Shown one piece after another: positions 1 through 64,000 of a DNA stretch of 64,000 bases; position 1 is the stretch's first letter; every line of letters begins with the position of its first letter. The DNA lies in assembly GCA_902570425.1 (NCBI GenBank), contig CACFYB010000002.1:62001-126000 (forward strand). The letters run 5' to 3'. The DNA comes from an uncultured Pelagibacteraceae bacterium (GTDB taxonomy: Bacteria > Pseudomonadota > Alphaproteobacteria > Pelagibacterales > Pelagibacteraceae). The notes beneath the pieces are model-generated. The model saw only the letters and a list, made by a program, of their open reading frames with translations, searched no databases and was not told the origin of the DNA. The translations under genes were made by a program, and so were the position numbers.

Positions 1-85
1 ATAAAGTATAATGACCATCGTGAAATGGTTGCCATCTTCCTAACATTTGTGCTGTTGGTTTTTTATTATCCCATTCGTAAGCCAT
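1..85 (-). CDS. Partial nucleotidyltransferase (cytidylyltransferase-like), N-terminus only
   Basis: Only the first 28 codons are inside the window; the gene runs off the left edge. The N-terminus carries GRWQPFHDGH, the (T/H)xGH-type nucleotide-binding motif of the cytidylyltransferase/NMN-adenylyltransferase-like fold (here HDGH). Its ATG overlaps the stop of the kinase gene upstream by one base (TAATG), so the two are co-transcribed and translationally coupled. The substrate cannot be told from 28 residues; NadM-like or sulfate-adenylyltransferase-like proteins share the motif. Seen: motif and coupling. Inferred: it works with the P-loop kinase next to it. Confidence 0.75.
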   Translation of the reverse strand, partial: MAYEWDNKKPTAQMLGRWQPFHDGHYTL

Positions 86-492
86 TATTTTAATTCCTTA
101 TATATTTTTGGTGCCCAGTTCTTAGCATCTTGTGTAGTAACATGAAAGTCATACTTCTCAGGTTTTACAAACATTTTATTTGTGTCATCAAATCTACCTT
201 CCTTAATTGTATCTACCCAAATAGTATAATCTGCTGGAAACAAACTTCTTGCTTCTGGTGTTGGGCATATGAAATCTGCAACAACATAATTTCCCTCATT
301 TTTAAGTTTCATTGCAAAGTCTGCCATTCTTTTAGCTTGTCTTTTTCTTCCCTCTTCAGAAAAGTCCCAATCATTAGCTGCTTTTCTTACCTCATCAGCA
401 TTTAATCTTTTTGCCTTTAGCATTGGACCTAGTTCGTTAGCAAGAGTGGTTTTTCCTGAACCAGGTAGTCCCATTATCAAAATTATTTTCAT
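85..492 (-). CDS. Small P-loop kinase, adenylylsulfate-kinase-like
   Basis: A 135-aa protein with a Walker A motif at the very N-terminus (GLPGSGKTT, about residues 8-16) and an ADEVR segment near residue 33, the layout of the APS kinase/zeta-toxin-like small-molecule kinase group. It is shorter than typical CysC (about 180-200 aa), so phosphorylation of adenylylsulfate is only one possibility. It is the first gene of a minus-strand pair with the partial nucleotidyltransferase, overlapping it by one base. It is divergent from the MetF-like gene with only 44 bases between start codons. Family is supported by the P-loop; exact substrate unknown. Confidence 0.7.
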   Translation of the reverse strand: MKIILIMGLPGSGKTTLANELGPMLKAKRLNADEVRKAANDWDFSEEGRKRQAKRMADFAMKLKNEGNYVVADFICPTPEARSLFPADYTIWVDTIKEGRFDDTNKMFVKPEKYDFHVTTQDAKNWAPKIYKELK

Positions 493-501
493 GATATTAA
501 T

Positions 502-530
502 TTGACAGCTTTTTCAAAAAAGATAAAGAT
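502..530 (+). promoter_or_regulatory. Possible promoter for the MetF/DmdA-like operon
   Basis: A perfect TTGACA lies at 502-507 in the 44-base divergent gap. About 17 bases further is AAAGAT (525-530), a poor -10 match. It is the only -35-like hexamer found in the gap. Low confidence because AT-rich DNA yields such matches easily. Confidence 0.25.
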
Positions 531-536
531 CTTAAA

Positions 537-1265
537 ATGAAATTTTCTTTGGAAATCGGGCCACAAACTGATCTTGATACAATCCCTAAGGTAAGTGATG
601 TATATATCACAATGTTACCAGGTGGAGACTATAAGGAGACAGCTCAACAGGCAGTTGAGTTAGTAAAAAAGGGTTATAATCCAGTGCCACATTTTCCAGC
701 AAGATCAATGCTAGATGAAAAGCAACTAAAAGATTACGTTTCTAGATGTAAAGATGGAGGTGTAAAACAAGTTTTAATAATTGGTGGTGGAAGAGAGCCA
801 ATGGGAAAATTTGATAGCTCTTTTCAACTTTTGGAGACTGGTTATTTTGAGAAGTTGACTATAGGAATTGCTGGACACCCAGAGGGGAGTCCTGATATAT
901 CCGATTCAGATTTAGAAAAAGCTATGAAAGATAAAAAGCCTTATGCTGATTATATAGTAACTCAGTGGTTATTAGATCCTCAGCCTATCATAGATTTTAT
1001 CTCTAAACAAAGTGTGCCAGTGCATGTGGGAATTACTGGACCTCTTAAGATATCAAGCTTAATTAAGTTTGCAAATATTGTAGGGGCGAAAAATTCCTTA
1101 AATTTTCTCAAGTCTAATTTTAGTAAGGCGTTAGATTTGTTGAAACCTAAAGACCCTAATGATCTAATTGGGAAAGTTAAATCACATACAGATTTTTTCC
1201 ACATTTATACATTCGGCGGCTTGAAGGAAACTAACAAGTGGTTGAAGGAGAATGGTTATGTCTAA
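537..1265 (+). CDS. Short methylenetetrahydrofolate reductase-like protein
   Basis: A 242-aa protein resembling the MetF TIM-barrel flavoprotein that interconverts 5,10-methylene- and 5-methyl-tetrahydrofolate. Segments such as PHFPARSM (about 53-60) and LIIGGGREPMG (about 81-91) match the barrel strands of the family. At 242 aa it is clearly shorter than housekeeping MetF (about 290-300 aa). It overlaps the DmdA-like gene, whose Shine-Dalgarno site lies inside its last codons. Partnering of a MetF-like protein with a THF-dependent demethylase is known for LigM-type systems. Here it probably processes the methyl-THF made by the downstream enzyme. The folate role is inferred from similarity and context. 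Confidence 0.72.
   Translation: MKFSLEIGPQTDLDTIPKVSDVYITMLPGGDYKETAQQAVELVKKGYNPVPHFPARSMLDEKQLKDYVSRCKDGGVKQVLIIGGGREPMGKFDSSFQLLETGYFEKLTIGIAGHPEGSPDISDSDLEKAMKDKKPYADYIVTQWLLDPQPIIDFISKQSVPVHVGITGPLKISSLIKFANIVGAKNSLNFLKSNFSKALDLLKPKDPNDLIGKVKSHTDFFHIYTFGGLKETNKWLKENGYV
1245..1250 (+). promoter_or_regulatory. Ribosome binding site deciding the DmdA-like start
   Basis: AAGGAG at 1245-1250 is 7 bases before the ATG at 1258 but only 1 base before the ATG at 1252. Normal spacing favours 1258 as the true start. The site lies within the end of the MetF-like gene, so the two genes are coupled. Confidence 0.65.
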
Positions 1266-2616
1266 AGAATTTGACTATACTAAACTAAAACATGTTACCT
1301 CTGTTGATCAATCTGATCGAAAAGTACCATACAATTTAAGACAAAGTGGACCAACTAAAGTTGAAATGTTAATCTCAACAAGAGTAAGAAAATCACCTTA
1401 TTGGCATTTATCAATGCAAGCAGGTTGTTGGAGAGCCACAGTTTACAATCGTATTTATCATCCAAGAGGATATGTTAAGCCTGAGGATGGTGGAGCGATG
1501 GTCGAGTATGATGCGATTGTTAATCATGTTACGATGTGGAACGTAGCTGTTGAAAGGCAGATACAAGTGAAAGGTCCAGACGCAGAAAAATTTGTTGACT
1601 ATGTAATAACAAGAGATGCAACAAAAATTTCACCAATGAGAGCAAGATATGTAATTTTATGTAACTCATATGGTGGGGTTTTGAATGATCCAATACTTTT
1701 AAGAATTTCTAAAGATGAGTTTTGGTTTTCTTTATCTGACTCAGATATAGGTATGTATCTTCAGGGTGTAAATTCTAATGGTAGATTCAATTGCACTATA
1801 GAGGAAATTGATTCGTGTCCTGTTCAAATTCAAGGACCAAAATCAAAAGCTCTGATGAAAGATTTATTAGGTGATCAAGTTGATTTAGAAAATATGCCAT
1901 TTTATGGTTTAGCAGAAGTTAAAGTTGCTGGAAAAAGTTGTGTAATTTCTCAATCCGGTTTTTCAGGTGAGGCCGGTTATGAAATTTATTTGAGAGATGC
2001 AACGTTATATGCAGATGAAATGTGGAATGCCGTTCTTGAAGCAGGAAAAAAACACCAGCTTATGGTTATTGCTCCTGCTCATCATAGAAGAATCCAGGCA
2101 GGAATTCTTTCTTGGGGACAAGATATGGATCAACAACACAACCCTTATCAATGTAATTTGGGTTATCAAGTCTCCTTATCTGGTAAAGGTGAATGGAATA
2201 AAAAAACAGATTATGTTGGTAAATCTGCTTTAGAAAAAATGGGAGCAGATTTAAGATCTGGAAAAAAACCGTATAAACTTCAATTAGTTGGTATGGAACT
2301 TGGTGGTAAGCCTATTGACGATTATGCACCTGACTTTTGGTTAGTATCACCAGAAAGTGGTGGAGATCCAGTTGGATTTATTACCTCACCATGGTGGCAT
2401 CCAGAAAAAAAAACCAATATTGCAATGGGATATGTGCCTTTTGATGGAACTTTAAACCCTAATGGATTTCCAAAAAATAAAACTGGAACTAAATATAAAG
2501 TACATCTTCCTGAAAAATACTCAGAAACTCCTGGCAAACCAGTCAATGCTGTTGTGGTAGATATTCCATTCAAAGAGTCCTTTAATGCTAACACTAGAGA
2601 GGTTGTAAAAGGTTAA
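1258..2616 (+). CDS. DmdA/GcvT-family tetrahydrofolate-dependent methyltransferase (demethylase)
   Basis: A 452-aa protein of the GcvT fold. It shows DmdA-like features: LISTRVRKSPY near the N-terminus, MWNVAVERQ, VKGPDAEKF, a WFSLSDSD segment and IQGPKSKAL. These resemble the DMSP demethylase, which transfers a methyl group to THF. It is longer than characterised DmdA (about 365-370 aa), with about 35 extra N-terminal residues and a longer C-terminal part containing SPWWHPEKKTN. It may therefore be a DmdA paralogue or a LigM-like O/N/S-demethylase for another methylated compound. The start at 1258 rests on an AAGGAG site. It is coupled to the MetF-like gene and followed by a hairpin at 2624. 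Family is firm; substrate is open, so no symbol is given. Confidence 0.8.
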   Translation: MSKEFDYTKLKHVTSVDQSDRKVPYNLRQSGPTKVEMLISTRVRKSPYWHLSMQAGCWRATVYNRIYHPRGYVKPEDGGAMVEYDAIVNHVTMWNVAVERQIQVKGPDAEKFVDYVITRDATKISPMRARYVILCNSYGGVLNDPILLRISKDEFWFSLSDSDIGMYLQGVNSNGRFNCTIEEIDSCPVQIQGPKSKALMKDLLGDQVDLENMPFYGLAEVKVAGKSCVISQSGFSGEAGYEIYLRDATLYADEMWNAVLEAGKKHQLMVIAPAHHRRIQAGILSWGQDMDQQHNPYQCNLGYQVSLSGKGEWNKKTDYVGKSALEKMGADLRSGKKPYKLQLVGMELGGKPIDDYAPDFWLVSPESGGDPVGFITSPWWHPEKKTNIAMGYVPFDGTLNPNGFPKNKTGTKYKVHLPEKYSETPGKPVNAVVVDIPFKESFNANTREVVKG

Positions 2617-2623
2617 TAATTTT

Positions 2624-2647
2624 GGGAAGGGAATATATTTCCTTCCC
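2624..2647 (+). terminator. Strong hairpin after the DmdA-like gene
   Basis: A ten-base-pair stem (one G-T wobble) with a four-base TATA loop begins 8 bases after the stop codon. The stem is GC-richer than the surroundings. No good T-run follows, so it may act as an mRNA 3' end stabiliser rather than a classic intrinsic terminator. Confidence 0.55.
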
Positions 2648-2659
2648 ACATAAATCTTG

Positions 2660-2755
2660 ATGTCAAAAAGCTTTCTAATTGTAGTTTGCATTATCATAAT
2701 TATTGCATTAATAATATTTCCATTGTTTGTTTCTTATAAAGAACAAAAAAAATAA
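2660..2755 (+). CDS. Possible 31-aa single-pass membrane peptide
   Basis: ATG at 2660 opens 31 codons encoding a short SKS leader, an uninterrupted hydrophobic run (about residues 5-24: FLIVVCIIIIIALIIFPLFV) and a charged tail YKEQKK before TAA. The shape (one helix, basic tail) is typical of small membrane proteins. It fills the gap between the hairpin at 2647 and the Yip1-like gene at 2764, suggesting it is expressed with the latter. There is no clear ribosome binding site. No function can be assigned; it could be a chance ORF. Confidence 0.4.
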   Translation: MSKSFLIVVCIIIIIALIIFPLFVSYKEQKK

Positions 2756-2763
2756 AAAAAACA

Positions 2764-3306
2764 ATGTTCGGTGAATTTCTAAATATAATATTAAAGTCTA
2801 TCAAATTAGATAAATCTCTTTATAGTGATGCAAAAAATTTTGGTGAAGCTTCAATATATTTTTCTGGAATTATAATGATATTAGATGGAATTGCAGGAGC
2901 CGTAGCGGCTAATACTATTGTTAAAACTGCAGTAGCCATGTCTGGCCTAACAGCAATTTTAACATGGTTCGTGTGGTCGACACTTATATTTGTTTTAGGT
3001 GTAAAAATTTTTCCCGATAAACAAACAAAAGTTTCTTATAAAAAAGTATTAACAGCAGTAGGCTTTGCCCATTCACCAGGCTTGATAAGATTTTTTGCAG
3101 TCACACCAGATTTAATGATACCAATAATTTTTTTAACACAATTTTGGATTTTTGCAGGTTTAATAATTTCTACAAAACAAATATTAAATTTTAAGTCGAA
3201 TTTTAAATCTTTTGGAATAGTTTTTTTATCATTCTTGATAATTGTTTTTTTATCAATTTCTTTCGTAATGAGCAGAATGAGTGCGCTTCCAATTAATCAA
3301 ATTTAA
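2764..3306 (+). CDS. Yip1-family integral membrane protein
   Basis: A 180-aa protein with about five hydrophobic segments and a short hydrophilic N-terminus. The arrangement, including a KVLTAVGFAHSPGLI stretch in the middle, matches bacterial Yip1-domain proteins, whose role is not established. It lies directly after the 31-aa membrane peptide. It ends convergently against the 53-aa CxxC protein on the other strand, overlapping it by 4 bases. Nothing in the sequence ties it to C1 metabolism. The family call is from overall pattern and is moderate. Confidence 0.6.
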   Translation: MFGEFLNIILKSIKLDKSLYSDAKNFGEASIYFSGIIMILDGIAGAVAANTIVKTAVAMSGLTAILTWFVWSTLIFVLGVKIFPDKQTKVSYKKVLTAVGFAHSPGLIRFFAVTPDLMIPIIFLTQFWIFAGLIISTKQILNFKSNFKSFGIVFLSFLIIVFLSISFVMSRMSALPINQI

Positions 3307-3464
3307 ATAGGAAAAATGGTTTTAGAAATTCTGCAAGATTTGCATATCTTAAAACCTGTTAAAATCAAATTTTGTGAAACACTTTCATCTTCCTTGTGAC
3401 ACTCGTCACAAATATCATTTAAATCTTTTAAGTCTTTTTCTTTTAAATCTTGATCATCAATCAT
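3303..3464 (-). CDS. Small 53-aa protein with two CxxC motifs
   Basis: Read on the minus strand from ATG at 3464 to TAA at 3303. The 53-aa product has an acidic, Lys-rich N-terminus and then CDEC (about 19-22) followed by CKSC (about 41-44), the spacing of a small zinc ribbon or rubredoxin-like knuckle. It overlaps the end of the DUF3726-type gene by 8 bases, so it is the last gene of that minus-strand run and probably coupled to it. It could carry zinc or an iron centre, or be a scaffold for its partners. The two cysteine pairs and the tight overlap argue it is real. Confidence 0.6.
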   Translation of the reverse strand: MIDDQDLKEKDLKDLNDICDECHKEDESVSQNLILTGFKICKSCRISKTIFPI

Positions 3465-4068
3465 TGTCTGTTAAACCAGCACCTGCAGCACCTTGTTTTA
3501 AACTATCTGTTTCCTCAACAAAAGTTTTTTCGGAAAGTTTGTAAAGATTTTTCCACTCTAAGTCGCTGAAGTTATCTTTGTTATCTAAAAAATTAATCTT
3601 AATATTTCTTGCTAAATTGGGGTATTTTTCCTCAATAAAATTTGAGGAGATGCTTACGTTATAGTTTAATAAAAATTGATTTTTATCAAAATCAAAAAAT
3701 ATTTTCTTTCCAATAACCTCTGAGGCTCTACTTAAGAAAGGTAAAAACAATATTGGATAAGCAATATTTTTAAATGAACAATTGTTAAATCTTTCTATAT
3801 CTCTTATTTGATCTAAAAAATTAACGCCAAGGTTGATTGGACAAAATTTATTTTTCTGAGGTTTATTTTCTTTTACAATTAACTTTAAACTCTCGAAATC
3901 ATTTAAGGTCTTATCTTTAAAATAAGAATTTAAGTTTTTTATGCCTGGAAATCCAAATACTTCTAATAATCTTATACATTTACCAACCTCCTCTGAAACA
4001 CCCCATGAAAACCCAGCGGCTCGGGTTGCTCTTTTTGATGTTGTTTCTATTTCACTTAGAGATTTCAT
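3457..4068 (-). CDS. DUF3726-type protein of unknown function
   Basis: A 203-aa soluble protein. Its N-terminus (SLSEIETTSKRATRAAGF followed by SWGVSEEVGK) matches my memory of the DUF3726 signature, in which an SLxEIE start precedes an A-rich helix and a GxxEE(V/A)GK segment. No catalytic motif is obvious. It sits 3 bases from the 553-aa unknown and overlaps the 53-aa CxxC gene by 8 bases, so these are one operon with the M19-like gene. The domain call comes from recall only. Function unknown; the neighbourhood suggests metabolism of a small methylated or amide-linked compound. Confidence 0.55.
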   Translation of the reverse strand: MKSLSEIETTSKRATRAAGFSWGVSEEVGKCIRLLEVFGFPGIKNLNSYFKDKTLNDFESLKLIVKENKPQKNKFCPINLGVNFLDQIRDIERFNNCSFKNIAYPILFLPFLSRASEVIGKKIFFDFDKNQFLLNYNVSISSNFIEEKYPNLARNIKINFLDNKDNFSDLEWKNLYKLSEKTFVEETDSLKQGAAGAGLTDND

Positions 4069-4071
4069 TAT

Positions 4072-5733
4072 TTAAGAGTCTGATTTATAAACCCAATGAT
4101 CATCATAATCTTTTAATTCATTAGGCAATGGTGCACCTTGAAACATGCATATTCTCAGCCATTTATCAGAACGTGGATCAAATTTTAATGCACCAAAAAA
4201 AGATAATTTTAATCTTAGCATATCTATTGGGATCGTGTCTTCACTAATTGTATTATCTTGAATTTCAGAATAAGGAAATTTTTCAATTATGAAAGCTCTT
4301 CTAACTACATGTCTTAAATCTGAGTTATCGCTTAAAAATTTATCAATAGTCATATCTTTTTTTGTTATCAATAATTTTTCATATAATTTTTTTATATCTC
4401 TAGCAATTGCAAGTGGTTGCTCTAACTCAGATCCTTGTTCCTCAAATCTGTCCGCAATTCTAGGTTCTTCTTTATTTTTTGAAATAAACCAAAATTTTTT
4501 ATAATTTTGCTTTTTTTCAAAATCAATTGTTAAAATATTTGAATATTTTGACTCAATTATTGTCCTTAATTCCTCAACTTTTCTATTTGTAGGTATAGTG
4601 AAATACTTATCTTCCTCGGAACTCATTTGTTTAACTAGCGGTTCTGTGATTTTGTTATATGGTTCCATCATCAAAGAAACGATATATTCAATACATTCTT
4701 CACAAGTTTCTTTTTCAGCCCACAAATATAATTCATTAAATGGGTAATCAATCTTAAAATCAAACTTAGTTTCTATAAAGTCTAAAAATTTTTTTACATC
4801 CTTTAATAAATCTTTTATCTTTTTTAACTGATACTCACTTTCAGTATTCCAACTTGTTATATTCTTAATTGAACTTCTAAGACATTGTTTGAATACATCT
4901 CTATCTTGTAAGTCTACTTTTTTAATTTCTCTAATTTTCTTTAGTACCTTTTCTCTACTCATGATCCAATTATTTAATAGAGTCGGATGGTTAACAATGA
5001 AAGGGGCCATGCCTAAGCCTGTTGAGTTTCCGATACCAAGGCTCTTACAAATTTTAGGATCTAGTTTAACAGCTTTTTTCGGGTTTTTATTCTTTGCCAC
5101 ATGATTAACTTGATCAAATGTAAATTGTCTTACTAAATAAACTAGCATCATTTCCAATCTAAATGGGCCATTTATTTCATCTCTATTTTTAATTCTAAAC
5201 CGATCTGCAAGTCCAAATTTACCTGAACCATAAACAGCAGTTGTCCTATAAAGATAACCAACCTTTTCTAATAAATCTAAATTCGGTTGTTTTCCGTTAC
5301 TTAAATTTTCCACAACGTGATCAAAAACTCTTATTGATTTATTTGCCCTAGATAAAGTTAACTCTTTATAAGATAGTCTGCCAACTTCTTGCTTGGGTAC
5401 TTCTTTTTTTAATCTATTAATATCATCTTTATTTGGAATACCATCATGCAAAGTAAACGCCGCATCCCATTTTGTAGCAATTACTCGGTCTGATCTTTCG
5501 TCGTCTTTTATTATATTTGCAAAACATATTAAAGAATAGACTCTATCCATCTTTCTAAATGAATAAACCGCAACACCAAATCCGTTTTTATCTAAAGTAA
5601 ATAAATCTCTATTATATTTCCAGTCCTTAAACTCACTTAAAAAACTTCTAAGAAAAGATAATTTTGACTGATGGAAAGATCCAAGTCTTGAAAGCTTCAT
5701 TATTATATTTGGATCTCTTAACTCAACTTTCAT
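4072..5733 (-). CDS. Conserved-looking 553-aa protein, function unknown
   Basis: I do not recognise this family. The protein is soluble: no signal peptide and no membrane helix. It is rich in charged residues. Features include a segment GIGNSTGLGMAPFIVNHP (about 233-250), a GSGKFGLADRFRIKNRDE region (about 170) and CEECIEY (about 344). The strong glycine/proline block in the middle looks like a ligand-binding or active-site loop. It lies 2 bases after the M19-like gene and 3 bases before the DUF3726-type gene, so all are one transcript. A large unknown enzyme or assembly protein for the neighbouring pathway is a fair guess, no more. Confidence 0.6.
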   Translation of the reverse strand: MKVELRDPNIIMKLSRLGSFHQSKLSFLRSFLSEFKDWKYNRDLFTLDKNGFGVAVYSFRKMDRVYSLICFANIIKDDERSDRVIATKWDAAFTLHDGIPNKDDINRLKKEVPKQEVGRLSYKELTLSRANKSIRVFDHVVENLSNGKQPNLDLLEKVGYLYRTTAVYGSGKFGLADRFRIKNRDEINGPFRLEMMLVYLVRQFTFDQVNHVAKNKNPKKAVKLDPKICKSLGIGNSTGLGMAPFIVNHPTLLNNWIMSREKVLKKIREIKKVDLQDRDVFKQCLRSSIKNITSWNTESEYQLKKIKDLLKDVKKFLDFIETKFDFKIDYPFNELYLWAEKETCEECIEYIVSLMMEPYNKITEPLVKQMSSEEDKYFTIPTNRKVEELRTIIESKYSNILTIDFEKKQNYKKFWFISKNKEEPRIADRFEEQGSELEQPLAIARDIKKLYEKLLITKKDMTIDKFLSDNSDLRHVVRRAFIIEKFPYSEIQDNTISEDTIPIDMLRLKLSFFGALKFDPRSDKWLRICMFQGAPLPNELKDYDDHWVYKSDS

Positions 5734-5735
5734 AT

Positions 5736-6701
5736 TTAAATTGTTTTATAAAAATTATACCAATTATTACCAAGAATTCCGTTAATTTCTATTTCAGAAA
5801 AACCCACTTTATTAAGTCCTTTTTCTAAATTTGCAAAACCCCTAGCATCTTCGAACCAGTCTGGTTGTTTCGGAAAGCCAGGTTTTTTTTTTGAACCCTC
5901 TCCATAATTTTTATTTTTTGACCATGTTCCATTTCTCATCCATTCAACAACCTTGTCTGGTTGATTTAAACAAAGATCCGAGCCTATACCAATATTTTTA
6001 ATATTCATTATTTCTGCCGTTCTTGCGACCATTTCACAAAAGCTCTCAAGAGTGCAATTTGTGTTATCTTTTAAATGATGAGGATAAAGTGATAATCCTA
6101 AAATTCCGTTACTATCACTTAATTCTTTTAAAAGTTTAGAGGATTTGTTTCGCTTAGCTGCATGCCAAAAAGATGGATTAGCATGAGTTATGGCTATAGG
6201 TTTTTCGCTTAACTCAATAGCATCAAAAGTACTTTTTTCTGCTGAATGAGACATGTCAATTACAACACCAACCCTATTCATTTCTTTGATAACCTCTTTT
6301 CCAAAGTTTGTAACTCCACTATCAACTTTTTCGTAACAACCAGTGGCTAATAGAGATTGATTGTTATAAGTTAATTGCATAAACCTGCATCCGAGCTGAT
6401 GAACTTTTTCAACTAAATTGATATCATCTTCAATTGGTGAGCAATTTTGAAAACCAAAAAAAATGGCAGTTTTTTTTTCTTTATTTGCTTTTTCTATATC
6501 TTTAAAATTTTTTCCTAAAAATATTAAATCTGAATTATCTTTGAACAAATTATCCCATTTTTTAATTTGTTCCCCTAACTCGTCAAAGTCCTCATGGTAT
6601 ACTATTGTAACGTGAACTGCATCTAATCCTGCTTTTCTATTTATTTCAAATATGTCTCTTGTCCAGTTACAATATTGTAAATTATCAATCTTAAATTTCA
6701 T
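5736..6701 (-). CDS. M19 (renal dipeptidase)-family protein lacking the first metal motif
   Basis: A 321-aa TIM-barrel amidohydrolase-like protein. Family segments are clear: FGFQNCSPIEDD (about 103-114), LTYNNQSLLATGCYE, EMNRVGVVIDMSHS (about 146-159) and AITHANPS. M19 enzymes normally begin with a DGHxD motif giving two metal ligands; here the matching place reads IDNLQYCNWTRDIFE, so that pair is missing. It resembles, from memory, the M19-like gene in the Pseudomonas glycine betaine/dimethylglycine cluster (PA5396 locus). It probably is not an ordinary dipeptidase. It is the first gene of the minus-strand run and divergent from purE. Confidence 0.7.
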   Translation of the reverse strand: MKFKIDNLQYCNWTRDIFEINRKAGLDAVHVTIVYHEDFDELGEQIKKWDNLFKDNSDLIFLGKNFKDIEKANKEKKTAIFFGFQNCSPIEDDINLVEKVHQLGCRFMQLTYNNQSLLATGCYEKVDSGVTNFGKEVIKEMNRVGVVIDMSHSAEKSTFDAIELSEKPIAITHANPSFWHAAKRNKSSKLLKELSDSNGILGLSLYPHHLKDNTNCTLESFCEMVARTAEIMNIKNIGIGSDLCLNQPDKVVEWMRNGTWSKNKNYGEGSKKKPGFPKQPDWFEDARGFANLEKGLNKVGFSEIEINGILGNNWYNFYKTI

Positions 6702-6804
6702 TTTGCTAAATTTATTTAAACCATATCAATATGTTTTTTTAAATTCTATTTATTTTATTGAAATTTTTATTTAATTTTGAAATAAAGTTTAAACTTAATT
6801 AATC

Positions 6805-7296
6805 ATGAAAAAGAAAAAAAATCTTAAAGTTGCAATTATTATGGGTAGTCAATCTGACTACAAAACTATGAAATTAGCTGAAAAAATGCTCAAAAATCTT
6901 GGAGTAAGCTTTAAGACACAAATAATTTCTGCTCATAGAACTCCAAAAAGAATGTATGATTTTGCAAGATCAGCTAAGAAAAATAATTTTGGTGTAATAA
7001 TCGCAGGAGCTGGGGGATCGGCCCATTTGCCAGGGATGATATCTGCTTTGACTTCAATTCCTGTTTTAGGAGTTCCAATTGAAAGTAAAAAACTTAAAGG
7101 GTTAGATAGCTTATTATCAATTGCTCAAATGCCCAAAGGAATTCCTGTTGGAACTTTAGCAATTGGTGAAGATGGTGCAATAAATGCAGCTTTGCTTGCA
7201 TCATCTATAATAGCAAATAATAATTCTAAGATTAAAAGAAATTTAGAAAATTGGCGATTATCACAAACAAGATCAGTAAAGAAAAAACCTAAATAA
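6805..7296 (+). CDS. purE: N5-carboxyaminoimidazole ribonucleotide mutase
   Basis: A 163-aa cytosolic enzyme of de novo purine synthesis that converts N5-CAIR to CAIR. It shows the class I PurE signature MGSQSDYKTM (about 13-22), followed by SAHRTPKRMYD (about 43-53) and GAGGSAHLPGM (about 67-77), which carry the active-site Ser, His and Gly loop. Length is normal. It lies 2 bases upstream of purK, the enzyme that makes its substrate, so the two form an operon. A 103-base AT-rich gap separates it from the divergent M19-like gene. The C-terminal tail is Lys-rich. Confidence 0.96.
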   Translation: MKKKKNLKVAIIMGSQSDYKTMKLAEKMLKNLGVSFKTQIISAHRTPKRMYDFARSAKKNNFGVIIAGAGGSAHLPGMISALTSIPVLGVPIESKKLKGLDSLLSIAQMPKGIPVGTLAIGEDGAINAALLASSIIANNNSKIKRNLENWRLSQTRSVKKKPK

Positions 7297-7298
7297 AG

Positions 7299-8345
7299 AT
7301 GTCAGAAATTAAGCTCGGTATTATTGGTGGTGGGCAGTTAGGGAGTATGCTCTCAAATGCTGCAAAAAAATTAAATGTCAAAACAATTATTTATTGTGAT
7401 GATAAAGATGCACCAGCTCAAAATTTTTGTGATGAATTTATTTTTAGTAGTTATGATAACAAAGAAAAAATTACTGAATTTGCAAAAAAAACAAACGTAA
7501 TTACATATGAATTTGAAAATATACCTTATGAAACTTTAAATGAAATCAATAAAATTAAATCAGTTTTACCAAAACCCTCTGTTAATAGACTTATACAACA
7601 TAGATTAGCAGAGAAAGATTTCGTTAATAAACTTAACATTAGAACAACAAGGTATGCTTCAATCGAAAAAAAATCTGACTTGAACACATTGGAGGATTTT
7701 CTTCCAGGAATTTTAAAAACTACAACTATGGGATACGATGGCAAAGGACAATATCCAATTAAAAAGATTGATCAACTTGAGAAATTAAGTATTGATTTTT
7801 CAAAAGGTTATATACTTGAAAAACTTGTCAAATTAAAAAAAGAAATTTCAGTAATTATTACAAGATTTGGTAATAATAATTATCAATTATATGAGCCAAT
7901 TGAAAATACTCATGAAGATCAAATTTTGAAATATTCAAAAATTCCTGCTCAAATAAGCAAAGATATATTTAATAAAGCAAATGATTGGGCTATCAGTATA
8001 GCTGAGGAATTAAAATATATTGGAACTCTCTGTGTTGAATTTTTTATTGATAGAAATGAAAACTTATATGTAAATGAAATAGCCCCAAGAGTTCATAATT
8101 CTGGTCATTTAACAATTAATGCTTATAATGTTAGTCAATTTGAAAATCATATCAGAGCGGTATGTTCTTTAGAAAAAGTTCCTTTAAATAAATTATCTAA
8201 CGCAAAAATGGTTAACTTAATAGGAAATCAAATAATACCATTTCGTGAGAATATTAAATTGAAAGATAATGAATTTTTCTTTGACTATTTAAAAAAAGAG
8301 ATAAAAGATAAAAGAAAAATGGGTCATATAACAACTTTAATTTAA
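7299..8345 (+). CDS. purK: N5-carboxyaminoimidazole ribonucleotide synthase
   Basis: A 348-aa ATP-grasp ligase that uses ATP and bicarbonate to make N5-CAIR from AIR. The N-terminal GIIGGGQLGSML (about 7-18) is the PurK nucleotide-fold signature. KTTTMGYDGKGQY (about 140-152) is the ATP-binding loop. NEIAPRVHNSGH (about 264-275) is the C-terminal metal and ADP site. Length is normal. It starts 2 bases after purE and is followed 11 bases later by a GNAT gene that may be on the same transcript. Confidence 0.96.
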   Translation: MSEIKLGIIGGGQLGSMLSNAAKKLNVKTIIYCDDKDAPAQNFCDEFIFSSYDNKEKITEFAKKTNVITYEFENIPYETLNEINKIKSVLPKPSVNRLIQHRLAEKDFVNKLNIRTTRYASIEKKSDLNTLEDFLPGILKTTTMGYDGKGQYPIKKIDQLEKLSIDFSKGYILEKLVKLKKEISVIITRFGNNNYQLYEPIENTHEDQILKYSKIPAQISKDIFNKANDWAISIAEELKYIGTLCVEFFIDRNENLYVNEIAPRVHNSGHLTINAYNVSQFENHIRAVCSLEKVPLNKLSNAKMVNLIGNQIIPFRENIKLKDNEFFFDYLKKEIKDKRKMGHITTLI

Positions 8346-8356
8346 ACATTCATTCT

Positions 8357-8824
8357 ATGCTAAAATCTGTTGAAGGAAATTTTGACAACCCAAAAGTCAA
8401 TGAACTTTTGAAAAAACATTTTATTGAGTTAAGAGCTGCATCCCCCGAAGGAAGTGCTCATGTTTTGGATATTAATGGTTTAAAAGTTCCATCAATAAAG
8501 TTTTGGAGCTTGTGGGAAAATGACAAATTAATGGGATGTGGTGCATTAAAATTTTTAGAAAATAATCATGGTGAATTTAAATCAATTCGAGTGCACGATA
8601 ATTTTAGAAATAAGGGTAATGGTATTAAAGTGATAGAGCATTTGATTTATGAGGCAAAAAAACTTAATATTAAAAGAATTAGTATCGAAACAGGAGCAGG
8701 AAAATTTTTTGAACCTGCTAGAAAACTATTCAAAAAATGCAATTTTGAGCCATGTGAACCATTTGCACATTATAAAAATGATATAAATTCCCTGTATTTA
8801 ACAAAACTAATCTGCAACGATTAA
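8357..8824 (+). CDS. GNAT-family N-acetyltransferase
   Basis: A 155-aa protein of the GCN5-related acetyltransferase fold. The acetyl-CoA pyrophosphate loop appears as RNKGNG (about 92-97), an RxxGxG/A motif, preceded by the strand EFKSIRVHD. The following ARKLFKKCNFEPC matches the typical C-terminal region in which the helix precedes a GF/NF turn. Family members of this size (YsnE/PhiN-like) acetylate small molecules or amino groups; the substrate here is unknown. It follows purK by 11 bases and probably shares its transcript. Confidence 0.8.
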   Translation: MLKSVEGNFDNPKVNELLKKHFIELRAASPEGSAHVLDINGLKVPSIKFWSLWENDKLMGCGALKFLENNHGEFKSIRVHDNFRNKGNGIKVIEHLIYEAKKLNIKRISIETGAGKFFEPARKLFKKCNFEPCEPFAHYKNDINSLYLTKLICND

Positions 8825-8890
8825 AAATAAACATCGTCAATAAGATCAATTTAGTTGACAAAACTCCTAAAATTATAAAGAAAGCACATG

Positions 8891-8908
8891 TTACTTAATT
8901 ATAAGTAA
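8891..8908 (+). repeat. Palindromic stem-loop in the cold-shock gene leader
   Basis: TTACTTA and TAAGTAA flank a four-base loop (18 bases in all), 29 bases before the csp start codon. Cold-shock mRNAs in other bacteria have structured leaders. This could be such an element, or an operator, or chance in AT-rich DNA. Confidence 0.35.
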
Positions 8909-8937
8909 TACAAACGTAACAAAAATAAGAAGAAAAT

Positions 8938-9144
8938 ATGAGTCTACAAGGAAAAGTAAAATGGTTTAATCCAACCAAAGGTTATGGATTTATTGAGAGA
9001 GAAGATAAAGAAAAAGATGTATTTGTTCATGTTTCAGCAGTAAGAGATGCTGGTATGAATGGTTTAGATGAGGGTCAATCTTTGACTTTCGATGTTGAAG
9101 ATGGTCCAAAAGGTCCTTCAGCAGTTAACTTAAAAACTGCATAA
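8938..9144 (+). CDS. Cold-shock-domain RNA chaperone
   Basis: A 68-aa single-domain protein of the CspA family, an OB-fold that binds single-stranded nucleic acid in the cytoplasm. RNP1 (KGYGFIER, about 14-21) and RNP2 (VFVHVSAV, about 28-35) are both intact. Length is exactly that of the family. It stands alone, with a 113-base leader containing a stem-loop at 8891-8908 and a perfect 11-bp inverted repeat downstream at 9163-9215. Regulation through RNA structure is plausible but inferred. Confidence 0.95.
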
Positions 9145-9162
9145 TTTTCACAAAATTATTTG

Positions 9163-9215
9163 TTGGCTATAAACTTAATTATTTTTTCAAAAAGATAGTT
9201 GTATTTTATAGCCAA
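9163..9215. repeat. Perfect 11-bp inverted repeat downstream of the cold-shock gene
   Basis: TTGGCTATAAA at 9163-9173 is the exact inverse complement of TTTATAGCCAA at 9205-9215. The 31-base spacer contains a smaller TTTTTC/AAAAA hairpin. It lies between csp and the racemase gene. It may be a 3' mRNA structure or a weak terminator. Confidence 0.45.
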
Positions 9216-9253
9216 TGAACTTTTCTTTAATAAAGATAAAAAGTAATTAGATT

Positions 9254-10012
9254 ATGATTGGTATTTTAGGTGGAATGGGTACTCAAGCTGGTCTTGATTT
9301 TTGTAATAAACTTGCAATTCTTTATAGAGGTAAAATTGATCAAGACTACCCTTTGTTTCTACTTTACAATAAATCTAATATACCAGGAAGACCAGAGTCA
9401 ATAGGAATTCAAACTAATAATATGATAAATCAAACTATCAATACAAAAAGTAAAAAAAAATATTTAGCAGTTCTAAAGAGTTTAATTAAAGGGTGTAAAC
9501 TTCTAGAGAAAAGTAATTGTAAATTTATTGTAATACCCTGTAATACTGCCCATTATTGGTTCGACGATTTACAAAAAAAAATTAAATTACCAATAATTAG
9601 TATGCCAAAAGAAGTATTAATTTACACAAAAAAAAAATGTAAAAAAAATTCTACAATTGGTCTGCTAGCAACCGAAGGTACATTAAAAACAGGTGTATAT
9701 AATAGATTTTTTGACAAAAATTATAATTTAATTTTTCCAAGTAATATAATTCAAAAGAATTTTGTAAATAAAGCTATTAAATTAGTAAAAATGGGCAATG
9801 TCAAATTAGCAAATAAAACAATTAAGCCTGCAATAGATTATTTAATCAAAAAAAAATGTAAAAAAATAATTCTTGGATGCACTGAACTTCCTATAGCTAT
9901 CTTTGCTTTTAAATCATTTAAAGAGATTAAATCATCTAAAATTTTTTTAGATCCAAATTTAATTCTAGCTAATGCTGCGATGCTAAAATATAAAAATAAT
10001 GAAACTAACTAA
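9254..10012 (+). CDS. Aspartate/glutamate racemase-family protein
   Basis: A 252-aa protein of the Asp/Glu/hydantoin racemase superfamily. Both catalytic cysteine motifs are present: VIPCNTAHYW (about 94-103) and ILGCTELPIA (about 208-217). The N-terminal GILGGMGTQAG is the YgeA-type signature. It is likely a broad-specificity cytosolic amino-acid racemase, possibly supplying D-amino acids for the cell wall or degrading them. It overlaps the next gene by 14 bases, so the two are probably coupled. Confidence 0.85.
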   Translation: MIGILGGMGTQAGLDFCNKLAILYRGKIDQDYPLFLLYNKSNIPGRPESIGIQTNNMINQTINTKSKKKYLAVLKSLIKGCKLLEKSNCKFIVIPCNTAHYWFDDLQKKIKLPIISMPKEVLIYTKKKCKKNSTIGLLATEGTLKTGVYNRFFDKNYNLIFPSNIIQKNFVNKAIKLVKMGNVKLANKTIKPAIDYLIKKKCKKIILGCTELPIAIFAFKSFKEIKSSKIFLDPNLILANAAMLKYKNNETN

Positions 10013-10439
10013 AGATAAACCTTATGTATTATTAGTTGCAGAAGTAATTTACTTAGAAATATGCAAAATTAAAAAGATTAACCCTGAGCTCTCTAATATC
10101 AACTTAATAGAGAATTTTATAGGGACAGAGGTGTATAAAGAAATAAGTAGTGGAAAATTTCATGATAAATTAATTAAAAAATTAAAAAAAAATAATTTCA
10201 TTGATAAAAAAACAAAAAAAAAGATTCCAAATGAAACTCTAAGATTACTTCAAATTCAAAAAGATGTAACTATTAAACAATTAATTGAATTTCCAGAATT
10301 ATATTATGTAAAAACTCATTATCCGCTAGAAATAACTCAACGTGCTTTTGATCATTTATGGAGAATGTGTGAAAGTTATGAACTATGGTGTAAAGAAACT
10401 AAACAAGTTGATCTTATCAAACTTAAAATTATTGATTAA
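9999..10439 (+). CDS. 146-aa protein of unknown function
   Basis: A Lys-rich, soluble 146-aa protein that I do not recognise. It has no signal peptide, membrane helix or cysteine motif. The C-terminal half holds RAFDHLWRMCESYELWCKE (about 117-135), an aromatic-rich helix that looks conserved. It overlaps the end of the racemase gene by 14 bases and converges on the lipoprotein gene, overlapping its end by 11 bases. Coding is supported by its full-length frame and coupling. No function is proposed. Confidence 0.55.
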   Translation: MKLTKDKPYVLLVAEVIYLEICKIKKINPELSNINLIENFIGTEVYKEISSGKFHDKLIKKLKKNNFIDKKTKKKIPNETLRLLQIQKDVTIKQLIEFPELYYVKTHYPLEITQRAFDHLWRMCESYELWCKETKQVDLIKLKIID

Positions 10440-10752
10440 TTAATTTAATTTTCCCTCTTGTATCGTCTATTCTTTTTTTAACTAATTGATGAAAATCATC
10501 ACTTTCAAGAGTTCTCTTTTGAATATTATTTTTAGCTGACAAGTTTTTTGATGTAATTTCTTCAAGATTTTCTATCGGTGTTTTTCCCGTGTAACTTGTT
10601 ATTATTTCATTTGAACCATAACTTAATCCTGCTTGAGCTAAACTTCCAGTTGAGGAAAAAGTGTAAGCTGGACCAAGCATTGCTGTAGGAGCTGTACACG
10701 CTCCTAGAAAAAAAAGTACAAATAATCCAAAAACTATTTTTTTGTGAATCAT
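10429..10752 (-). CDS. Small putative lipoprotein
   Basis: A frame opens earlier (10833), but the ATG at 10752 begins a classic lipoprotein signal: MIHKK, a hydrophobic run, then the lipobox LGAC, with the modified cysteine near residue 18. The start at 10752 gives a 107-aa precursor. The mature part is small and polar with an S/T-rich, low-complexity first half and a charged C-terminus. It would be anchored in the envelope. It converges with the 146-aa unknown and is divergent from the EamA transporter. Function unknown. Confidence 0.7.
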   Translation of the reverse strand: MIHKKIVFGLFVLFFLGACTAPTAMLGPAYTFSSTGSLAQAGLSYGSNEIITSYTGKTPIENLEEITSKNLSAKNNIQKRTLESDDFHQLVKKRIDDTRGKIKLINQ

Positions 10753-10887
10753 TGACGAGAATTTTAAGCATTTTGAAATACAACTCAAGATAGAATTCAA
10801 ATTTTGCCTACAATGCTTAATTTTCATAGACAAATTTAACTAAATTTGAGAATCAAATGTAAGTATTTTTTTTTTATAAAACCTAAA

Positions 10888-11736
10888 ATGATCAGAATAT
10901 TTCCTTTAATATTTATTTTATTATGGTCATCAGCTTTTATTACTACAAAACCTATCGTAGATAATAGTGACCCTTTTTCAGCATTAGCATTTAGATTTTT
11001 ATTTGTAGCTATAGGATTTTATCTATTTTCACTATACTCAAAACAATCAATAGTAATTAGCCAAAAAAATTTAATTGAGTCAGTTCTAAGCGGAGTTCTT
11101 TTTCATGGTTTTTACTTGGGTGGAGTCTTTTTTTCAATTTCAATTGGAATGCCAGCTGGTGTAGCAGCTCTTATTGTAACCCTTCAGCCAATTTTAACAA
11201 ATATACTTAGTGGTCCTTTATTAAATGAAAAAGTTACATTCAGACAATGGAGTGGAGCATTTCTTGGTCTCATGGGTACTCTTTTAGTTTTAGGTATAGA
11301 TTTAGGTTCAGAAATTCCTTCTTTAGGTCTAGCTGCAACTATAATCGCTTTAATTTCAATTACATTATCAACAATTTGGCAAAAAAAATTAAGTAATAAT
11401 CTTCCTTTAACAGTAAGTAATTTTTATCAGGCTGCAGGTGGTTGTTTATTTCACATTTTTGTAGTAATTTTTTTTGCCGAACCATTTATTAATTTTACTT
11501 CAACTTTTTTTATAGCAATGAGCCATCAAATATTCTTGGTGTCTTTTGGAGCTTTTACAATACTTATGTTTTTAATTAAAAAAAATTCTGCAAGTAAAAC
11601 TGTATCAATATTCTTTTTAATACCAGCTGTTTCTGCATTTATGGGATGGTTTTTTCTTGAAGAAATACTAACTAAAATAGATCTTTTAGGTTTTTTAATT
11701 GCAAGTATAGGAGTTTACATTGCTACAAGAAAATAA
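10888..11736 (+). CDS. EamA/DMT-family transporter
   Basis: A ten-helix inner membrane protein of the drug/metabolite transporter superfamily with the usual two EamA repeats. The N-terminus (FPLIFILLWSSAFITTKP) and the second-repeat end IDLLGFLIASIGVYIATR are typical. The frame is open from a TTG at 10846, but the ATG at 10888 places the first helix at the expected distance and gives 282 aa. Family members export amino acids, nucleosides or small metabolites; no substrate can be read here. Its stop is 1 base from that of soxG on the opposite strand. Confidence 0.85.
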   Translation: MIRIFPLIFILLWSSAFITTKPIVDNSDPFSALAFRFLFVAIGFYLFSLYSKQSIVISQKNLIESVLSGVLFHGFYLGGVFFSISIGMPAGVAALIVTLQPILTNILSGPLLNEKVTFRQWSGAFLGLMGTLLVLGIDLGSEIPSLGLAATIIALISITLSTIWQKKLSNNLPLTVSNFYQAAGGCLFHIFVVIFFAEPFINFTSTFFIAMSHQIFLVSFGAFTILMFLIKKNSASKTVSIFFLIPAVSAFMGWFFLEEILTKIDLLGFLIASIGVYIATRK

Positions 11737-11737
11737 T

Positions 11738-12322
11738 TTAAATAGATTTATATCCAAATTCTAAACAAGCATCAGTTATAGAGTGATGTAGCGACTCTCC
11801 AAAACTTCTTAAACCTGATACTCTTACCTTTTTTGGATTATCTGAAATAAAATCTATTGTTATATTGACTCCATTAAAAATTGAGTTTGCACATTCACCT
11901 TCTTTAAAAGAATTAATATCAAGTGGACATCCCTTTTTTAAAACTTCATTAATTAAATTACCCTCTAGCTCAATTATTGTTCTTGAATGTGAAATATTTG
12001 TGATTGCAAAATCTGTATCTTGCACACTATTTTTTACCTTTCCAATCAAATCTATCTTAGAAGAGAAGACCAACCAATTATCAGGACCTAACCATAATAT
12101 TCTAGTATTAGAGTTAGAAGATGATTTTAATGATGATGGAAGATTTAATCCATCCACTGAGATTTTTGATAGATTTAAATCAGAATTTTTATATTTTGCA
12201 ATTTGAAATATTAACAATTTGGAAACCTCTGAAATCTTTATTAGATCACTTTCATTTTTATTGTCATGGTCTCCAAATTTTCCCATTTTATGAACAAAAT
12301 TTAATGGTGAAATATTTGTCAT
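11738..12322 (-). CDS. soxG: Sarcosine oxidase-type gamma subunit
   Basis: A 194-aa SoxG-like subunit, the last of a four-gene operon and overlapping soxA by 4 bases. The family is a small GcvT-like fold that packs against the large subunit; here WLGPDNWLVF (about 76-85) and the C-terminal VSGLRSFGESLHHSI are the recognisable parts. Four-subunit enzymes of this kind oxidise sarcosine, or N-methylglutamate in the MgdABCD form, and pass the methyl carbon to THF. Sequence alone does not separate the two. Position and order make the call firm. Confidence 0.85.
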   Translation of the reverse strand: MTNISPLNFVHKMGKFGDHDNKNESDLIKISEVSKLLIFQIAKYKNSDLNLSKISVDGLNLPSSLKSSSNSNTRILWLGPDNWLVFSSKIDLIGKVKNSVQDTDFAITNISHSRTIIELEGNLINEVLKKGCPLDINSFKEGECANSIFNGVNITIDFISDNPKKVRVSGLRSFGESLHHSITDACLEFGYKSI

Positions 12323-15315
12323 GATCTTACCCTCTTTCCTTCATGGTCAACATAATGAGATGAAATCACCTCAACTTCAATTGCAGAGTTTTTAAGGGGA
12401 GAAACTGCAAATAATTTTTTTCCAATCATATTTTTTCCATCTTTAACTATTGCTAAAGAAAATGGATTATTATTCTCTACACTCCAACAAGATGAAGAGA
12501 CATGTCCTAATTTTGGATTTGGTAATTTAGCATTCTTATTTAGCACCAGGTGTGATCCCTCTGGGATACTAGTCTTTTTATCTATTGGGACTAAACCAAC
12601 AATTTTTTGTCTATCACTATTATTAAATGCCTCTTTCTGTAAAGATCTTTTACCAATAAAGTCTTTTTTATTAGAAACTAAACCTTCCAAAGAAACATCG
12701 TAAGGAATAGTTCTGCCATCTAATTCCGGGCCAGCTACATGACCCATTTCAATTCTTAAAGTAGATAATGCCTCAGTTCCATAAGGTTGAATATTAAATT
12801 CTTTTCCAATTTCAATCATTTTTTCCCACATAAAAAGACCATAGTCAGACTCGACATTTATTTCATAGGCTAACTCACCAGAAAATGAAATCCTAAATAT
12901 TTTAGCATTTACTCCAAATAAATTTCCTTCTGTATATCCCATGAAAGGAAGGGCTTCGTTACTTACATCTAAATCAGGAAATAATTTTGCTAGTACTTTT
13001 CTTGACTTTGGGCCTGCAAGTGCTGCTCCAGCCCATTGTTCTGTTGTTGATAAAACATTAACTTTTAGTTCTGGCCAAACAACCTGAAGATAATATTCTA
13101 AATGAGATAAAACATTGGCTGCTTGTGCAGTTGTAGTGGTCATATGATAATGGTTTTCAGAAATTCTAGTAGTTGTTCCATCATCCATCACTATTCCATC
13201 CTCTCTTAACATTACCCCATATCTTGCTTTACCAATAGGTAGTTTTAACCATGCATTTGTATAAACTCTATTTAAAAATTCTGCTGCGTCTGGTCCTTTG
13301 ATATCTATTTTTCCGAGTGTTGTTACATCACAAATTCCAACATGCTCTCTAACATTTTTGGCTTCCCTTTTTGAAGCTTCAAACAAATTTTCCTTACCTT
13401 GTTTGTAATATCTTGGTCGTTTCCAAGCCCCAGCATCAACAAAAACAGCATTATTTTTTTCATGCCATGTATGCATTGGAGTTTTTCTAGTTGGCATATA
13501 TTCCATATCAACTTCCCTTCCAACAATTGTACCAATAGTAATTGGAGTAAAAGGAGGTCTAAAGGTAGTATGACCAACTTGAGGGACAATCTTTTTTTCG
13601 ACATTTGCAACTAACTGAAGTCCATTAAGGTTGCTAGTTCGACCTTGATCAGTCGCCATACCCAATGTTGTATACCTTTTAACATGTTCTATTGACCTGT
13701 AACCTTCGCGTAAAGCTACTTCAATATCCGACACCGCTACATCATTTTGAAAATCCACAAAACGTTTAAAATTTTTATTTTTTGGTAAAGGTGAGCACCA
13801 GAACTTGTCATGGGGATTTTTTTTGGTTTCATTTGAATTTGGCGTTGAAGTAGAATTATTGTTATTAGTAATCTTTTTAGAAAGATCAAATCCTGTTTTA
13901 AATCCATCATTTAAAGTATCTTTTAATGTAAAAGTACCTTTAGAGGCACCAACAGATGTTTCATTTTGCTTTGATATATTAGGAACGAAGGCATCTATTT
14001 GATCATTAAACTTAAGTTTATTTCCAGACTGTGATGCCAAATGAACAGTCGGTGTCCAAAAACCAGAAACACATATACAATCACATTTGATAATTTCGGA
14101 ATTTTTAAATTCTGTTTTATCATTATTTAATTCGCCAATTAGAGCTGATTTAACCTTTTTATATCCATTTGCAGCAATTACTGCATAGGAAAATTTTATT
14201 TGTATATTTTGACTTTTTGCCGTTTCTATTAACTCAGATGAATGTTCTTTTCTAGTATCCAAAATTATAGGATCAACTCCTTGTTTTTTAAATTCTAAAG
14301 CTGTTTCATACGCGCTATCATTATTTGTAAATATTAGAGGCTTTTTACCAACTAATACCCCATAAACTTTGATATATTCTTTTGCAGCTGCGCACAAAAA
14401 TATTCCAGGGGTATCATTATTTCCAAAAACTATTGGTCTTTCTATTGAACCTGTAGACAATAAAACTTCTTTTGCTCTAATATACCATAATCTTTGTCTT
14501 GGAGTATATTTTGGTTTATTTTCTAAATGATCTCCAGTTCTTTCAAACATAACAGTCATGTTATGATCGTAATAGCCAAAAACTTGTGATCTATTTTTAA
14601 CAATGACATTTGGCATTTCTTTTAATTCAGTGATGATTTTATCTGTCCAAGCTTTACCTGATAAATTGTCTATGGTTACATCATCTGTTAATAACGAACC
14701 ACCAAACCTTGGTTTATCTTCAGCAAGAATAACCTTTGCGCCATTTTTTGCAGCAGAATAGGCGCTAGATAAACCAGCGGGTCCTGATCCCGCAACTAGT
14801 AAATCACAATATTCATATTTATGTTCATATCTTTCTTTATCCTTCTCAATTGATGCAACACCCAGACCGGCTGCTTTTCTTATAAATGGCTCATAAATTT
14901 TGTACCAAAAACTTTTTGGCCACATAAAAGTTTTATAATAAAAACCAGCTGGAAAAAATCTATTTAAAAAATTGTTTATAGCTCCAACATCAAATTCTAC
15001 AGACGGCCAACAATTTTGACTTGAAGCCTCAATGCCCTCAACCAATTCAAATTCTGTTGCATTAACGTTTGGTTCAGAATGACCATTTAATTGAATTTGT
15101 AATTTTGCATTAGGTTCATCAACACCTGCACCAAAAAAACCTCTTGGTCTATGATATTTAAAACTTCTACCAACTAAATGAATGCCATTTGCAAGCAAAG
15201 CTGAAGCTAATGTATCTCCTTCATATCCGTTATATTTTTTGCCATTAAACTTAAAAGATATTTCTTTATTTCTGTTTAATAAACCTTCATTACTAAGACG
15301 ATACGATTGGCTCAT
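12319..15315 (-). CDS. soxA: Sarcosine oxidase-type alpha subunit
   Basis: A 998-aa multidomain protein of normal SoxA length. The N-terminal 2Fe-2S-like fold (SFKYHRPRGFFGAGVDEPN, about 51-69) is followed by an NAD/FAD Rossmann region (GSGPAGLSSAYSA, about 175-187), and the C-terminal third is a GcvT-type THF-binding domain (DIKGPDAAEFLNRV; ISFSGELAYEIN). The enzyme would oxidise sarcosine or N-methylglutamate at the SoxB flavin and capture the C1 unit as 5,10-methylene-THF. It overlaps SoxD and SoxG by 4 bases on each side. The operon is divergent from fhs, which also feeds the folate pool. Confidence 0.92.
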   Translation of the reverse strand: MSQSYRLSNEGLLNRNKEISFKFNGKKYNGYEGDTLASALLANGIHLVGRSFKYHRPRGFFGAGVDEPNAKLQIQLNGHSEPNVNATEFELVEGIEASSQNCWPSVEFDVGAINNFLNRFFPAGFYYKTFMWPKSFWYKIYEPFIRKAAGLGVASIEKDKERYEHKYEYCDLLVAGSGPAGLSSAYSAAKNGAKVILAEDKPRFGGSLLTDDVTIDNLSGKAWTDKIITELKEMPNVIVKNRSQVFGYYDHNMTVMFERTGDHLENKPKYTPRQRLWYIRAKEVLLSTGSIERPIVFGNNDTPGIFLCAAAKEYIKVYGVLVGKKPLIFTNNDSAYETALEFKKQGVDPIILDTRKEHSSELIETAKSQNIQIKFSYAVIAANGYKKVKSALIGELNNDKTEFKNSEIIKCDCICVSGFWTPTVHLASQSGNKLKFNDQIDAFVPNISKQNETSVGASKGTFTLKDTLNDGFKTGFDLSKKITNNNNSTSTPNSNETKKNPHDKFWCSPLPKNKNFKRFVDFQNDVAVSDIEVALREGYRSIEHVKRYTTLGMATDQGRTSNLNGLQLVANVEKKIVPQVGHTTFRPPFTPITIGTIVGREVDMEYMPTRKTPMHTWHEKNNAVFVDAGAWKRPRYYKQGKENLFEASKREAKNVREHVGICDVTTLGKIDIKGPDAAEFLNRVYTNAWLKLPIGKARYGVMLREDGIVMDDGTTTRISENHYHMTTTTAQAANVLSHLEYYLQVVWPELKVNVLSTTEQWAGAALAGPKSRKVLAKLFPDLDVSNEALPFMGYTEGNLFGVNAKIFRISFSGELAYEINVESDYGLFMWEKMIEIGKEFNIQPYGTEALSTLRIEMGHVAGPELDGRTIPYDVSLEGLVSNKKDFIGKRSLQKEAFNNSDRQKIVGLVPIDKKTSIPEGSHLVLNKNAKLPNPKLGHVSSSCWSVENNNPFSLAIVKDGKNMIGKKLFAVSPLKNSAIEVEVISSHYVDHEGKRVRS

Positions 15316-15581
15316 TTTATTTCTTCATTTATTTTTGTTGTTTGAAAAATTTCGTGTGTAACAGTATCCCTTTGAACTTTAAACCATTGTCTGCAGCCAG
15401 CTGTGTGATGCCACAACTCCACATGTTTTCCCCTAGGACTTTTTCTTAAATAAACAAACTCATTCCATTTTTCGTCCGATATATCTTGATTTAGCTCTGG
15501 TCTTCTTATTGTTCCATCTCCACCGTAAGCAAATTCTTTTTGTGATCTATATCCACAAAATGGACATTTAATACTAAGCAT
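15312..15581 (-). CDS. soxD: Sarcosine oxidase-type delta subunit
   Basis: An 89-aa zinc-binding subunit. CPFCGYR (about 6-12) and the downstream H-x3-GC (HHTAGC, about 62-67) are the zinc ligands of the SoxD family. Length is normal. It starts directly after soxB (stop and start adjoin) and overlaps soxA by 4 bases. The SoxB-SoxD-SoxA-SoxG order is the standard order of the family. Confidence 0.92.
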   Translation of the reverse strand: MLSIKCPFCGYRSQKEFAYGGDGTIRRPELNQDISDEKWNEFVYLRKSPRGKHVELWHHTAGCRQWFKVQRDTVTHEIFQTTKINEEIK

Positions 15582-16838
15582 TTAAGAAATCCAAGTTTTT
15601 GTTCCCAGGCCTTTTTCGTCTAACAAGTATCCTTTTGAAAATCTATTTAAACTAAAACCCTCATTTAATTCGTGAACTCTATCTTGAGCTATTGTATGGG
15701 CAAAGGTCCATCCGGAAGATGGAACAGATTTAAAACCTCCATAACACCAACCACAATTTAAATATAACCCTTCAATATGAGTTTTATCTATTATCGGAGA
15801 TCCATCCATAGACATATCCATTATGCCTCCCCAAGTTCTAAGCATCTTTAATCTACTTAAAAAAGGAAATAGCGCAATACCGCCAGTTAAAACATGTTGG
15901 ATTGTAGGTAGATTTCCTTTTTGTGCATAACTATTATATCCATCCAAGTCACCTCCCATTACCATTTCACCTTTATCTGATTGACTAATATAAAAATGTC
16001 CAGCACCAAATGTGACCACTCCATCTAAAACAGGTTTAACTGGTTCTGAGACACAAGCTTGTAAAAGATGAGTCTCAATCGGCAATGTCATGTTCAATTT
16101 TTCTGCTAAAACATTTGTACTTCCAGCAACACAAAGACCAATTTTTTTTGTCTTAATATCTCCTCTTGAGGTTCTAACTCCTTGAATTTTTCCACCAGAA
16201 ACATCGAACCCTGTAACTTCGCAATTTTGAATTATATCTACTCCCATTGAGTCTGCTTGACGAGCATAACCCCATGCAACTGCATCATGTCTCGCGGTAC
16301 CTGCACTTGGTTGTGCTAAACCACCAAATATCGGATATCTAACATTCTCTGAAAAATCTGCCATTGGAATAATTTTTTTTACTTCTTCTCTATTCAATAA
16401 AATCGCATCTATTCCATTTAATCTCATTGAATTACCTCTTCGAGCGTAAGTATTCATTTGAGCATCGGAGTGAGCTAAATTAATTATTCCTCGAGGAGAA
16501 AACATGACGTTAAAATTTAATTCCTGACTCATATTTCTCCATAAATTCATCCCAAATTCATTAAATCTTGCATTATCATCATACATAAAGTTTGATCTAA
16601 TAATTGTAGTATTTCTTCCAATATTACCTCCCCCAATCCATCCTTTTTCAATAATTGCAACATTTGTGATATTGTGTTCTTTTGCTAAATAATAGGCTGT
16701 TGCTAAACCATGGCCACCACCTCCAATTATAACTACATCATACTCTTTTTTAGGAGACGGATCTTTCCAAGCTAAATCCCATTTTTCATGATTAGAAAAA
16801 GCGTTTTTAATTAGGCTAAATATTGAATACTTTTGCAT
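15582..16838 (-). CDS. soxB: Sarcosine oxidase-type beta subunit (FAD)
   Basis: A 418-aa DAO-fold flavoprotein and the first gene of the soxBDAG operon. It has the dinucleotide-binding motif GGGGHGLATAYYL (about 37-49), then EKGWIGGGNIGRNTTIIRSN, which carries the covalent-FMN and FAD region of the family. Length is normal. It performs the amine oxidation step; MgdA of N-methylglutamate dehydrogenase is a close relative, so the substrate may be sarcosine or N-methylglutamate. A 128-base gap with a small inverted repeat separates it from fhs. Confidence 0.92.
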   Translation of the reverse strand: MQKYSIFSLIKNAFSNHEKWDLAWKDPSPKKEYDVVIIGGGGHGLATAYYLAKEHNITNVAIIEKGWIGGGNIGRNTTIIRSNFMYDDNARFNEFGMNLWRNMSQELNFNVMFSPRGIINLAHSDAQMNTYARRGNSMRLNGIDAILLNREEVKKIIPMADFSENVRYPIFGGLAQPSAGTARHDAVAWGYARQADSMGVDIIQNCEVTGFDVSGGKIQGVRTSRGDIKTKKIGLCVAGSTNVLAEKLNMTLPIETHLLQACVSEPVKPVLDGVVTFGAGHFYISQSDKGEMVMGGDLDGYNSYAQKGNLPTIQHVLTGGIALFPFLSRLKMLRTWGGIMDMSMDGSPIIDKTHIEGLYLNCGWCYGGFKSVPSSGWTFAHTIAQDRVHELNEGFSLNRFSKGYLLDEKGLGTKTWIS

Positions 16839-16966
16839 ACATAAATTTTATAATAATGAATATAAATAGTTCATATTTTTTTTATATATAATTTTTAGAT
16901 ATTTCCAAACCTCTTAAAAAGAGATACTAATCGACCAACTTTTTTAATATTTATATAAAACTTTTA
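16839..16966. promoter_or_regulatory. Divergent control region between soxB and fhs
   Basis: An AT-rich 128-base gap serving both operons. It contains a run TTTTTTTTATATATAAT and a perfect CTCTT-AAA-AAGAG repeat at 16911-16923, which could be an operator half-site. No known riboswitch (THF, glycine, SAM) could be recognised by eye. Confidence 0.35.
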
Positions 16967-18652
16967 ATGAGTGAAGTTAAATCAGATATCCAAATAGCCA
17001 GAGAAGCAAAAATGCAGCCTATAAAAGACATTTTGGCCAAAATTAATGTCCCAGATGAAAGTTTTGCATTTAGCCCAATGGGACGCCATATAGCAAAAAT
17101 AAATTTAGAATATTTAGATCAATTAAAAAGCAAAAAAGATGGAAAGTTAATTTTAGTAACAGCAATAACGCCTACTCCAGCAGGTGAGGGAAAAACAACT
17201 ACATCCGTTGGACTAAATGATGGTTTAAATAATATTGGAAAAAAATCTATAGTATGTTTAAGAGAACCAAGTCTTGGGCCATCTTTTGGATTGAAAGGCG
17301 GAGCGGCTGGAGGAGGTTATGCTCAAGTTGTTCCAATGGAACAAATCAATTTACACTTCACTGGAGATTTTCATGCAATTACCTCTGCACATAATTTATT
17401 GTCTGCGCTTATTGATAACCATATTTATTGGGGTAACAAACTAAATATTGATGTGAGAAGAGTTTCTTGGAGAAGAGTAATGGATATGAATGATAGGTCT
17501 TTGAGATCAATCATAGTAGATCTAGGTGGTGTAGCAAATGGATATCCACGTCAAGATAGTTTTGATATTACAGTTGCATCAGAGCTAATGGCAATCTTCT
17601 GTCTAGCTACAGATTTAAAAGATTTAGAAAATAGAATTGCAAATATTACAATTGGATATACTAGAGATAAGAAACCTATACATGCAAAAGATTTAAATGC
17701 GCAAGGTCCAATGACTGTTCTACTTAAAGAGGCAATAAGACCAAATGTAACTCAAACTTTAGAAAATAATCCCGCTATTATTCATGGAGGTCCTTTTGCA
17801 AATATTGCTCACGGTTGTAATTCTGTAATAGCTACAAAAGCAGGTCTCAAATTGGCAGATTACGTTGTCACTGAAGCTGGATTTGGTGCAGATCTTGGTG
17901 CAGAGAAATTTTTAAATATCAAATGTAGAAAATCAGGATTAAAGCCTGATTGTGTTGTTATTGTTGCAACTATTAGAGCTCTTAAAATGCATGGTGGTGT
18001 GTCAAAAGATGAATTAAAAAACGAAAATGTAAAAGCATTAAAGAAAGGTTTGGTTAATTTAGAAAGACATATAAATAATACTCGAAAATTTGGATTACCA
18101 GTTACGATTGCAGTAAACCACTTTGTTACAGACTCAGATAAAGAAATGAAAACATTATTAGATTTTTGTAAAACCCAGGGTGTTAAGGCTTCAAAGTGCA
18201 CTCATTGGTCTAATGGAAGTGAAGGAACAAAAGAACTTGCCAAAAATGTTGTGGCTATTTGTGAAGATAATCAAGATACATTTAAATATCTATATGAAGA
18301 CAAATTACCTTTATTTAAAAAAATTGAGAAAATTGCTCAAGAAATTTACCATGCAAGTGAAGTTGTTGCTGATACAAAAGTGAGACAACAATTAAAAGAT
18401 TTTGAGGAAAAAGGTTACGGAAATCTTCCAGTGTGTATAGCTAAAACTCAGTATAGTTTTTCAACAGATCCTAATTTAAAAGGAGCTCCAACTGGGCATG
18501 TGTTACCGGTTAGAGAGGTAAGATTATCATCAGGTGCTGAATTTATTGTTGTAGTTTGTGGAGAGATAATGACAATGCCAGGTTTACCAAGGGTACCAGC
18601 TGCAGACTCAATTAAAATAAACAAAAAAGGTGAGATAGAAGGTTTATTTTAA
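16967..18652 (+). CDS. fhs: Formate-tetrahydrofolate ligase
   Basis: A 561-aa cytosolic enzyme that links formate to THF using ATP, giving 10-formyl-THF; in methylotrophic bacteria it also runs toward formate and ATP. The P-loop is [19 protein letters not shown] (about 68-86) and the [19 protein letters not shown] block (about 101-119) is family-specific. Length is normal. It is transcribed away from soxBDAG and its end overlaps that of gshB by 9 bases in convergent orientation. Together with the sox, tdm and MetF-like genes it points to heavy use of folate-bound C1 units. Confidence 0.96.
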
Positions 18653-19576
18653 TTTTAAAGTATCCCAAAATTCTTTTGCTAAATTTAATCCCTCTAGTTC
18701 TTTAAATTGTTTCAGTCCTGTAGGCGAAGTAATATTAATATCACCTATTAGTTTATTTGATATAAGATCGATTCCTGCAAAATGAATATTTTGTTTTTTT
18801 AATTTTTTTGCAACAAAAGTTGCTATTTTTCTCTCCTCTCTGTTAAGACTTGTTTTTAATGCTTTACCACCTTGACCGAGATTCGATAAAATTGAATTTT
18901 TTTTTGGCACTCTTTTAAACACGCCTTTTATTTTACCATTGATTATAAATACTCTTTTATCACCTTTTTTTATCAATGGTAAAAACTTTTGAACCATAAC
19001 ATGATCCATTTTTTTTAGGTAATGTTTTATTAATTGTTGATTAAAAGTGTTATTAATAAAAAGTATATTTTTACCTCCATAACCATTAATTGGCTTAATA
19101 ACAATCTTTCTATATTTATTATAAAAGTTTTTTATTTCATCATAATTTTTAGTAAAAATTGTTGGTGGCATATATTTCATGAAGTTAATTGAAAAAAGTT
19201 TTTCAGATATATTTCTTACAGAGAATGGATCGTTAATTATTTTTGTTTTATTTTTAATGATTTCTAAAAACAATGTTGAATTAATATAGTTCATATCAAA
19301 TGGTGGATTTTGACGAATTAATACAACATTTGCTTTTGAAATCTCAAATCTTTTTGTGCCGATAACTTGATAAAATCTCTTTTTATCATCAAATAATTTG
19401 AGGATTTTTACCTTTGCAACTAACTTTGAATTTATAAAACTTACATCTTTAGGTTCGAACCAAAAAATTTTATATTTTCTCTTTTGAGCCTCTAAAGCTA
19501 ACAATAATGTAGTATCAGTATTTTTATCAATTTTATAAATCGAATCTGCCTGTATAGCCACAATTTTATTTTTCAT
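18644..19576 (-). CDS. gshB: Glutathione synthase (ATP-grasp)
   Basis: A 310-aa ATP-grasp enzyme that joins gamma-glutamylcysteine to glycine. Family motifs are visible: [15 protein letters not shown] (about 84-98), [10 protein letters not shown] (about 156-165), [10 protein letters not shown] and [12 protein letters not shown] (about 282-293). Length matches proteobacterial GshB. It overlaps gshA by 11 bases and is the last gene of a minus-strand operon from gpsA. It converges on fhs. Confidence 0.92.
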
Positions 19577-20840
19577 GCAGATTAAGATCCTCTAAGGTTT
19601 TATCAGCTTTTGTCTTTCGTTCTTCAATAATTTTATTTATATTTTTTAAATATATAGTTTCATTTTTTTTGGATTGGTTAAGATGATTTCTTTTTTCTAG
19701 ACCCTTTTTTGAAATTTCTAAAAAAATTTGAGACCATTCTAAAATAGATTTATTATTGATTGATGTATTAAGACCTTTTTTTGGTGCTTCATAATACGCA
19801 TTTAATATTTCGTCCCTTTTCCATTCTTTAAGCACTTCATAAGTTTCTTCTAAATTACCATAAATTAGTCCTGTTAAGAAAGCAGGACCCGCACAATGAC
19901 AATCCCATTCACATGCGTCCATAGATCTAATCTCAATATATTTTTTTAATCTATTCTCTGTAAATATTGTGCTCAAATGTAATTCTAAATCTTCTACTAA
20001 AGGCAATCTTTTTTTTCTTTCTTCAATATTTCCATCCATAAAATCTTTAAAAGTTTTATCTTTTGCCGAAAAGTATAGATCGTCTTTTTTATAAAATAAC
20101 ATAGGCACATTAATTAAAAAGTCAGTATATTTTTCAAAGTCCATTTCCTCTAAAAAAATTTCAGGTAATCCACCTCTAGCAGTTTCTTGCCAAACTCTAG
20201 ATCTAAATGATAAATAGCCGCTAAATTTTTTTTCTTTTATTGAAGAATTCGCAAATAATGCAATTGTTAAAGGACATAAATAGTTCAAAACTTTAAATTT
20301 TTTTTTAAAGTCAAATTCAGATAAATAATCAATATTTATTTGTGTTCCAGATGTCAGATACATCATATCTAGACTATACTTCCCATTTTTTGGCATTTCA
20401 TTTAACATTATTTTATACCTTTGTTTTGGATTATCAGAAACTTCCTCTAATTTTGAAATTGGATCATATCCAACTGCAAGTGTATATAAATCTAAACTTT
20501 CACAAATTTCATTTAACTCTGATTGAAACTTATAAGACTCTGCGCATACCTCATGTATATTCTTAAATTGTGCACCAGATAACTCTATTTGATTTCCAGG
20601 TTCTAAAGTTATTGATTTTCCTTTATTTTTCAATCCAACTAAGTGGTTATTTTCTAAAATCTTTTCCCATTTAAATTTTTCAATGAAAAATTTAAAAATA
20701 TTTAATATTTCGGAATAGTTTACTCTCTTATTTTCAGTTTTTTTAAATAAAAATTTTTCATTTTCTACACCAATTTTTAAATCTTTTTTATTTCCTTGTG
20801 TAAAATAATCTATGATTTTATCTTTCGAATTAATTTGCAT
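19566..20840 (-). CDS. gshA: Glutamate-cysteine ligase (GCS2 type)
   Basis: A 424-aa enzyme making gamma-glutamylcysteine, of the type shared by alphaproteobacteria and plants. The segments GVENEKFLFKK (near residue 24), ITLEPGNQIELSGAQF (about 77-92), LTSGTQINIDYLSEFDF and YIEIRSMDACEWDCHCAG (about 296-313) belong to this family; the Glu-rich strands bind Mg-ATP and glutamate. It overlaps gshB by 11 bases and the upstream amidotransferase gene by 11 bases. Glutathione made here could support formaldehyde handling, but no S-hydroxymethylglutathione dehydrogenase is visible in the window. Confidence 0.9.
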   Translation of the reverse strand: MQINSKDKIIDYFTQGNKKDLKIGVENEKFLFKKTENKRVNYSEILNIFKFFIEKFKWEKILENNHLVGLKNKGKSITLEPGNQIELSGAQFKNIHEVCAESYKFQSELNEICESLDLYTLAVGYDPISKLEEVSDNPKQRYKIMLNEMPKNGKYSLDMMYLTSGTQINIDYLSEFDFKKKFKVLNYLCPLTIALFANSSIKEKKFSGYLSFRSRVWQETARGGLPEIFLEEMDFEKYTDFLINVPMLFYKKDDLYFSAKDKTFKDFMDGNIEERKKRLPLVEDLELHLSTIFTENRLKKYIEIRSMDACEWDCHCAGPAFLTGLIYGNLEETYEVLKEWKRDEILNAYYEAPKKGLNTSINNKSILEWSQIFLEISKKGLEKRNHLNQSKKNETIYLKNINKIIEERKTKADKTLEDLNLHEK

Positions 20841-21618
20841 TTAAACTTCTTAACCAGTTTTTTATTTCTATCATTCTATTTTCTTTATCCGATTTAAAAA
20901 TTTCTTTTCTTATAAATTCAATGTGATTATCTACCTCAGTGTCATCTTTGAATACATTCCTAAAATTTATCAATTTTTCTTTTCTAAATTCAATGAGTTG
21001 TATCATTTTTTCATATGTAATTTCTGGATGATATTGGAGACCCCAAATCTTATTTCTATTTGTTTCAAAATATAAACTTTGTATTCTATTTATTTTATTA
21101 GATGCTAAACAAATTCCATTTTCTGGTAATTTTACCACCTCATCAAAATTAAATGCTGGAGAATTAAATTTTTTTTTTTTATCTTTATATAATGGATTGC
21201 TTAAGCCTATATCATTTATCTCTATTTCATTTGCTATTCCTATATGAGAATTTTTTGCCTTTTTAACTTCTCCCCCAGCTGCAGTAACAGCAACTTGCAT
21301 ACCCCAGCAAATAGCCAGAATATTTTTTACTTTTTTTTGACAAACTTTCATAAATTCGATTTGTTTAATTATTTCTGGAGTATTGTTGTAAATATTTAAA
21401 CTGCTTCCTCCCCATATCAAACCATCATAAATTATCAGCTTATCTGTTATTTTCTGAATATTTTTGTCTGATGAGGGATTCACAACATCAAACTTAATTT
21501 CTTTAGAAAAATGATTTAAGGTGTCCTTTAAACTTTCTGTGTGCGTTTGTATACCAGCTCTTGAAAAGCTTTGATTTTCCTCTCTTAAATTTCCCTCAAC
21601 AATTAAGATATTTTTCAT
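20830..21618 (-). CDS. Class I glutamine amidotransferase-like protein
   Basis: A 262-aa stand-alone amidotransferase domain of the GMP-synthase-like kind. The catalytic triad is present: Cys104 in LAICWGMQVA, and His197 with Glu199 in LQYHPEI. Such free-standing enzymes often hydrolyse gamma-glutamyl compounds rather than feed a synthetase. It overlaps the iron alcohol dehydrogenase gene by 1 base and gshA by 11 bases, so it is in the glutathione operon. Cleavage of gamma-glutamyl conjugates is a reasonable guess from that context, not shown. Confidence 0.85.
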   Translation of the reverse strand: MKNILIVEGNLREENQSFSRAGIQTHTESLKDTLNHFSKEIKFDVVNPSSDKNIQKITDKLIIYDGLIWGGSSLNIYNNTPEIIKQIEFMKVCQKKVKNILAICWGMQVAVTAAGGEVKKAKNSHIGIANEIEINDIGLSNPLYKDKKKKFNSPAFNFDEVVKLPENGICLASNKINRIQSLYFETNRNKIWGLQYHPEITYEKMIQLIEFRKEKLINFRNVFKDDTEVDNHIEFIRKEIFKSDKENRMIEIKNWLRSLNAN

Positions 21619-22775
21619 TAAAATAAATCTCCCGAAATACTATGCTCATAGATCAACTTGAGATCCTCTTTATTAACCTGTCTTGGGTTTCCATTGGTAG
21701 ATGGATCATCAAATGCCATTTGAGATAATTCATTTATATTGATTTTTGAACAATCCATAATATCAGAAAGTTTATGCGGGATTGCTAATTCTTTCCTTAA
21801 GTCTAAAATCCATGATAAGAAGCTATCAAAATTTTTATCTAAATCTAAATAGTCACATATTGAAATTATTTTTTTTTCAATAAATCCTTTATTAAAAGTT
21901 AAAACGTATGGCATAAAAATTGCATTCGATAATCCATGATGAATATTAAATTGTGCATTTACAGGATGGCTTAATGAATGAATTGCACCTAGCCCTTTTT
22001 GAAAAGCTGTTGAACCCATTGAGGAAGCTACCAATAAATTTTGCCTGGCCTCAATATTTCCTCCATTTTTAAAAGCGACAATTAGATTTTTCTTAATTAA
22101 TTTCATCCCTTCAAGTGCGATACCTTCTGCCATTGGATGAAAGTTTGGTGCACAAAATGCCTCTAGGTTGTGAGCTAGAGCATCCATGCCAGTAGCTGCA
22201 GTTAATCTTGGAGAAAGATCTATTGTCAATTGAGGATCTAAAATCACAATTGAGGGTAATATCTTTGGATGAAATATAATTTTCTTAATACCTGTCTTTT
22301 TATTAATAATAGCTGATGCTCGCCCGGTTTCAGATCCTGTTCCGGCTGTTGTCGGAATAGCAATTATTGGTGGAATTTTTTTTTCATTTGCTCTTTTCCA
22401 ATACTCACCAATATCTTCAAAATCCCAAATAGGCCTATTTTGTCCAGACATAAATGCGATAGCTTTTCCTACATCAAGTGCACTACCTCCTCCAATTGCA
22501 ATGACTCCATTACAATTTTTTTTTTTATATTCATTCACACCTTCATCAACATTTTCTCCAATTGGATTTCCGGAAAAGTTGGAAAAAATTTTTAACTCTT
22601 TAAATATTATTTTCATTTTAGATAAGATTTGTTGTATAAATGGTAAGTTGACTAAATCCTTATCAGTGACAAATAAAGGATCGCTGATTTTTAAATTTAT
22701 ACAAGCTTGATTTAGATCTTTAACTCTATCTTGACCAACCCAAACTGTGGTTGGATAATTCCAATTAAATTTCAT
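21618..22775 (-). CDS. Iron-containing alcohol dehydrogenase
   Basis: A 385-aa group III (iron-type) alcohol dehydrogenase. The NAD-binding loop is GGGSALDVGKAIAFM (about 97-111), the IPTTAGTGSETGRASAI segment is standard, and metal-binding residues lie in DALAHNLEAF (about 197-206) and HSLSHPVNAQFNIHHG (about 266-281). The substrate may be a short alcohol or aldehyde; a role in formaldehyde, glycerol or lactaldehyde metabolism cannot be chosen from sequence. It starts 8 bases after gpsA and overlaps the amidotransferase by 1 base. Confidence 0.9.
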   Translation of the reverse strand: MKFNWNYPTTVWVGQDRVKDLNQACINLKISDPLFVTDKDLVNLPFIQQILSKMKIIFKELKIFSNFSGNPIGENVDEGVNEYKKKNCNGVIAIGGGSALDVGKAIAFMSGQNRPIWDFEDIGEYWKRANEKKIPPIIAIPTTAGTGSETGRASAIINKKTGIKKIIFHPKILPSIVILDPQLTIDLSPRLTAATGMDALAHNLEAFCAPNFHPMAEGIALEGMKLIKKNLIVAFKNGGNIEARQNLLVASSMGSTAFQKGLGAIHSLSHPVNAQFNIHHGLSNAIFMPYVLTFNKGFIEKKIISICDYLDLDKNFDSFLSWILDLRKELAIPHKLSDIMDCSKININELSQMAFDDPSTNGNPRQVNKEDLKLIYEHSISGDLF

Positions 22776-22783
22776 AAATATTT

Positions 22784-23743
22784 TTAATTGATTTTAAGTT
22801 TTTTATTTTTCAATATTGTTTTAAATAAGTTTATCATTAGAGGAATTTTCTTTTTATTGATTTTTTTTATTATAAATGGTGCAATTTCTCTAACAAGTTG
22901 TTCTCCCTCTACTGTATCTTTTGGCATAAATTTTTTCTTTGCAATTTTAAATGTATAACCTTTGCCTAAGTAACTTCCCATTTTACTATTTCGACCTCCT
23001 GCTGCACTAACATATAAATCACCAACTCCAGCGAGTCCTAGAGCAGTTTCTTCTTTACCTCTAAAATATTTAGTTAAATATATTATTTCTAAAATTGATT
23101 TCTGAAATAAATTAGACGAAGAATTTAAACTTTGACCAGCTCCAATTATCATTGAATATATATTTTTAATTGCAGAACACACCTCTACCCCAATGACATC
23201 CTTCGAAAATTCAGCAAGATAATATTTTGTTGAAATTCTTTTTCCAATCTTTTTTGCAAAATTGATATTTTTATTTGCTATGACAACACTTGTTTGATTT
23301 TTTCTAGCTAGTTCTTTTGCTAAACAAGGACCTTTTAAAACTGATACATTTTTAATTCCAGAATTTATTTTTAGATTTTCTGAAATTGTCAAAATTTTTT
23401 TTTCTTTAGATAAATATTTTAATCCTTTAGTAAGCACTAAAACAGGGGTTTTTATTTTTTTATCTTTTAATTTTTTAGCAATAAAATCAATTCCAGGTAA
23501 ACTTAAGGCAATTACTAAAAGATCAAATTTTTCCTTTAATAGATTGCTTGAAAATTTCCTAAATTTTAACTTACCTGGAAGTTTTATCTTTAACGCAGAA
23601 TGAAACTTTTTTTTTGAAGATAAATCTTTAATAAATCTTTTTGAGTAAGGCTCAGTAATTGTAACATCATTTTTATTCTCCAGACATGGGAACGTAAAAG
23701 CAGACCCCATTGCACCGCCACCGATTATTAAAATTTTTTTCAT
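22784..23743 (-). CDS. gpsA: NAD(P)H-dependent glycerol-3-phosphate dehydrogenase
   Basis: A 319-aa cytosolic enzyme that reduces dihydroxyacetone phosphate to sn-glycerol 3-phosphate for phospholipids. The Rossmann motif is IIGGGAMGSAF (about 5-15), VLTKGLKYL (about 102-110) and VEVCSAIKNIYSMIIGAGQS (about 185-204), which carries the catalytic Lys. Length is normal. It is the first gene of the minus-strand run toward gshB and is divergent from tmm across a 146-base AT-rich gap. The placement beside gshAB looks incidental. Confidence 0.88.
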   Translation of the reverse strand: MKKILIIGGGAMGSAFTFPCLENKNDVTITEPYSKRFIKDLSSKKKFHSALKIKLPGKLKFRKFSSNLLKEKFDLLVIALSLPGIDFIAKKLKDKKIKTPVLVLTKGLKYLSKEKKILTISENLKINSGIKNVSVLKGPCLAKELARKNQTSVVIANKNINFAKKIGKRISTKYYLAEFSKDVIGVEVCSAIKNIYSMIIGAGQSLNSSSNLFQKSILEIIYLTKYFRGKEETALGLAGVGDLYVSAAGGRNSKMGSYLGKGYTFKIAKKKFMPKDTVEGEQLVREIAPFIIKKINKKKIPLMINLFKTILKNKKLKIN

Positions 23744-23889
23744 ATGTATTTAGCTCAAAAATTATGTGTTTAATACAACACCTACGAGAGAAAGTAATCT
23801 CAAATAATCTTAGTTATATTGTAATATTTTATTTTAAATTCCTAATTTTGTTAGTAAAATAATTTTTTAAATTAAAATTTAGTAACTTA

Positions 23890-25221
23890 ATGACAAAAGT
23901 AGCAATTATAGGAGCTGGTCCATGTGGTTTGTCAATGCTCAGAGCGTTTGAATTAGCAGAAAAAAATAGTGAAAAGACTCCTGAAATAGTTTGTTTTGAA
24001 AAACAAGAGGACTGGGGTGGGTTGTGGAACTATAACTGGAGAACTGGTTCTGATCAGTATGGAGATCCAGTGCATAACAGTATGTACAGATATCTATGGT
24101 CAAATGGACCAAAAGAGTGTTTAGAATTTGCAGATTATTCATTTGATGAACATTTTGGAAAAGCTATTCCTTCTTTTCCTCCTAGGGCAGTTTTATATGA
24201 TTACATTATTGGAAGAGTAAGCAAAGGAAAAATAAAAAATAAAATCAAATTTAACACTAGAGTAGTAAACACAGTTTATAAAAATGATAAATTCGAACTA
24301 AGTTATCAAGATAAAGTAAACAATAAAGTATTAAAAGACAATTTCGACTTTGTTGTAGTGTCCACTGGACATTTTTCTGTTCCTTACATTCCGGAGTATG
24401 AAGGAATGAATTCTTTTCCTGGAAGAATTATGCATTCACATGACTTTAGAGATGCAGAGGAATTTAGAAATAAAGATGTAATAGTTCTAGGCAGTAGTTA
24501 TTCTGCCGAAGATGTGGCGCTTCAATGTAACAAATATGGTGCTAAAAGTGTAACTATTGGATATAGACATAACCCTATGGGATTTAAATGGCCGAAAGGA
24601 ATGAAAGAAGTTCATTACTTAGATAGACTAGAAGGAAAAAAAGCAATTTTTAAAGATGGTGCTGAGCAAGAAGCTGATGTGGTAATTTTATGTACTGGGT
24701 ACCTTCATCATTTTCCTTTTTTAGAGGAAAATTTACAGTTAAAAACTAGAAACAGACTTTATCCACCAAAGTTATATAAAGGTGTAGTTTGGCAAAATAA
24801 TCACAAACTTTTATATCTTGGTATGCAAGATCAGTTTCACACATTTAATATGTTTGACTGTCAGGCTTGGTACGCAAGAGATGTAATAATGAATAAGATT
24901 AAAGTTCCAAATGATAAGGAAATTGAAAGTGATATTAATAAATGGGTTGCAATGGAAGAAAAATTAGAAAATCCAGATCAAATGATTGATTTTCAAACAG
25001 AATATACAAAAGAGCTTCATGAAATGTCAGATTATCCTAAAATTGATTTTGAATTAATTAGAAAACATTTTAAAGAATGGGAACATCATAAAGTAGAGGA
25101 TATATTAACTTATAGAAACAAATCTTTTTCTTCACCCGTAACTGGTTCTGTTGCCCCAATTCACCATACTCCATGGGCAACTGCTATGGATGACTCATTA
25201 AAAACTTTTTTAGATAAATAA
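23890..25221 (+). CDS. tmm: Trimethylamine monooxygenase (FMO family)
   Basis: A 443-aa flavin monooxygenase that oxidises trimethylamine (and likely other tertiary amines or sulfides) to the N-oxide with NADPH and O2. The FAD motif GAGPCG is at 8-13, the FMO signature FPGRIMHSHDF at 176-186 and the NADPH motif GSSYSA at 201-206; the tail around LCTGYLHHFPFLEE is also typical. Length matches characterised bacterial Tmm (about 450 aa). It converges with the TMAO transporter operon, stop codons 7 bases apart, and with tdm nearby gives the TMA-to-DMA route. The symbol rests on these motifs and the neighbours. Confidence 0.93.
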   Translation: MTKVAIIGAGPCGLSMLRAFELAEKNSEKTPEIVCFEKQEDWGGLWNYNWRTGSDQYGDPVHNSMYRYLWSNGPKECLEFADYSFDEHFGKAIPSFPPRAVLYDYIIGRVSKGKIKNKIKFNTRVVNTVYKNDKFELSYQDKVNNKVLKDNFDFVVVSTGHFSVPYIPEYEGMNSFPGRIMHSHDFRDAEEFRNKDVIVLGSSYSAEDVALQCNKYGAKSVTIGYRHNPMGFKWPKGMKEVHYLDRLEGKKAIFKDGAEQEADVVILCTGYLHHFPFLEENLQLKTRNRLYPPKLYKGVVWQNNHKLLYLGMQDQFHTFNMFDCQAWYARDVIMNKIKVPNDKEIESDINKWVAMEEKLENPDQMIDFQTEYTKELHEMSDYPKIDFELIRKHFKEWEHHKVEDILTYRNKSFSSPVTGSVAPIHHTPWATAMDDSLKTFLDK

Positions 25222-25228
25222 ATTAAAA

Positions 25229-27382
25229 TTAATCTATACCTAGATGTTTTTTTCTTTTTTGAACGTAAGCTCTAATTAAATTATCAAATATTAAAGCTAT
25301 GAAAGCTACACATATACCAAGTGTTAATCCAATACCTGCACCTTTTTTATCTGATAATGCTTTTAAAATATATTGACCTAAATCTTCTGTTCCAATGAAT
25401 GCGCCAATAATTACCATAAATAGTGCAAATACAATTGTTTGATTAATACCAAGCATCATGTGCGGGAATGCTAAAGGAAATTCTATTTTTGTTAATCTTT
25501 GAAATTTATTTACACCCGACATGGTTGCTGCATCATGTAAACCAGCTGGAACACTTCTAAGTCCTTCAATTGTATATCTAGTTGCAGGTATAGTTGCATA
25601 GACTATAACTGCGATTAATACGGATGTATCAGTTATACCAAATAACATCATTACAGGTATCAAGTATACGAAAGATGGGAATGTTTGAAAAATATCACAT
25701 ACACCCAACATAAAATTTGCCGAATGTTTATTTTGAAAACATAAAGTTCCAACAGTAAATCCGATAATACAAGAAACAATTACTCCAAAGGTTGCCATAT
25801 ATGCTGTAACTAATGCCCTATCCCACCAAGGACTAAATGCGATAAATAAAGTTAAAGCACAAACCACTAAGGCAGAACGTAAACCTCCGATTAAATATCC
25901 TGCACCGACAACCAAAACTATTGTGGCAATTGCTGGCATCCTTAAATACAGCGCTCTCATTGGTTGAAGCACCTCTTTAATTAACCAGGTGTTAAATGCT
26001 TTGATATATACGAAGAAAGTATCAAAAATCCAATCAACACCTTTATTCCAAAAATCAGCAGTTGATATTCCTTTGTTGTGTGGAATCTCAAACAAATAAT
26101 TAAATGTGCCTTTAAATAAAAATGTTCCAACATAAGCAAGTATTATTCCAATCACTACTGTTGCAGCAAAAAATAGTAAATTTTTATTTCTTTGAAAGAA
26201 TGTTAGGTTACCAAAATAATCTTCTTGTTTATTAGCCCAAGCTAATGACATCTTATCTAATAAAATTGCAATTAAGCTAATACATAAGCCTGCCTCTAGA
26301 GCTAATCCAATGTTTAATTGGTTTAATGCTAATAATAAATTAAATCCTAAACCCTTTGCACCAATAAAAGCTGAAATAACTGCCATGGAAAAACACACCA
26401 TGATGACTTGGTTTACTCCAATCAAAATATCTCTTCTAGCAGTCGGAATTAATACTTTAAACATTAATTGAAAATTATTACATCCACTCATTCTGCCAGC
26501 TTCAATTACTTCTGGTGGTACAGCTCTTAAACCTAGTATAGTTAACAATATCATTGGTGGAATAGCCACAACCATAGTTATTATTACTGCAGCATGATCA
26601 CCAACACCAAAAAGAACTAACGCGGGAACCAAAACTGCGTATTGTGGCATTGTCTGCATTACTAATAATATTGGATACAAAGCTTTCTCAACACGTTTAC
26701 TTTTAAATGCTGCTATCCCTAAGCCTAGGCCAAAAACAAATGACAGCGGAGCTGCAACTAATATAAATGAAAGAGTTTGCATTGAGGGTTTCCATTGACC
26801 AAAGATAGAAATGTAAACCATAGTTAAACCTGCAAACAAAGCTAGACCTTTACCGCTAACTTTATAAGAAAGCAACGCTGCACCTGCTGCTACAATAGTC
26901 CAAGGCAAACCTGGTAATTCTGCCCAAGGGTTTTTGTCTATCCAATCCCAACTTGTAAAAGCTACAATTGTTTCAAGACCACCTAGTAAAATTTCTCTAA
27001 TCAACTCTATTAAAAAAGTCATGAATGCAGTCAAATTCCTACTTATTTGTAAAACTATCGGACGACTTTTAAATTCTTGTGTATCTTCATTCCAAACTTC
27101 AATGGGCATCCATTCATTCATCAAGAAAAATAATGAATCATTAATCCAAATAGGTAGCCAACCTAATAATGGAGGTAATCTCCAGAAAACGTCAAAAGCA
27201 TAATATCTTACCTCTTTACCCAAAAACACATAGCTACTTTGATTTGGATCCTTAACGAATTCTGCTTGACCTCGGATAAATTTATACGTTTCAGGGACTT
27301 CGATTGCAAAACATAAAGCAAAAAAAACAATTAACAGAAATAACCATTGAAATGTCTTAGGATATTTTTTTAAAAGTTCCAT
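25229..27382 (-). CDS. tmoW: TMAO/betaine ABC transporter, fused double permease
   Basis: A 717-aa inner membrane protein with two ProW-type permease halves, the first about 190-410 and the second about 490-715. Each carries the EAA-type loop that contacts the ATPase: AGRMSGCNNFQLMFKV and AATMSGVNKFQRLTKI. The long N-terminal part has extra helices. The frame opens at a TTG at 27412, inside tmoV, but the ATG at 27382 lies just after the tmoV stop and is preferred. Single-chain double permeases are known for TmoW and choline/betaine systems. It converges with tmm. The TMAO assignment rests on the operon; glycine betaine or choline remains possible. Confidence 0.87.
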   Translation of the reverse strand: MELLKKYPKTFQWLFLLIVFFALCFAIEVPETYKFIRGQAEFVKDPNQSSYVFLGKEVRYYAFDVFWRLPPLLGWLPIWINDSLFFLMNEWMPIEVWNEDTQEFKSRPIVLQISRNLTAFMTFLIELIREILLGGLETIVAFTSWDWIDKNPWAELPGLPWTIVAAGAALLSYKVSGKGLALFAGLTMVYISIFGQWKPSMQTLSFILVAAPLSFVFGLGLGIAAFKSKRVEKALYPILLVMQTMPQYAVLVPALVLFGVGDHAAVIITMVVAIPPMILLTILGLRAVPPEVIEAGRMSGCNNFQLMFKVLIPTARRDILIGVNQVIMVCFSMAVISAFIGAKGLGFNLLLALNQLNIGLALEAGLCISLIAILLDKMSLAWANKQEDYFGNLTFFQRNKNLLFFAATVVIGIILAYVGTFLFKGTFNYLFEIPHNKGISTADFWNKGVDWIFDTFFVYIKAFNTWLIKEVLQPMRALYLRMPAIATIVLVVGAGYLIGGLRSALVVCALTLFIAFSPWWDRALVTAYMATFGVIVSCIIGFTVGTLCFQNKHSANFMLGVCDIFQTFPSFVYLIPVMMLFGITDTSVLIAVIVYATIPATRYTIEGLRSVPAGLHDAATMSGVNKFQRLTKIEFPLAFPHMMLGINQTIVFALFMVIIGAFIGTEDLGQYILKALSDKKGAGIGLTLGICVAFIALIFDNLIRAYVQKRKKHLGID

Positions 27383-27389
27383 GCTTAAA

Positions 27390-28415
27390 TTAATTTTTTT
27401 TTCTTCCCCCAAAAACTGTATTGATTATTTTAGCCGGATTAATAGAACCAATAACATTCTTATTATTATCTATTACAGCTACTGGCCTTTCTTGAGTTAG
27501 AATTTTTTCTGCAACATTTTCTATAACTTCATCTTTTAAAACTTTTAAATTCCCTAGATTATCTTTTGACGAATCCATCACATCTTCAATTAATAAAACT
27601 TTCTCCCTAGGCACTTCTTCAGTGAATTTTCTTACATATTCAGTTGCTGGATTTAATACAATATTAGCTGGGGTATCTAACTGCTCAATTAAACCATCCT
27701 TCATAATTGCAATACGGTCAGCAAGTTTTAACGCCTCATCAAAATCATGAGTAATAAACATAATTGTTTTTTGTAATTTTTCCTGAAGCCTCAAAAACTC
27801 ATCTTGCATTTCTTTTCTAATTAATGGGTCTAAGGCAGAAAAAGGTTCATCTAAAAACCATATATCAGGCTCTACCGCTAGAGATCTTGCGATACCTACT
27901 CTTTGCTGTTGTCCTCCTGATAATTCTCTTGGAAAATAATTTTCTCTTCCATCAAGTCCAACCAACTTAACCATGTCCATTGCTTTACTAATACTATTCT
28001 CAGTTTTGACACCTTTAATTTGAAGTGGAAAAGCTATATTTTCAACAACAGTTTTATGTGGAAGCAAAGCGAAACTTTGAAAAACCATTCCCATTTTATT
28101 TCTTCTAAGTTCAATGAGTTCTTTATTATTAAGTTGTAATAAATCTTGGCCTTCTATAAAAATTTTTCCACCAGTTGCATCAGTTAATCTAGAAATGCAT
28201 CTTAATAATGTTGATTTACCTGAACCAGATAAACCCATAACAACCAACATTTCTCCTTTTGAAACTTCAAATGATGCATTATTTACACCAACTATACATC
28301 CGTTATCTTGAAAAGTTCTAGCATCAACATTGCCATTAGACTCTTGGAGCATTTTTTGAGCGTTAGCTCCAAAAATTTTATAAACATTTTCACACTTGAT
28401 AACTGGTTCAGACAT
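27390..28415 (-). CDS. tmoV: TMAO/betaine ABC transporter ATP-binding protein
   Basis: A 341-aa ProV-type ATPase. Walker A is GLSGSGKST (about 61-69), the ABC signature is LSGGQQQRVGI and Walker B is IWFLDEPFSALDP, all intact. The N-terminal KCENVYKIFG and the C-terminal regulatory region with a single CBS-like segment are usual for osmolyte importers. It powers uptake through TmoW. There is no obvious Shine-Dalgarno at the ATG, but a perfect one lies 62 bases upstream beside the stop of the preceding gene. Confidence 0.9.
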   Translation of the reverse strand: MSEPVIKCENVYKIFGANAQKMLQESNGNVDARTFQDNGCIVGVNNASFEVSKGEMLVVMGLSGSGKSTLLRCISRLTDATGGKIFIEGQDLLQLNNKELIELRRNKMGMVFQSFALLPHKTVVENIAFPLQIKGVKTENSISKAMDMVKLVGLDGRENYFPRELSGGQQQRVGIARSLAVEPDIWFLDEPFSALDPLIRKEMQDEFLRLQEKLQKTIMFITHDFDEALKLADRIAIMKDGLIEQLDTPANIVLNPATEYVRKFTEEVPREKVLLIEDVMDSSKDNLGNLKVLKDEVIENVAEKILTQERPVAVIDNNKNVIGSINPAKIINTVFGGRKKN

Positions 28416-28481
28416 AAATATTTATTTAAGTTATATGAAATTAAGATAAAATTAAATCCTTAATATTAATGTTTTTCCTCC

Positions 28482-29033
28482 TTAAAAATTTTTAATGTAA
28501 TAAACCCTAGTATCAATTCCTGTGCTTAAAAAACTTAATGCCTCACCACTCACACTTATAGACTCATTAACTCCAACGTTATTTCCACTTACTGTAAAAC
28601 CCGCATAACATTTATTTTTTTCTTCATCCCACTTAACAAAAGTTTCATCAATTTTATTCCCATTAATTGTATAAATTTCGTGTGCTCTAAAATTTAAAAA
28701 ATTTGCACCCATAATTGCTCTTTGAGGAATGAGCTTTGTTGCTTTACAAACCTGTTCATATACTTCTTCTGTTAATTTATAATGATTAGTGCCATCAAAA
28801 GTTACTAATATTCCAGAAGGTAATTTAGATATTAATTCACTTAATTTTTTTTCTTCAGCAATTCTTTCTTCCTCCAATTTCATTTTTCTTACCAACTCAT
28901 CACCACCACCAAACATAATATTTAAAACAGAAAATGAAAAAAATATAACAAAGACTATTAGCACCAAACCTCCAAATTGTTTTACTGTCTCTGGCAAGTC
29001 TTTAATTTTATTTAAATAATTTTCTTTTGACAT
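28482..29033 (-). CDS. Unknown single-pass membrane protein in the tmo operon
   Basis: I do not recognise the family. An earlier frame opens at 29129, but the ATG at 29033 overlaps the MORN gene stop by one base (TAATG) and gives a 183-aa protein with one membrane helix at about 20-41 (LVLIVFVIFFSFSVLN). A charged coiled-coil-like stretch rich in E, K and R follows, then a soluble C-terminal domain with two cysteines. Topology suggests a membrane anchor with a periplasmic or cytosolic domain. It lies between tmoX and tmoV. Confidence 0.6.
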   Translation of the reverse strand: MSKENYLNKIKDLPETVKQFGGLVLIVFVIFFSFSVLNIMFGGGDELVRKMKLEEERIAEEKKLSELISKLPSGILVTFDGTNHYKLTEEVYEQVCKATKLIPQRAIMGANFLNFRAHEIYTINGNKIDETFVKWDEEKNKCYAGFTVSGNNVGVNESISVSGEALSFLSTGIDTRVYYIKNF

Positions 29034-29410
29034 TATTCTTGTAGCTTTCCATTTTTCCATGTGCCTGATTTTTGTGTTCCATCTGATGAAATAAAAGTTC
29101 CTGTTCCATTCATAAATCCTTTTGCCCATTCACCTTCATAAGTCGAGCCATCAGGAAAAGTTAGAACACCTACTCCACTCCATTCACTATTTTTAAACTC
29201 ACCTTTATAAATGTATCCGTTGGGCCAAGTTTCAACTCCTTGGCCATTTTTTTTAGTTCCTACCCATTCACCTTCATAAGTAGTTTTATCTGTATAAACC
29301 CATTTACCAAAACCATTTTCACAATTTCCTTCTTTACAACCAGTGCTTCTTGCTAATGCAACTGATGAAATGAGCAAACTTAAAATTATGCTAAGAACGT
29401 ATTTTTTCAT
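29033..29410 (-). CDS. MORN-repeat secreted protein
   Basis: A 125-aa precursor with a signal peptide (MKKYVLSIILSLLISSVALA, cleaved near residue 20) and then three MORN repeats of the Y-x-G-E-W/F...G-x-G-x-x-T pattern (YEGEWVGTKKNGQGVETW, YKGEFKNSEWSGVGVLTF, YEGEWAKGFMNGTGTF). MORN repeats often contact lipids or act as spacers. It sits between two other unknowns in the TMAO transporter operon and is coupled to the downstream gene. No enzyme function is suggested. Export to the periplasm is inferred from the signal. Confidence 0.75.
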   Translation of the reverse strand: MKKYVLSIILSLLISSVALARSTGCKEGNCENGFGKWVYTDKTTYEGEWVGTKKNGQGVETWPNGYIYKGEFKNSEWSGVGVLTFPDGSTYEGEWAKGFMNGTGTFISSDGTQKSGTWKNGKLQE

Positions 29411-29445
29411 AACAACACTTTACACAAAATTAACTAAAAAAAAAA

Positions 29446-29907
29446 TCAGACTTTTTGGTCATGTTTAATGCACGAATATATTGAAATATATTTTTCTGCA
29501 TTTTCACTTTTTAAATTTCTTGTAATTTCATGAATCAGTTCTCCTGTTTTTCTAGTTATTATGCCTGACTCTGAATAATTGTTTTCTTGATCAATTGATT
29601 TAAATAAAACTACATCTTTATTCACAATTTTTACATTTAGTTTTGCTGACTTTGAAAGAAACATTGACAATCCTTTAATTTGAAGTGTCTCTGGTTGTTT
29701 TGACTGTATTTCAAATTTATCCAAACCTTTTTCATCCAAATCTTTAGCTAAAAAAGTTTGATAATTGTATTCTGAATTTTTAATTATTTTTTTATCTAAA
29801 TTACAGACAAACTTTAGATAAATATTTTCATTAATGCTCACATCTTTTGCTAAAGTTTGATTAAAAAATAATAAACTAATGAATATACTTAAAAAATATC
29901 TAATCAT
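29446..29907 (-). CDS. Exported protein of unknown function
   Basis: A 153-aa precursor. The N-terminus MIRYFLSIFISLLFFNQTLA is a signal peptide, cleaved near residue 20. The mature protein is polar, has cysteines near residues 35 and 148, and shows no known domain. It is the first gene after the tmoX terminator, 35 bases before the MORN gene. A periplasmic or outer-membrane-associated role is plausible. Seen: signal and position. Unknown: function. Confidence 0.55.
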   Translation of the reverse strand: MIRYFLSIFISLLFFNQTLAKDVSINENIYLKFVCNLDKKIIKNSEYNYQTFLAKDLDEKGLDKFEIQSKQPETLQIKGLSMFLSKSAKLNVKIVNKDVVLFKSIDQENNYSESGIITRKTGELIHEITRNLKSENAEKYISIYSCIKHDQKV

Positions 29908-29920
29908 TAAATTTTTCCTT

Positions 29921-29956
29921 AAAAAAAATCTCCCCCAACATTGTTGGGAGAGATTT
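29921..29956 (-). terminator. Intrinsic terminator after tmoX
   Basis: A 14-base-pair stem with one mismatch and a three-base loop (29926-29956), followed on the minus strand by a run of eight T. This is a textbook rho-independent terminator between tmoX and the downstream transporter genes. It would give more tmoX transcript than tmoVW. Confidence 0.85.
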
Positions 29957-29978
29957 AAAGATTTAATAGCAATTAACC

Positions 29979-30926
29979 TTATTTAGTAAAAGCTTTCCAA
30001 ACTTTCTTGTTCTTTTTCAACCATGCTTTTGCAGCATCTTCGTGAGTCATTTTGTCAATGTCAACTAAAGCTGCCATTGCACCAATTTGACTTGTTGTGA
30101 AAGAAAGTTTTTTGAACATAGCTGCTGCTTTTGGATGAGTTTTTGGAAAATCAGCATTAACTGCTTTTTTCAAATAACCATCTGGCGAACCACATTTTCC
30201 GTCTCCACCATCTTCAGGTCTGCAACCTGCTGTATATGGAGGAAAATCAATAAATGTAAAACCAGCACCATCTGTAAAGTTAGGCGTCCAGTTAAAGATG
30301 ATTGTTCCTCTTCCTTCTTTTTCAGCTGCTGCTAACTCCGCCCAAAGTGCATCTGCACTTCCAGCAAATTTAACCCACCAAAGATCTCCTAAACCTAAAG
30401 CGTCAACCCTTTGTGGAATTAAGTCACCATGCCAAGTTTGTGGTCCTTCCAACATTCTTCCTTTTCCATCTGGAGAGTCAGGTGTTGTAAAGTTTTTAGC
30501 ACAGTCGGGATTTTTTAAAGCAGTCCAGTCTGGTAGTCCTGGGCATAATCCTTTTTCAGCAACCCAATTCGGATATCCCATATCTTCAAGTGTTCTCGCT
30601 TCATGGTCACCCCAATCAAGCAATCCACCTTTATCCAATGCAGTTGTGAAAGATTTACCAAAAGCAGACTCCCACACTTCGTGTGATAAAGTTACGTCGC
30701 CAATTCTAATCGACTCGTACACTGCTTGTGAGTCAGCGTTTACATATTTAACATTATTTCCCATGTCTTCCATGATACCACCAATAACGTAAGCCATTAC
30801 AATTTGGCTTGACCAGTTATGTGTTGGGATCACAATGGGCTTTTTACTATCTGCTGCATTTGATATTCCAGTAAAACTCACCGCTGAAATTATCATTGCA
30901 GATACTAATGATATTATTTTTCGCAT
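29979..30926 (-). CDS. tmoX: TMAO-binding periplasmic protein of an ABC transporter
   Basis: A 315-aa ProX/OpuAC-type solute-binding protein. The signal peptide runs to about residue 24 (ISNAA-DSK), and the mature N-terminus HNWSSQIVMAYVIGGIMEDM is typical of quaternary-amine binders. Several tryptophans (LGDLWWVKF, DALWAEL) could form the aromatic cage for a methylated amine. A strong GGGGA-type ribosome site precedes it, and a terminator follows, so high expression is expected. It is divergent from tdm over 99 bases. It may also bind betaine or choline. Confidence 0.88.
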   Translation of the reverse strand: MRKIISLVSAMIISAVSFTGISNAADSKKPIVIPTHNWSSQIVMAYVIGGIMEDMGNNVKYVNADSQAVYESIRIGDVTLSHEVWESAFGKSFTTALDKGGLLDWGDHEARTLEDMGYPNWVAEKGLCPGLPDWTALKNPDCAKNFTTPDSPDGKGRMLEGPQTWHGDLIPQRVDALGLGDLWWVKFAGSADALWAELAAAEKEGRGTIIFNWTPNFTDGAGFTFIDFPPYTAGCRPEDGGDGKCGSPDGYLKKAVNADFPKTHPKAAAMFKKLSFTTSQIGAMAALVDIDKMTHEDAAKAWLKKNKKVWKAFTK

Positions 30927-31025
30927 TTATTCCCCTTTCTTAATATTAAGTATGAATAGTATGTGCTTAAGTAAAATGATAGTCAACTACTAGATATTTA
31001 TATAATATAATAATAGATTATAAAA
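30927..31025. promoter_or_regulatory. Divergent tmoX-tdm control region with a palindrome
   Basis: The 99-base gap is very AT-rich. It holds a perfect palindrome CTTAATATTAAG at 30939-30950, between the tmoX Shine-Dalgarno and the promoter zone, and a TATAATATAATAAT stretch before tdm that could supply a -10. The palindrome may be a repressor site; the MarR-like gene after tdm is a candidate binder. Unproven. Confidence 0.35.
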
Positions 31026-33365
31026 ATGTCGCAAACTACATTAGATATCAAAGAACCAGGATTAAATGTCCTACCACCTGGAGTTGAAAGACACATTGTA
31101 AATGCAGGTGGACTGACTGGTTTGCAAGTTTTTCCAGATGATGAAATAGAAATTATTAACAATGAGGGAAATCAAATTTGTGAAATAGTTTGTTTTGATA
31201 AAGACGGAAAATCTGAACTTGGAATTTTAAATCAAAAAGAAAATAGTAAAAAAAGTTTTATTAAAGAAATACTAAATAGAAAAGATGAGAGTTCTTTAGT
31301 CACAAATCTCCAATTAAAGAAAAGAAATTTAGACATAAATAAATCTAAATCATCTATTCTTTTTGATGACAAAACACCAAGTGGAGAAAAAATAAAAATT
31401 AAATCAAAAGATAAATGCTACGTAATTTTTTCAGCTCCGCAAAATGATATGTTGGTTAGTGAACAAAATCCTTCAAGCGATTTAACAATATTTATAAAAA
31501 GAGCAAAAATTGTTAATGATAAAGAGTTATCGATTATACCCGATCCGGTTTATGAACCTAATTACGAAAAGAATATTGATAGAGAAACTGCAATTTCTTT
31601 TCAAGTAAAAGAAGGTGATTATATTCAAGTTATAAGTCCAGCAGGAAGACAATGTTCGGATTTTGTGGCATTTGATACAAGAAAGCTTGATAAAAAAATA
31701 GAGAAAGGTCTTGATTGGCAAACAACAAGAACTTTTATGGGTAATACTTTCCCAGGACCAGGATTGTACTCAAAATTTTATGACACTGATCATGAGCCAT
31801 TAGTAGAAGTTATTAGAGATACTGTTGGCAAACATGATACTTTTAACTTAGCTTGTACTTCAAAATATTACGAAGATGCAGGTTACTTTGGTCATCCAAA
31901 TTGTTCTGAAAATCTTAACAAATCAATGGAAAAATATGGTGTCCAAAAACAAAAAGGGTGGCAAGCAATTAATTTATTTTTTAATACTTCTTCTACAGGC
32001 TTAAATTCTGTTATTTCAGATGAATCATTTGCAAGACCTGGTGATTATGTGATGTTTAGAGCATTAAAAGATTTGACCATTGGAACTACCGCATGTCCAA
32101 GTGATATTGATGCATGTAATTCATGGAATCCAACTGATATTTTTGTTAGAACCTATGACAAGAAAAAAGAATTTTCAAAATCTTTTGCTTTTAGAATGAA
32201 AACAGACTCTGAAAAAAAACTTACAAGAAATTCTGGTTTTTATGAAAGAACATCAAAATTAACTAGAAACTTTATTGATGCAAGAGGATTTTGGTTACCC
32301 AACGATTATACCAAACATGGTGTAGTAGAGGAATATAATGCGTGCAGGGAAAAAGCTGTCTTAATCGATTTATCTTCTTTAAGAAAATTTGAAATTATTG
32401 GACCAGATGCTGAAGAATTAATGAATTACACGTTAACAAGAAACATTAAAAAACTTTCTGTTGGTCAAGTAGTTTATTCTGCTATGTGTTATGAAAATGG
32501 AATGATGTTTGATGATGGAACATTATTAAGGTTAAGTGAAACTGGCTTTAGATGGATTTGTGGAGATGAATATGCTGGTGAATGGTTAAAAGAAGTAGCT
32601 AAGAAAAAAAACTTTAAGGTAAATGTAAAAAACTCTACAGATCAAATTAGCAATGTTTCTATTCAAGGGCCTAAAAGTAGAGAAATTTTGAAAAAATTGA
32701 TTTTTACTCCTCCTACCCAACCATCTATAGATGAATTAGAATGGTTTAGGTTTACGATTTGTAGAGTTGAAGAGCTTCAAGGTATTCCACTAATTGTTTC
32801 AAGAACAGGTTATACTGGTGAACTTGGTTACGAAGTCTGGTGTCATCCAAAACATGCCACCGAGGTATGGGATAAACTTATGGAAGCTGGAAAAGATCAC
32901 GGTTTAATCCCTGCAGGATTTGCTGCTTTAGATAAATTGAGAATTGAGGCAGGTTTAATTTTATTTGGTAATGAATTTGATGGTCAACAAGATCCATTTG
33001 AAGCTGGGATTGGTTTTGCGGTTCCACTAAAAACGAAAGAAGAGGATTTTATAGGAAAAGAAGTTTTAAAAGAAAGAAAAGCTAATCCACAAAAAAAACT
33101 TGTAGGTTTGGAGTTAATTGGAAAAGAACATGCGGGTCATGGTGATTGTGTTCATGTTGGAAGATCGCAGATCGGAGTAGTTACAAGTGGCTGTTTATCA
33201 ACAACTCTTAATAAAAATATAGCACTCTGCAGAATAGATGCTCAATATTCTGAGCCAGGAACTGAAGTTGAAGTTGGGAAAATAGACGGCCATCAAAAAA
33301 GAATTACTGCTAAGGTTGTGCCATTCCCACACTTCGATCCAAAAAAGACTAGAGTTAGATCTTAA
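31026..33365 (+). CDS. tdm: Trimethylamine N-oxide demethylase
   Basis: A 779-aa two-part protein: a DUF1989-type N-terminal part (strongest about 185-375) and a GcvT-like C-terminal part (about 405-770). The N-terminal part holds cysteines usable as metal ligands: C210 (RQCSDF), C277, C293 (HPNCSEN), C357 and C364. The C-terminal part has EIIGPDAEELMNYTLTR and SRTGYTGELGYEVW for folate binding. This architecture and length match characterised Tdm, which splits TMAO to dimethylamine and formaldehyde. It sits between tmoX and a small regulator gene, overlapping the latter by one base. Confidence 0.92.
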   Translation: MSQTTLDIKEPGLNVLPPGVERHIVNAGGLTGLQVFPDDEIEIINNEGNQICEIVCFDKDGKSELGILNQKENSKKSFIKEILNRKDESSLVTNLQLKKRNLDINKSKSSILFDDKTPSGEKIKIKSKDKCYVIFSAPQNDMLVSEQNPSSDLTIFIKRAKIVNDKELSIIPDPVYEPNYEKNIDRETAISFQVKEGDYIQVISPAGRQCSDFVAFDTRKLDKKIEKGLDWQTTRTFMGNTFPGPGLYSKFYDTDHEPLVEVIRDTVGKHDTFNLACTSKYYEDAGYFGHPNCSENLNKSMEKYGVQKQKGWQAINLFFNTSSTGLNSVISDESFARPGDYVMFRALKDLTIGTTACPSDIDACNSWNPTDIFVRTYDKKKEFSKSFAFRMKTDSEKKLTRNSGFYERTSKLTRNFIDARGFWLPNDYTKHGVVEEYNACREKAVLIDLSSLRKFEIIGPDAEELMNYTLTRNIKKLSVGQVVYSAMCYENGMMFDDGTLLRLSETGFRWICGDEYAGEWLKEVAKKKNFKVNVKNSTDQISNVSIQGPKSREILKKLIFTPPTQPSIDELEWFRFTICRVEELQGIPLIVSRTGYTGELGYEVWCHPKHATEVWDKLMEAGKDHGLIPAGFAALDKLRIEAGLILFGNEFDGQQDPFEAGIGFAVPLKTKEEDFIGKEVLKERKANPQKKLVGLELIGKEHAGHGDCVHVGRSQIGVVTSGCLSTTLNKNIALCRIDAQYSEPGTEVEVGKIDGHQKRITAKVVPFPHFDPKKTRVRS

Positions 33366-33715
33366 TGACAAAAACAGCTAAAGATTTATTAGAATTCTGG
33401 GAAGATCAAATGAAACTTTCTCATACATCCTCTAATTACTTTTTTAGAAAATCTCCTTCCCATTATCACATGATGCTTCTAGTTATGCATGCTTATAAAT
33501 ACAAAGAAAATCTCACTGTAGAAGAATTGAAGACTAAATTATTTAAAACCTCTCGTCCAAAATCTGCATTAATGATAAATGAGGCTTGTGAAAAAGGCTT
33601 CTTCTTTCTTGAAAAAACATCTGGTGACCAAAGAAAAAAACACATTAAACCAAGCGAGTCATTTATTAAAGAATTCAATCAATATCTAGAAACGTTAAAA
33701 CATCTTAGTTTTTAA
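33365..33715 (+). CDS. Small putative winged-helix regulator (MarR-like)
   Basis: A 116-aa protein that overlaps tdm by one base (TAATG), so it is translated with it. The helical N-terminus (KDLLEFWEDQMKLSHTSS), the middle NLTVEELKTKLFKTSRPKS, which fits a recognition-helix region, and the following wing KKHIKPSESF resemble the winged helix of MarR-type regulators, though the usual N-terminal dimer helices are short. Local control of tdm and tmoX is a natural guess. The fold call is from pattern only and is moderate. Confidence 0.55.
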   Translation: MTKTAKDLLEFWEDQMKLSHTSSNYFFRKSPSHYHMMLLVMHAYKYKENLTVEELKTKLFKTSRPKSALMINEACEKGFFFLEKTSGDQRKKHIKPSESFIKEFNQYLETLKHLSF

Positions 33716-33796
33716 TTATCATAAAACTATTACTTATAATTTATATATATATAAAAAATTATATATTTACGCCGCACGAAAAATAAAGATGTAAGC

Positions 33797-35122
33797 ATGT
33801 CATTACCGACAAAAGCAAAAGTAGTTATCATCGGTGGAGGTATCCACGGACTTAGCACAGCTTGGAAATTATCAGAAACATATAAAAACCCTGGTGACAT
33901 TGTAGTTCTAGAAAAAAAGGATACAGCGGCTGGTGCAAGCGGTATAGCTTGTGGAGTTGTAAGAAATAATTATTTTCAACCAGCAATGAGAGAACTAATG
34001 GCTCACTCTGTATCAGTTTGGGAAAGTGATCCTAAAGCATTTAAATATAATCCAGTTGGATATTTACAGATATCCCCTGAAGTAATGCATGAGGATGTTG
34101 CTAGTATTTATCAGCAGCAAAAAGCAATTGGGTATGAGTCTACATTTATTGAAGGTGAAAAAGATTGTGTGAAATACATGAAGGATATTTTTGATGATTG
34201 GCAAGCACAAGGTATCACATCAATTCTTCATGAAAAAAAAGGTGGTTATGCCTTTAATAAAGATTCAATTAAAGCTCTTGAAAAAAAATCTACCTCAAAT
34301 GGCGTTCAAGTGATGAAGGGTGTGAAAGTAACAGGATTTAAAAGAGGAAGTAACAGCAAAGCGGTAACAGGTGTAGAGACAGATAAAGGAACAATTGATT
34401 GTGAACAAGTTGTTATTGGTGCAGGACCTTGGGCTAGAGATTTTTGGAATATGTTAGAACTACCAAAAACTGCTAAGATCAAAAGTAAAGATGGAAAAAT
34501 GCATGTTACAGATATGTGGACTTATTGGATGCTTCAAGAGGGTGTAATCGGAGTAGAACCTGATTTTTTAAAAACAAATGATGGTAAACAACCGCCTGTG
34601 GTTCATGTTGACTCAACTTCACCATTATACTCAGATAAAACAAAAAAATTAATCACAGATAAAATATGGGGAATTTATTATAAGCCTGATATAGATGGAT
34701 TAGGCGTTCAGGGCGGAACGTCTCCATACATCGTTAAAAAACATTTTGATAAAGTAAATGTTGATCCTTATGGAATAGATTCACCAGAATACCAAACGAC
34801 TGACGCATTTAGCGAAATGTGGTGCTCTGCATTAGCGCATTGTCAAAAAAGATTTGAAGGAAAATCTGATTTATATAGAAAAGGTCCTTCAGGAGGTCTT
34901 GGTTGCATGACCCCAGACTCTTTTCCAATTTTTGATAGATTTTTTGAAAACGTATATATGATTGCTGATGCTAATCATGGATATAAAATGATTGGTGTTG
35001 GTGAACTAGTAGCAAAAGAAATTCTTGGCACTGAAAGTGATTTATTAAAGCCGTTTAGATTCAACCGTTACGAGAAGGGAGAACTTCACCCTACTTCGAA
35101 CAGTCCTTTTCCTTGGAGTTAA
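33797..35122 (+). CDS. FAD-dependent amine oxidoreductase (DAO/SoxB-like)
   Basis: A 441-aa flavoprotein with GGGIHGLSTAWKL (about 13-25), the dinucleotide motif of the D-amino-acid oxidase/sarcosine oxidase fold, then LEKKDTAAGASGIACGVVRN (about 38-57). The C-terminal GPSGGLGCMTPDSFPIFDR is the second FAD contact. It lacks SoxD, SoxA or SoxG partners nearby. It is distinct from SoxB at 15582. Its neighbours, a GS-like ligase and glutamate-synthase-like subunits, suggest oxidation of an N-methylated or gamma-glutamyl amine. Specific substrate unknown. Confidence 0.75.
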   Translation: MSLPTKAKVVIIGGGIHGLSTAWKLSETYKNPGDIVVLEKKDTAAGASGIACGVVRNNYFQPAMRELMAHSVSVWESDPKAFKYNPVGYLQISPEVMHEDVASIYQQQKAIGYESTFIEGEKDCVKYMKDIFDDWQAQGITSILHEKKGGYAFNKDSIKALEKKSTSNGVQVMKGVKVTGFKRGSNSKAVTGVETDKGTIDCEQVVIGAGPWARDFWNMLELPKTAKIKSKDGKMHVTDMWTYWMLQEGVIGVEPDFLKTNDGKQPPVVHVDSTSPLYSDKTKKLITDKIWGIYYKPDIDGLGVQGGTSPYIVKKHFDKVNVDPYGIDSPEYQTTDAFSEMWCSALAHCQKRFEGKSDLYRKGPSGGLGCMTPDSFPIFDRFFENVYMIADANHGYKMIGVGELVAKEILGTESDLLKPFRFNRYEKGELHPTSNSPFPWS

Positions 35123-35190
35123 ACTTCAAGCCTAGACACTAATAAATTTTTCAGCTACGCTTGAGTAAATATTAATTCATTGAGGGGAAA

Positions 35191-36660
35191 ATGACAGATT
35201 TAGAAAAACATGTTAACCAACCAGGTAGAGCAAAATTAGTAAAAAGAGTAAGAGAAAAGATAAATGAATTAGGAATAACTTACATTTATTATCAATTTAT
35301 CTCAGTAACAGGAAGAGTTGTTGGAAAGGGGATACCAGCTGATCATTGGGAAAGAACAGCTGAAAAAGGTTTTCAATTAGTATATGGGGCAACTGCTAAT
35401 TTGTTTTTAGATCGACACAATAATTATATTGGTTATGGACCTGAAGCTATGGAACTTGTAGGTATTCCAGATCCTGAAACATTTTGCCAATTACCTTGGG
35501 ACAAAAGAGTGGGAAGAGTTTTTGTTACATGTTTTAGAAATAGAGAAGAAAGAAATAACCCAGGTGGTCATTTAACATCTGATTGCAGAGGAAATTTAAG
35601 AATTTTTATGAATGAATTTCAGAAAAAACATGGTCTTGAATTGAGGGTTGGAACAGAGCCAGAAATGATGTGGCTTACAAAAAATGAAGACGGAACCCCA
35701 ACTGGAAAAGGTTTTTCTAAACCATTTTGTTATCATATAGATCAATTTGAGTCATTGAGACCTGTATTTATGAAAGTAATTGAGTATGCAAAAGCAATGG
35801 GTCTTGATATGATACAAGGGGATCATGAAGATGCACCTGGTCAGCTAGAACTTAATTGGACATATGATAATGTTTTAAGAAATGCTGATAGATTATCAAC
35901 CTATAGACAAATTTGTGCGCAAGTAGCTAGAGAGCATGGTTTAATTGCTTGTTTTATGACAAAACCTTTTATGGGTGTTTCAGCAAGCGGATGTCATACA
36001 AATATGTCTTTATGGAAAGGTGGAAAAATTAAGCTTAATAAACTTGGAAATAAGACCTTGCCTGGAGTTGAAGAAGTTTTTAGCTATGTTGAAGGCGGAA
36101 CAAATACTTTTATGCCAGACACAAAAGATATGCAGTTACCAGGTAAAATTGGATTGCAGTCAATTGCTGGTATTATGGAACATTTACCAGCATTAACAGC
36201 TTTGGGTTCCTCAACAGTTAATTCATACAGAAGATTATGGGACCAAGGTTTTTGGGCACCTGTTTATGCTGATTGGGGTTATCAAAATAGAACTTGTGGA
36301 TTAAGAGTGTCCGCTCCTGGAAGATTTGAGTATAGATCTGTTGATTCAATGCATAATCCTTATTTATTAGGTGCTGCATTATTAAAAGCTTGTGACCATG
36401 GAATAAGTGATAAAATGAAACCAGCTGCTCCAGAGTCGAGAAATATTTACGAAGCACAAAAAGCTGGAAAAGATGTAAAAAAACTTCCTCTAAGCTTAGG
36501 TGAAGCTTTACAAAGATTGTCAGAGGATAAAGTGATTAAATCTGCAATGCCTGATGAAATGTATAAAGTTTTTCATTGGTATAAAAATGACGAGTGGGAA
36601 AGATTTTTAGGAGCAACAACTCAATGGGATTTAGATACTTATCTAGATTGTTTACCATAA
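35191..36660 (+). CDS. Glutamine-synthetase-like gamma-glutamyl ligase (GMAS/GlnT group)
   Basis: A 489-aa enzyme of the GS catalytic family. It keeps TEPEMMWL (about 155-162), QGDHEDAPGQLELNW (about 209-223), SGCHTNMSLWKGG and GRFEYRSVDSMHNPYLLGA, so glutamate and ATP binding look intact. The region facing the amine (LWDQGFWAPVYADWG) differs from the GmaS/GlnT homologue at 42317, so the acceptor amine is probably not the same. A GAGGGG ribosome site precedes the ATG. The mgs-type genes follow 24 bases later. It likely makes a gamma-glutamyl amide. Confidence 0.78.
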   Translation: MTDLEKHVNQPGRAKLVKRVREKINELGITYIYYQFISVTGRVVGKGIPADHWERTAEKGFQLVYGATANLFLDRHNNYIGYGPEAMELVGIPDPETFCQLPWDKRVGRVFVTCFRNREERNNPGGHLTSDCRGNLRIFMNEFQKKHGLELRVGTEPEMMWLTKNEDGTPTGKGFSKPFCYHIDQFESLRPVFMKVIEYAKAMGLDMIQGDHEDAPGQLELNWTYDNVLRNADRLSTYRQICAQVAREHGLIACFMTKPFMGVSASGCHTNMSLWKGGKIKLNKLGNKTLPGVEEVFSYVEGGTNTFMPDTKDMQLPGKIGLQSIAGIMEHLPALTALGSSTVNSYRRLWDQGFWAPVYADWGYQNRTCGLRVSAPGRFEYRSVDSMHNPYLLGAALLKACDHGISDKMKPAAPESRNIYEAQKAGKDVKKLPLSLGEALQRLSEDKVIKSAMPDEMYKVFHWYKNDEWERFLGATTQWDLDTYLDCLP

Positions 36661-36684
36661 AAGTTACTTAAGAGAGGAAAATTT

Positions 36685-37629
36685 ATGTGCGGGATAGCGG
36701 GATTAATTCATAGAGGTAAATCTTCAAAAGTAGGTCATGAGTTGCAAGGAATGTTACAAGCTCTTAAACACAGAGGAGAGGACTCTACAGGCTACGCATT
36801 ATATGGCGATACAGATGGAAAAAATTTCATTATGCGATTTAAAGTTGGAGAAAATGTTGGTGAAGGAAGTACTTCTGTAGCTGAAGACATATCAGTTTAC
36901 GATGAAAGAAAAAAGATTGTCGATAGTTATCTTTTGGAAATGGGAGCAAAAATAGTCAAAGAAGAGAGAACATTGCCCTACTCATTAAGGTATGAAATTG
37001 AATATGACAAAAAAGATTTATTAGAATTTTCACAAAAAATAGAGAGCATTCCTGGAGTTGAAATACTTTCTATGGGAAAATCTCTAGAAGTAATAAAAGA
37101 TCTTGGAAATGCTAAAATGGTTTGTGATAGATATAATCTTGACAAACTTATTGGTACACATGCGATTGGTCATGCTAGAATGGCTACGGAATCTGGCGTA
37201 GATATTAAATCTGCTCATCCTTTTTGGGGCTACCCTTTTAGTGATGTTTCTGTAGTTCATAATGGTCAACTGACAAATTATTGGAATAATAGAAGAGCTT
37301 TAGAAAACAAAGGTATGAGATTTATGTCTGAGTGTGATTCAGAACTCATTGCAGTTTATTTAGCAGAAAAAATGAGAGATGGTGCATCACTTGAGGAAGG
37401 AATGAAAGAGTCGCTAACTGGTTTGGATGGTGTTTTTACGTATTTTGTTGCTACCAAAGATTCTTTAGGAATGGCAAAAGATACAATGGCTGCAAAACCT
37501 TTAGTTCTTTATGAGTCAGATGATTTGGTTGCAATGGGCTCTGAGGAAATAGCTATTAGATCAATTTTACCACAAGAGATTGATACCTACGATCCATTCG
37601 ATGGGGAGGTTAAAGTATGGCAAATTTAA
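36685..37629 (+). CDS. mgsA: N-methylglutamate synthase-type subunit A (class II amidotransferase)
   Basis: A 314-aa glutaminase domain with the N-terminal catalytic Cys2 (MCGIAGLIHRGK) and RHRGEDSTGYALY-like region, plus THAIGHARMATES and VVHNGQLTNYW. These are class II amidotransferase hallmarks and match GlxB/MgsA. In the methylamine pathway this subunit hydrolyses gamma-glutamylmethylamide and channels methylamine to the synthase. It overlaps mgsB by 13 bases. The symbol depends on context; glutamate-synthase-like GlxB is the alternative. Confidence 0.8.
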   Translation: MCGIAGLIHRGKSSKVGHELQGMLQALKHRGEDSTGYALYGDTDGKNFIMRFKVGENVGEGSTSVAEDISVYDERKKIVDSYLLEMGAKIVKEERTLPYSLRYEIEYDKKDLLEFSQKIESIPGVEILSMGKSLEVIKDLGNAKMVCDRYNLDKLIGTHAIGHARMATESGVDIKSAHPFWGYPFSDVSVVHNGQLTNYWNNRRALENKGMRFMSECDSELIAVYLAEKMRDGASLEEGMKESLTGLDGVFTYFVATKDSLGMAKDTMAAKPLVLYESDDLVAMGSEEIAIRSILPQEIDTYDPFDGEVKVWQI

Positions 37630-38471
37630 AGAACGTAACTAAAAAAACAAAAGCTCAAGCTATGGGTATGCATACTGAAGTTTTAACTGGAAGAACACAA
37701 CAAAAGTTTTTTAATCCTGATGAAGCTGAGAATTTTTATTATTTTGGAACTTATGATGTTGATTTTAATAAAAGAACAGATCTTGATGTAAAAGACATGA
37801 CAGCGGCTGATGCAAATAAAAAAATTGATAATTTAATGAGCCAAGGGTACGGAACCATAGTTATTAAAAACCCCCAAGGTAAACATAGTTTAGGTGTTGG
37901 AATTTTAAACAAACTTAATTTAATTTTTGAAGGCAGTTTAGGTTATTTTGGAATAGGTTCTTGTGATGGGCCCATTGTTCGAATCAACGGAAGAGTTGGT
38001 TGGTCATGTGCTGAAAACCTAATGGCTGGAAAAGTAGTAATAGAAAAAAATGCAGGATCGTGTTTTGGAGCAGCTATTAGAGGAGGAGATTTAATTTGCA
38101 AAGGTAGTGTTGGCGCAAGAACTGGCATTGACATGAAAGGTGGAACTATAATTATTGGTGGAGATGCTGGTGCTTTTACAGGTTTTATGATGCAAAGAGG
38201 AAGAATAATAATATTAGGTGATGTTGGAATAAATCTAGGCGACTCTATGTATGATGGGACAATTTTCGTAGGTGGAGAAATTGGTTCTTATGGTAGTGAT
38301 GCAGTAGATGCTGAATTGACAAAAAATGATCAAGATTGGCTAAAAAGAAAATTAAAAGTTGCTGAAATCGGAGAAAACTTTGATGTAAGTAAAATGAAAA
38401 AAATTGTAGCTGGTAAAAAATTATGGAACTACGATAACTTAGAACCTACTGAGAAAAAAGGAGCAATTTAA
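37617..38471 (+). CDS. mgsB: N-methylglutamate synthase-type subunit B (GltB C-terminal domain)
   Basis: A 284-aa protein with the right-handed beta-helix of the glutamate synthase alpha-subunit C-terminal domain, seen as glycine repeats: GYFGIGSCDGPIVRINGRVG, GAAIRGGDLICKGSVGARTG and GGDAGAFTGFMMQRGRI. It corresponds to GlxC/MgsB and has a structural role. It overlaps mgsA by 13 bases and mgsC by one base (TAATG). Confidence 0.8.
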   Translation: MANLKNVTKKTKAQAMGMHTEVLTGRTQQKFFNPDEAENFYYFGTYDVDFNKRTDLDVKDMTAADANKKIDNLMSQGYGTIVIKNPQGKHSLGVGILNKLNLIFEGSLGYFGIGSCDGPIVRINGRVGWSCAENLMAGKVVIEKNAGSCFGAAIRGGDLICKGSVGARTGIDMKGGTIIIGGDAGAFTGFMMQRGRIIILGDVGINLGDSMYDGTIFVGGEIGSYGSDAVDAELTKNDQDWLKRKLKVAEIGENFDVSKMKKIVAGKKLWNYDNLEPTEKKGAI

Positions 38472-39889
38472 TGCCAAAGAAAAAAAAGAAAAAAAATGGA
38501 AGATTAAAAAACAATGGGAATGTTGGTGGAAAAGCTGATGTTCATTTAAGTAGTAATGGATCAAGAAATAAAAGTTTATTAGGTCATAATGCTATTTTTA
38601 CCCCAGAGGTTATTGATGATATTCATATCAAATCTCAATTAGGCAGATACAGAATGCGTGGAATGGCGTTAATGAAAAAAATTCCAACATTCGATGATTT
38701 AGTTTTCTTACCAGGAACTCTTACGAGATTTGTAATTGAAGGATACAGAGAAAAATGTGAAACTAAAACTGTAATTGGCCCAAGATGTGAAAATCCAATT
38801 GAATTAGATATTCCTGTTTATATTACTGGAATGAGTTTTGGAGCTTTATCTTATGAAGCTAAAACAGCTCTTGCAAGAGGAGCGACAATGGCTGGTAGCG
38901 CAACATGTTCAGGTGAAGGTGGAATGATACCTGATGAAAGAAGATATTCAGAAAAATGGTTCTACCAATGTATTCAATCAAGATACGGATTTAACCCGCA
39001 CCATGCGCAACTTGCAGATGGAATAGAGGTATTTATTGGTCAGGGACAAAAAGTTGGAATGGGCGGACACTTGATGGGTCAAAAAGTTACTGATCAAGTT
39101 GCAGAGATGAGATCATTGCCATCTGGTATTGACCAAAGATCTCCAGCAAGACATCCTGATTGGCTAGGCCCTGATGATTTAGCTTTAAAAGTTGAGGAAT
39201 TAAGACAATTAACAAAAAATAAAGTACCAATTCAATTAAAATTAGGTGCATCAAAAGTTTATGATGATGTTCGTATGGCTGCTAAATGCGATCCTGATTC
39301 AATATATTTAGATGGTATGGAAGGATCAACTGGAGCAGGACCACACATAGCTGCAGCTAATACTGGTATTCCAGGTATTGCAGCAATCAGAGAAGCTAGA
39401 AGGGCGTTAGATGATGTTGGTAAGACTGGAAAAGTAACTCTAATCTATGCAGGTGGTGTAAGAGATGGTGCTGATATGGCAAAGGCCTTGGCTTTAGGAG
39501 CTGATGCAATTGCAATCGGGACAGGTTCTATGATAGCACTAAATTGTAATAAAGATATTCCAGAGGCAAATTTTGAAAAAGAAATGGGAGTAAAAGCGGG
39601 TGAATGTTATCATTGCCATACAGGAAGATGTCCAGTTGGTGTTGCAACTCAAGATCCAAAACTTAGAGCTAGGTTAAATCCTGATGACGCTGCATTAAGA
39701 GTATATAATTATCTTCATTCAATGACATTAGAAGCTCAGTTGTTAGCAAGAGCGTGCGGAAAAACAAATATCCATTCTCTAGAACCTGAGGATTTAGCAG
39801 CACTAACTTCTGAAGCATCAGCTTTAGCAAAAGTGCCTTTAGCAGGTACTAATTACACTGTTGGTGTCGATAACTTTCATAAAATTTAA
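38471..39889 (+). CDS. mgsC: N-methylglutamate synthase-type subunit C (FMN, Fe-S)
   Basis: A 472-aa FMN-binding glutamate-synthase-domain protein. The Lys-rich N-terminus precedes a TIM-barrel with YITGMSFGALSYEAKTAL, QLKLGASKVYDDV, LDGMEGSTGAGPHI and IYAGGVRDGADMAKALALGA. The cysteines in CYHCHTGRCPVGVATQD are the 3Fe-4S ligands. It transfers the methylamine nitrogen to 2-oxoglutarate as N-methylglutamate, or plain glutamate if this is a GlxD relative. It is the largest member of the trio and followed 8 bases later by the 138-aa unknown. Confidence 0.82.
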   Translation: MPKKKKKKNGRLKNNGNVGGKADVHLSSNGSRNKSLLGHNAIFTPEVIDDIHIKSQLGRYRMRGMALMKKIPTFDDLVFLPGTLTRFVIEGYREKCETKTVIGPRCENPIELDIPVYITGMSFGALSYEAKTALARGATMAGSATCSGEGGMIPDERRYSEKWFYQCIQSRYGFNPHHAQLADGIEVFIGQGQKVGMGGHLMGQKVTDQVAEMRSLPSGIDQRSPARHPDWLGPDDLALKVEELRQLTKNKVPIQLKLGASKVYDDVRMAAKCDPDSIYLDGMEGSTGAGPHIAAANTGIPGIAAIREARRALDDVGKTGKVTLIYAGGVRDGADMAKALALGADAIAIGTGSMIALNCNKDIPEANFEKEMGVKAGECYHCHTGRCPVGVATQDPKLRARLNPDDAALRVYNYLHSMTLEAQLLARACGKTNIHSLEPEDLAALTSEASALAKVPLAGTNYTVGVDNFHKI

Positions 39890-39897
39890 AGATAAAA

Positions 39898-40314
39898 ATG
39901 GTAAAGAAAAAAAATAAAAGGAAAGTAACAAGATCAATAGCTGCAAAAGATCAACAATTAGGAAAAAAAAAAGAGACTGCTAGAGAAAAAATGATTGGTC
40001 AGTCAATTGGTTATAGATATGATGTTAATCTTCTACCGGACTATAATAAAATTACACCTTTTCTAAAAAAATATATTGAGGCAATGGGATGGGATGATTT
40101 AAATTGGCTAGAAGATGTTCATATGGGATATGAAGAAGGAAGGCCTGCCGTATTCTGTAGAAACGCAAATGGTTGGGTTACAATACCGAATTCTATTAAA
40201 CTTCCTAACAATCAACAAGATAGAGATATGATAGCTAGAGAACTTTTGGTAAAGTTTCAAATGTCGCCCAAGCATCCTCTTGTCGATCTTAAAAAAGCTT
40301 ACCTTAAATTTTAA
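39898..40314 (+). CDS. 138-aa protein of unknown function after mgsC
   Basis: Not a family I recognise. The N-terminal 30 residues are extremely basic (KKKNKRKVTRS, GKKKETAREKM), like that of MgsC. The rest is a compact domain with MGWDDLNWLEDVHMGYEEG (about 62-80) and an NANGWVTIPNSIKL stretch. There is no signal or membrane helix. It lies 8 bases after mgsC. Co-transcription suggests an accessory subunit of the N-methylglutamate synthase or a regulator. Inference only. Confidence 0.6.
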   Translation: MVKKKNKRKVTRSIAAKDQQLGKKKETAREKMIGQSIGYRYDVNLLPDYNKITPFLKKYIEAMGWDDLNWLEDVHMGYEEGRPAVFCRNANGWVTIPNSIKLPNNQQDRDMIARELLVKFQMSPKHPLVDLKKAYLKF

Positions 40315-40342
40315 TAACACAATCTAAAGTTGATTTTTTTTT

Positions 40343-40370
40343 TAAAACCTTGTGTCAATAATAGGTTTTA
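40343..40370 (+). promoter_or_regulatory. Stem-loop in the amt leader region
   Basis: TAAAACCT (40343-40350) pairs exactly with AGGTTTTA (40363-40370) across a 12-base loop, in the 127-base gap between the 138-aa gene and amt. No T-run follows, so it is not a clear terminator. It could be a leader structure for amt. Confidence 0.35.
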
Positions 40371-40441
40371 TAAGATTGTTTCATTTGTCACATGTGTTGA
40401 AATTTTATAGGGTTTTTTAAAAACTAATATGGAGAGAGGAT

Positions 40442-41842
40442 ATGACTGATCAGTTAGGTGCTCTTACTACTATATTTACAGAATTTTACTACTGGGTAAC
40501 AGTGGTTCTGATGTTTTTAATTCACGTCGGTTTCTGTATGTATGAAGTTGGAGCTTCTCGATACAAACATCATCAACATACTCTTATGAAAAACACAATG
40601 CTGATACCTTTGGTAACAGTAACTTGGTTTTTATTTGGTTGGTGGATTTATTGGGCTTTCCCAACAGGACCAGGGTTAGCACCATCAATAATGAATGAAA
40701 GTACAGCTCTAATTACAGATGAATCTGCATTTAGTGCTACTTGGTATAAAGCAACAAGTGATTTAATGGCCGTTAACTTAGGAGACCATATTTCTGGTGT
40801 CTTCTGGGCGGCATTTTTATTATTCTCTTGGACAGCTGCTTCAATCGTTTCAGGCGCAATAATTGAAAGAATTACAACTTTTGCTTTTGGAATTCTAGCA
40901 ATTGCAATTGGATCCGTATTTTGGACAATTGATGCTGCTTGGGGATGGCACTTTGATGGCTGGATGCTTAAACTTTTAGGATACCATGATGCTTATGCTT
41001 CGGGTGTAATTCACGCAATTGCTGGTGGATTTGCTTTAGGTGTTCTTATGGTTTTAGGACCAAGAATTGGAAAATTTTCATCTAGCGGAGAACCACGAAA
41101 CATTGGACCAAGAAACCCTTGGTTAGTTACAATTGGATTATTTTTAATTTATACTGGTTTCTGGGGATTCTACGCAGCTTGTAATATACCAATTTTTGAT
41201 CTTGGACCTGAATACGGTATGGAAGGTATTAGTTATTGGACAGCTACAAACATATATGTAACCCCTACTACACTTAGTGGTATTACTTTTAATTTCTTAA
41301 TGTCGCTATCTGGAGGTTTATTAGCCGGTTATTGGATTGCAAAAGGTGATCCTTTCTGGACATACTCAAGTGGACTAGCAGGTATTATATGTGCTTCGGC
41401 TGGAAATGATTTATATCATCCAATTCAAGCAATGATCATAGGTATGATTGGCGTAGTAATTTCATACAAACTTCATTATTGGGTTGAACGAAAGTTTAAA
41501 ATTGATGATGCAGTTGGTGCAGTTGCGGTTCATGGTTATGCTGGATTTATTGGTTTAGTAATATGTGGTTTTGTTCTTAATGGTTATCCATCATCTGGTT
41601 ACAGTGTTGGTGCTATGTGGGATGGAACAACTTATGCTACAATTAACCCATTAGGACAATTCTTAGGAGCATTAATAATGTTCGTGGTTCTTGGACTAAT
41701 ACCAGGTTATGTAATAGCTAAAGTGCTTCACGGAATGGGTAAATTAAGAATCCCACGTGAAGTTGAGATAGCTGGACTTGACTATGAAATGATGGAAGAT
41801 GCTAAAAGAGATGAAAGAGCAGTTTCATCTGCAACCAGGTAA
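40442..41842 (+). CDS. amt: Amt/Rh-family ammonium or methylammonium transporter
   Basis: A 466-aa, about 11-helix transporter. The conserved pore pair is present: Asp183 and the first histidine His191 (DAYASGVIH), and the second histidine His364 (VAVHGYAG). The C-terminal IPREVEIAGLDYEMMED is the usual cytoplasmic tail. The DAYASG segment differs from the DFAGG of typical AmtB, so selectivity may be altered. A perfect GGAGAGG ribosome site (40432-40438) is followed by ATG at 40442. Placement in a methylamine locus suggests methylammonium uptake, inferred. Confidence 0.88.
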   Translation: MTDQLGALTTIFTEFYYWVTVVLMFLIHVGFCMYEVGASRYKHHQHTLMKNTMLIPLVTVTWFLFGWWIYWAFPTGPGLAPSIMNESTALITDESAFSATWYKATSDLMAVNLGDHISGVFWAAFLLFSWTAASIVSGAIIERITTFAFGILAIAIGSVFWTIDAAWGWHFDGWMLKLLGYHDAYASGVIHAIAGGFALGVLMVLGPRIGKFSSSGEPRNIGPRNPWLVTIGLFLIYTGFWGFYAACNIPIFDLGPEYGMEGISYWTATNIYVTPTTLSGITFNFLMSLSGGLLAGYWIAKGDPFWTYSSGLAGIICASAGNDLYHPIQAMIIGMIGVVISYKLHYWVERKFKIDDAVGAVAVHGYAGFIGLVICGFVLNGYPSSGYSVGAMWDGTTYATINPLGQFLGALIMFVVLGLIPGYVIAKVLHGMGKLRIPREVEIAGLDYEMMEDAKRDERAVSSATR

Positions 41843-41854
41843 AGGAGAAAATAT

Positions 41855-42085
41855 ATGGCTACAGTTACAAACTGGATCGATCACCTAAATAAACCTGCAG
41901 AAGAAGTTGCAGGAGCTATTTATCCTGGTGCAGGTTCAAGTGAAACATTACTGGTTATCCTTGGTTTTATTATATGGATTGGCTGGCATATTTTGACTGC
42001 AAAATCTGAAAGTGATGAACTTGAAAGATTAGCAAGAAAAAGGCATAGTGCCAATGACCATAGAAATAATATTACTGAGTGGTAA
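41855..42085 (+). CDS. 76-aa single-pass membrane protein downstream of amt
   Basis: A small protein with a polar N-terminus, one hydrophobic helix (about residues 29-46: TLLVILGFIIWIGWHILT) and a charged C-terminal tail. It follows amt by 12 bases after an AAAGGAG site. The shape suits an accessory subunit or assembly factor of the transporter, comparable in position to GlnK-type partners, though not similar in sequence. Function unknown. The stop is followed by a strong terminator. Confidence 0.6.
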   Translation: MATVTNWIDHLNKPAEEVAGAIYPGAGSSETLLVILGFIIWIGWHILTAKSESDELERLARKRHSANDHRNNITEW

Positions 42086-42100
42086 TAAAAGATAAAATTT

Positions 42101-42130
42101 GGGCACTGCATTTATGTAGTGCCCTTATTT
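42101..42130 (+). terminator. Rho-independent terminator after the amt-76-aa pair
   Basis: GGGCACT pairs with AGTGCCC (42101-42124) around a short loop, and a T-rich stretch TTATTT follows. It begins 16 bases after the 76-aa stop and ends the amt transcript. Confidence 0.85.
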
Positions 42131-42144
42131 AATATTTATATCGA

Positions 42145-42300
42145 ATGTCTGAAGATGATAGCAAAGAAGAATTGAGACCAAGTAAGATGAGAGGTGTAGC
42201 TTTTCCAAAGGCAAAATATGGAGTAATACTCGCTATAATCGTGATCATTATCGTTAACTTTATATATTATAAAGAAACGATTTTTTCTTTTTTTGGATAA
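42145..42300 (+). CDS. Possible 51-aa single-pass membrane protein
   Basis: ATG at 42145 opens 51 codons: an acidic start (SEDDSKEELRPSK), a short basic linker, one hydrophobic helix (about 27-42: YGVILAIIVIIIVNFI) and a short tail to TAA at 42300. It begins 15 bases after the terminator and ends 16 bases before gmaS. Single-pass N-in or C-in small membrane proteins of this shape are common in compact genomes. Function unknown; moderate confidence that it is translated. Confidence 0.5.
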   Translation: MSEDDSKEELRPSKMRGVAFPKAKYGVILAIIVIIIVNFIYYKETIFSFFG

Positions 42301-42316
42301 TATGTTAATCTAATTT

Positions 42317-43642
42317 ATGTCAAAGAATCTATTTAAGATTGCCAAAGAAAAAAAAATAAAATATTTCTTAATAAGTTTTGTTGATTTATTTGGAGTATTG
42401 AGATCAAAATTAGTGCCAGCTCACGCAATTAAAGAAATGCAAGAAACTGGAGCAGGATTCGCAGGATTTGCTGCATGGTTGGATATGACCCCTGCTGACT
42501 CTGATATGTTTGGAATTCCAGATCCTGATAGTTTAATTCAGCTACCTTGGAATAAGGAAGTTGGTTGGCTTGCCTCAGATCTTTGGATGAATGGGAAACC
42601 GGTGGATGCCTCACCAAGAGTGATGTTGAAGAAACAAATTAAAAAACTCTTAAAAAAAGGATTGACTATGAAATCTGGAGTGGAGTGTGAATATTTTTTG
42701 ATATCTTCAGATGGAGACTCAATTGCTGATCCCAGAGATACTCAATCAAAACCTTGTTATGACCAGTCAGCACTAATGAGAAGGTATGATTTGATTAAAG
42801 AAATTTGCGATTGTATGATTGATATGGGATGGGGTCCTTATCAAAATGATCATGAAGATGCTAATGGTCAATTTGAAATGAATTGGGATTACTCAGATTG
42901 TTTAAAGACCGCTGATAGGCATACATTTTTTAAATACATGGTAAAAACTATTGCTGAAAAACATGGTTTAAGAGCAACTTTTATGCCTAAACCATTTGAA
43001 AATTTAACTGGAAATGGTTGTCATGCACATATTTCTGTTTGGGATGGAAAGAAAAATAAATTTTTGGATAAATCTAATAAACTGGGTCTAAGCAAAATGG
43101 CATATAATTTTTTAGGTGGCGTAATAAAACATGCTTCATCTCTATCTGCATTTTTTAACCCAACAATTAATAGTTACAGAAGAATCAACGCACCTCCAAC
43201 AAAATCAGGAGCATCTTGGTCACCAAGTAGTATATCTTATACCGGTAACAACAGAACACATATGATAAGAATTCCTGATTCGGGAAGATTTGAATTAAGA
43301 TTAATGGATGGATCTGCTAATCCTTATTTGCTTCAAGCAAGTGTTCTCGCAGCTGGAATAAACGGTATTAAAAACAAAATTGACCCTGGTAAACCTCTTC
43401 ATTGTAATATGTACGAGGACTTTGCAAAATATCCAGATCTTCCAAAACTTCCTGATGAATTAAATCAATCGTTAAAAAAATTAAAACAAAATAAAGAGAT
43501 GAATGAGGCTTTTGGTACTGATGTAATTGATAGTTATATAAAACTAAGAAACACGGAAATTAAAGAATTTAATAATGTAGAGAAATTTGATAAGTCAAAA
43601 CCTATTACCAAATGGGAAAGACAAAATACTCTAGATTGCTAA
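42317..43642 (+). CDS. gmaS: Gamma-glutamylmethylamide synthetase/GlnT-type ligase
   Basis: A 441-aa member of the glutamine-synthetase type III group, of the length of GmaS and GlnT. Key blocks: FAAWLDMTPADSDMFGIPDP (about 50-69), SGVECEYFL, QNDHEDANGQFEMNW, GNGCHAHIS, NPTINSYRRINAP and GRFELRLMDGSANPYLLQA; it ends WERQNTLDC. GmaS makes gamma-glutamylmethylamide from glutamate, methylamine and ATP. GlnT is the alternative, but the mgs and amt neighbours favour GmaS. The PLP lyase gene begins 1 base after the stop. Confidence 0.75.
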   Translation: MSKNLFKIAKEKKIKYFLISFVDLFGVLRSKLVPAHAIKEMQETGAGFAGFAAWLDMTPADSDMFGIPDPDSLIQLPWNKEVGWLASDLWMNGKPVDASPRVMLKKQIKKLLKKGLTMKSGVECEYFLISSDGDSIADPRDTQSKPCYDQSALMRRYDLIKEICDCMIDMGWGPYQNDHEDANGQFEMNWDYSDCLKTADRHTFFKYMVKTIAEKHGLRATFMPKPFENLTGNGCHAHISVWDGKKNKFLDKSNKLGLSKMAYNFLGGVIKHASSLSAFFNPTINSYRRINAPPTKSGASWSPSSISYTGNNRTHMIRIPDSGRFELRLMDGSANPYLLQASVLAAGINGIKNKIDPGKPLHCNMYEDFAKYPDLPKLPDELNQSLKKLKQNKEMNEAFGTDVIDSYIKLRNTEIKEFNNVEKFDKSKPITKWERQNTLDC

Positions 43643-43643
43643 A

Positions 43644-44777
43644 GTGAAAAGCTTAAAAAATCTTAAAAGCTGGAAATATAAAAAATTATTAAAAAATAAT
43701 CATTATAGTTTTAAAAGAAACTATGTTTTAAAACAACTTCCCTCTTCATTCATCACTAATGCTTTTAAAGCTATATCAGGTTGGAAAAATTATAAAGCAA
43801 CTCCTCTTTTATCACTCGATAAATTGAGGAAAAATTTAAACTTTAACAAGATATTTTATAAAGATGAGTCTAGGAGATTTCACTTAAAGTCCTTTAAAGC
43901 TTTAGGGGGGGCATACGCAGTAGAAAAAATATCCAAAGGGAAAAAGAATATGGTAATTTCGTCAGCAACAGCTGGTAATCATGGTAGATCTGTCGCCTGG
44001 GGTGCAAAAAGATTAAATCTAAAGTGTAAAATTTTTGTAAGTCAATATGTAAGCCAAACAAGAGTTAGTGAAATAGAAAAATTTGGAGCTCAGGTAATAA
44101 GGGTTAAAGGAAATTATGAGAATTCATTAGAAGAATGCAAAAGACTCTCGAAAAAGAATAATTGGCAAATTGTTCAGGACGTCTCTACCAAAAACTATAA
44201 GTATATTCCCCAACTTACAATGGCTGGATATTCTATTATGATAAAAGAAATCTCTAAACAAACAAATCATTACGTAACACATATATTTGTTCAAGCTGGT
44301 GTTGGAGGGTTAGCAGCAGGTGTAGTTGCTGGGGTAGCAAAATATTTTAAAAGAATTCCAAAAATAATTGTTGTTGAACCTGACAGAGCAGATTGTGTTC
44401 TTCAGAGCGTAAAAGCAAATAAACTGAAAAAAATAAGAATAAAAAAAGAGAGTATTATGGGTGGGATGTCATGTAATGAAATGTCACTTGTTCCATGGCA
44501 AATATTAAAAAAAACTTCTAATTATTGCGTATCCGTTGCTGACAAAAATGTTGCCAAAACGACAGCGATGCTAAAAGATAGAAAATTTAGTAAAGGTTCA
44601 ATTATAGGAGGTGAATGTGCAACTCCTGGGATTATTGCACTGATAGGTTTAGCTAACAATCCTAAAGCGAGAAAATTATTAGATTTGAACGAAGATTCCA
44701 ACATTCTTGTCATTGGATGCGAAGGAAATGCAGATGTTAAACTTTACAAACAACTGCTATCTAAAGGTAGAAAATAA
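43644..44777 (+). CDS. dpaL: Diaminopropionate ammonia-lyase-like PLP enzyme
   Basis: A 377-aa fold-type II PLP enzyme. The lysine that binds PLP is in KSFKALGGAYAV, the loop SSATAGNHGRSVAWGA follows, and VQAGVGGLAAGVVAG is the phosphate site. These match 2,3-diaminopropionate ammonia-lyase; threonine dehydratase-like relatives are the alternative. The start is a GTG immediately after gmaS, so it is coupled. The family is a little longer elsewhere (about 400 aa). How it relates to methylamine use is unclear; it may just scavenge amino acids. Confidence 0.72.
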   Translation: MKSLKNLKSWKYKKLLKNNHYSFKRNYVLKQLPSSFITNAFKAISGWKNYKATPLLSLDKLRKNLNFNKIFYKDESRRFHLKSFKALGGAYAVEKISKGKKNMVISSATAGNHGRSVAWGAKRLNLKCKIFVSQYVSQTRVSEIEKFGAQVIRVKGNYENSLEECKRLSKKNNWQIVQDVSTKNYKYIPQLTMAGYSIMIKEISKQTNHYVTHIFVQAGVGGLAAGVVAGVAKYFKRIPKIIVVEPDRADCVLQSVKANKLKKIRIKKESIMGGMSCNEMSLVPWQILKKTSNYCVSVADKNVAKTTAMLKDRKFSKGSIIGGECATPGIIALIGLANNPKARKLLDLNEDSNILVIGCEGNADVKLYKQLLSKGRK

Positions 44778-44784
44778 CATTTAT

Positions 44785-46206
44785 ATGACAAAAAATGCAA
44801 TAGCTTGGATCAGGGAGGACTTTAGAATTGATCATAACCCTGCCCTTTCATATGCCACACAAAATCATGAAAATGTAATTGCATTATATATTTATAATAA
44901 AACTGATTTTGATAATAAAAGAGAAGCACAAAAATGGTGGCTATTTAAATCTTTGGAAATATTTAAATCAGAATTATCTAAATACAAAATTAATCTTCAA
45001 ATATTAGCAGGTGATGAAGTAGATATATTTTCAAAAATAAAAAAAAAAGATGAAGTTACAATATATTGGAACAAGATCTATGAACCAGACGTAATTGCAA
45101 AAGGAAAAAAAATTAGAGATGTTTTCTTAAAAAATAAAATTGAATTTAAATATTTTAAAGGAAATATACTTAATGAATTTCAAGAAATTACTAAAAATGA
45201 TGGAACCCCATTTAAAGTATTTACTCCTTTCTGGAGAAATGCTGAACAAAAATATTTGGGTTTACCACCAAGTAAAAATTATATTGTTAAAAAAAAAACG
45301 AAAATAATATCTCTTTTTAAAAATTGTGTTGAACCTAAAAGTATTTTACCAAAAAAAAATTGGTATAAAAAATTTGAGAATTATTGGAAAGTCTCAGAGA
45401 ATGAATCAAAAAAAGTTCTTAACAATTTAATTAATGATAAAATTAAAGAATATGGCACAGCAAGAGATTATCCTTCTATAGAAGGTACATCCAAACTATC
45501 TCCATATATAAAACATGGACAAATACATGTGAGCTCAATTTGGAAAAAATGTAACGAAATTAAATCGAAAGGTATTGGTTACAGAAAATATATTAATGAA
45601 TTAGGTTGGCGTGAGTTCTCTCATAGTTTGATTAATTATTTTCCTGAGTTTTTAAAAGGAAATTACAGAAAAGAATTTGATAAATTTCCTTGGGTGAAAA
45701 ACGAAAAATTTTTGAAAGCATGGAAATCAGGAATGACTGGTTATCCGATTGTTGATGCTGGAATGAGAGAATTATATGAAACTGGTTGGATGCACAACAG
45801 AATAAGAATGGTAGTTGGTTCTTTTTTAGTGAAACATTTAAGAATTAATTGGACTGAAGGTGAAAAACATTTTAGAAATTGTTTACTTGATTTTAATAAA
45901 GCCAATAATGTAGCTCAGTGGCAATGGGTTGCAGGTTGTGGAGCAGATGCAGCCCCTTATTTTAGAATTTTTAATCCTATTCTTCAGGGTGAAAAGTTTG
46001 ATAAAGAAGGAAAATATGTAAAAAAATGGATTCCAGAACTAAGTAAAGTCCCACAAAAATTTATCCACAAACCTTGGGAAATGGAAATGAAATATCAACA
46101 AGCAATTAATACAATTGTTGGAAAAGATTATCCAAGCCCAATAGTGATACATGAAGAAGCAAGAGCTTCTGCATTAAAAGCTTTTCAAAGTTTAAAAAAA
46201 AATTAA
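44785..46206 (+). CDS. phr: Deoxyribodipyrimidine photolyase
   Basis: A 473-aa light-dependent repair enzyme for cyclobutane dimers. The N-terminal antenna-binding fold has AIAWIREDFRIDHNPAL. The FAD domain carries GTARDYPSIEGTSKLSPY, KAWKSGMTGYPIVDAGMREL, WMHNRIRMVVGSFLVKHL and NNVAQWQWVAGCGADAAPYF, all photolyase hallmarks. The frame is open from 44707, but ATG at 44785 gives the normal N-terminus. Such enzymes suit a surface-water organism. It converges with yjbQ, overlapping by 4 bases. Confidence 0.93.
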   Translation: MTKNAIAWIREDFRIDHNPALSYATQNHENVIALYIYNKTDFDNKREAQKWWLFKSLEIFKSELSKYKINLQILAGDEVDIFSKIKKKDEVTIYWNKIYEPDVIAKGKKIRDVFLKNKIEFKYFKGNILNEFQEITKNDGTPFKVFTPFWRNAEQKYLGLPPSKNYIVKKKTKIISLFKNCVEPKSILPKKNWYKKFENYWKVSENESKKVLNNLINDKIKEYGTARDYPSIEGTSKLSPYIKHGQIHVSSIWKKCNEIKSKGIGYRKYINELGWREFSHSLINYFPEFLKGNYRKEFDKFPWVKNEKFLKAWKSGMTGYPIVDAGMRELYETGWMHNRIRMVVGSFLVKHLRINWTEGEKHFRNCLLDFNKANNVAQWQWVAGCGADAAPYFRIFNPILQGEKFDKEGKYVKKWIPELSKVPQKFIHKPWEMEMKYQQAINTIVGKDYPSPIVIHEEARASALKAFQSLKKN

Positions 46207-46625
46207 TCTTCTCCCAAAAAATGGTGAATTATAGTTCTTGTCTGTGGATTTAACCTGTGCTCAAATAAATAGATACCTTGCCAGGTTCCGAGTAATAATT
46301 TCCCGTTTTCAACACTAAGAGAAATTTGGTTGTTGGTTAAACTGGATTTTATATGTGCTGGCATATCGTCTTTACCTTCAGTAGTATGAATATATAACTT
46401 GTTATCCATTGGAGCTAATTTATTATAATAATTAATTAAATCTGTTTGAACATCTGGATCTGCATTTTCTTGAATAATTAAAGAAGCGCTGGTGTGTTGA
46501 ATGCTTAGATTAAGAATACCGTTTTTAAATTTATTTTTTTTAATCCAATCAATTGTTTGATCAGTGAATTCGTATAATTTTTGTCCATTAGTACTGATTT
46601 TAAAGTTATTAAATTTTTGTATCAT
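46203..46625 (-). CDS. YjbQ-family (UPF0047) protein
   Basis: A 140-aa member of the UPF0047/YjbQ family, annotated elsewhere as secondary thiamine-phosphate synthase. HTSASLIIQENADPDVQTDL (about 45-64) and the C-terminal LGTWQGIYLFEHR are the family blocks, with conserved His residues. It overlaps zapE by 4 bases. Biological role is unsettled in the family; a moonlighting thiamine activity has been reported. It is the last gene of a minus-strand run. Confidence 0.85.
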   Translation of the reverse strand: MIQKFNNFKISTNGQKLYEFTDQTIDWIKKNKFKNGILNLSIQHTSASLIIQENADPDVQTDLINYYNKLAPMDNKLYIHTTEGKDDMPAHIKSSLTNNQISLSVENGKLLLGTWQGIYLFEHRLNPQTRTIIHHFLGED

Positions 46626-47680
46626 AAATTAAAGTTTGAAGATGTTAGTTCATATAAACGACTAATTGTACGTTTAAATGGCTCTTTTAATGATTTAGAT
46701 GATGTCAATTCATCTAAACTCTTTTCTACTGTGACAGCAATTGGTACTTTTTTGTCATAAACTATATCAATTAAGGTTATGAAACGGTGTTGTTGATTAG
46801 AATTAATATCATCAAACTTAGGTATTTGATCAATTACTATAAATTTAGAAACTTTAACTATTTCAAGATAATCTTCAGCACCTAGATTTTTGTCACATAA
46901 CTCATTAAATGTAAACCTAACAACCCCCTCATAGAATTCTTTAATTAGAAATTCTCTTCCTTTAATATCAAGACTTTGGGTAGTTTTTTTTCTATCTTTT
47001 GAAATAATCCTAAAAAATTTATTCATTTTAAAATTACTTTCTTGGTTTAGCGGAAAGAAGTATCTATCATTTTGATTTTCTGTTGATTTTCTATAATCAT
47101 CTTCAATAACAAGTTCATGTTCAATAGTCTTTTTTTTCATGATCTCAATAAAGGGTTTGAATTGATCCCGTTGTAGACCATCCTTATATAAATCAGAAAT
47201 TTGAATATTAGAGGTGACAATTATTTTAATATTCTCACTAAATATTTTATCAAATAGTTTACCTAGTATCATGGCATCTACTATGTTGGTAACTTGAAAC
47301 TCATCAAAATAAATTAACAAAGCTTTTAATTTTAAATCTTTAACAAATAAATTAATAATATTTTCATCTCCCTTATTCTTATTTTCGTGAACAAAATTAT
47401 GAAAATTTAACATAAACTCATTAAAGTGAAGTCTTAATTTTTTTTTAGATATAAGATCATAAAAAAAATCTAATATCATCGTTTTTCCAACACCAACACC
47501 CCCATGAAGATAAAAACCTTTCTTATAATTTTCTTTTTTAAAAAAATTAAAAATTGATGAATGAAAATTTTTATCATAAAAATCTTCTAGTATTTGGATT
47601 GTTCTAATTTGATTTTGATTAATCTCTAAATTTTTTGAACTACAAAATGATCTAAATTTTTTCTCAAGAGTTTTTGACAT
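46622..47680 (-). CDS. zapE: AFG1-family ATPase (ZapE)
   Basis: A 352-aa AAA-type ATPase. Walker A is GGVGVGKTM (about 61-69), Walker B lies in LLIYFDEFQVTNIVDAM, and the C-terminal RDQFKPFIEIMKKK region matches ZapE/AFG1. A TTG lies one codon upstream; the ATG at 47680 overlaps the cupin stop and is preferred. In Escherichia coli ZapE modulates the Z-ring under low oxygen. It overlaps both neighbours by 4 bases. Confidence 0.88.
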   Translation of the reverse strand: MSKTLEKKFRSFCSSKNLEINQNQIRTIQILEDFYDKNFHSSIFNFFKKENYKKGFYLHGGVGVGKTMILDFFYDLISKKKLRLHFNEFMLNFHNFVHENKNKGDENIINLFVKDLKLKALLIYFDEFQVTNIVDAMILGKLFDKIFSENIKIIVTSNIQISDLYKDGLQRDQFKPFIEIMKKKTIEHELVIEDDYRKSTENQNDRYFFPLNQESNFKMNKFFRIISKDRKKTTQSLDIKGREFLIKEFYEGVVRFTFNELCDKNLGAEDYLEIVKVSKFIVIDQIPKFDDINSNQQHRFITLIDIVYDKKVPIAVTVEKSLDELTSSKSLKEPFKRTISRLYELTSSNFNL

Positions 47681-48111
47681 CAATTTTTTTTTGATTTAAA
47701 ATCAATGCCATATTCTGATCTTGGACCCTTCCTCAATCCAAAAGGTCCGGAAATAAATAATGTTAAAGGTTTAGTGCCTGGTTTCAAATCAACTCTATGT
47801 AAATTATTTGCTGATCTAAAACCAATGTATCCTGGTGGTCGCCAAAATTTACCTGAGCTCAGAGTTTCCCAATATCCGTCTCTTAATATGATAGTAATAT
47901 ACGGAAAGGTATGATTATGAACTCCATCTCCATGATCATCTGCTAACATTTCATGTATTAATATATTAAAAGGAAACCATTTAGGTCTATGTCTTAAAAG
48001 AATATAGTATCTATTCATCCAAGGTTTAGCATCTTTAAATTTAGGATGAGAAGGTCCTCTATCTAAAACTACTTTCTTTCTTCCAATTTTTTCTAAAAAT
48101 CTTAAAATCAT
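47680..48111 (-). CDS. Cupin-like small protein
   Basis: A 143-aa protein with a likely cupin barrel: HEMLADDHGDGVHNHTF (about 53-69) with a cluster of His/Asp, then RDGYWET and RSANNLHRVDLK. A metal centre is plausible. No clear family name comes to mind; a dioxygenase or sugar isomerase would be guesses. It starts 2 bases after the bamB-like gene and overlaps zapE. It seems to be transcribed with them. Confidence 0.6.
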   Translation of the reverse strand: MILRFLEKIGRKKVVLDRGPSHPKFKDAKPWMNRYYILLRHRPKWFPFNILIHEMLADDHGDGVHNHTFPYITIILRDGYWETLSSGKFWRPPGYIGFRSANNLHRVDLKPGTKPLTLFISGPFGLRKGPRSEYGIDFKSKKN

Positions 48112-48113
48112 TT

Positions 48114-49409
48114 TTACTCATATTGAATGATAGAACCATTTTTAACAATATATAAACTTTCATTATAAATAAATGGCTCTGAAAGAACAGAGCCAGATAT
48201 CTTTTGATTTTTTAAAATAATTCCTGACTCTAATTCTATTTTAGTAACTACATTATTATTACTTGTTAAATACAAATTGTTATTTCCTACTTTAAAACCT
48301 ATTGGAAAAACCTTTTTTCTTTTTTTCAAACTTAAATCTTTATACACATCATTAATTCTAATTATATTTCCTTGATTTTTCTGTATTACAAATAAAAAAC
48401 CTTCATGTGAAATAGTAAAAATTAAATCATCAATTACAATGGGAGTTAAACTGGAATTTAAATTATTAATCCAATTTGGAGTGCCAGTTTTAAAGTCAAC
48501 AGAATATAATTCATTTTTGTTATTAGAAAAATAAACTGATTTTCCATCGCTTACTAAATTTGAGGTTTCAAAATTATAAGTCTTGTTCATAATATTGCTT
48601 CTTTGAGTAGGAAGTTGCCAAACTAATGTGCCTGATGAAATATCAACTGAAGTTATATCTCCAATTGAATTACTAAAAATTAGATTTTCATTTATTATTA
48701 TTATTGAATTCTTTTTATTTGATATTGTAAAAGATTTTTCAGTTTTGAGACTCCAGCATTCAGATCCATCTTTAATATAAAAACACTTAAGTGTATTATT
48801 GAAATCAACTAAAAAAAACTTATCTTCAAAATTTTTTAAATCTGAATTTATGGGATAAGTATTATATTTTGACCAAATTAATGCTCCTGTAGTTAAATTT
48901 ACTAAATAAATTTTTGATAAATTGTCAGCAATAAGAAGATTTTTACCATGTTTTAAAAAACTTAAATTTGGGTTCAATTTCTTTTCAGTCTTTTTATAAT
49001 AATTTTTTTTCCATACTATCTTATTGTCTGGACCATAGCGGATAAGAGAACCTTTTTTATCAAAAAAAATTAGTCCATCTTTCATAAATAAAGGTTTAGA
49101 ATGAAACTGGTAATCTTTTTTGAACTTTTTAAATCTGTAATTTTTTATTTTTATAAGTTTTCCATAATATTTAAGAGATCCAAAATTGTTAGTAAATTCT
49201 TTTTTATCGTCATCAATAATCTTATTTGAAAGATTTAATTTCAAAGTAGGATTTAGTTCTGTAGTAACTTTTTTTTCTTCATGAAATATTTTTTTTACGT
49301 TCTTTTTATCATAAATATTTTGATTTTTTTCTTTCCAAATTTTAGAATTTTCATTAAAAGAACAACTTAAAGTTAAAGATAAAAATAATATTAATAAAAT
49401 TTTATTCAC
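48114..49409 (-). CDS. bamB: BamB-like lipoprotein of the outer membrane assembly machine
   Basis: A 431-aa precursor with a lipoprotein signal (MNKILLILFLSLTLSCSFN; lipobox LTLSC, Cys near residue 16). The mature protein shows PQQ/WD-like beta-propeller repeats: LTTGALIW, ISSGTLVWQLP, FKTGTPNW. This is the BamB arrangement, which helps insert outer membrane proteins. The YfgM-like gene upstream overlaps it by 8 bases, as in the yfgM-bamB order of other proteobacteria. Similarity is moderate, so the function is inferred from architecture and order. Confidence 0.78.
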   Translation of the reverse strand: MNKILLILFLSLTLSCSFNENSKIWKEKNQNIYDKKNVKKIFHEEKKVTTELNPTLKLNLSNKIIDDDKKEFTNNFGSLKYYGKLIKIKNYRFKKFKKDYQFHSKPLFMKDGLIFFDKKGSLIRYGPDNKIVWKKNYYKKTEKKLNPNLSFLKHGKNLLIADNLSKIYLVNLTTGALIWSKYNTYPINSDLKNFEDKFFLVDFNNTLKCFYIKDGSECWSLKTEKSFTISNKKNSIIIINENLIFSNSIGDITSVDISSGTLVWQLPTQRSNIMNKTYNFETSNLVSDGKSVYFSNNKNELYSVDFKTGTPNWINNLNSSLTPIVIDDLIFTISHEGFLFVIQKNQGNIIRINDVYKDLSLKKRKKVFPIGFKVGNNNLYLTSNNNVVTKIELESGIILKNQKISGSVLSEPFIYNESLYIVKNGSIIQYE

Positions 49410-50046
49410 TAAGATCTCTATTCAATCTTTTTTGTGCTTTGATAAGAATTTCAGGATTAGGATATTCTAGTTGCAAAATTTGGGAAAAAAATTCTTTGGA
49501 TTTTTGAAATTCATTTTTTGCATAAAAAAACTCTGCTAAGAGATATAAAGTGTGAGATTTCCAAATACTCTCTGAATTTAACAAAGGTTTTAGAATTAAT
49601 AAAAGCTCGTTCTCGTTAGCTTCATCAGAATTAAATAATCCTTTTTTATAAATAATTAAATTTTTTATCTCTTTTTCAAGAGAAGTTTTATTTATTAAAA
49701 TATCAAATAAATCATTTATCTGATCTTTGTCTTTAACAAGTTTGTTATCAAGAATGAAATAAAGAGCAAGTGGTGAATATGTTGAATTTTTTTCATTAAC
49801 AATTTCAATCAAATTACTTAAAGTTTTGTTACTTTTTTTTTCCTCATATTCTATAATTGTTAAATTATAAAAGTTAGAAATTTTATTTTTTTTTGTGTCT
49901 TTGTATTCAGTGTATATGAAAAAATTTATCAATATAATTAATATAAAAGTTATAAAGCCTAAAAATATTTTTTTATTATTTATAAAAAAATCTTTGATTT
50001 TTTGATTGCGATTATTTGAATTAATTATTGATAGGTCTTCATCCAT
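49402..50046 (-). CDS. YfgM-like tetratricopeptide membrane protein
   Basis: A 214-aa protein with a single membrane helix at about 29-46 (IFLGFITFILIILINFF) and a helical, TPR-like C-terminal region. The order yfgM-bamB is conserved in proteobacteria. YfgM is an inner membrane chaperone-associated protein that contacts the Sec translocon. It overlaps bamB by 8 bases and ends 1 base after aconitase. The family call is by layout and neighbour; sequence conservation is low. Confidence 0.65.
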   Translation of the reverse strand: MDEDLSIINSNNRNQKIKDFFINNKKIFLGFITFILIILINFFIYTEYKDTKKNKISNFYNLTIIEYEEKKSNKTLSNLIEIVNEKNSTYSPLALYFILDNKLVKDKDQINDLFDILINKTSLEKEIKNLIIYKKGLFNSDEANENELLLILKPLLNSESIWKSHTLYLLAEFFYAKNEFQKSKEFFSQILQLEYPNPEILIKAQKRLNRDLSE

Positions 50047-50047
50047 C

Positions 50048-52717
50048 TTAAATCATATTTCTGAGAACATATTGTAATATGCCTCCATTTTTATAATACT
50101 CCAACTCATTTTTTGTATCAATTCTACACAAAGTTTCTATTATTTTCACATCACCAGATAAATATTTTATTTCAACTTTTACTTTATCAGATGGATTTAT
50201 TCCTTTTTCAATATCTATTACACTTATCAACTCAGAACCCAGCAACTTTAAATTTTTTCTGTTCATGTTGTCTGTAAATTGTAATGGTAATATTCCCATA
50301 CCAATTAAATTAGATCTATGTATTCTCTCGAAGCTTTCAGCAATTACAACTTTAACCCCTAATAATTTTGTGCCTTTGGCGGCCCAATCACGAGAAGAGC
50401 CCGTTCCATATTCTTTACCCCCAACGACCACTAAATCTGTACCTCTTTTTTTATACTCTACGACTGCATCATATACAGACATCACTTTTTCCTCAGGATA
50501 TAATTTTGTAAAACCTCCTTCAGTGCCAGGAGCCATCTCATTTTTTATTCTAATATTAGCAAACGTTCCTCTCATCATCACTTCATGATTTCCACGTCTT
50601 GAACCATATGAATTATAATCTTTTGGAAGAATTTGATAATTCATAAAATATTCACCTGTTGGGCTATCTTTTTGAATATTACCAGCAGGAGAAATATGAT
50701 CTGTAGTAACCATATCTCCTAATATCAATAATGGTCTAGCATTTTTAATCTCTTTAAAACCTTCTGGTTCGTCACTAAGATTATCAAAAAAAGGAGGTTT
50801 TTTTACGTAAGTAGAATTTTCATCCCAATTATAAATACTATTTTTCTCTGTTTTGATTTCTTGCCATTGCTTTGGTCCCTCGGAAACATTTGAATATCTT
50901 TTGACAAACATATCTGCATTAAGAGAAATCTTCAAAATATCCTCTATTTCTTTATTTGAAGGCCAGATATCTTTTAAAAAAACATCTTTACCGTTTTTGT
51001 CTTTTCCAAATGAGTCTTTGATTAAATCAAATTCCATATGACCTGCAAGAGCATAAGCTACAACAAGAGGTGGAGAGGCTAGATAATTTGCTTTAATGTA
51101 AGGTGAAATTCTCCCCTCAAAGTTTCTATTACCTGATAAAACAGAGACCGCGTATAAATTTTCTTTTTGAATAGCATCAACTATATTTTCTGCTAAAGGT
51201 CCAGAATTCCCAATACAAGTTGTACATCCATAACCAACCAAATTGAATCCTAATTGATCTAAATATGTATTTAGACCTGCCTTTTCTAAATAATCAGTTA
51301 CAACTTGAGACCCAGGAGCTAAAGATGTTTTAACCCATGGTTTTACATTCAATCCTAATTCAACAGCCTTTTTTGCAAGTAGTCCAGCTCCAATAAGAAC
51401 GTTTGGATTAGAAGTGTTTGTACATGATGTAATTGCTGCAATTAGTATTGAACCATCTTTAATTTCATAATCTGTATCTTTTACCTTAGAAATTTTATAA
51501 TCATTTTTATCTGTAGCTTCTTTAAAAACTTTTTTAAAATTGCTTGATGCGTCAGTTAAAAGAACTTTATCTTGTGGTCTTTTAGGGCCTGAAATTGTTG
51601 GAACTACAGTGGACATATCTAAAGAGATTTTATCAGTAAACTCAATTTCATCGCTTGCCCACAAACCTTGTTCCTTTGCATACTTTTCAACAATTGCAAC
51701 TGTTTCTTTATCTCTTCCAGAAAATTCTAAATATTTCAAAGTTTCTTCATCTATTGGAAAGAATCCGCATGTAGCTCCATACTCTGGTGCCATATTAGCA
51801 ATTGTTGCTCTGTCTGCTAAAGTTAAATTCTTTAATCCCTCACCATAAAATTCAACAAATTTGCTAACTACTCCTTTGTCTCTAAGCATTTTAACAACTG
51901 TTAAAACTAAGTCTGTAGCAGTTGTACCCTCAGGCATTTTTTTTGTTACTTCAAATCCAATAACTTCAGGGATTAACATTGAAATAGGTTGTCCCAACAT
52001 ACCCGCCTCAGCTTCAATTCCACCAACACCCCATCCTAAAACTGATAAACCATTGACCATGGTTGTATGACTGTCTGTTCCAACAAGAGTATCAGGGAAT
52101 AAATATTTTTCTCCTTTGTATTCTTCTGACCAAACTACTTTTGATAAGTACTCTAAATTAACCTGGTGACAGATACCAGTTCCTGGAGGAACAATTCTAA
52201 AATTGTTAAAAGCGCTTTGACCCCATTTTAAAAAGGAATATCTTTCGCCATTTCTTTTAAATTCGATATCTACATTCTTTTCAAATGAATCTTTTTTGGC
52301 TGATTGATCAACTTGAACAGAGTGATCAATAACTAAATCGACTGCAGATAAAGGGTTAATTGTATTTGGATCTTTATTTTTTTCTTTTACAGCTTCTCTC
52401 ATAGCAGCTAAATCAGCTACTGCTGGTATCCCTGTATAATCTTGGAGTAAAACCCTGGCTGGTCTGTAAGCTATTTCAGTTTTTGACTTTTTTGTATCAA
52501 GCCAGTTTTTTACTGCTTCTATTTGTTTTTTATTAACTGATATTTCATCCTCATACCTAAGTAAATTTTCCAATAAAACTTTTAATGACTTTGGTAATTT
52601 TGAAATACCTTCTAAACCATTTAATTCAGCTTTTTTTAATGAATAATATTTATAATTTTTATCGTTAACCTCTAGGTCAGATAATGATTTGTAAGAATTT
52701 TTATTTCCTGGTTTCAT
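50048..52717 (-). CDS. acnA: Aconitate hydratase
   Basis: An 889-aa TCA-cycle enzyme of the AcnA/IRP family that interconverts citrate and isocitrate on a 4Fe-4S cluster. Cluster cysteines are in SCTNTSNP and GCTTCIGNSGPL. DSHTTMVNGL and GRDKETV regions are standard, as is the C-terminal GTGSSRDWAAKGT swivel domain. Length is normal. It lies 3 bases from the lysE-like gene. It is a housekeeping gene. Confidence 0.97.
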   Translation of the reverse strand: MKPGNKNSYKSLSDLEVNDKNYKYYSLKKAELNGLEGISKLPKSLKVLLENLLRYEDEISVNKKQIEAVKNWLDTKKSKTEIAYRPARVLLQDYTGIPAVADLAAMREAVKEKNKDPNTINPLSAVDLVIDHSVQVDQSAKKDSFEKNVDIEFKRNGERYSFLKWGQSAFNNFRIVPPGTGICHQVNLEYLSKVVWSEEYKGEKYLFPDTLVGTDSHTTMVNGLSVLGWGVGGIEAEAGMLGQPISMLIPEVIGFEVTKKMPEGTTATDLVLTVVKMLRDKGVVSKFVEFYGEGLKNLTLADRATIANMAPEYGATCGFFPIDEETLKYLEFSGRDKETVAIVEKYAKEQGLWASDEIEFTDKISLDMSTVVPTISGPKRPQDKVLLTDASSNFKKVFKEATDKNDYKISKVKDTDYEIKDGSILIAAITSCTNTSNPNVLIGAGLLAKKAVELGLNVKPWVKTSLAPGSQVVTDYLEKAGLNTYLDQLGFNLVGYGCTTCIGNSGPLAENIVDAIQKENLYAVSVLSGNRNFEGRISPYIKANYLASPPLVVAYALAGHMEFDLIKDSFGKDKNGKDVFLKDIWPSNKEIEDILKISLNADMFVKRYSNVSEGPKQWQEIKTEKNSIYNWDENSTYVKKPPFFDNLSDEPEGFKEIKNARPLLILGDMVTTDHISPAGNIQKDSPTGEYFMNYQILPKDYNSYGSRRGNHEVMMRGTFANIRIKNEMAPGTEGGFTKLYPEEKVMSVYDAVVEYKKRGTDLVVVGGKEYGTGSSRDWAAKGTKLLGVKVVIAESFERIHRSNLIGMGILPLQFTDNMNRKNLKLLGSELISVIDIEKGINPSDKVKVEIKYLSGDVKIIETLCRIDTKNELEYYKNGGILQYVLRNMI

Positions 52718-52720
52718 ATC

Positions 52721-53311
52721 TTATATATAAAATGTAATTATGCTCAAAAGAAGAAGCACTGACATAACATAATTAAAGTATTTAATAAATTTCTCATTTG
52801 TCGCAAATTTTCTAAGATATTTACCAACAAATGTCCAAAAGGTAATGCTTGATAAAGATACTATAAAGGCAAATAAAACAACTTGAGTCGCATAATTAAG
52901 ATAATTTTCTCCATATTCAACGTATGTTGAAACAATGATAATTCCAATCAAAACACCTTTTGGATTCAAAAATTGAAAAATAAAAGTATCTAAAAAAGAA
53001 ATTGGATTTTCGTTTTTGCTCTCATTGGAAGATTTTGAGAAACTAATTTTATAAGCCAGGTATATTAAAAATAAACTTCCCAGATATTTCAAAATAGTTT
53101 GAATAATTGGAAATATTTTAAAAACATTAACTAAACCAATTGTCAAAGCAAATACCAAGGAAGTAAATCCAAATGTAACTCCAAAAATGTGAGGGATTGT
53201 TTTTCTTATTCCAAAATTAAAACCAGAGTAAGATGCGACTACGTTATTTGGTCCTGGTGTATAAGCAGCTACAATCCAAAATAGTGCCATAGATAAAAAT
53301 TCAGGATGCAT
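52721..53311 (-). CDS. LysE/RhtB-family amino-acid exporter
   Basis: A 196-aa, six-helix membrane protein. TPGPNNVVASYSG (about 19-31) is the LysE/RhtB motif and GVTFGF is next. FLNPKGVLIG is the second-half signature. These proteins export amino acids such as threonine or homoserine lactone. The substrate is unknown. It ends 3 bases before aconitase and begins 2 bases after csaA, all on the minus strand. Confidence 0.87.
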   Translation of the reverse strand: MHPEFLSMALFWIVAAYTPGPNNVVASYSGFNFGIRKTIPHIFGVTFGFTSLVFALTIGLVNVFKIFPIIQTILKYLGSLFLIYLAYKISFSKSSNESKNENPISFLDTFIFQFLNPKGVLIGIIIVSTYVEYGENYLNYATQVVLFAFIVSLSSITFWTFVGKYLRKFATNEKFIKYFNYVMSVLLLLSIITFYI

Positions 53312-53313
53312 AC

Positions 53314-53655
53314 TTATGCTATAGGTAAACCATTCTCTGCTTTTTGTGAGGGATGTACCAATGTAACTTTTCCCTCAGAGTCTATTGAGCCTAAGAGTAA
53401 AAATTGAGATTTTACACCTGCAATATTTTTTTCTGGAAAATTACAGACTCCAATCACTTGTTTGCCAACCAAATTTTCCTCATTATAAAAATGAGTAATT
53501 TGTGCCGATGATGTTTTAACACCTATCTCGTTTCCAAAATCCACTTCAACTACTAAAGATGGTTTTCTAGCTTTTTCATTTTTTTTGACTGAAAGTACTG
53601 TTCCAAGTCTAATATCTATTTTTTCAAATATGTCGTAAGTAATTTGTTCTTTCAT
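53314..53655 (-). CDS. csaA: tRNA-binding protein (CsaA)
   Basis: A 113-aa OB-fold protein of the CsaA group, related to the anticodon-binding domain of methionyl-tRNA synthetase. KIDIRLGTVLSV (about 12-23) and the GVCNFPEKNIAGVKSQFLLLG block (about 69-89) are characteristic. It has been described as a chaperone-like secretion factor and tRNA binder. It is divergent from the argE-like gene with a 29-base gap. Confidence 0.9.
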   Translation of the reverse strand: MKEQITYDIFEKIDIRLGTVLSVKKNEKARKPSLVVEVDFGNEIGVKTSSAQITHFYNEENLVGKQVIGVCNFPEKNIAGVKSQFLLLGSIDSEGKVTLVHPSQKAENGLPIA

Positions 53656-53684
53656 AAATGTGATATTTATATTAATTATTAGTA

Positions 53685-54875
53685 ATGAGTACAGAAATAA
53701 ATTTAGATAAATTATTCGAGAATTCTATCAAAATTTTATCCGATTTAATTGGATTTAAAACTATTTCAGGAGAAGATAACAATGATTTAATTAATTATTG
53801 TGAAAAATATCTCAGTGATTTAGGTGCTACCTCATTTAAAACTTATGATGATGAAAAAAAAAGAGTAAACCTTTTTGCAACAATCAAAGCAAAAAAATCA
53901 AATGGTGTTAAACCAATAATTTTATCTGGTCATACTGATACTGTCCCTGTTTCAAAAAGTTGGAGCACTGACCCTTTTAAAGCAACAATTAAAGAAGACA
54001 AACTTTATGGAAGAGGTTCCTGTGATATGAAAGGATTTATTGCATGTACATTAGCGTTTGCTCCAATTTTTTCTAAAGTTGATCTTAATAGAGATATTCA
54101 TTTTTCTTTCACTTTTGATGAGGAAACCGCATGCTTAGGTGCACCAATATTAATAAAAGAACTTAAAAAAAGAAAAATTCAAGATGGAATTTGTATTGTC
54201 GGTGAACCTACAAAAATGAAAATCATAGATGCACACAAAGGATGTTATGAATATACTACTTATTTTGAAGGATTAGCTGGACACAGCTCAATGCCTCACA
54301 AAGGTGTGAGTGCTGTTGAATTTGCATCAAAATATGCAAATAAATTAGTAGAGCTTAGAGAAGAATTAAAAAAAAGAGCTCCCAAAGATTCAATATTTAA
54401 TCCTCCTTTTTCAACATTACAAGTTGGAGGTATATTTGGTGGTATTGCTCATAATGTAATAGCTGACAAATGTCGTGTTGAGTGGGAGACAAGACCAGTT
54501 GTCAAAGAAGATGGTATTTTTCTAAATCAACAAATAGATAAATATGCAAATGAAGTTTTATTACCAGAGATGAAGAAAGTTTTTCCTAATTCAAAGATAA
54601 CAAAGGAAATAATAGGTGAAGTTACAGGTTTTGATCGTGTAGATAATTCAGAAGCATGTGAATTAGTCTCAAGTTTAACCGGTGATAATTCCAGAGAAGT
54701 TGTATCTTTTGGAACTGAAGCAGGATTATTTCAAGAAATTGGTATAAGCACAGTTGTTTGTGGCCCAGGTTCTATTGAACAAGCTCACAAAGTTGATGAG
54801 TTCATCGAACTCAATGAGCTTAAAAAATGTTTAAAATTTCTTGAGGGGATTAAGAAAAATTCTACTCTAAATTAA
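53685..54875 (+). CDS. argE: Acetylornithine deacetylase-like M20 peptidase
   Basis: A 396-aa metallohydrolase of the M20 family. SGHTDTVPVSKSW (about 85-97) and GRGSCDMKGFIAC (about 112-124) supply metal ligands. FTFDEETACLGAP carries the catalytic Glu pair and SSMPHKG follows. Length and motifs match ArgE, the N-acetylornithine deacetylase of arginine synthesis, but related deacylases (succinyl-diaminopimelate desuccinylase, carnosinase-like) share them. It converges on the aldehyde dehydrogenase, overlapping by 4 bases. Confidence 0.85.
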   Translation: MSTEINLDKLFENSIKILSDLIGFKTISGEDNNDLINYCEKYLSDLGATSFKTYDDEKKRVNLFATIKAKKSNGVKPIILSGHTDTVPVSKSWSTDPFKATIKEDKLYGRGSCDMKGFIACTLAFAPIFSKVDLNRDIHFSFTFDEETACLGAPILIKELKKRKIQDGICIVGEPTKMKIIDAHKGCYEYTTYFEGLAGHSSMPHKGVSAVEFASKYANKLVELREELKKRAPKDSIFNPPFSTLQVGGIFGGIAHNVIADKCRVEWETRPVVKEDGIFLNQQIDKYANEVLLPEMKKVFPNSKITKEIIGEVTGFDRVDNSEACELVSSLTGDNSREVVSFGTEAGLFQEIGISTVVCGPGSIEQAHKVDEFIELNELKKCLKFLEGIKKNSTLN

Positions 54876-56305
54876 CTCCATCCACCAACAGATTTCACCT
54901 CTAGAAACTCCTCAAGACCATGTTCCCCAGCTTCTCTACCAATACCAGAATGTTTGAAACCACCGAACGGTGCATCAACTGCAATACCAGCTCCATTGAC
55001 ATCCACCATTCCTGATCTAAGTTTTCTAGCAACTCTTTTTACTTTTTCTTTATCTGTAGTTTGAATATAATTTGTTAATCCGTAGGGGGTATCATTTGCA
55101 ATCTCAATAGCTTCTTCCTCTGTTTCAAAAGGCATTACAGATAAAACTGGTCCAAATATTTCTGTTCTAGCTATTTCCATATTGTTATTAACATCTGCAA
55201 ATACTGTAGGTTTTACAAAATAACCCTTTTCTAATCCCTCTGGTTTACCTGGACCACCTGCTACTAGTTTAGCTCCTTCATCAATACCTTTCTTAATCAA
55301 AGTTTGTATTTTGTTATACTGAGTTTCAGAAATAACCGGACCTATATGTTCTCCCTCTTTTTTAGGATCACCAACCTCAAATTTTTCTGTATACTTTTTC
55401 AATCTTTCAACAGCATCATTATACATTGATTTTTCTACTAGCATTCTGGTAGGTGCATTACATGATTGACCTGAATTTCTAAAACACCTGAGCGCACCTC
55501 TTTCAATAGCTTCTGGGTCAGCATCTTTAAAGATAATGTTTGCTCCCTTACCGCCTAATTCTAAACTAACTCTTTTAAAATCTTTAGCAGCATTTTGTGA
55601 AATTAGTGCTCCTGCTCTAGTCGATCCAGTAAATGAAATCATATTTATGTCAGGGTGACTTGTTAAAGAATCACCTGTCGTTGCTCCATCACCGTTTACT
55701 AAATTAAATACGCCTGGAGGAAATTTTGTTTCATCAATCAACTCAGCTAAAATCATTGATGATAATGGAGCTAATTCAGATGGTTTTAAAACCATGGTAC
55801 AACCAGATGCTATTGCAGGCATTACTTTTAAACAAACTTGATTCATTGGCCAATTCCATGGGGTGATTAATGCACAAACACCCTTGGGTTCATAAATAAG
55901 TCTTTGATTAGGTGCATGTTCTCCTAGTGGTTTTTCAAATTCAAAACTTTTTAAATATCTTATAAATGATTTTAAATGAGCAGCACCTGTTCCGGCTTGA
56001 AGTTTTGTTGCAAAATCTTTTGGCGCTCCCATTTCAGTTGTAATTGCACTTGCAATATCAGCCCATCTTTTCTTGTAATTTTCATAAAGTTTTTCTAATA
56101 ATTTTATTCTTTCATCTTTCGATGAAAATGCCCAAAAACTATAAGCTTTTTTTGCGGCATTCACAGCGTCGTTAACATCATCTTTGTTGCCTAATGTTAT
56201 AACAGCACAATTTTCTTCAGTTGCAGGATCAATTACTTTGATTTCTTCTTTACTTTTTGGTGTTACCCATTCGCCATTGATATAAAAATTTTTTTTATTT
56301 TCCAT
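54872..56305 (-). CDS. NAD(P)-dependent aldehyde dehydrogenase
   Basis: A 477-aa ALDH-superfamily enzyme. The catalytic Cys is in FRNSGQSCNAPTRM and the active-site Glu in VSLELGGKGANI. GFTGSTRAG-like nucleotide motif reads FTGSTRAGALI, and AGIAVDAPFGGFKHSGIGRE closes the fold. Possible substrates include gamma-aminobutyraldehyde or betaine aldehyde. It is 20 bases downstream of the agmatinase-family gene on the same strand, which fits polyamine or guanidino-compound breakdown, inferred. Confidence 0.9.
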   Translation of the reverse strand: MENKKNFYINGEWVTPKSKEEIKVIDPATEENCAVITLGNKDDVNDAVNAAKKAYSFWAFSSKDERIKLLEKLYENYKKRWADIASAITTEMGAPKDFATKLQAGTGAAHLKSFIRYLKSFEFEKPLGEHAPNQRLIYEPKGVCALITPWNWPMNQVCLKVMPAIASGCTMVLKPSELAPLSSMILAELIDETKFPPGVFNLVNGDGATTGDSLTSHPDINMISFTGSTRAGALISQNAAKDFKRVSLELGGKGANIIFKDADPEAIERGALRCFRNSGQSCNAPTRMLVEKSMYNDAVERLKKYTEKFEVGDPKKEGEHIGPVISETQYNKIQTLIKKGIDEGAKLVAGGPGKPEGLEKGYFVKPTVFADVNNNMEIARTEIFGPVLSVMPFETEEEAIEIANDTPYGLTNYIQTTDKEKVKRVARKLRSGMVDVNGAGIAVDAPFGGFKHSGIGREAGEHGLEEFLEVKSVGGWS

Positions 56306-56325
56306 CAGAGATTCCTAACCTTTCT

Positions 56326-57285
56326 TTATTTTTTTGCAAATAAATTTGTTAACTCATAAACTATTGTAGCAGCCGCGAGTGATGTAACCTCAGCATGATC
56401 ATACGCAGGTGATACCTCAACTACATCTGCAGAGATTAAATTCATACCAGACAAGCCTCTAATTACATTAACCATTTCTCTAGTTGTCATTCCAGCTATT
56501 TCAGGTGTACCAGTACCAGGTGCAAAAGCAGGATCTAGAACATCAATATCAATTGATAGGTACAATGGATTATCTCCTACTCTTTTTTTTATTCTTTCAG
56601 CAATTTTATCAGTGCCTTCAGTTTGAAACTCATCACAATGAATTATCTTAAATCCAAAGCTTTCATCATTTTTTAGATCCTCCCGACTATATAGTGGACC
56701 TCTAATACCAACATGCATTGAAGCATCATCCATAAATAAATTTTCCTCTCGGGCTCTTCTAAAAGGAGTCCCATGTGTGTAAGGTGCACCAAAATAAGTG
56801 TCCCAAGTATCCAAATGTGCATCAAAATGAACTAGAGCCACTGGACCATTGTTAATTTTATTTACTGCTTTTAGTAAAGGAAAAGCAATCGTATGATCTC
56901 CTCCTAAACTAATTATACCACCGGTTTTTTTAAGTAGATCCAAAGCTCCTTCCTCGATTTGCTTAATTGCTTCATCTATATTGAATGGATTGCAAGTAAT
57001 ATCTCCTGCATCAGCAACCTGTTGAACTTTAAAAGGCTCAACATCATAACTTGGATGATAATTTGTTCTTAAATGTCTTGAAGCTTGCCTAATACTTTGT
57101 GGACCAAATCTTGCACCAGGTCTATAACTTGTGCCTGCATCGAATGGTATTCCAACTATCGCAACATCACAATACTCAACATCTCTTAATTCTGGTAATC
57201 TTGCAAAAGTTGATGGACCCGCAAATCTTGGAACCTTTGTGCCGCTTACTGGTTGAATGTGTTCTTTACTTCTTTTTTTTTTCAT
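56326..57285 (-). CDS. speB: Agmatinase/ureohydrolase-family enzyme
   Basis: A 319-aa ureohydrolase. Two Mn ligands groups are clear: GGDHTIAFPLL (about 126-136), FDAHLDTWD and SIDIDVLDPAFAPGTGTPE. This fits agmatinase (agmatine to putrescine and urea) but guanidinobutyrase is close. A TTG frame starts at 57312; the ATG at 57285 is preferred. It heads an operon with the aldehyde dehydrogenase, and the PotBCD-type transporter lies about 4 kb away, all pointing to polyamine-related metabolism. Confidence 0.87.
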   Translation of the reverse strand: MKKKRSKEHIQPVSGTKVPRFAGPSTFARLPELRDVEYCDVAIVGIPFDAGTSYRPGARFGPQSIRQASRHLRTNYHPSYDVEPFKVQQVADAGDITCNPFNIDEAIKQIEEGALDLLKKTGGIISLGGDHTIAFPLLKAVNKINNGPVALVHFDAHLDTWDTYFGAPYTHGTPFRRAREENLFMDDASMHVGIRGPLYSREDLKNDESFGFKIIHCDEFQTEGTDKIAERIKKRVGDNPLYLSIDIDVLDPAFAPGTGTPEIAGMTTREMVNVIRGLSGMNLISADVVEVSPAYDHAEVTSLAAATIVYELTNLFAKK

Positions 57286-57339
57286 TATAAAAACTCTATC
57301 ACATTCTAACAAATTGGAATATCTTCAATAATACTAATT

Positions 57340-58062
57340 ATGAAATTATTAAAGTTCGTTTTATTGTGTTTATTTTTAATTTCTCCCGCAAAAGCGGATA
57401 CGATTTATGAATTAATAAAGATTCCAAATCTGGAGATCTATAATATTAAAACTGAAAATAAATTAAGATATCTGAATGCTAAACAGGCATTTACAATAGG
57501 TATCGATAATAATATCAACTGTTTTAAATCCTCAAAACAAGACCTAGATAAGAAGTATAAGATTATTGAAAAAAATCTTAATAAATATTCTCAAAACTTT
57601 TTAAAAAAAATAAATTTAAAATACATTGTTATGTGTGAGGACTTATCAATCTCAGGTATCAACACTGCAGGAATACCTGACAATGTAATGAAAACTTTGA
57701 TTGTAGATATAAAATTTAATGACAAATATTTTGAAAGAGTATTACATCACGAAGTGTTCCACATAATAAATGATAGTTACAAAGATATATTTAATGAAAA
57801 AATTTGGTCCAGTTTTAATCCTAAAGAGTTTGATTACGCAGAATGTTCAACCTGCACAAAAAAAATTGGTTTAGATACATATTCTAAACCAGAGGGGTTT
57901 ATTACTGAATACTCGCGATCAACAGCATCTGAAGATATGGCTGAAGTATTTTCTCATTTAATGTATGAAAATTTACCTGAAATAGTTGATCCTATTCTTA
58001 AAAAAAAGATAGAATTCATCAAAAAAGGGCTCCTAAAAATTGATGAAAATTTTATTTTATGA
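57340..58062 (+). CDS. Putative exported zinc metalloprotease
   Basis: A 240-aa precursor. The signal peptide (MKLLKFVLLCLFLISPAKA, cleaved near residue 19) is followed by a domain with an HExxH zinc motif at 137-141 (HEVFH in VLHHEVFHIINDSY). A second set of acidic residues in SRSTASEDMAEVFSHL, about residue 201-206, could give the third ligand. CSTC near 172 may form a disulfide. It overlaps the cyclophilin gene by 4 bases, so they are co-expressed. Family name not certain; it belongs to the putative zinc-binding metallopeptidases. Confidence 0.68.
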   Translation: MKLLKFVLLCLFLISPAKADTIYELIKIPNLEIYNIKTENKLRYLNAKQAFTIGIDNNINCFKSSKQDLDKKYKIIEKNLNKYSQNFLKKINLKYIVMCEDLSISGINTAGIPDNVMKTLIVDIKFNDKYFERVLHHEVFHIINDSYKDIFNEKIWSSFNPKEFDYAECSTCTKKIGLDTYSKPEGFITEYSRSTASEDMAEVFSHLMYENLPEIVDPILKKKIEFIKKGLLKIDENFIL

Positions 58063-58703
58063 TTGAAAAAATAAAGGCATCAAAATCTGAAAAAATAATA
58101 TTTATATTTGTTTTAATTTTAGGTTTATTTTCAATTACTTCTTTTTTTTTACTAAAAGATAAATGTTTATTTGTTAAGAATTATAACCCAAATAAAATTA
58201 ATTTTGAAAATCCAAATAATATAGCAATTCTAAACGTTGAGTGTGGAAATGTAATCATAGAATTATATCCAGACATATCTCCTAATGGAGTAGAAAGATT
58301 TAAAACGTTAGTCAAATCGAATGCCTATGATGATGTGGCATTTCATAGAGTCATTAAAGATAAACTCGTACAAGCAGGAGATTTAGAATTTGGAAAGAAA
58401 GGAAACATTGATTATGGAAAAATTGGAACTGGAAAATCTGGTTTAGGTACAATCAAATCTGAAGTTGATAAAGATTTTAACTATACTAAGGGGAGCGTAG
58501 GATTAGCTCGATCTTTAGAATATGATACCGAAGACAGTCAATTTTTTATAATTCTTCAGGATGAACCTTTATATGAGGGTGAATACACACCCATTGGCAA
58601 AGTAATATTTGGCTTAGAAGCTCTAGAAAAAATTAAATACTTAAATAAATCTGAATATGTTTTAAGGCCTGACTTTATAAATACTCTTAGATTGTTTAAT
58701 TAA
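58059..58703 (+). CDS. Cyclophilin-type peptidyl-prolyl isomerase, membrane anchored
   Basis: A 214-aa protein with an N-terminal signal-anchor (about 13-33) and a cyclophilin domain. VAFHRVIKDKLVQAGDL (about 107-123) and the active-site region DTEDSQFFIIL (about 156-166) match the family. It likely folds periplasmic proteins. It overlaps the metalloprotease gene by 4 bases, suggesting joint envelope quality control. Its 3' end overlaps the fadB-like gene by 8 bases in convergent orientation. Confidence 0.85.
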   Translation: MIEKIKASKSEKIIFIFVLILGLFSITSFFLLKDKCLFVKNYNPNKINFENPNNIAILNVECGNVIIELYPDISPNGVERFKTLVKSNAYDDVAFHRVIKDKLVQAGDLEFGKKGNIDYGKIGTGKSGLGTIKSEVDKDFNYTKGSVGLARSLEYDTEDSQFFIILQDEPLYEGEYTPIGKVIFGLEALEKIKYLNKSEYVLRPDFINTLRLFN

Positions 58704-60918
58704 CTAAAGGTTTTCCAGTAGCAAGAGTATGTTTAATTCTATCTTGAGTTTGTTTAGTTTCGATTAATCTCATAAAAGCATCGAGTTCCAATTTAAACAA
58801 ATCATCCTCTGTAAGAGTTTTATCTTTGGTAGTTTCACCACCACTTAATACATGAGCTAATTCTTTTGCTACAGTCAAACCATGATCCAATATAACTTTA
58901 TCATTATAAAGTTTTTCTAAAATTTTGTTCATATCATCAATAACAGCTTTGCCAGGTAAATTAAATGTAAGCTCATTGGGTGCTTTAAAGTCTTTGTTTT
59001 CACTTAAGATTTTTTTCGATACTTCAAGTAGGCTATTTCTATTCATAATTCTTTTATTTTCAGGTAATAAGTATTTCAAAGGTTCTGCCTCGACTGGAGA
59101 TGTGGCTGTTCTACCATAACCAATTATATCAAATACTTTTAAAGGCGCATATTTTGAATCCTTCTTAGCCTCTTCAGTATTTAACCATCTAGCCAACATT
59201 TCTTTACATCCACCACCTGCAGGAATTAATCCAACGATAGTCTCTACTAATCCAATTACAATATTAGTATGTGAGGCTACAAAATTACTTTGAACTAAAA
59301 CTTCAAAACCTCCACCCAAAGTTAACCCTGACGGAGCAGATATAACTGGATGTTTGGAGTACTTCAAGTGTTTACAAGTGTCTTGAAAATATTTAATAAA
59401 TTTTTCTATAGATTTAAAATCATTTTTATCCGCAAACTCCATTGTATAAGTTAAGTTCACACCTGCAGAAAATTGCATACTCTCATTTATTATGATTAAA
59501 GGTTTATCGGTAGCTTTCTTAAGTGCATCCATTGAGTCATAATCAAGTGCATTAGCTTTTGTTGTAAACTCAACAATATTAAAATCATTGAATCTATAAA
59601 TTGTAGCTGAACTATTACCATCAATACTTGACGCAGTTTTTTTAATCTTGCCTAAAGTTTCAATTGTTGTGTATTTTTGTCTTTCACCATAAAAATTTTC
59701 ATCTTTAGAATCAGATAAATTTTCTAAAAAGTTATTACCTTTATATTCATCAACTTTATCGAAGAAATTTTTAACACCAATTTCCTCTAACATCTCAAAA
59801 GGTCCCTTCGCCCAATTAAATCCAAGTCTCATAGCCTCATCTATGTCATTAAATTCTTTTGTAATCCCAGGAACTAGTGATGAAGCATATTTTATTATCT
59901 TAGATATTACTGACCAAGCATAGTCTCCATACTTATCTTTTCTATTAATTAAAGCGTTTAAATCTACTTTGTCGGACTTAATATCTATTTTTTTACTTGT
60001 AGAGTACTCTCCAGTTTCAAGATTAATAGCTTCCATAATTTTTCCACTATCTGTCTTTTTCATTCTGTAGAAACCACCTTTGCCTTTTCTGCCTGTATAT
60101 CCAGTTTCAATCAATTTTTTTACTAATGGAATTTCTTTAGCAACTTCATGGAACTCATCAGACTCCGGAAGTTCTTTAATAAAACTTTTTAACACATCTG
60201 CCATTAAATCTATTCCAATCAAATCATATAATCCAAAAACTCCTGTTTTAGGTATGCCCATAGGTCTTCCAAAGATTGCATCTGCTTCTTCGACAGAAAG
60301 TTTCATCTTAAATGCTTCGGTCATCGCGATTTGCATCGCGTACACACCTACCCTATTTCCCAGAAAACCCGGGGTATCATTACAAACAATCGCTCCTTTA
60401 CCTAATTCAATTTCACAAAATTCTTTTAATTGATTAATCTTATTTAAATCATTGTCTTCGTTTTTAACAATTTCAAGAAGCCCCATGTATCTTACGGGAT
60501 TAAAAAAATGTGTAATACAAAAGTCTTTTTTTTGCTCTTTGTCTAAATTTTGGGATAAAACTTTAATTGGAATTGATGAAGTGTTAGATGAAACTATCGC
60601 ACCTTCTTTACGACTTTTAAAAATTTTTTCATAAATTTGATGTTTAATATCAATTCTCTCAACAACTGCTTCGACGATCCAATCTGCTTTTTCAACTACA
60701 GAAAAATCATCAGCAATATTTCCAACTTTAATATTGTTTATTTTAGATTTATCTATTAGCAACGGTGGCTTTGATTTGTGAATTCTTTCTCTTGCATTTT
60801 CACTTATTTCAGTTTTTAAATCTAATAAAGTAACTGGAATATTTGCATTACAAAGATGTGCAGCTATACCACTGCCCATTGTACCTGAACCAATTACCAC
60901 TACATTTTTAATTTTCAT
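58696..60918 (-). CDS. 3-hydroxyacyl-CoA dehydrogenase/enoyl-CoA hydratase fusion
   Basis: A 740-aa bifunctional-type protein with the dehydrogenase first. The Rossmann motif GSGTMGSGIAAHL (about 10-22) and the FFNPVRYMGLLEIV segment are of 3-hydroxyacyl-CoA dehydrogenase. The C-terminal part (about 440-700) is crotonase-like with LGGGFEVLVQSNFVAS and GLIPAGGGCKEMLAR. Classical FadB has the opposite order, so this is the FadJ-like reversed arrangement seen in many alphaproteobacteria. Possible roles are fatty-acid or aromatic beta-oxidation. It is 11 bases from potC. Confidence 0.85.
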   Translation of the reverse strand: MKIKNVVVIGSGTMGSGIAAHLCNANIPVTLLDLKTEISENARERIHKSKPPLLIDKSKINNIKVGNIADDFSVVEKADWIVEAVVERIDIKHQIYEKIFKSRKEGAIVSSNTSSIPIKVLSQNLDKEQKKDFCITHFFNPVRYMGLLEIVKNEDNDLNKINQLKEFCEIELGKGAIVCNDTPGFLGNRVGVYAMQIAMTEAFKMKLSVEEADAIFGRPMGIPKTGVFGLYDLIGIDLMADVLKSFIKELPESDEFHEVAKEIPLVKKLIETGYTGRKGKGGFYRMKKTDSGKIMEAINLETGEYSTSKKIDIKSDKVDLNALINRKDKYGDYAWSVISKIIKYASSLVPGITKEFNDIDEAMRLGFNWAKGPFEMLEEIGVKNFFDKVDEYKGNNFLENLSDSKDENFYGERQKYTTIETLGKIKKTASSIDGNSSATIYRFNDFNIVEFTTKANALDYDSMDALKKATDKPLIIINESMQFSAGVNLTYTMEFADKNDFKSIEKFIKYFQDTCKHLKYSKHPVISAPSGLTLGGGFEVLVQSNFVASHTNIVIGLVETIVGLIPAGGGCKEMLARWLNTEEAKKDSKYAPLKVFDIIGYGRTATSPVEAEPLKYLLPENKRIMNRNSLLEVSKKILSENKDFKAPNELTFNLPGKAVIDDMNKILEKLYNDKVILDHGLTVAKELAHVLSGGETTKDKTLTEDDLFKLELDAFMRLIETKQTQDRIKHTLATGKPLVN

Positions 60919-60929
60919 GATATGACTTG

Positions 60930-61784
60930 TTATTGATTTATTCCTCTGAGTCTTTCAGATCTTCTTCTTAAAAGTTCAGCAGTTACTAATATCAAGGTTG
61001 ATAATATAATCAAACAAGTTGCAACAGCTAAAATAGTTGGACTCAGCTGTTCCCTCAATCCCGTCCACATTTGAATTGGAATAGTAGTATTTTCTAATCC
61101 AGCTAAGAATAAAACTACAACAACTTCATCAAATGAAGTCACAAATGCAAATAAACCTCCAGAGATAACTCCTGGTAAAATCAATGGTAAAGTAATCTTC
61201 ATAAAAGTATTCACAGGATCACTTCCTAAACTTGCAGCAGCTCTTGTAACACTATGATCAAATCCTGACAAAGTAGCTGTAACTGTGATTACCACGAAAG
61301 GAGTTCCTAAAATAATATGAGCAAGAACAATACCAGTATGTGTTGCTGCCAAACCAGCCTTTGCCATAAAGAAAAATATTGCAACACCAGAAATAATTAA
61401 AGGTACAATCATAGGTGAAATTAGAACAGCCATTATCAAACCTTTGTAAGGCATATGTCTGCTGCTTAATCCTAGAGCAGCAACTGTTCCAAGTATAACA
61501 GAACCAATAGTAGCGAAAATTGCAATTATAAAACTATTCTTAGCAGCTAATCCCCAAGGATTTTTGGTTCCGTAAATCATATCTTTATACCATCTCAAAG
61601 AAAAAGCATCTGGATCTAAACGCTTCATTCCTTCAGAAAAACTCAAAAACTCTTCTGCATTAAATGATAATGGAAAGATTACAAATAAAGGTGCGATTAG
61701 AAAAAAGAAAACTGCACCACAAATTGTAAGATAAATATAGTGCCAAATTCGGTAATGTGGTTCGGTATATTTTGGTAAAGCCAT
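60930..61784 (-). CDS. potC: Polyamine ABC transporter permease (PotC type)
   Basis: A 284-aa inner membrane permease of the PotC/YdcV type, with about six helices and the EAA loop AAASLGSDPVNTFMKITLPLI (about 200). It follows potB by 5 bases. Family members import spermidine/putrescine. It lies 11 bases from the fadB-like gene. Substrate inferred from the operon. Confidence 0.88.
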   Translation of the reverse strand: MALPKYTEPHYRIWHYIYLTICGAVFFFLIAPLFVIFPLSFNAEEFLSFSEGMKRLDPDAFSLRWYKDMIYGTKNPWGLAAKNSFIIAIFATIGSVILGTVAALGLSSRHMPYKGLIMAVLISPMIVPLIISGVAIFFFMAKAGLAATHTGIVLAHIILGTPFVVITVTATLSGFDHSVTRAAASLGSDPVNTFMKITLPLILPGVISGGLFAFVTSFDEVVVVLFLAGLENTTIPIQMWTGLREQLSPTILAVATCLIILSTLILVTAELLRRRSERLRGINQ

Positions 61785-61789
61785 ATTTA

Positions 61790-63043
61790 TTATCCTAATT
61801 TAATATTATCAATTCCAACTATTTTATTATAAAGCCAATAAATCACTAAAACTCCACTCAACAACATTAATCCCATTGCAGATGCAAAGCTCCAATCTAA
61901 TGTACTTTTCATATGAAAGGCAATTTGGTTACTTATTAAAGTCCCAGATGCTCCACCAACTAATGCAGGTGTTATGTAATAACCTATTGCTAAAATAAAT
62001 ACTAATAAACAACCTGCGCCTATTCCAGGTATTGTTAAAGGGAAATAAACCTTCCAAAATGCAACGAACGGTGTTCCACCTAGTGATTTTCCAGCTCTCA
62101 TTAAGCTTGGTGAGATAGTTTTCATTACACTGTAAAGTGGTAGGACCATAAACGGCAATAGTATTTGGGTCATTGCCACATAACTTCCTGTTTTGTTGTA
62201 CATCATTTCAGGTCTATTATCATCTGCAACCAATCCAATCCCCACAAAGAAATCATTAACTATTCCTTGTTGTTGCAACAAAATCATCCAGCTAGCCGTC
62301 CTTACAAGTAGTGAAGTCCAAAACGGAAGTAATACGCAGATCATTAATAAGTTACTGTACTTCATAGGCAAAGTAGCTAATAAATGAGCTATTGGATAAG
62401 CCATTAAGAAACAAAAGACTGTAACAAAAAATGCAATCTCTAGAGTTCTTAACCATAACACTCTGTGTATTCTTCTATCTTCTTCAACACTTACTATTTT
62501 TCCTTCTTCATTTACATACATATCCATTCCTTTTAGATATTTTTGACCTGTAAATTCAGGAGCTCTTCTCTGAATTGCTCTCCAGTATTCAACATCAGCC
62601 CATCGTTTGTGCACTGACATTATTTGTTCTTTATAATTTCCTTCTTCAAATGATTTTGATTTTCTTCTTAACTTTTTAATAATACTTTTAAATCCATTTT
62701 TAGTATAATTAAGTTGAGTTGATAATTTACCTTCACGTTTATCCTCAACTAGTTTTATAAAATCTTCATGAAATGCCGCAAAAACTTCTTCTTCAGGTAA
62801 TTCTTGACCGTCCCAATTTTCCATTGCCTTAAAAGTTTTTGGAAGCATTTGTGTTACCATTTTATCATCGACACTTCTGAACAACATGTCACCTATTGGA
62901 AATACATAAGTAATTATTAAAAAAAATAATAATGGAGCTACAAGCAAGAAAGCTTTGACCTTATTCTTTCTCTCTGCTTTTTTAAGACTTACCTCTAAAG
63001 GTATCCCATCTGTTGTTAAAATCTGTTTAGTTTCTGAGCTCAT
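61790..63043 (-). CDS. potB: Polyamine ABC transporter permease (PotB type) with an extra domain
   Basis: A 417-aa permease. The first helix is at about 31-50. A hydrophilic insert of about 140 residues (about 60-200), rich in E, K and R, follows before the second helix (ALE-IAFFVTVFCFLMAYPIA). The remaining helices carry the EAA loop AGKSLGGTPFVAFWKVYF. Typical PotB is about 280 aa, so the insert is the odd part; it would lie in the periplasm. It starts just 7 bases after the potD terminator. Confidence 0.85.
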   Translation of the reverse strand: MSSETKQILTTDGIPLEVSLKKAERKNKVKAFLLVAPLLFFLIITYVFPIGDMLFRSVDDKMVTQMLPKTFKAMENWDGQELPEEEVFAAFHEDFIKLVEDKREGKLSTQLNYTKNGFKSIIKKLRRKSKSFEEGNYKEQIMSVHKRWADVEYWRAIQRRAPEFTGQKYLKGMDMYVNEEGKIVSVEEDRRIHRVLWLRTLEIAFFVTVFCFLMAYPIAHLLATLPMKYSNLLMICVLLPFWTSLLVRTASWMILLQQQGIVNDFFVGIGLVADDNRPEMMYNKTGSYVAMTQILLPFMVLPLYSVMKTISPSLMRAGKSLGGTPFVAFWKVYFPLTIPGIGAGCLLVFILAIGYYITPALVGGASGTLISNQIAFHMKSTLDWSFASAMGLMLLSGVLVIYWLYNKIVGIDNIKLG

Positions 63044-63050
63044 AAATAAA

Positions 63051-63076
63051 AAGGGCGGTTATAAATAACCGCCCTT
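63051..63076 (-). terminator. Intrinsic terminator/attenuator between potD and potB
   Basis: AAGGGCGGTT pairs perfectly with AACCGCCCTT around a six-base loop; on the minus strand a T-run TTTTTATTT follows, ending at the potB start. This should reduce transcription of the permeases relative to the binding protein. Confidence 0.85.
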
Positions 63077-63113
63077 AAATTATAATATATAATTAAGTTC
63101 TTTAAAACTTAAA

Positions 63114-64000
63114 TTATAGACCAGCTTTCATAGCTTCCCATTTTTCACCAAGCTCTGTTCCGTTATCAGCCCAGAAAATTGGATCTACTAGGAAGTAGTT
63201 TTTAGTGTTAGCTGGTGCAGTTGGCATTTGTGGTACCATGTTAGTCTTACCATCTTTATACCAAGGCTCACCTTTTTCCATAATACTAATTGAAGATTTT
63301 CTCCAAGGAGCATATGCGATGTATTTAGCACTTCCTGCTAACATCTCTGCACTAGTCATCATAGCTAAAGCTTTTTTAGCCATACCATTAGCATCGTTTG
63401 GTCCACCTTTAACTTGTACGAAATATTCGTAGTCAAGACCTTGGCCATCCCAAACTTGTTTGATTGGTGCACCTTCTCCAATTTCAGCATTGAAGAATCT
63501 ACCATTCCAACCAGTAGCCATTACTACTTCACCTGATACTAACAGTTCTGGTGGTTGAGCACCTGCAGACCAAAATACACATCCACCGTTAGGGTCTGTG
63601 CAAAGTTTTTTGATCTTGTTCATTGCTCTTTCAACACCTTTTTCTGTTTCTAAAGCTTTGTAGATTTTTGCTCCACCTTTTCCTGGCTTAATACCATCTG
63701 CAGCTAAAGCAATCTCTAAATTAGTTAGAGCGCTTTTGTAGATAGCTCTTTTTCCAGGGAATTTCTTTGTGTTAAAGAAATCTTTGATAGTCTTTGGAGT
63801 ACCTTTAACATTATTAGTGTTATAAGCGTAGTTCCAAGAATATAAAATATTTCCTACAGCACATTTACTAGGCATAGCAGTAAAGAAATCTTTACTTGCT
63901 GGAGTTCCATCTGGAGCTGGTGGAAAGTCTTTATCGAAATCAAATTCAACAAATAAACCTTCATCACATCCAGTAATAGTATCCATTGCAAACACGTCGA
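63114..64000 (-). CDS. potD: Polyamine-binding periplasmic protein (PotD type), partial
   Basis: The C-terminal 295 or so residues of a type I solute-binding protein; the N-terminus and signal peptide are beyond the right edge. Segments: DEGLFVEFDFDKDF, SALTNLEIALAADGIKPG, VMATGWNGRFFNAEIGEGA and WADNGTELGEKWEAMKAGL. These resemble PotD/extracellular binding proteins for polyamines or similar amines. It leads the operon with potB and potC. A terminator directly follows. The specific ligand cannot be told. Confidence 0.85.
   Translation of the reverse strand, partial: DVFAMDTITGCDEGLFVEFDFDKDFPPAPDGTPASKDFFTAMPSKCAVGNILYSWNYAYNTNNVKGTPKTIKDFFNTKKFPGKRAIYKSALTNLEIALAADGIKPGKGGAKIYKALETEKGVERAMNKIKKLCTDPNGGCVFWSAGAQPPELLVSGEVVMATGWNGRFFNAEIGEGAPIKQVWDGQGLDYEYFVQVKGGPNDANGMAKKALAMMTSAEMLAGSAKYIAYAPWRKSSISIMEKGEPWYKDGKTNMVPQMPTAPANTKNYFLVDPIFWADNGTELGEKWEAMKAGL

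Follow-up and report, generated by a model that had tools for sequence, protein, structure and literature searches.

We found that three adjacent genes of an uncultured Pelagibacteraceae bacterium, encoding an M19-like protein, a 553-residue protein (hereafter U553) and a DUF3726 protein, form a conserved module. We propose that they are obligate partners and that their products are probably the subunits of one enzyme system, whose assembly into a complex we infer. From their gene context, we estimate a probability of roughly 0.6 that the three proteins form the core of the catabolism of an N-methylated heterocyclic carboxylate of the betaine type, for which homarine (N-methylpicolinate) is the most likely candidate. 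Homarine occurs widely as a metabolite in the sea, where SAR11 is one of the most abundant bacterial groups of surface waters.

A four-gene operon with a three-gene core

The genes lie in a window of 64,000 nucleotides, the whole stretch of DNA analysed (contig CACFYB010000002.1, positions 62,001 to 126,000), and are listed with the other features discussed here in Table 1. The first and second genes are separated by 2 bp and the second and third by 3 bp, while the third and fourth overlap by 8 bp; the open reading frame coordinates thus confirmed the initial annotation, which had described four tightly packed genes with gaps of 2-3 bases and one overlap. The M19-like protein matched PF01244 with an E-value of 9.7e-71 (239 bits against a cut-off of 26) and the DUF3726 protein matched PF12525 with an E-value of 2.6e-20. 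No Pfam or NCBIfam family matched the 53-residue CxxC protein. Mean pN/pS values of 0.12 (M19-like), 0.17 (U553), 0.32 (DUF3726) and 0.21 (CxxC) indicated purifying selection on all four genes, which also argues that the short CxxC gene is real.

Table 1. Features of the window
Feature	Position	Strand	Description or basis
M19-like gene (1st gene)	6701-5736	minus	321 aa, PF01244
U553 (2nd gene)	5733-4072	minus	553 aa, conserved family without Pfam/NCBIfam model
DUF3726 gene (3rd gene)	4068-3457	minus	203 aa, PF12525
CxxC gene (4th gene)	3464-3303	minus	53 aa, two CxxC motifs
Heterotetrameric sarcosine-oxidase-like genes, most likely mgd	11738..16838	minus	beta-subunit grouping
Methylamine island: tmm, betaine-type ABC transporter (minus strand), tdm, gmaS, mgsABC, amt	23890..41842		open reading frame list
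MTHFR-like gene and GcvT/DmdA-like gene	537-2616		overlapping pair
180-aa gene	2764-3306		no Pfam/NCBIfam match

In 38 of 40 Pelagibacter loci all four genes were arranged and closely spaced as in the window, and the first three were met again throughout the class, so that the arrangement cannot be put down to chance. The order M19-U553-DUF3726 was constant in every Pelagibacter locus read. The module stays together in related genomes, where the initial annotation had allowed that its genes might turn out to be scattered. The proposed operon is thus genuine and has a core of three genes; the CxxC gene, however, falls outside the conserved core and is restricted to Pelagibacter, being present in none of 10 loci from a second family of SAR11 and in none of the further alphaproteobacterial loci that were inspected.

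Distribution of the module

U553 was carried by 105 of 147 Pelagibacterales genomes. Within the genus Pelagibacter, to which comparison with named loci assigns the window, it was present in 65 of 76 genomes and, among the 147 genomes searched, in no other genus of that family, while it was widespread in the second SAR11 family. The latter retains the trio with different neighbours, namely an aldehyde dehydrogenase and a Pot-type ABC transporter, and sometimes has Ldh_2, gmaS-mgsABC or Mgd/Sox-like genes nearby. An even draw of 289 alphaproteobacteria, in a total that includes two Pelagibacter genomes, yielded 39 carriers, and a few other proteobacteria also have the gene. In a set of 30 such U553 loci, an M19 gene could be identified in 23 and a DUF3726 gene in 21, nearly always adjoining. 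Named carriers outside SAR11, drawn from plasmid records, include Phaeobacter inhibens DSM 17395, Ruegeria TM1040, Sulfitobacter, Aliiroseovarius, Mesorhizobium and Shinella. A deep branch of about 30% identity (Sinorhizobium meliloti pSymB and Variovorax) has U553 grouped with a dipeptidase-like gene and a counterpart of DUF3726, in a different order. On a plasmid of the haloarchaeon Natrinema versiforme, U553 and a DUF3726 counterpart are accompanied by genes for a BCCT transporter and an aldehyde dehydrogenase.

In Mesorhizobium 131-2-1, U553 is fused to DUF3726 (L214:9950-12394). Another U553 protein (genome G203, L109:9050-11656) has a C-terminal extension of about 290 residues, the similarity of which to DUF3726 is only marginal. 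Long open frames at two further loci (L201 and L203), considered as M19-U553 fusions, were rejected as out-of-frame read-through.

The M19-like protein and its metal site

The nearest PDB structure to the M19-like protein was 2i5g, a Pseudomonas amidohydrolase (E-value 6.8e-55), and renal dipeptidase was matched at 8e-19. The initial annotation had stated that the protein lacks the DGHxD motif, and this was borne out: IDNLQYCNW occupies that position in the window protein, and the residues of the site were surveyed in an alignment of 82 sequences, 81 of them from the module. Where the position was covered, H20 of the motif was replaced by leucine (L8) in all module sequences and D22 by tyrosine (Y10), rarely by Phe, Met or Cys. 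The metal-bridging E125, the loss of which had been overlooked, is a glutamine (Q85) in 2i5g and in every module sequence covering that position. With the equivalents of H20, D22 and E125 lost, the canonical binuclear site cannot form as it does in the dipeptidases.

The module protein nevertheless shares with M19 (PF01244) the fold family and the beta-site residues His198, His219, Arg230 and Asp288, retained as H152, H173, R184 and D242 with a single exception, at H152; the DGHxD motif and the bridging glutamate of an active M19 dipeptidase are missing. Possibly, a single metal is held by H152, H173 and D242, or none is bound. Four further residues (H30, H36, H209 and C244) mark the module's own M19-like clade and are absent from 2i5g, which is therefore placed in a sister clade, although the two are alike in the loss of H20 and D22 and in the exchange of the bridging Glu for Gln. 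Judged from the alignment, the unusual metal site is a hallmark of the whole M19-like clade including 2i5g, rather than a peculiarity of this gene.

DUF3726 as a putative reduced Ldh_2 domain

An AlphaFold2 model of the DUF3726 protein had a mean pLDDT of 90.3, with low values over the last 20 residues. When the model was searched with Foldseek, the top 22 matches were all Ldh_2 dehydrogenases (best E-value 0.015, probability 1.00), and a second structure comparison gave 15 Ldh_2 entries with Z-scores of 8.7-10.5 over 156-178 residues, the next unrelated chain having a Z-score of 3.5. In an hhalign comparison the DUF3726 and operon Ldh_2 profiles aligned in register over 58 columns with a probability of 51% and a P-value of 1.6e-4. 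Furthermore, a 317-residue protein of Natrinema versiforme (L217:8707-9660) matched the DUF3726 profile and scored 36.2 bits with Ldh_2, against a cut-off of 38.8, and is apparently an evolutionary intermediate between the two families.

DUF3726 thus has in common with Ldh_2 (PF02615; for example Delta1-piperideine-2-carboxylate reductase, 1wtj, and ureidoglycolate dehydrogenase) the fold of the main domain. By alignment, however, it is without the SHG motif of the catalytic His and about 100 middle residues that correspond to the NAD-binding part, and it has an additional C-terminal tail. This tail, GAGAGLxDND (AGAGLTDND in the window), is among the best conserved parts of the protein and yet is predicted to be unstructured, which suggests that it docks to a partner. 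The evidence that DUF3726 is a degenerate, cut-down Ldh_2 domain is good, though not yet conclusive, and in many cases an intact Ldh_2 gene lies next to it. The fold relationship is new in this analysis, and a literature search for DUF3726 found no match.

U553 has a confident predicted fold

Charged residues are invariant at many positions of U553, as is a single histidine. No Pfam or NCBIfam family was found for the window protein, no Pfam family for 22 members, and no PDB match by sequence; profile comparison showed no relation to DUF3726 or Ldh_2. The AlphaFold2 model, built from 26 sequences, was confident (pLDDT 87.5, pTM 0.89), and searching the PDB with the whole-chain model gave a best Foldseek E-value of 1.2 and no VIA match with a Z-score of at least 5. 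The protein is thus predicted to have a well-defined fold that finds no significant match in the PDB, which does not in itself prove the fold to be new.

Genomic context of the module

The roseobacter operons have the order LysR, ALDH (aldehyde dehydrogenase), M19, (BCCT), U553, DUF3726, followed in most by Ldh_2, as in TM1040 and Aliiroseovarius. The operon Ldh_2 protein was closest to Delta1-piperideine-2-carboxylate reductase (307 bits, against 225 for the next). Substrates of this reductase are six-membered cyclic imines with a 2-carboxylate. The titles of two papers indicate that the related DpkA of Pseudomonas putida serves to make N-methylated amino acids (PMC6775277, PMC8070496). Transporters of the betaine type, BCCT and ProXWV-like, recur near the module and suggest a betaine as substrate. 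In TM1040 and Aliiroseovarius, Mgd/Sox-like genes and a helix-turn-helix regulator lie directly upstream of the module, an arrangement which resembles the tmaR-mgd synteny of PMC13390433.

The window itself carries Mgd-like genes 5 kb from the operon. Their beta subunit grouped with the MgdA encoded in a clear gmaS-mgs cluster, to which it is 60% identical, and apart from the sarcosine oxidases of the PDB (52%). Beta subunits found beside the module elsewhere fell with the same MgdA group, split from the PDB sarcosine oxidases at 100/100 in a tree whose references were one Mgd and two nearly identical Sox sequences. On this grouping, the window genes most likely encode N-methylglutamate dehydrogenase. 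Pelagibacter has two SoxB-like paralogues of about 58-60% identity (e.g. G000:C2:77585-78838 and G000:C4:25348-26580), one in the methylamine island (Mgd-like) and the other elsewhere, the latter possibly a true sarcosine oxidase.

In the methylamine island, tdm was identified by the NCBIfam model of TMAO demethylase (1087 bits), and the other gene names come from sequence reading. The N-methylglutamate pathway (gmaS, mgsABC, mgdABCD) thus shares an island with the module; Mgd-like genes adjoin the module in several lineages, and gmaS-mgs lies directly beside it in one SAR11 relative. The module is not, however, part of the pathway as described, and some genomes have the module without the pathway. 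Among Pelagibacter genomes, a window-type Mgd-like gene was present in 60 of 65 with U553 against 5 of 11 without (Fisher p = 0.0007), an association confounded by shared ancestry and by location in one island. The initial annotation had raised a link with the use of methylated compounds, and this is strengthened by the tmm/tdm/gmaS/mgs island, the Mgd-like genes, the betaine transporters, the aldehyde dehydrogenase and the kinship with 2i5g.

A proposed role in homarine catabolism

Taken together, the betaine transporters, the reductase of the piperideine-2-carboxylate type, the aldehyde dehydrogenase and the putative N-methylglutamate dehydrogenase fit a route from homarine to N-methylglutamate. 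In such a route, the trio would open the N-methylated ring. The M19-like barrel would bind the carboxylate substrate and carry out hydrolysis or hydration with a metal site that is reduced at best; U553 would be the main new catalytic body, and DUF3726 a non-redox adaptor docking into a partner by its conserved tail. Where present, the Ldh_2 enzyme would act on a cyclic imine in the manner of Delta1-piperideine-2-carboxylate reductase, and the aldehyde dehydrogenase would oxidise the ring-opened semialdehyde. The product would be N-methylglutamate, from which Mgd would form glutamate and methylene-THF. We also entertain, at odds well short of even, that the trio is a new kind of enzyme complex, which opens the ring of N-methylated pyridine or piperidine carboxylates. 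Such a complex would combine a hydrolase barrel deficient in its metal site, a dehydrogenase domain that has lost the part binding the cofactor, and a large protein with a fold not seen before; neither an oxygenase nor a flavin or metal-redox part would be recognisable in it.

Ferrer-Gonzalez and co-workers are said to have described homABCDER, a homarine operon found in Rhodobacterales, SAR11 and SAR116 that encodes one regulator and five enzymes. The roseobacter operon has the same gene number (LysR as regulator, with ALDH, M19, U553, DUF3726 and Ldh_2), and both systems have SAR11 carriers and a link to Mgd and N-methylglutamate; the comparison is one of gene count and carriers. Pelagibacter, in contrast, has three of the five genes plus the CxxC gene, with no adjacent regulator, ALDH or Ldh_2. 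That homarine catabolism involves Mgd is stated in PMC13390433, citing Ferrer-Gonzalez et al. 2026 (doi 10.1038/s41564-026-02313-7).

Should the module be the homarine-degrading core, its genes could be counted in metagenomes and would point to an uncharacterised enzyme system. Provided that the published hom genes prove to be the same as these, the pathway has already been described. Whatever the substrate, DUF3726 is probably explained as a cut-down Ldh_2 domain, U553 is defined as a conserved protein family without a model or known fold, and a whole M19-like clade is seen to be without the canonical binuclear metal site.

Alternative substrates and functions

Several U553-positive SAR11 relatives (e.g. 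G014, G031, G050 and G061) yielded no clear Mgd- or Sox-like gene, so that oxidation of N-methylglutamate by Mgd is not obligatory. In Pelagibacter, the best counterparts of the operon ALDH (about 40% identity, against 75-77% for the sister family) and of the operon Ldh_2 (about 38%) were likewise not clear orthologues. Either the steps are catalysed by other enzymes, or the substrate and the route vary with the lineage. The transporters beside the module, which may be of BCCT, ProXWV, Pot, TRAP or branched-chain type, also suggest that substrates may differ among lineages. It is thus conceivable, although rather unlikely, that the module is of the kind proposed but serves other N-methylated cyclic or linear betaines, with homarine used in some lineages only or in none; candidates are pipecolate betaine (homostachydrine), trigonelline, proline betaine and carnitine-like compounds. 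Consistent with this, plant-associated bacteria and haloarchaea are among the carriers, Mesorhizobium and another locus (L105) have an MTTB-type methyltransferase and a dimethylglycine-dehydrogenase-like protein near the module, one locus (L093) has an ectoine-hydrolase-like gene, and S. meliloti has an aminotransferase and SSADH. The marine roseobacter operons, however, are near-uniform, with their Delta1-piperideine-2-carboxylate-reductase-like enzyme and, in two, Mgd-like genes, which argues against this reading.

The use of glycine betaine and dimethylglycine as in Pseudomonas, with the M19-like protein as an accessory of a demethylation pathway, was the lead of the initial annotation and now appears improbable. 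The closest solved relative, 2i5g, is from Pseudomonas, where we take its gene to sit in the dgcAB cluster, and the window has betaine and TMAO genes; a literature search on Pseudomonas PA5396 and dgcA yielded nothing usable. In contrast, 2i5g has none of the four module-specific residues, and the operon context is one of an aldehyde dehydrogenase and an imine-reductase-like enzyme, with no dgcAB pair observed beside the module, which points instead to an N-methylated pyridine- or piperidine-2-carboxylate. Least probable of all, and by our estimate very unlikely, is a true dipeptidase operon, in which the M19-like protein would obtain its metal ligands from elsewhere and cleave dipeptides or N-acyl amino acids. 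While the strong M19 profile match, the retained His pair, Arg and Asp, and the other conserved His and Cys residues are compatible with such an activity, the replacement of the H20, D22 and E125 equivalents in essentially all 81 module sequences and the absence of peptide-related neighbours oppose it.

Neighbouring genes

The MTHFR-like gene of the window overlaps a 454-residue GcvT/DmdA-like gene, which scored 230 bits with the DmdA model against a cut-off of 410. This pair lies next to the operon in almost every Pelagibacter locus for which long flanks were read; it may encode a THF-dependent demethylase. The 180-residue protein, apparently membrane-spanning, is under purifying selection (pN/pS 0.20), and its gene is convergent with the CxxC gene, with an overlap of 4 bp at its end. 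Downstream of DUF3726, a 239-residue open reading frame occupies the usual place of the 180-residue gene at one locus (L022), a 244-residue frame is found at another (L024), where the CxxC gene is absent, and at a third (L050) a 733-residue frame without a Pfam match stands in place of the CxxC gene.
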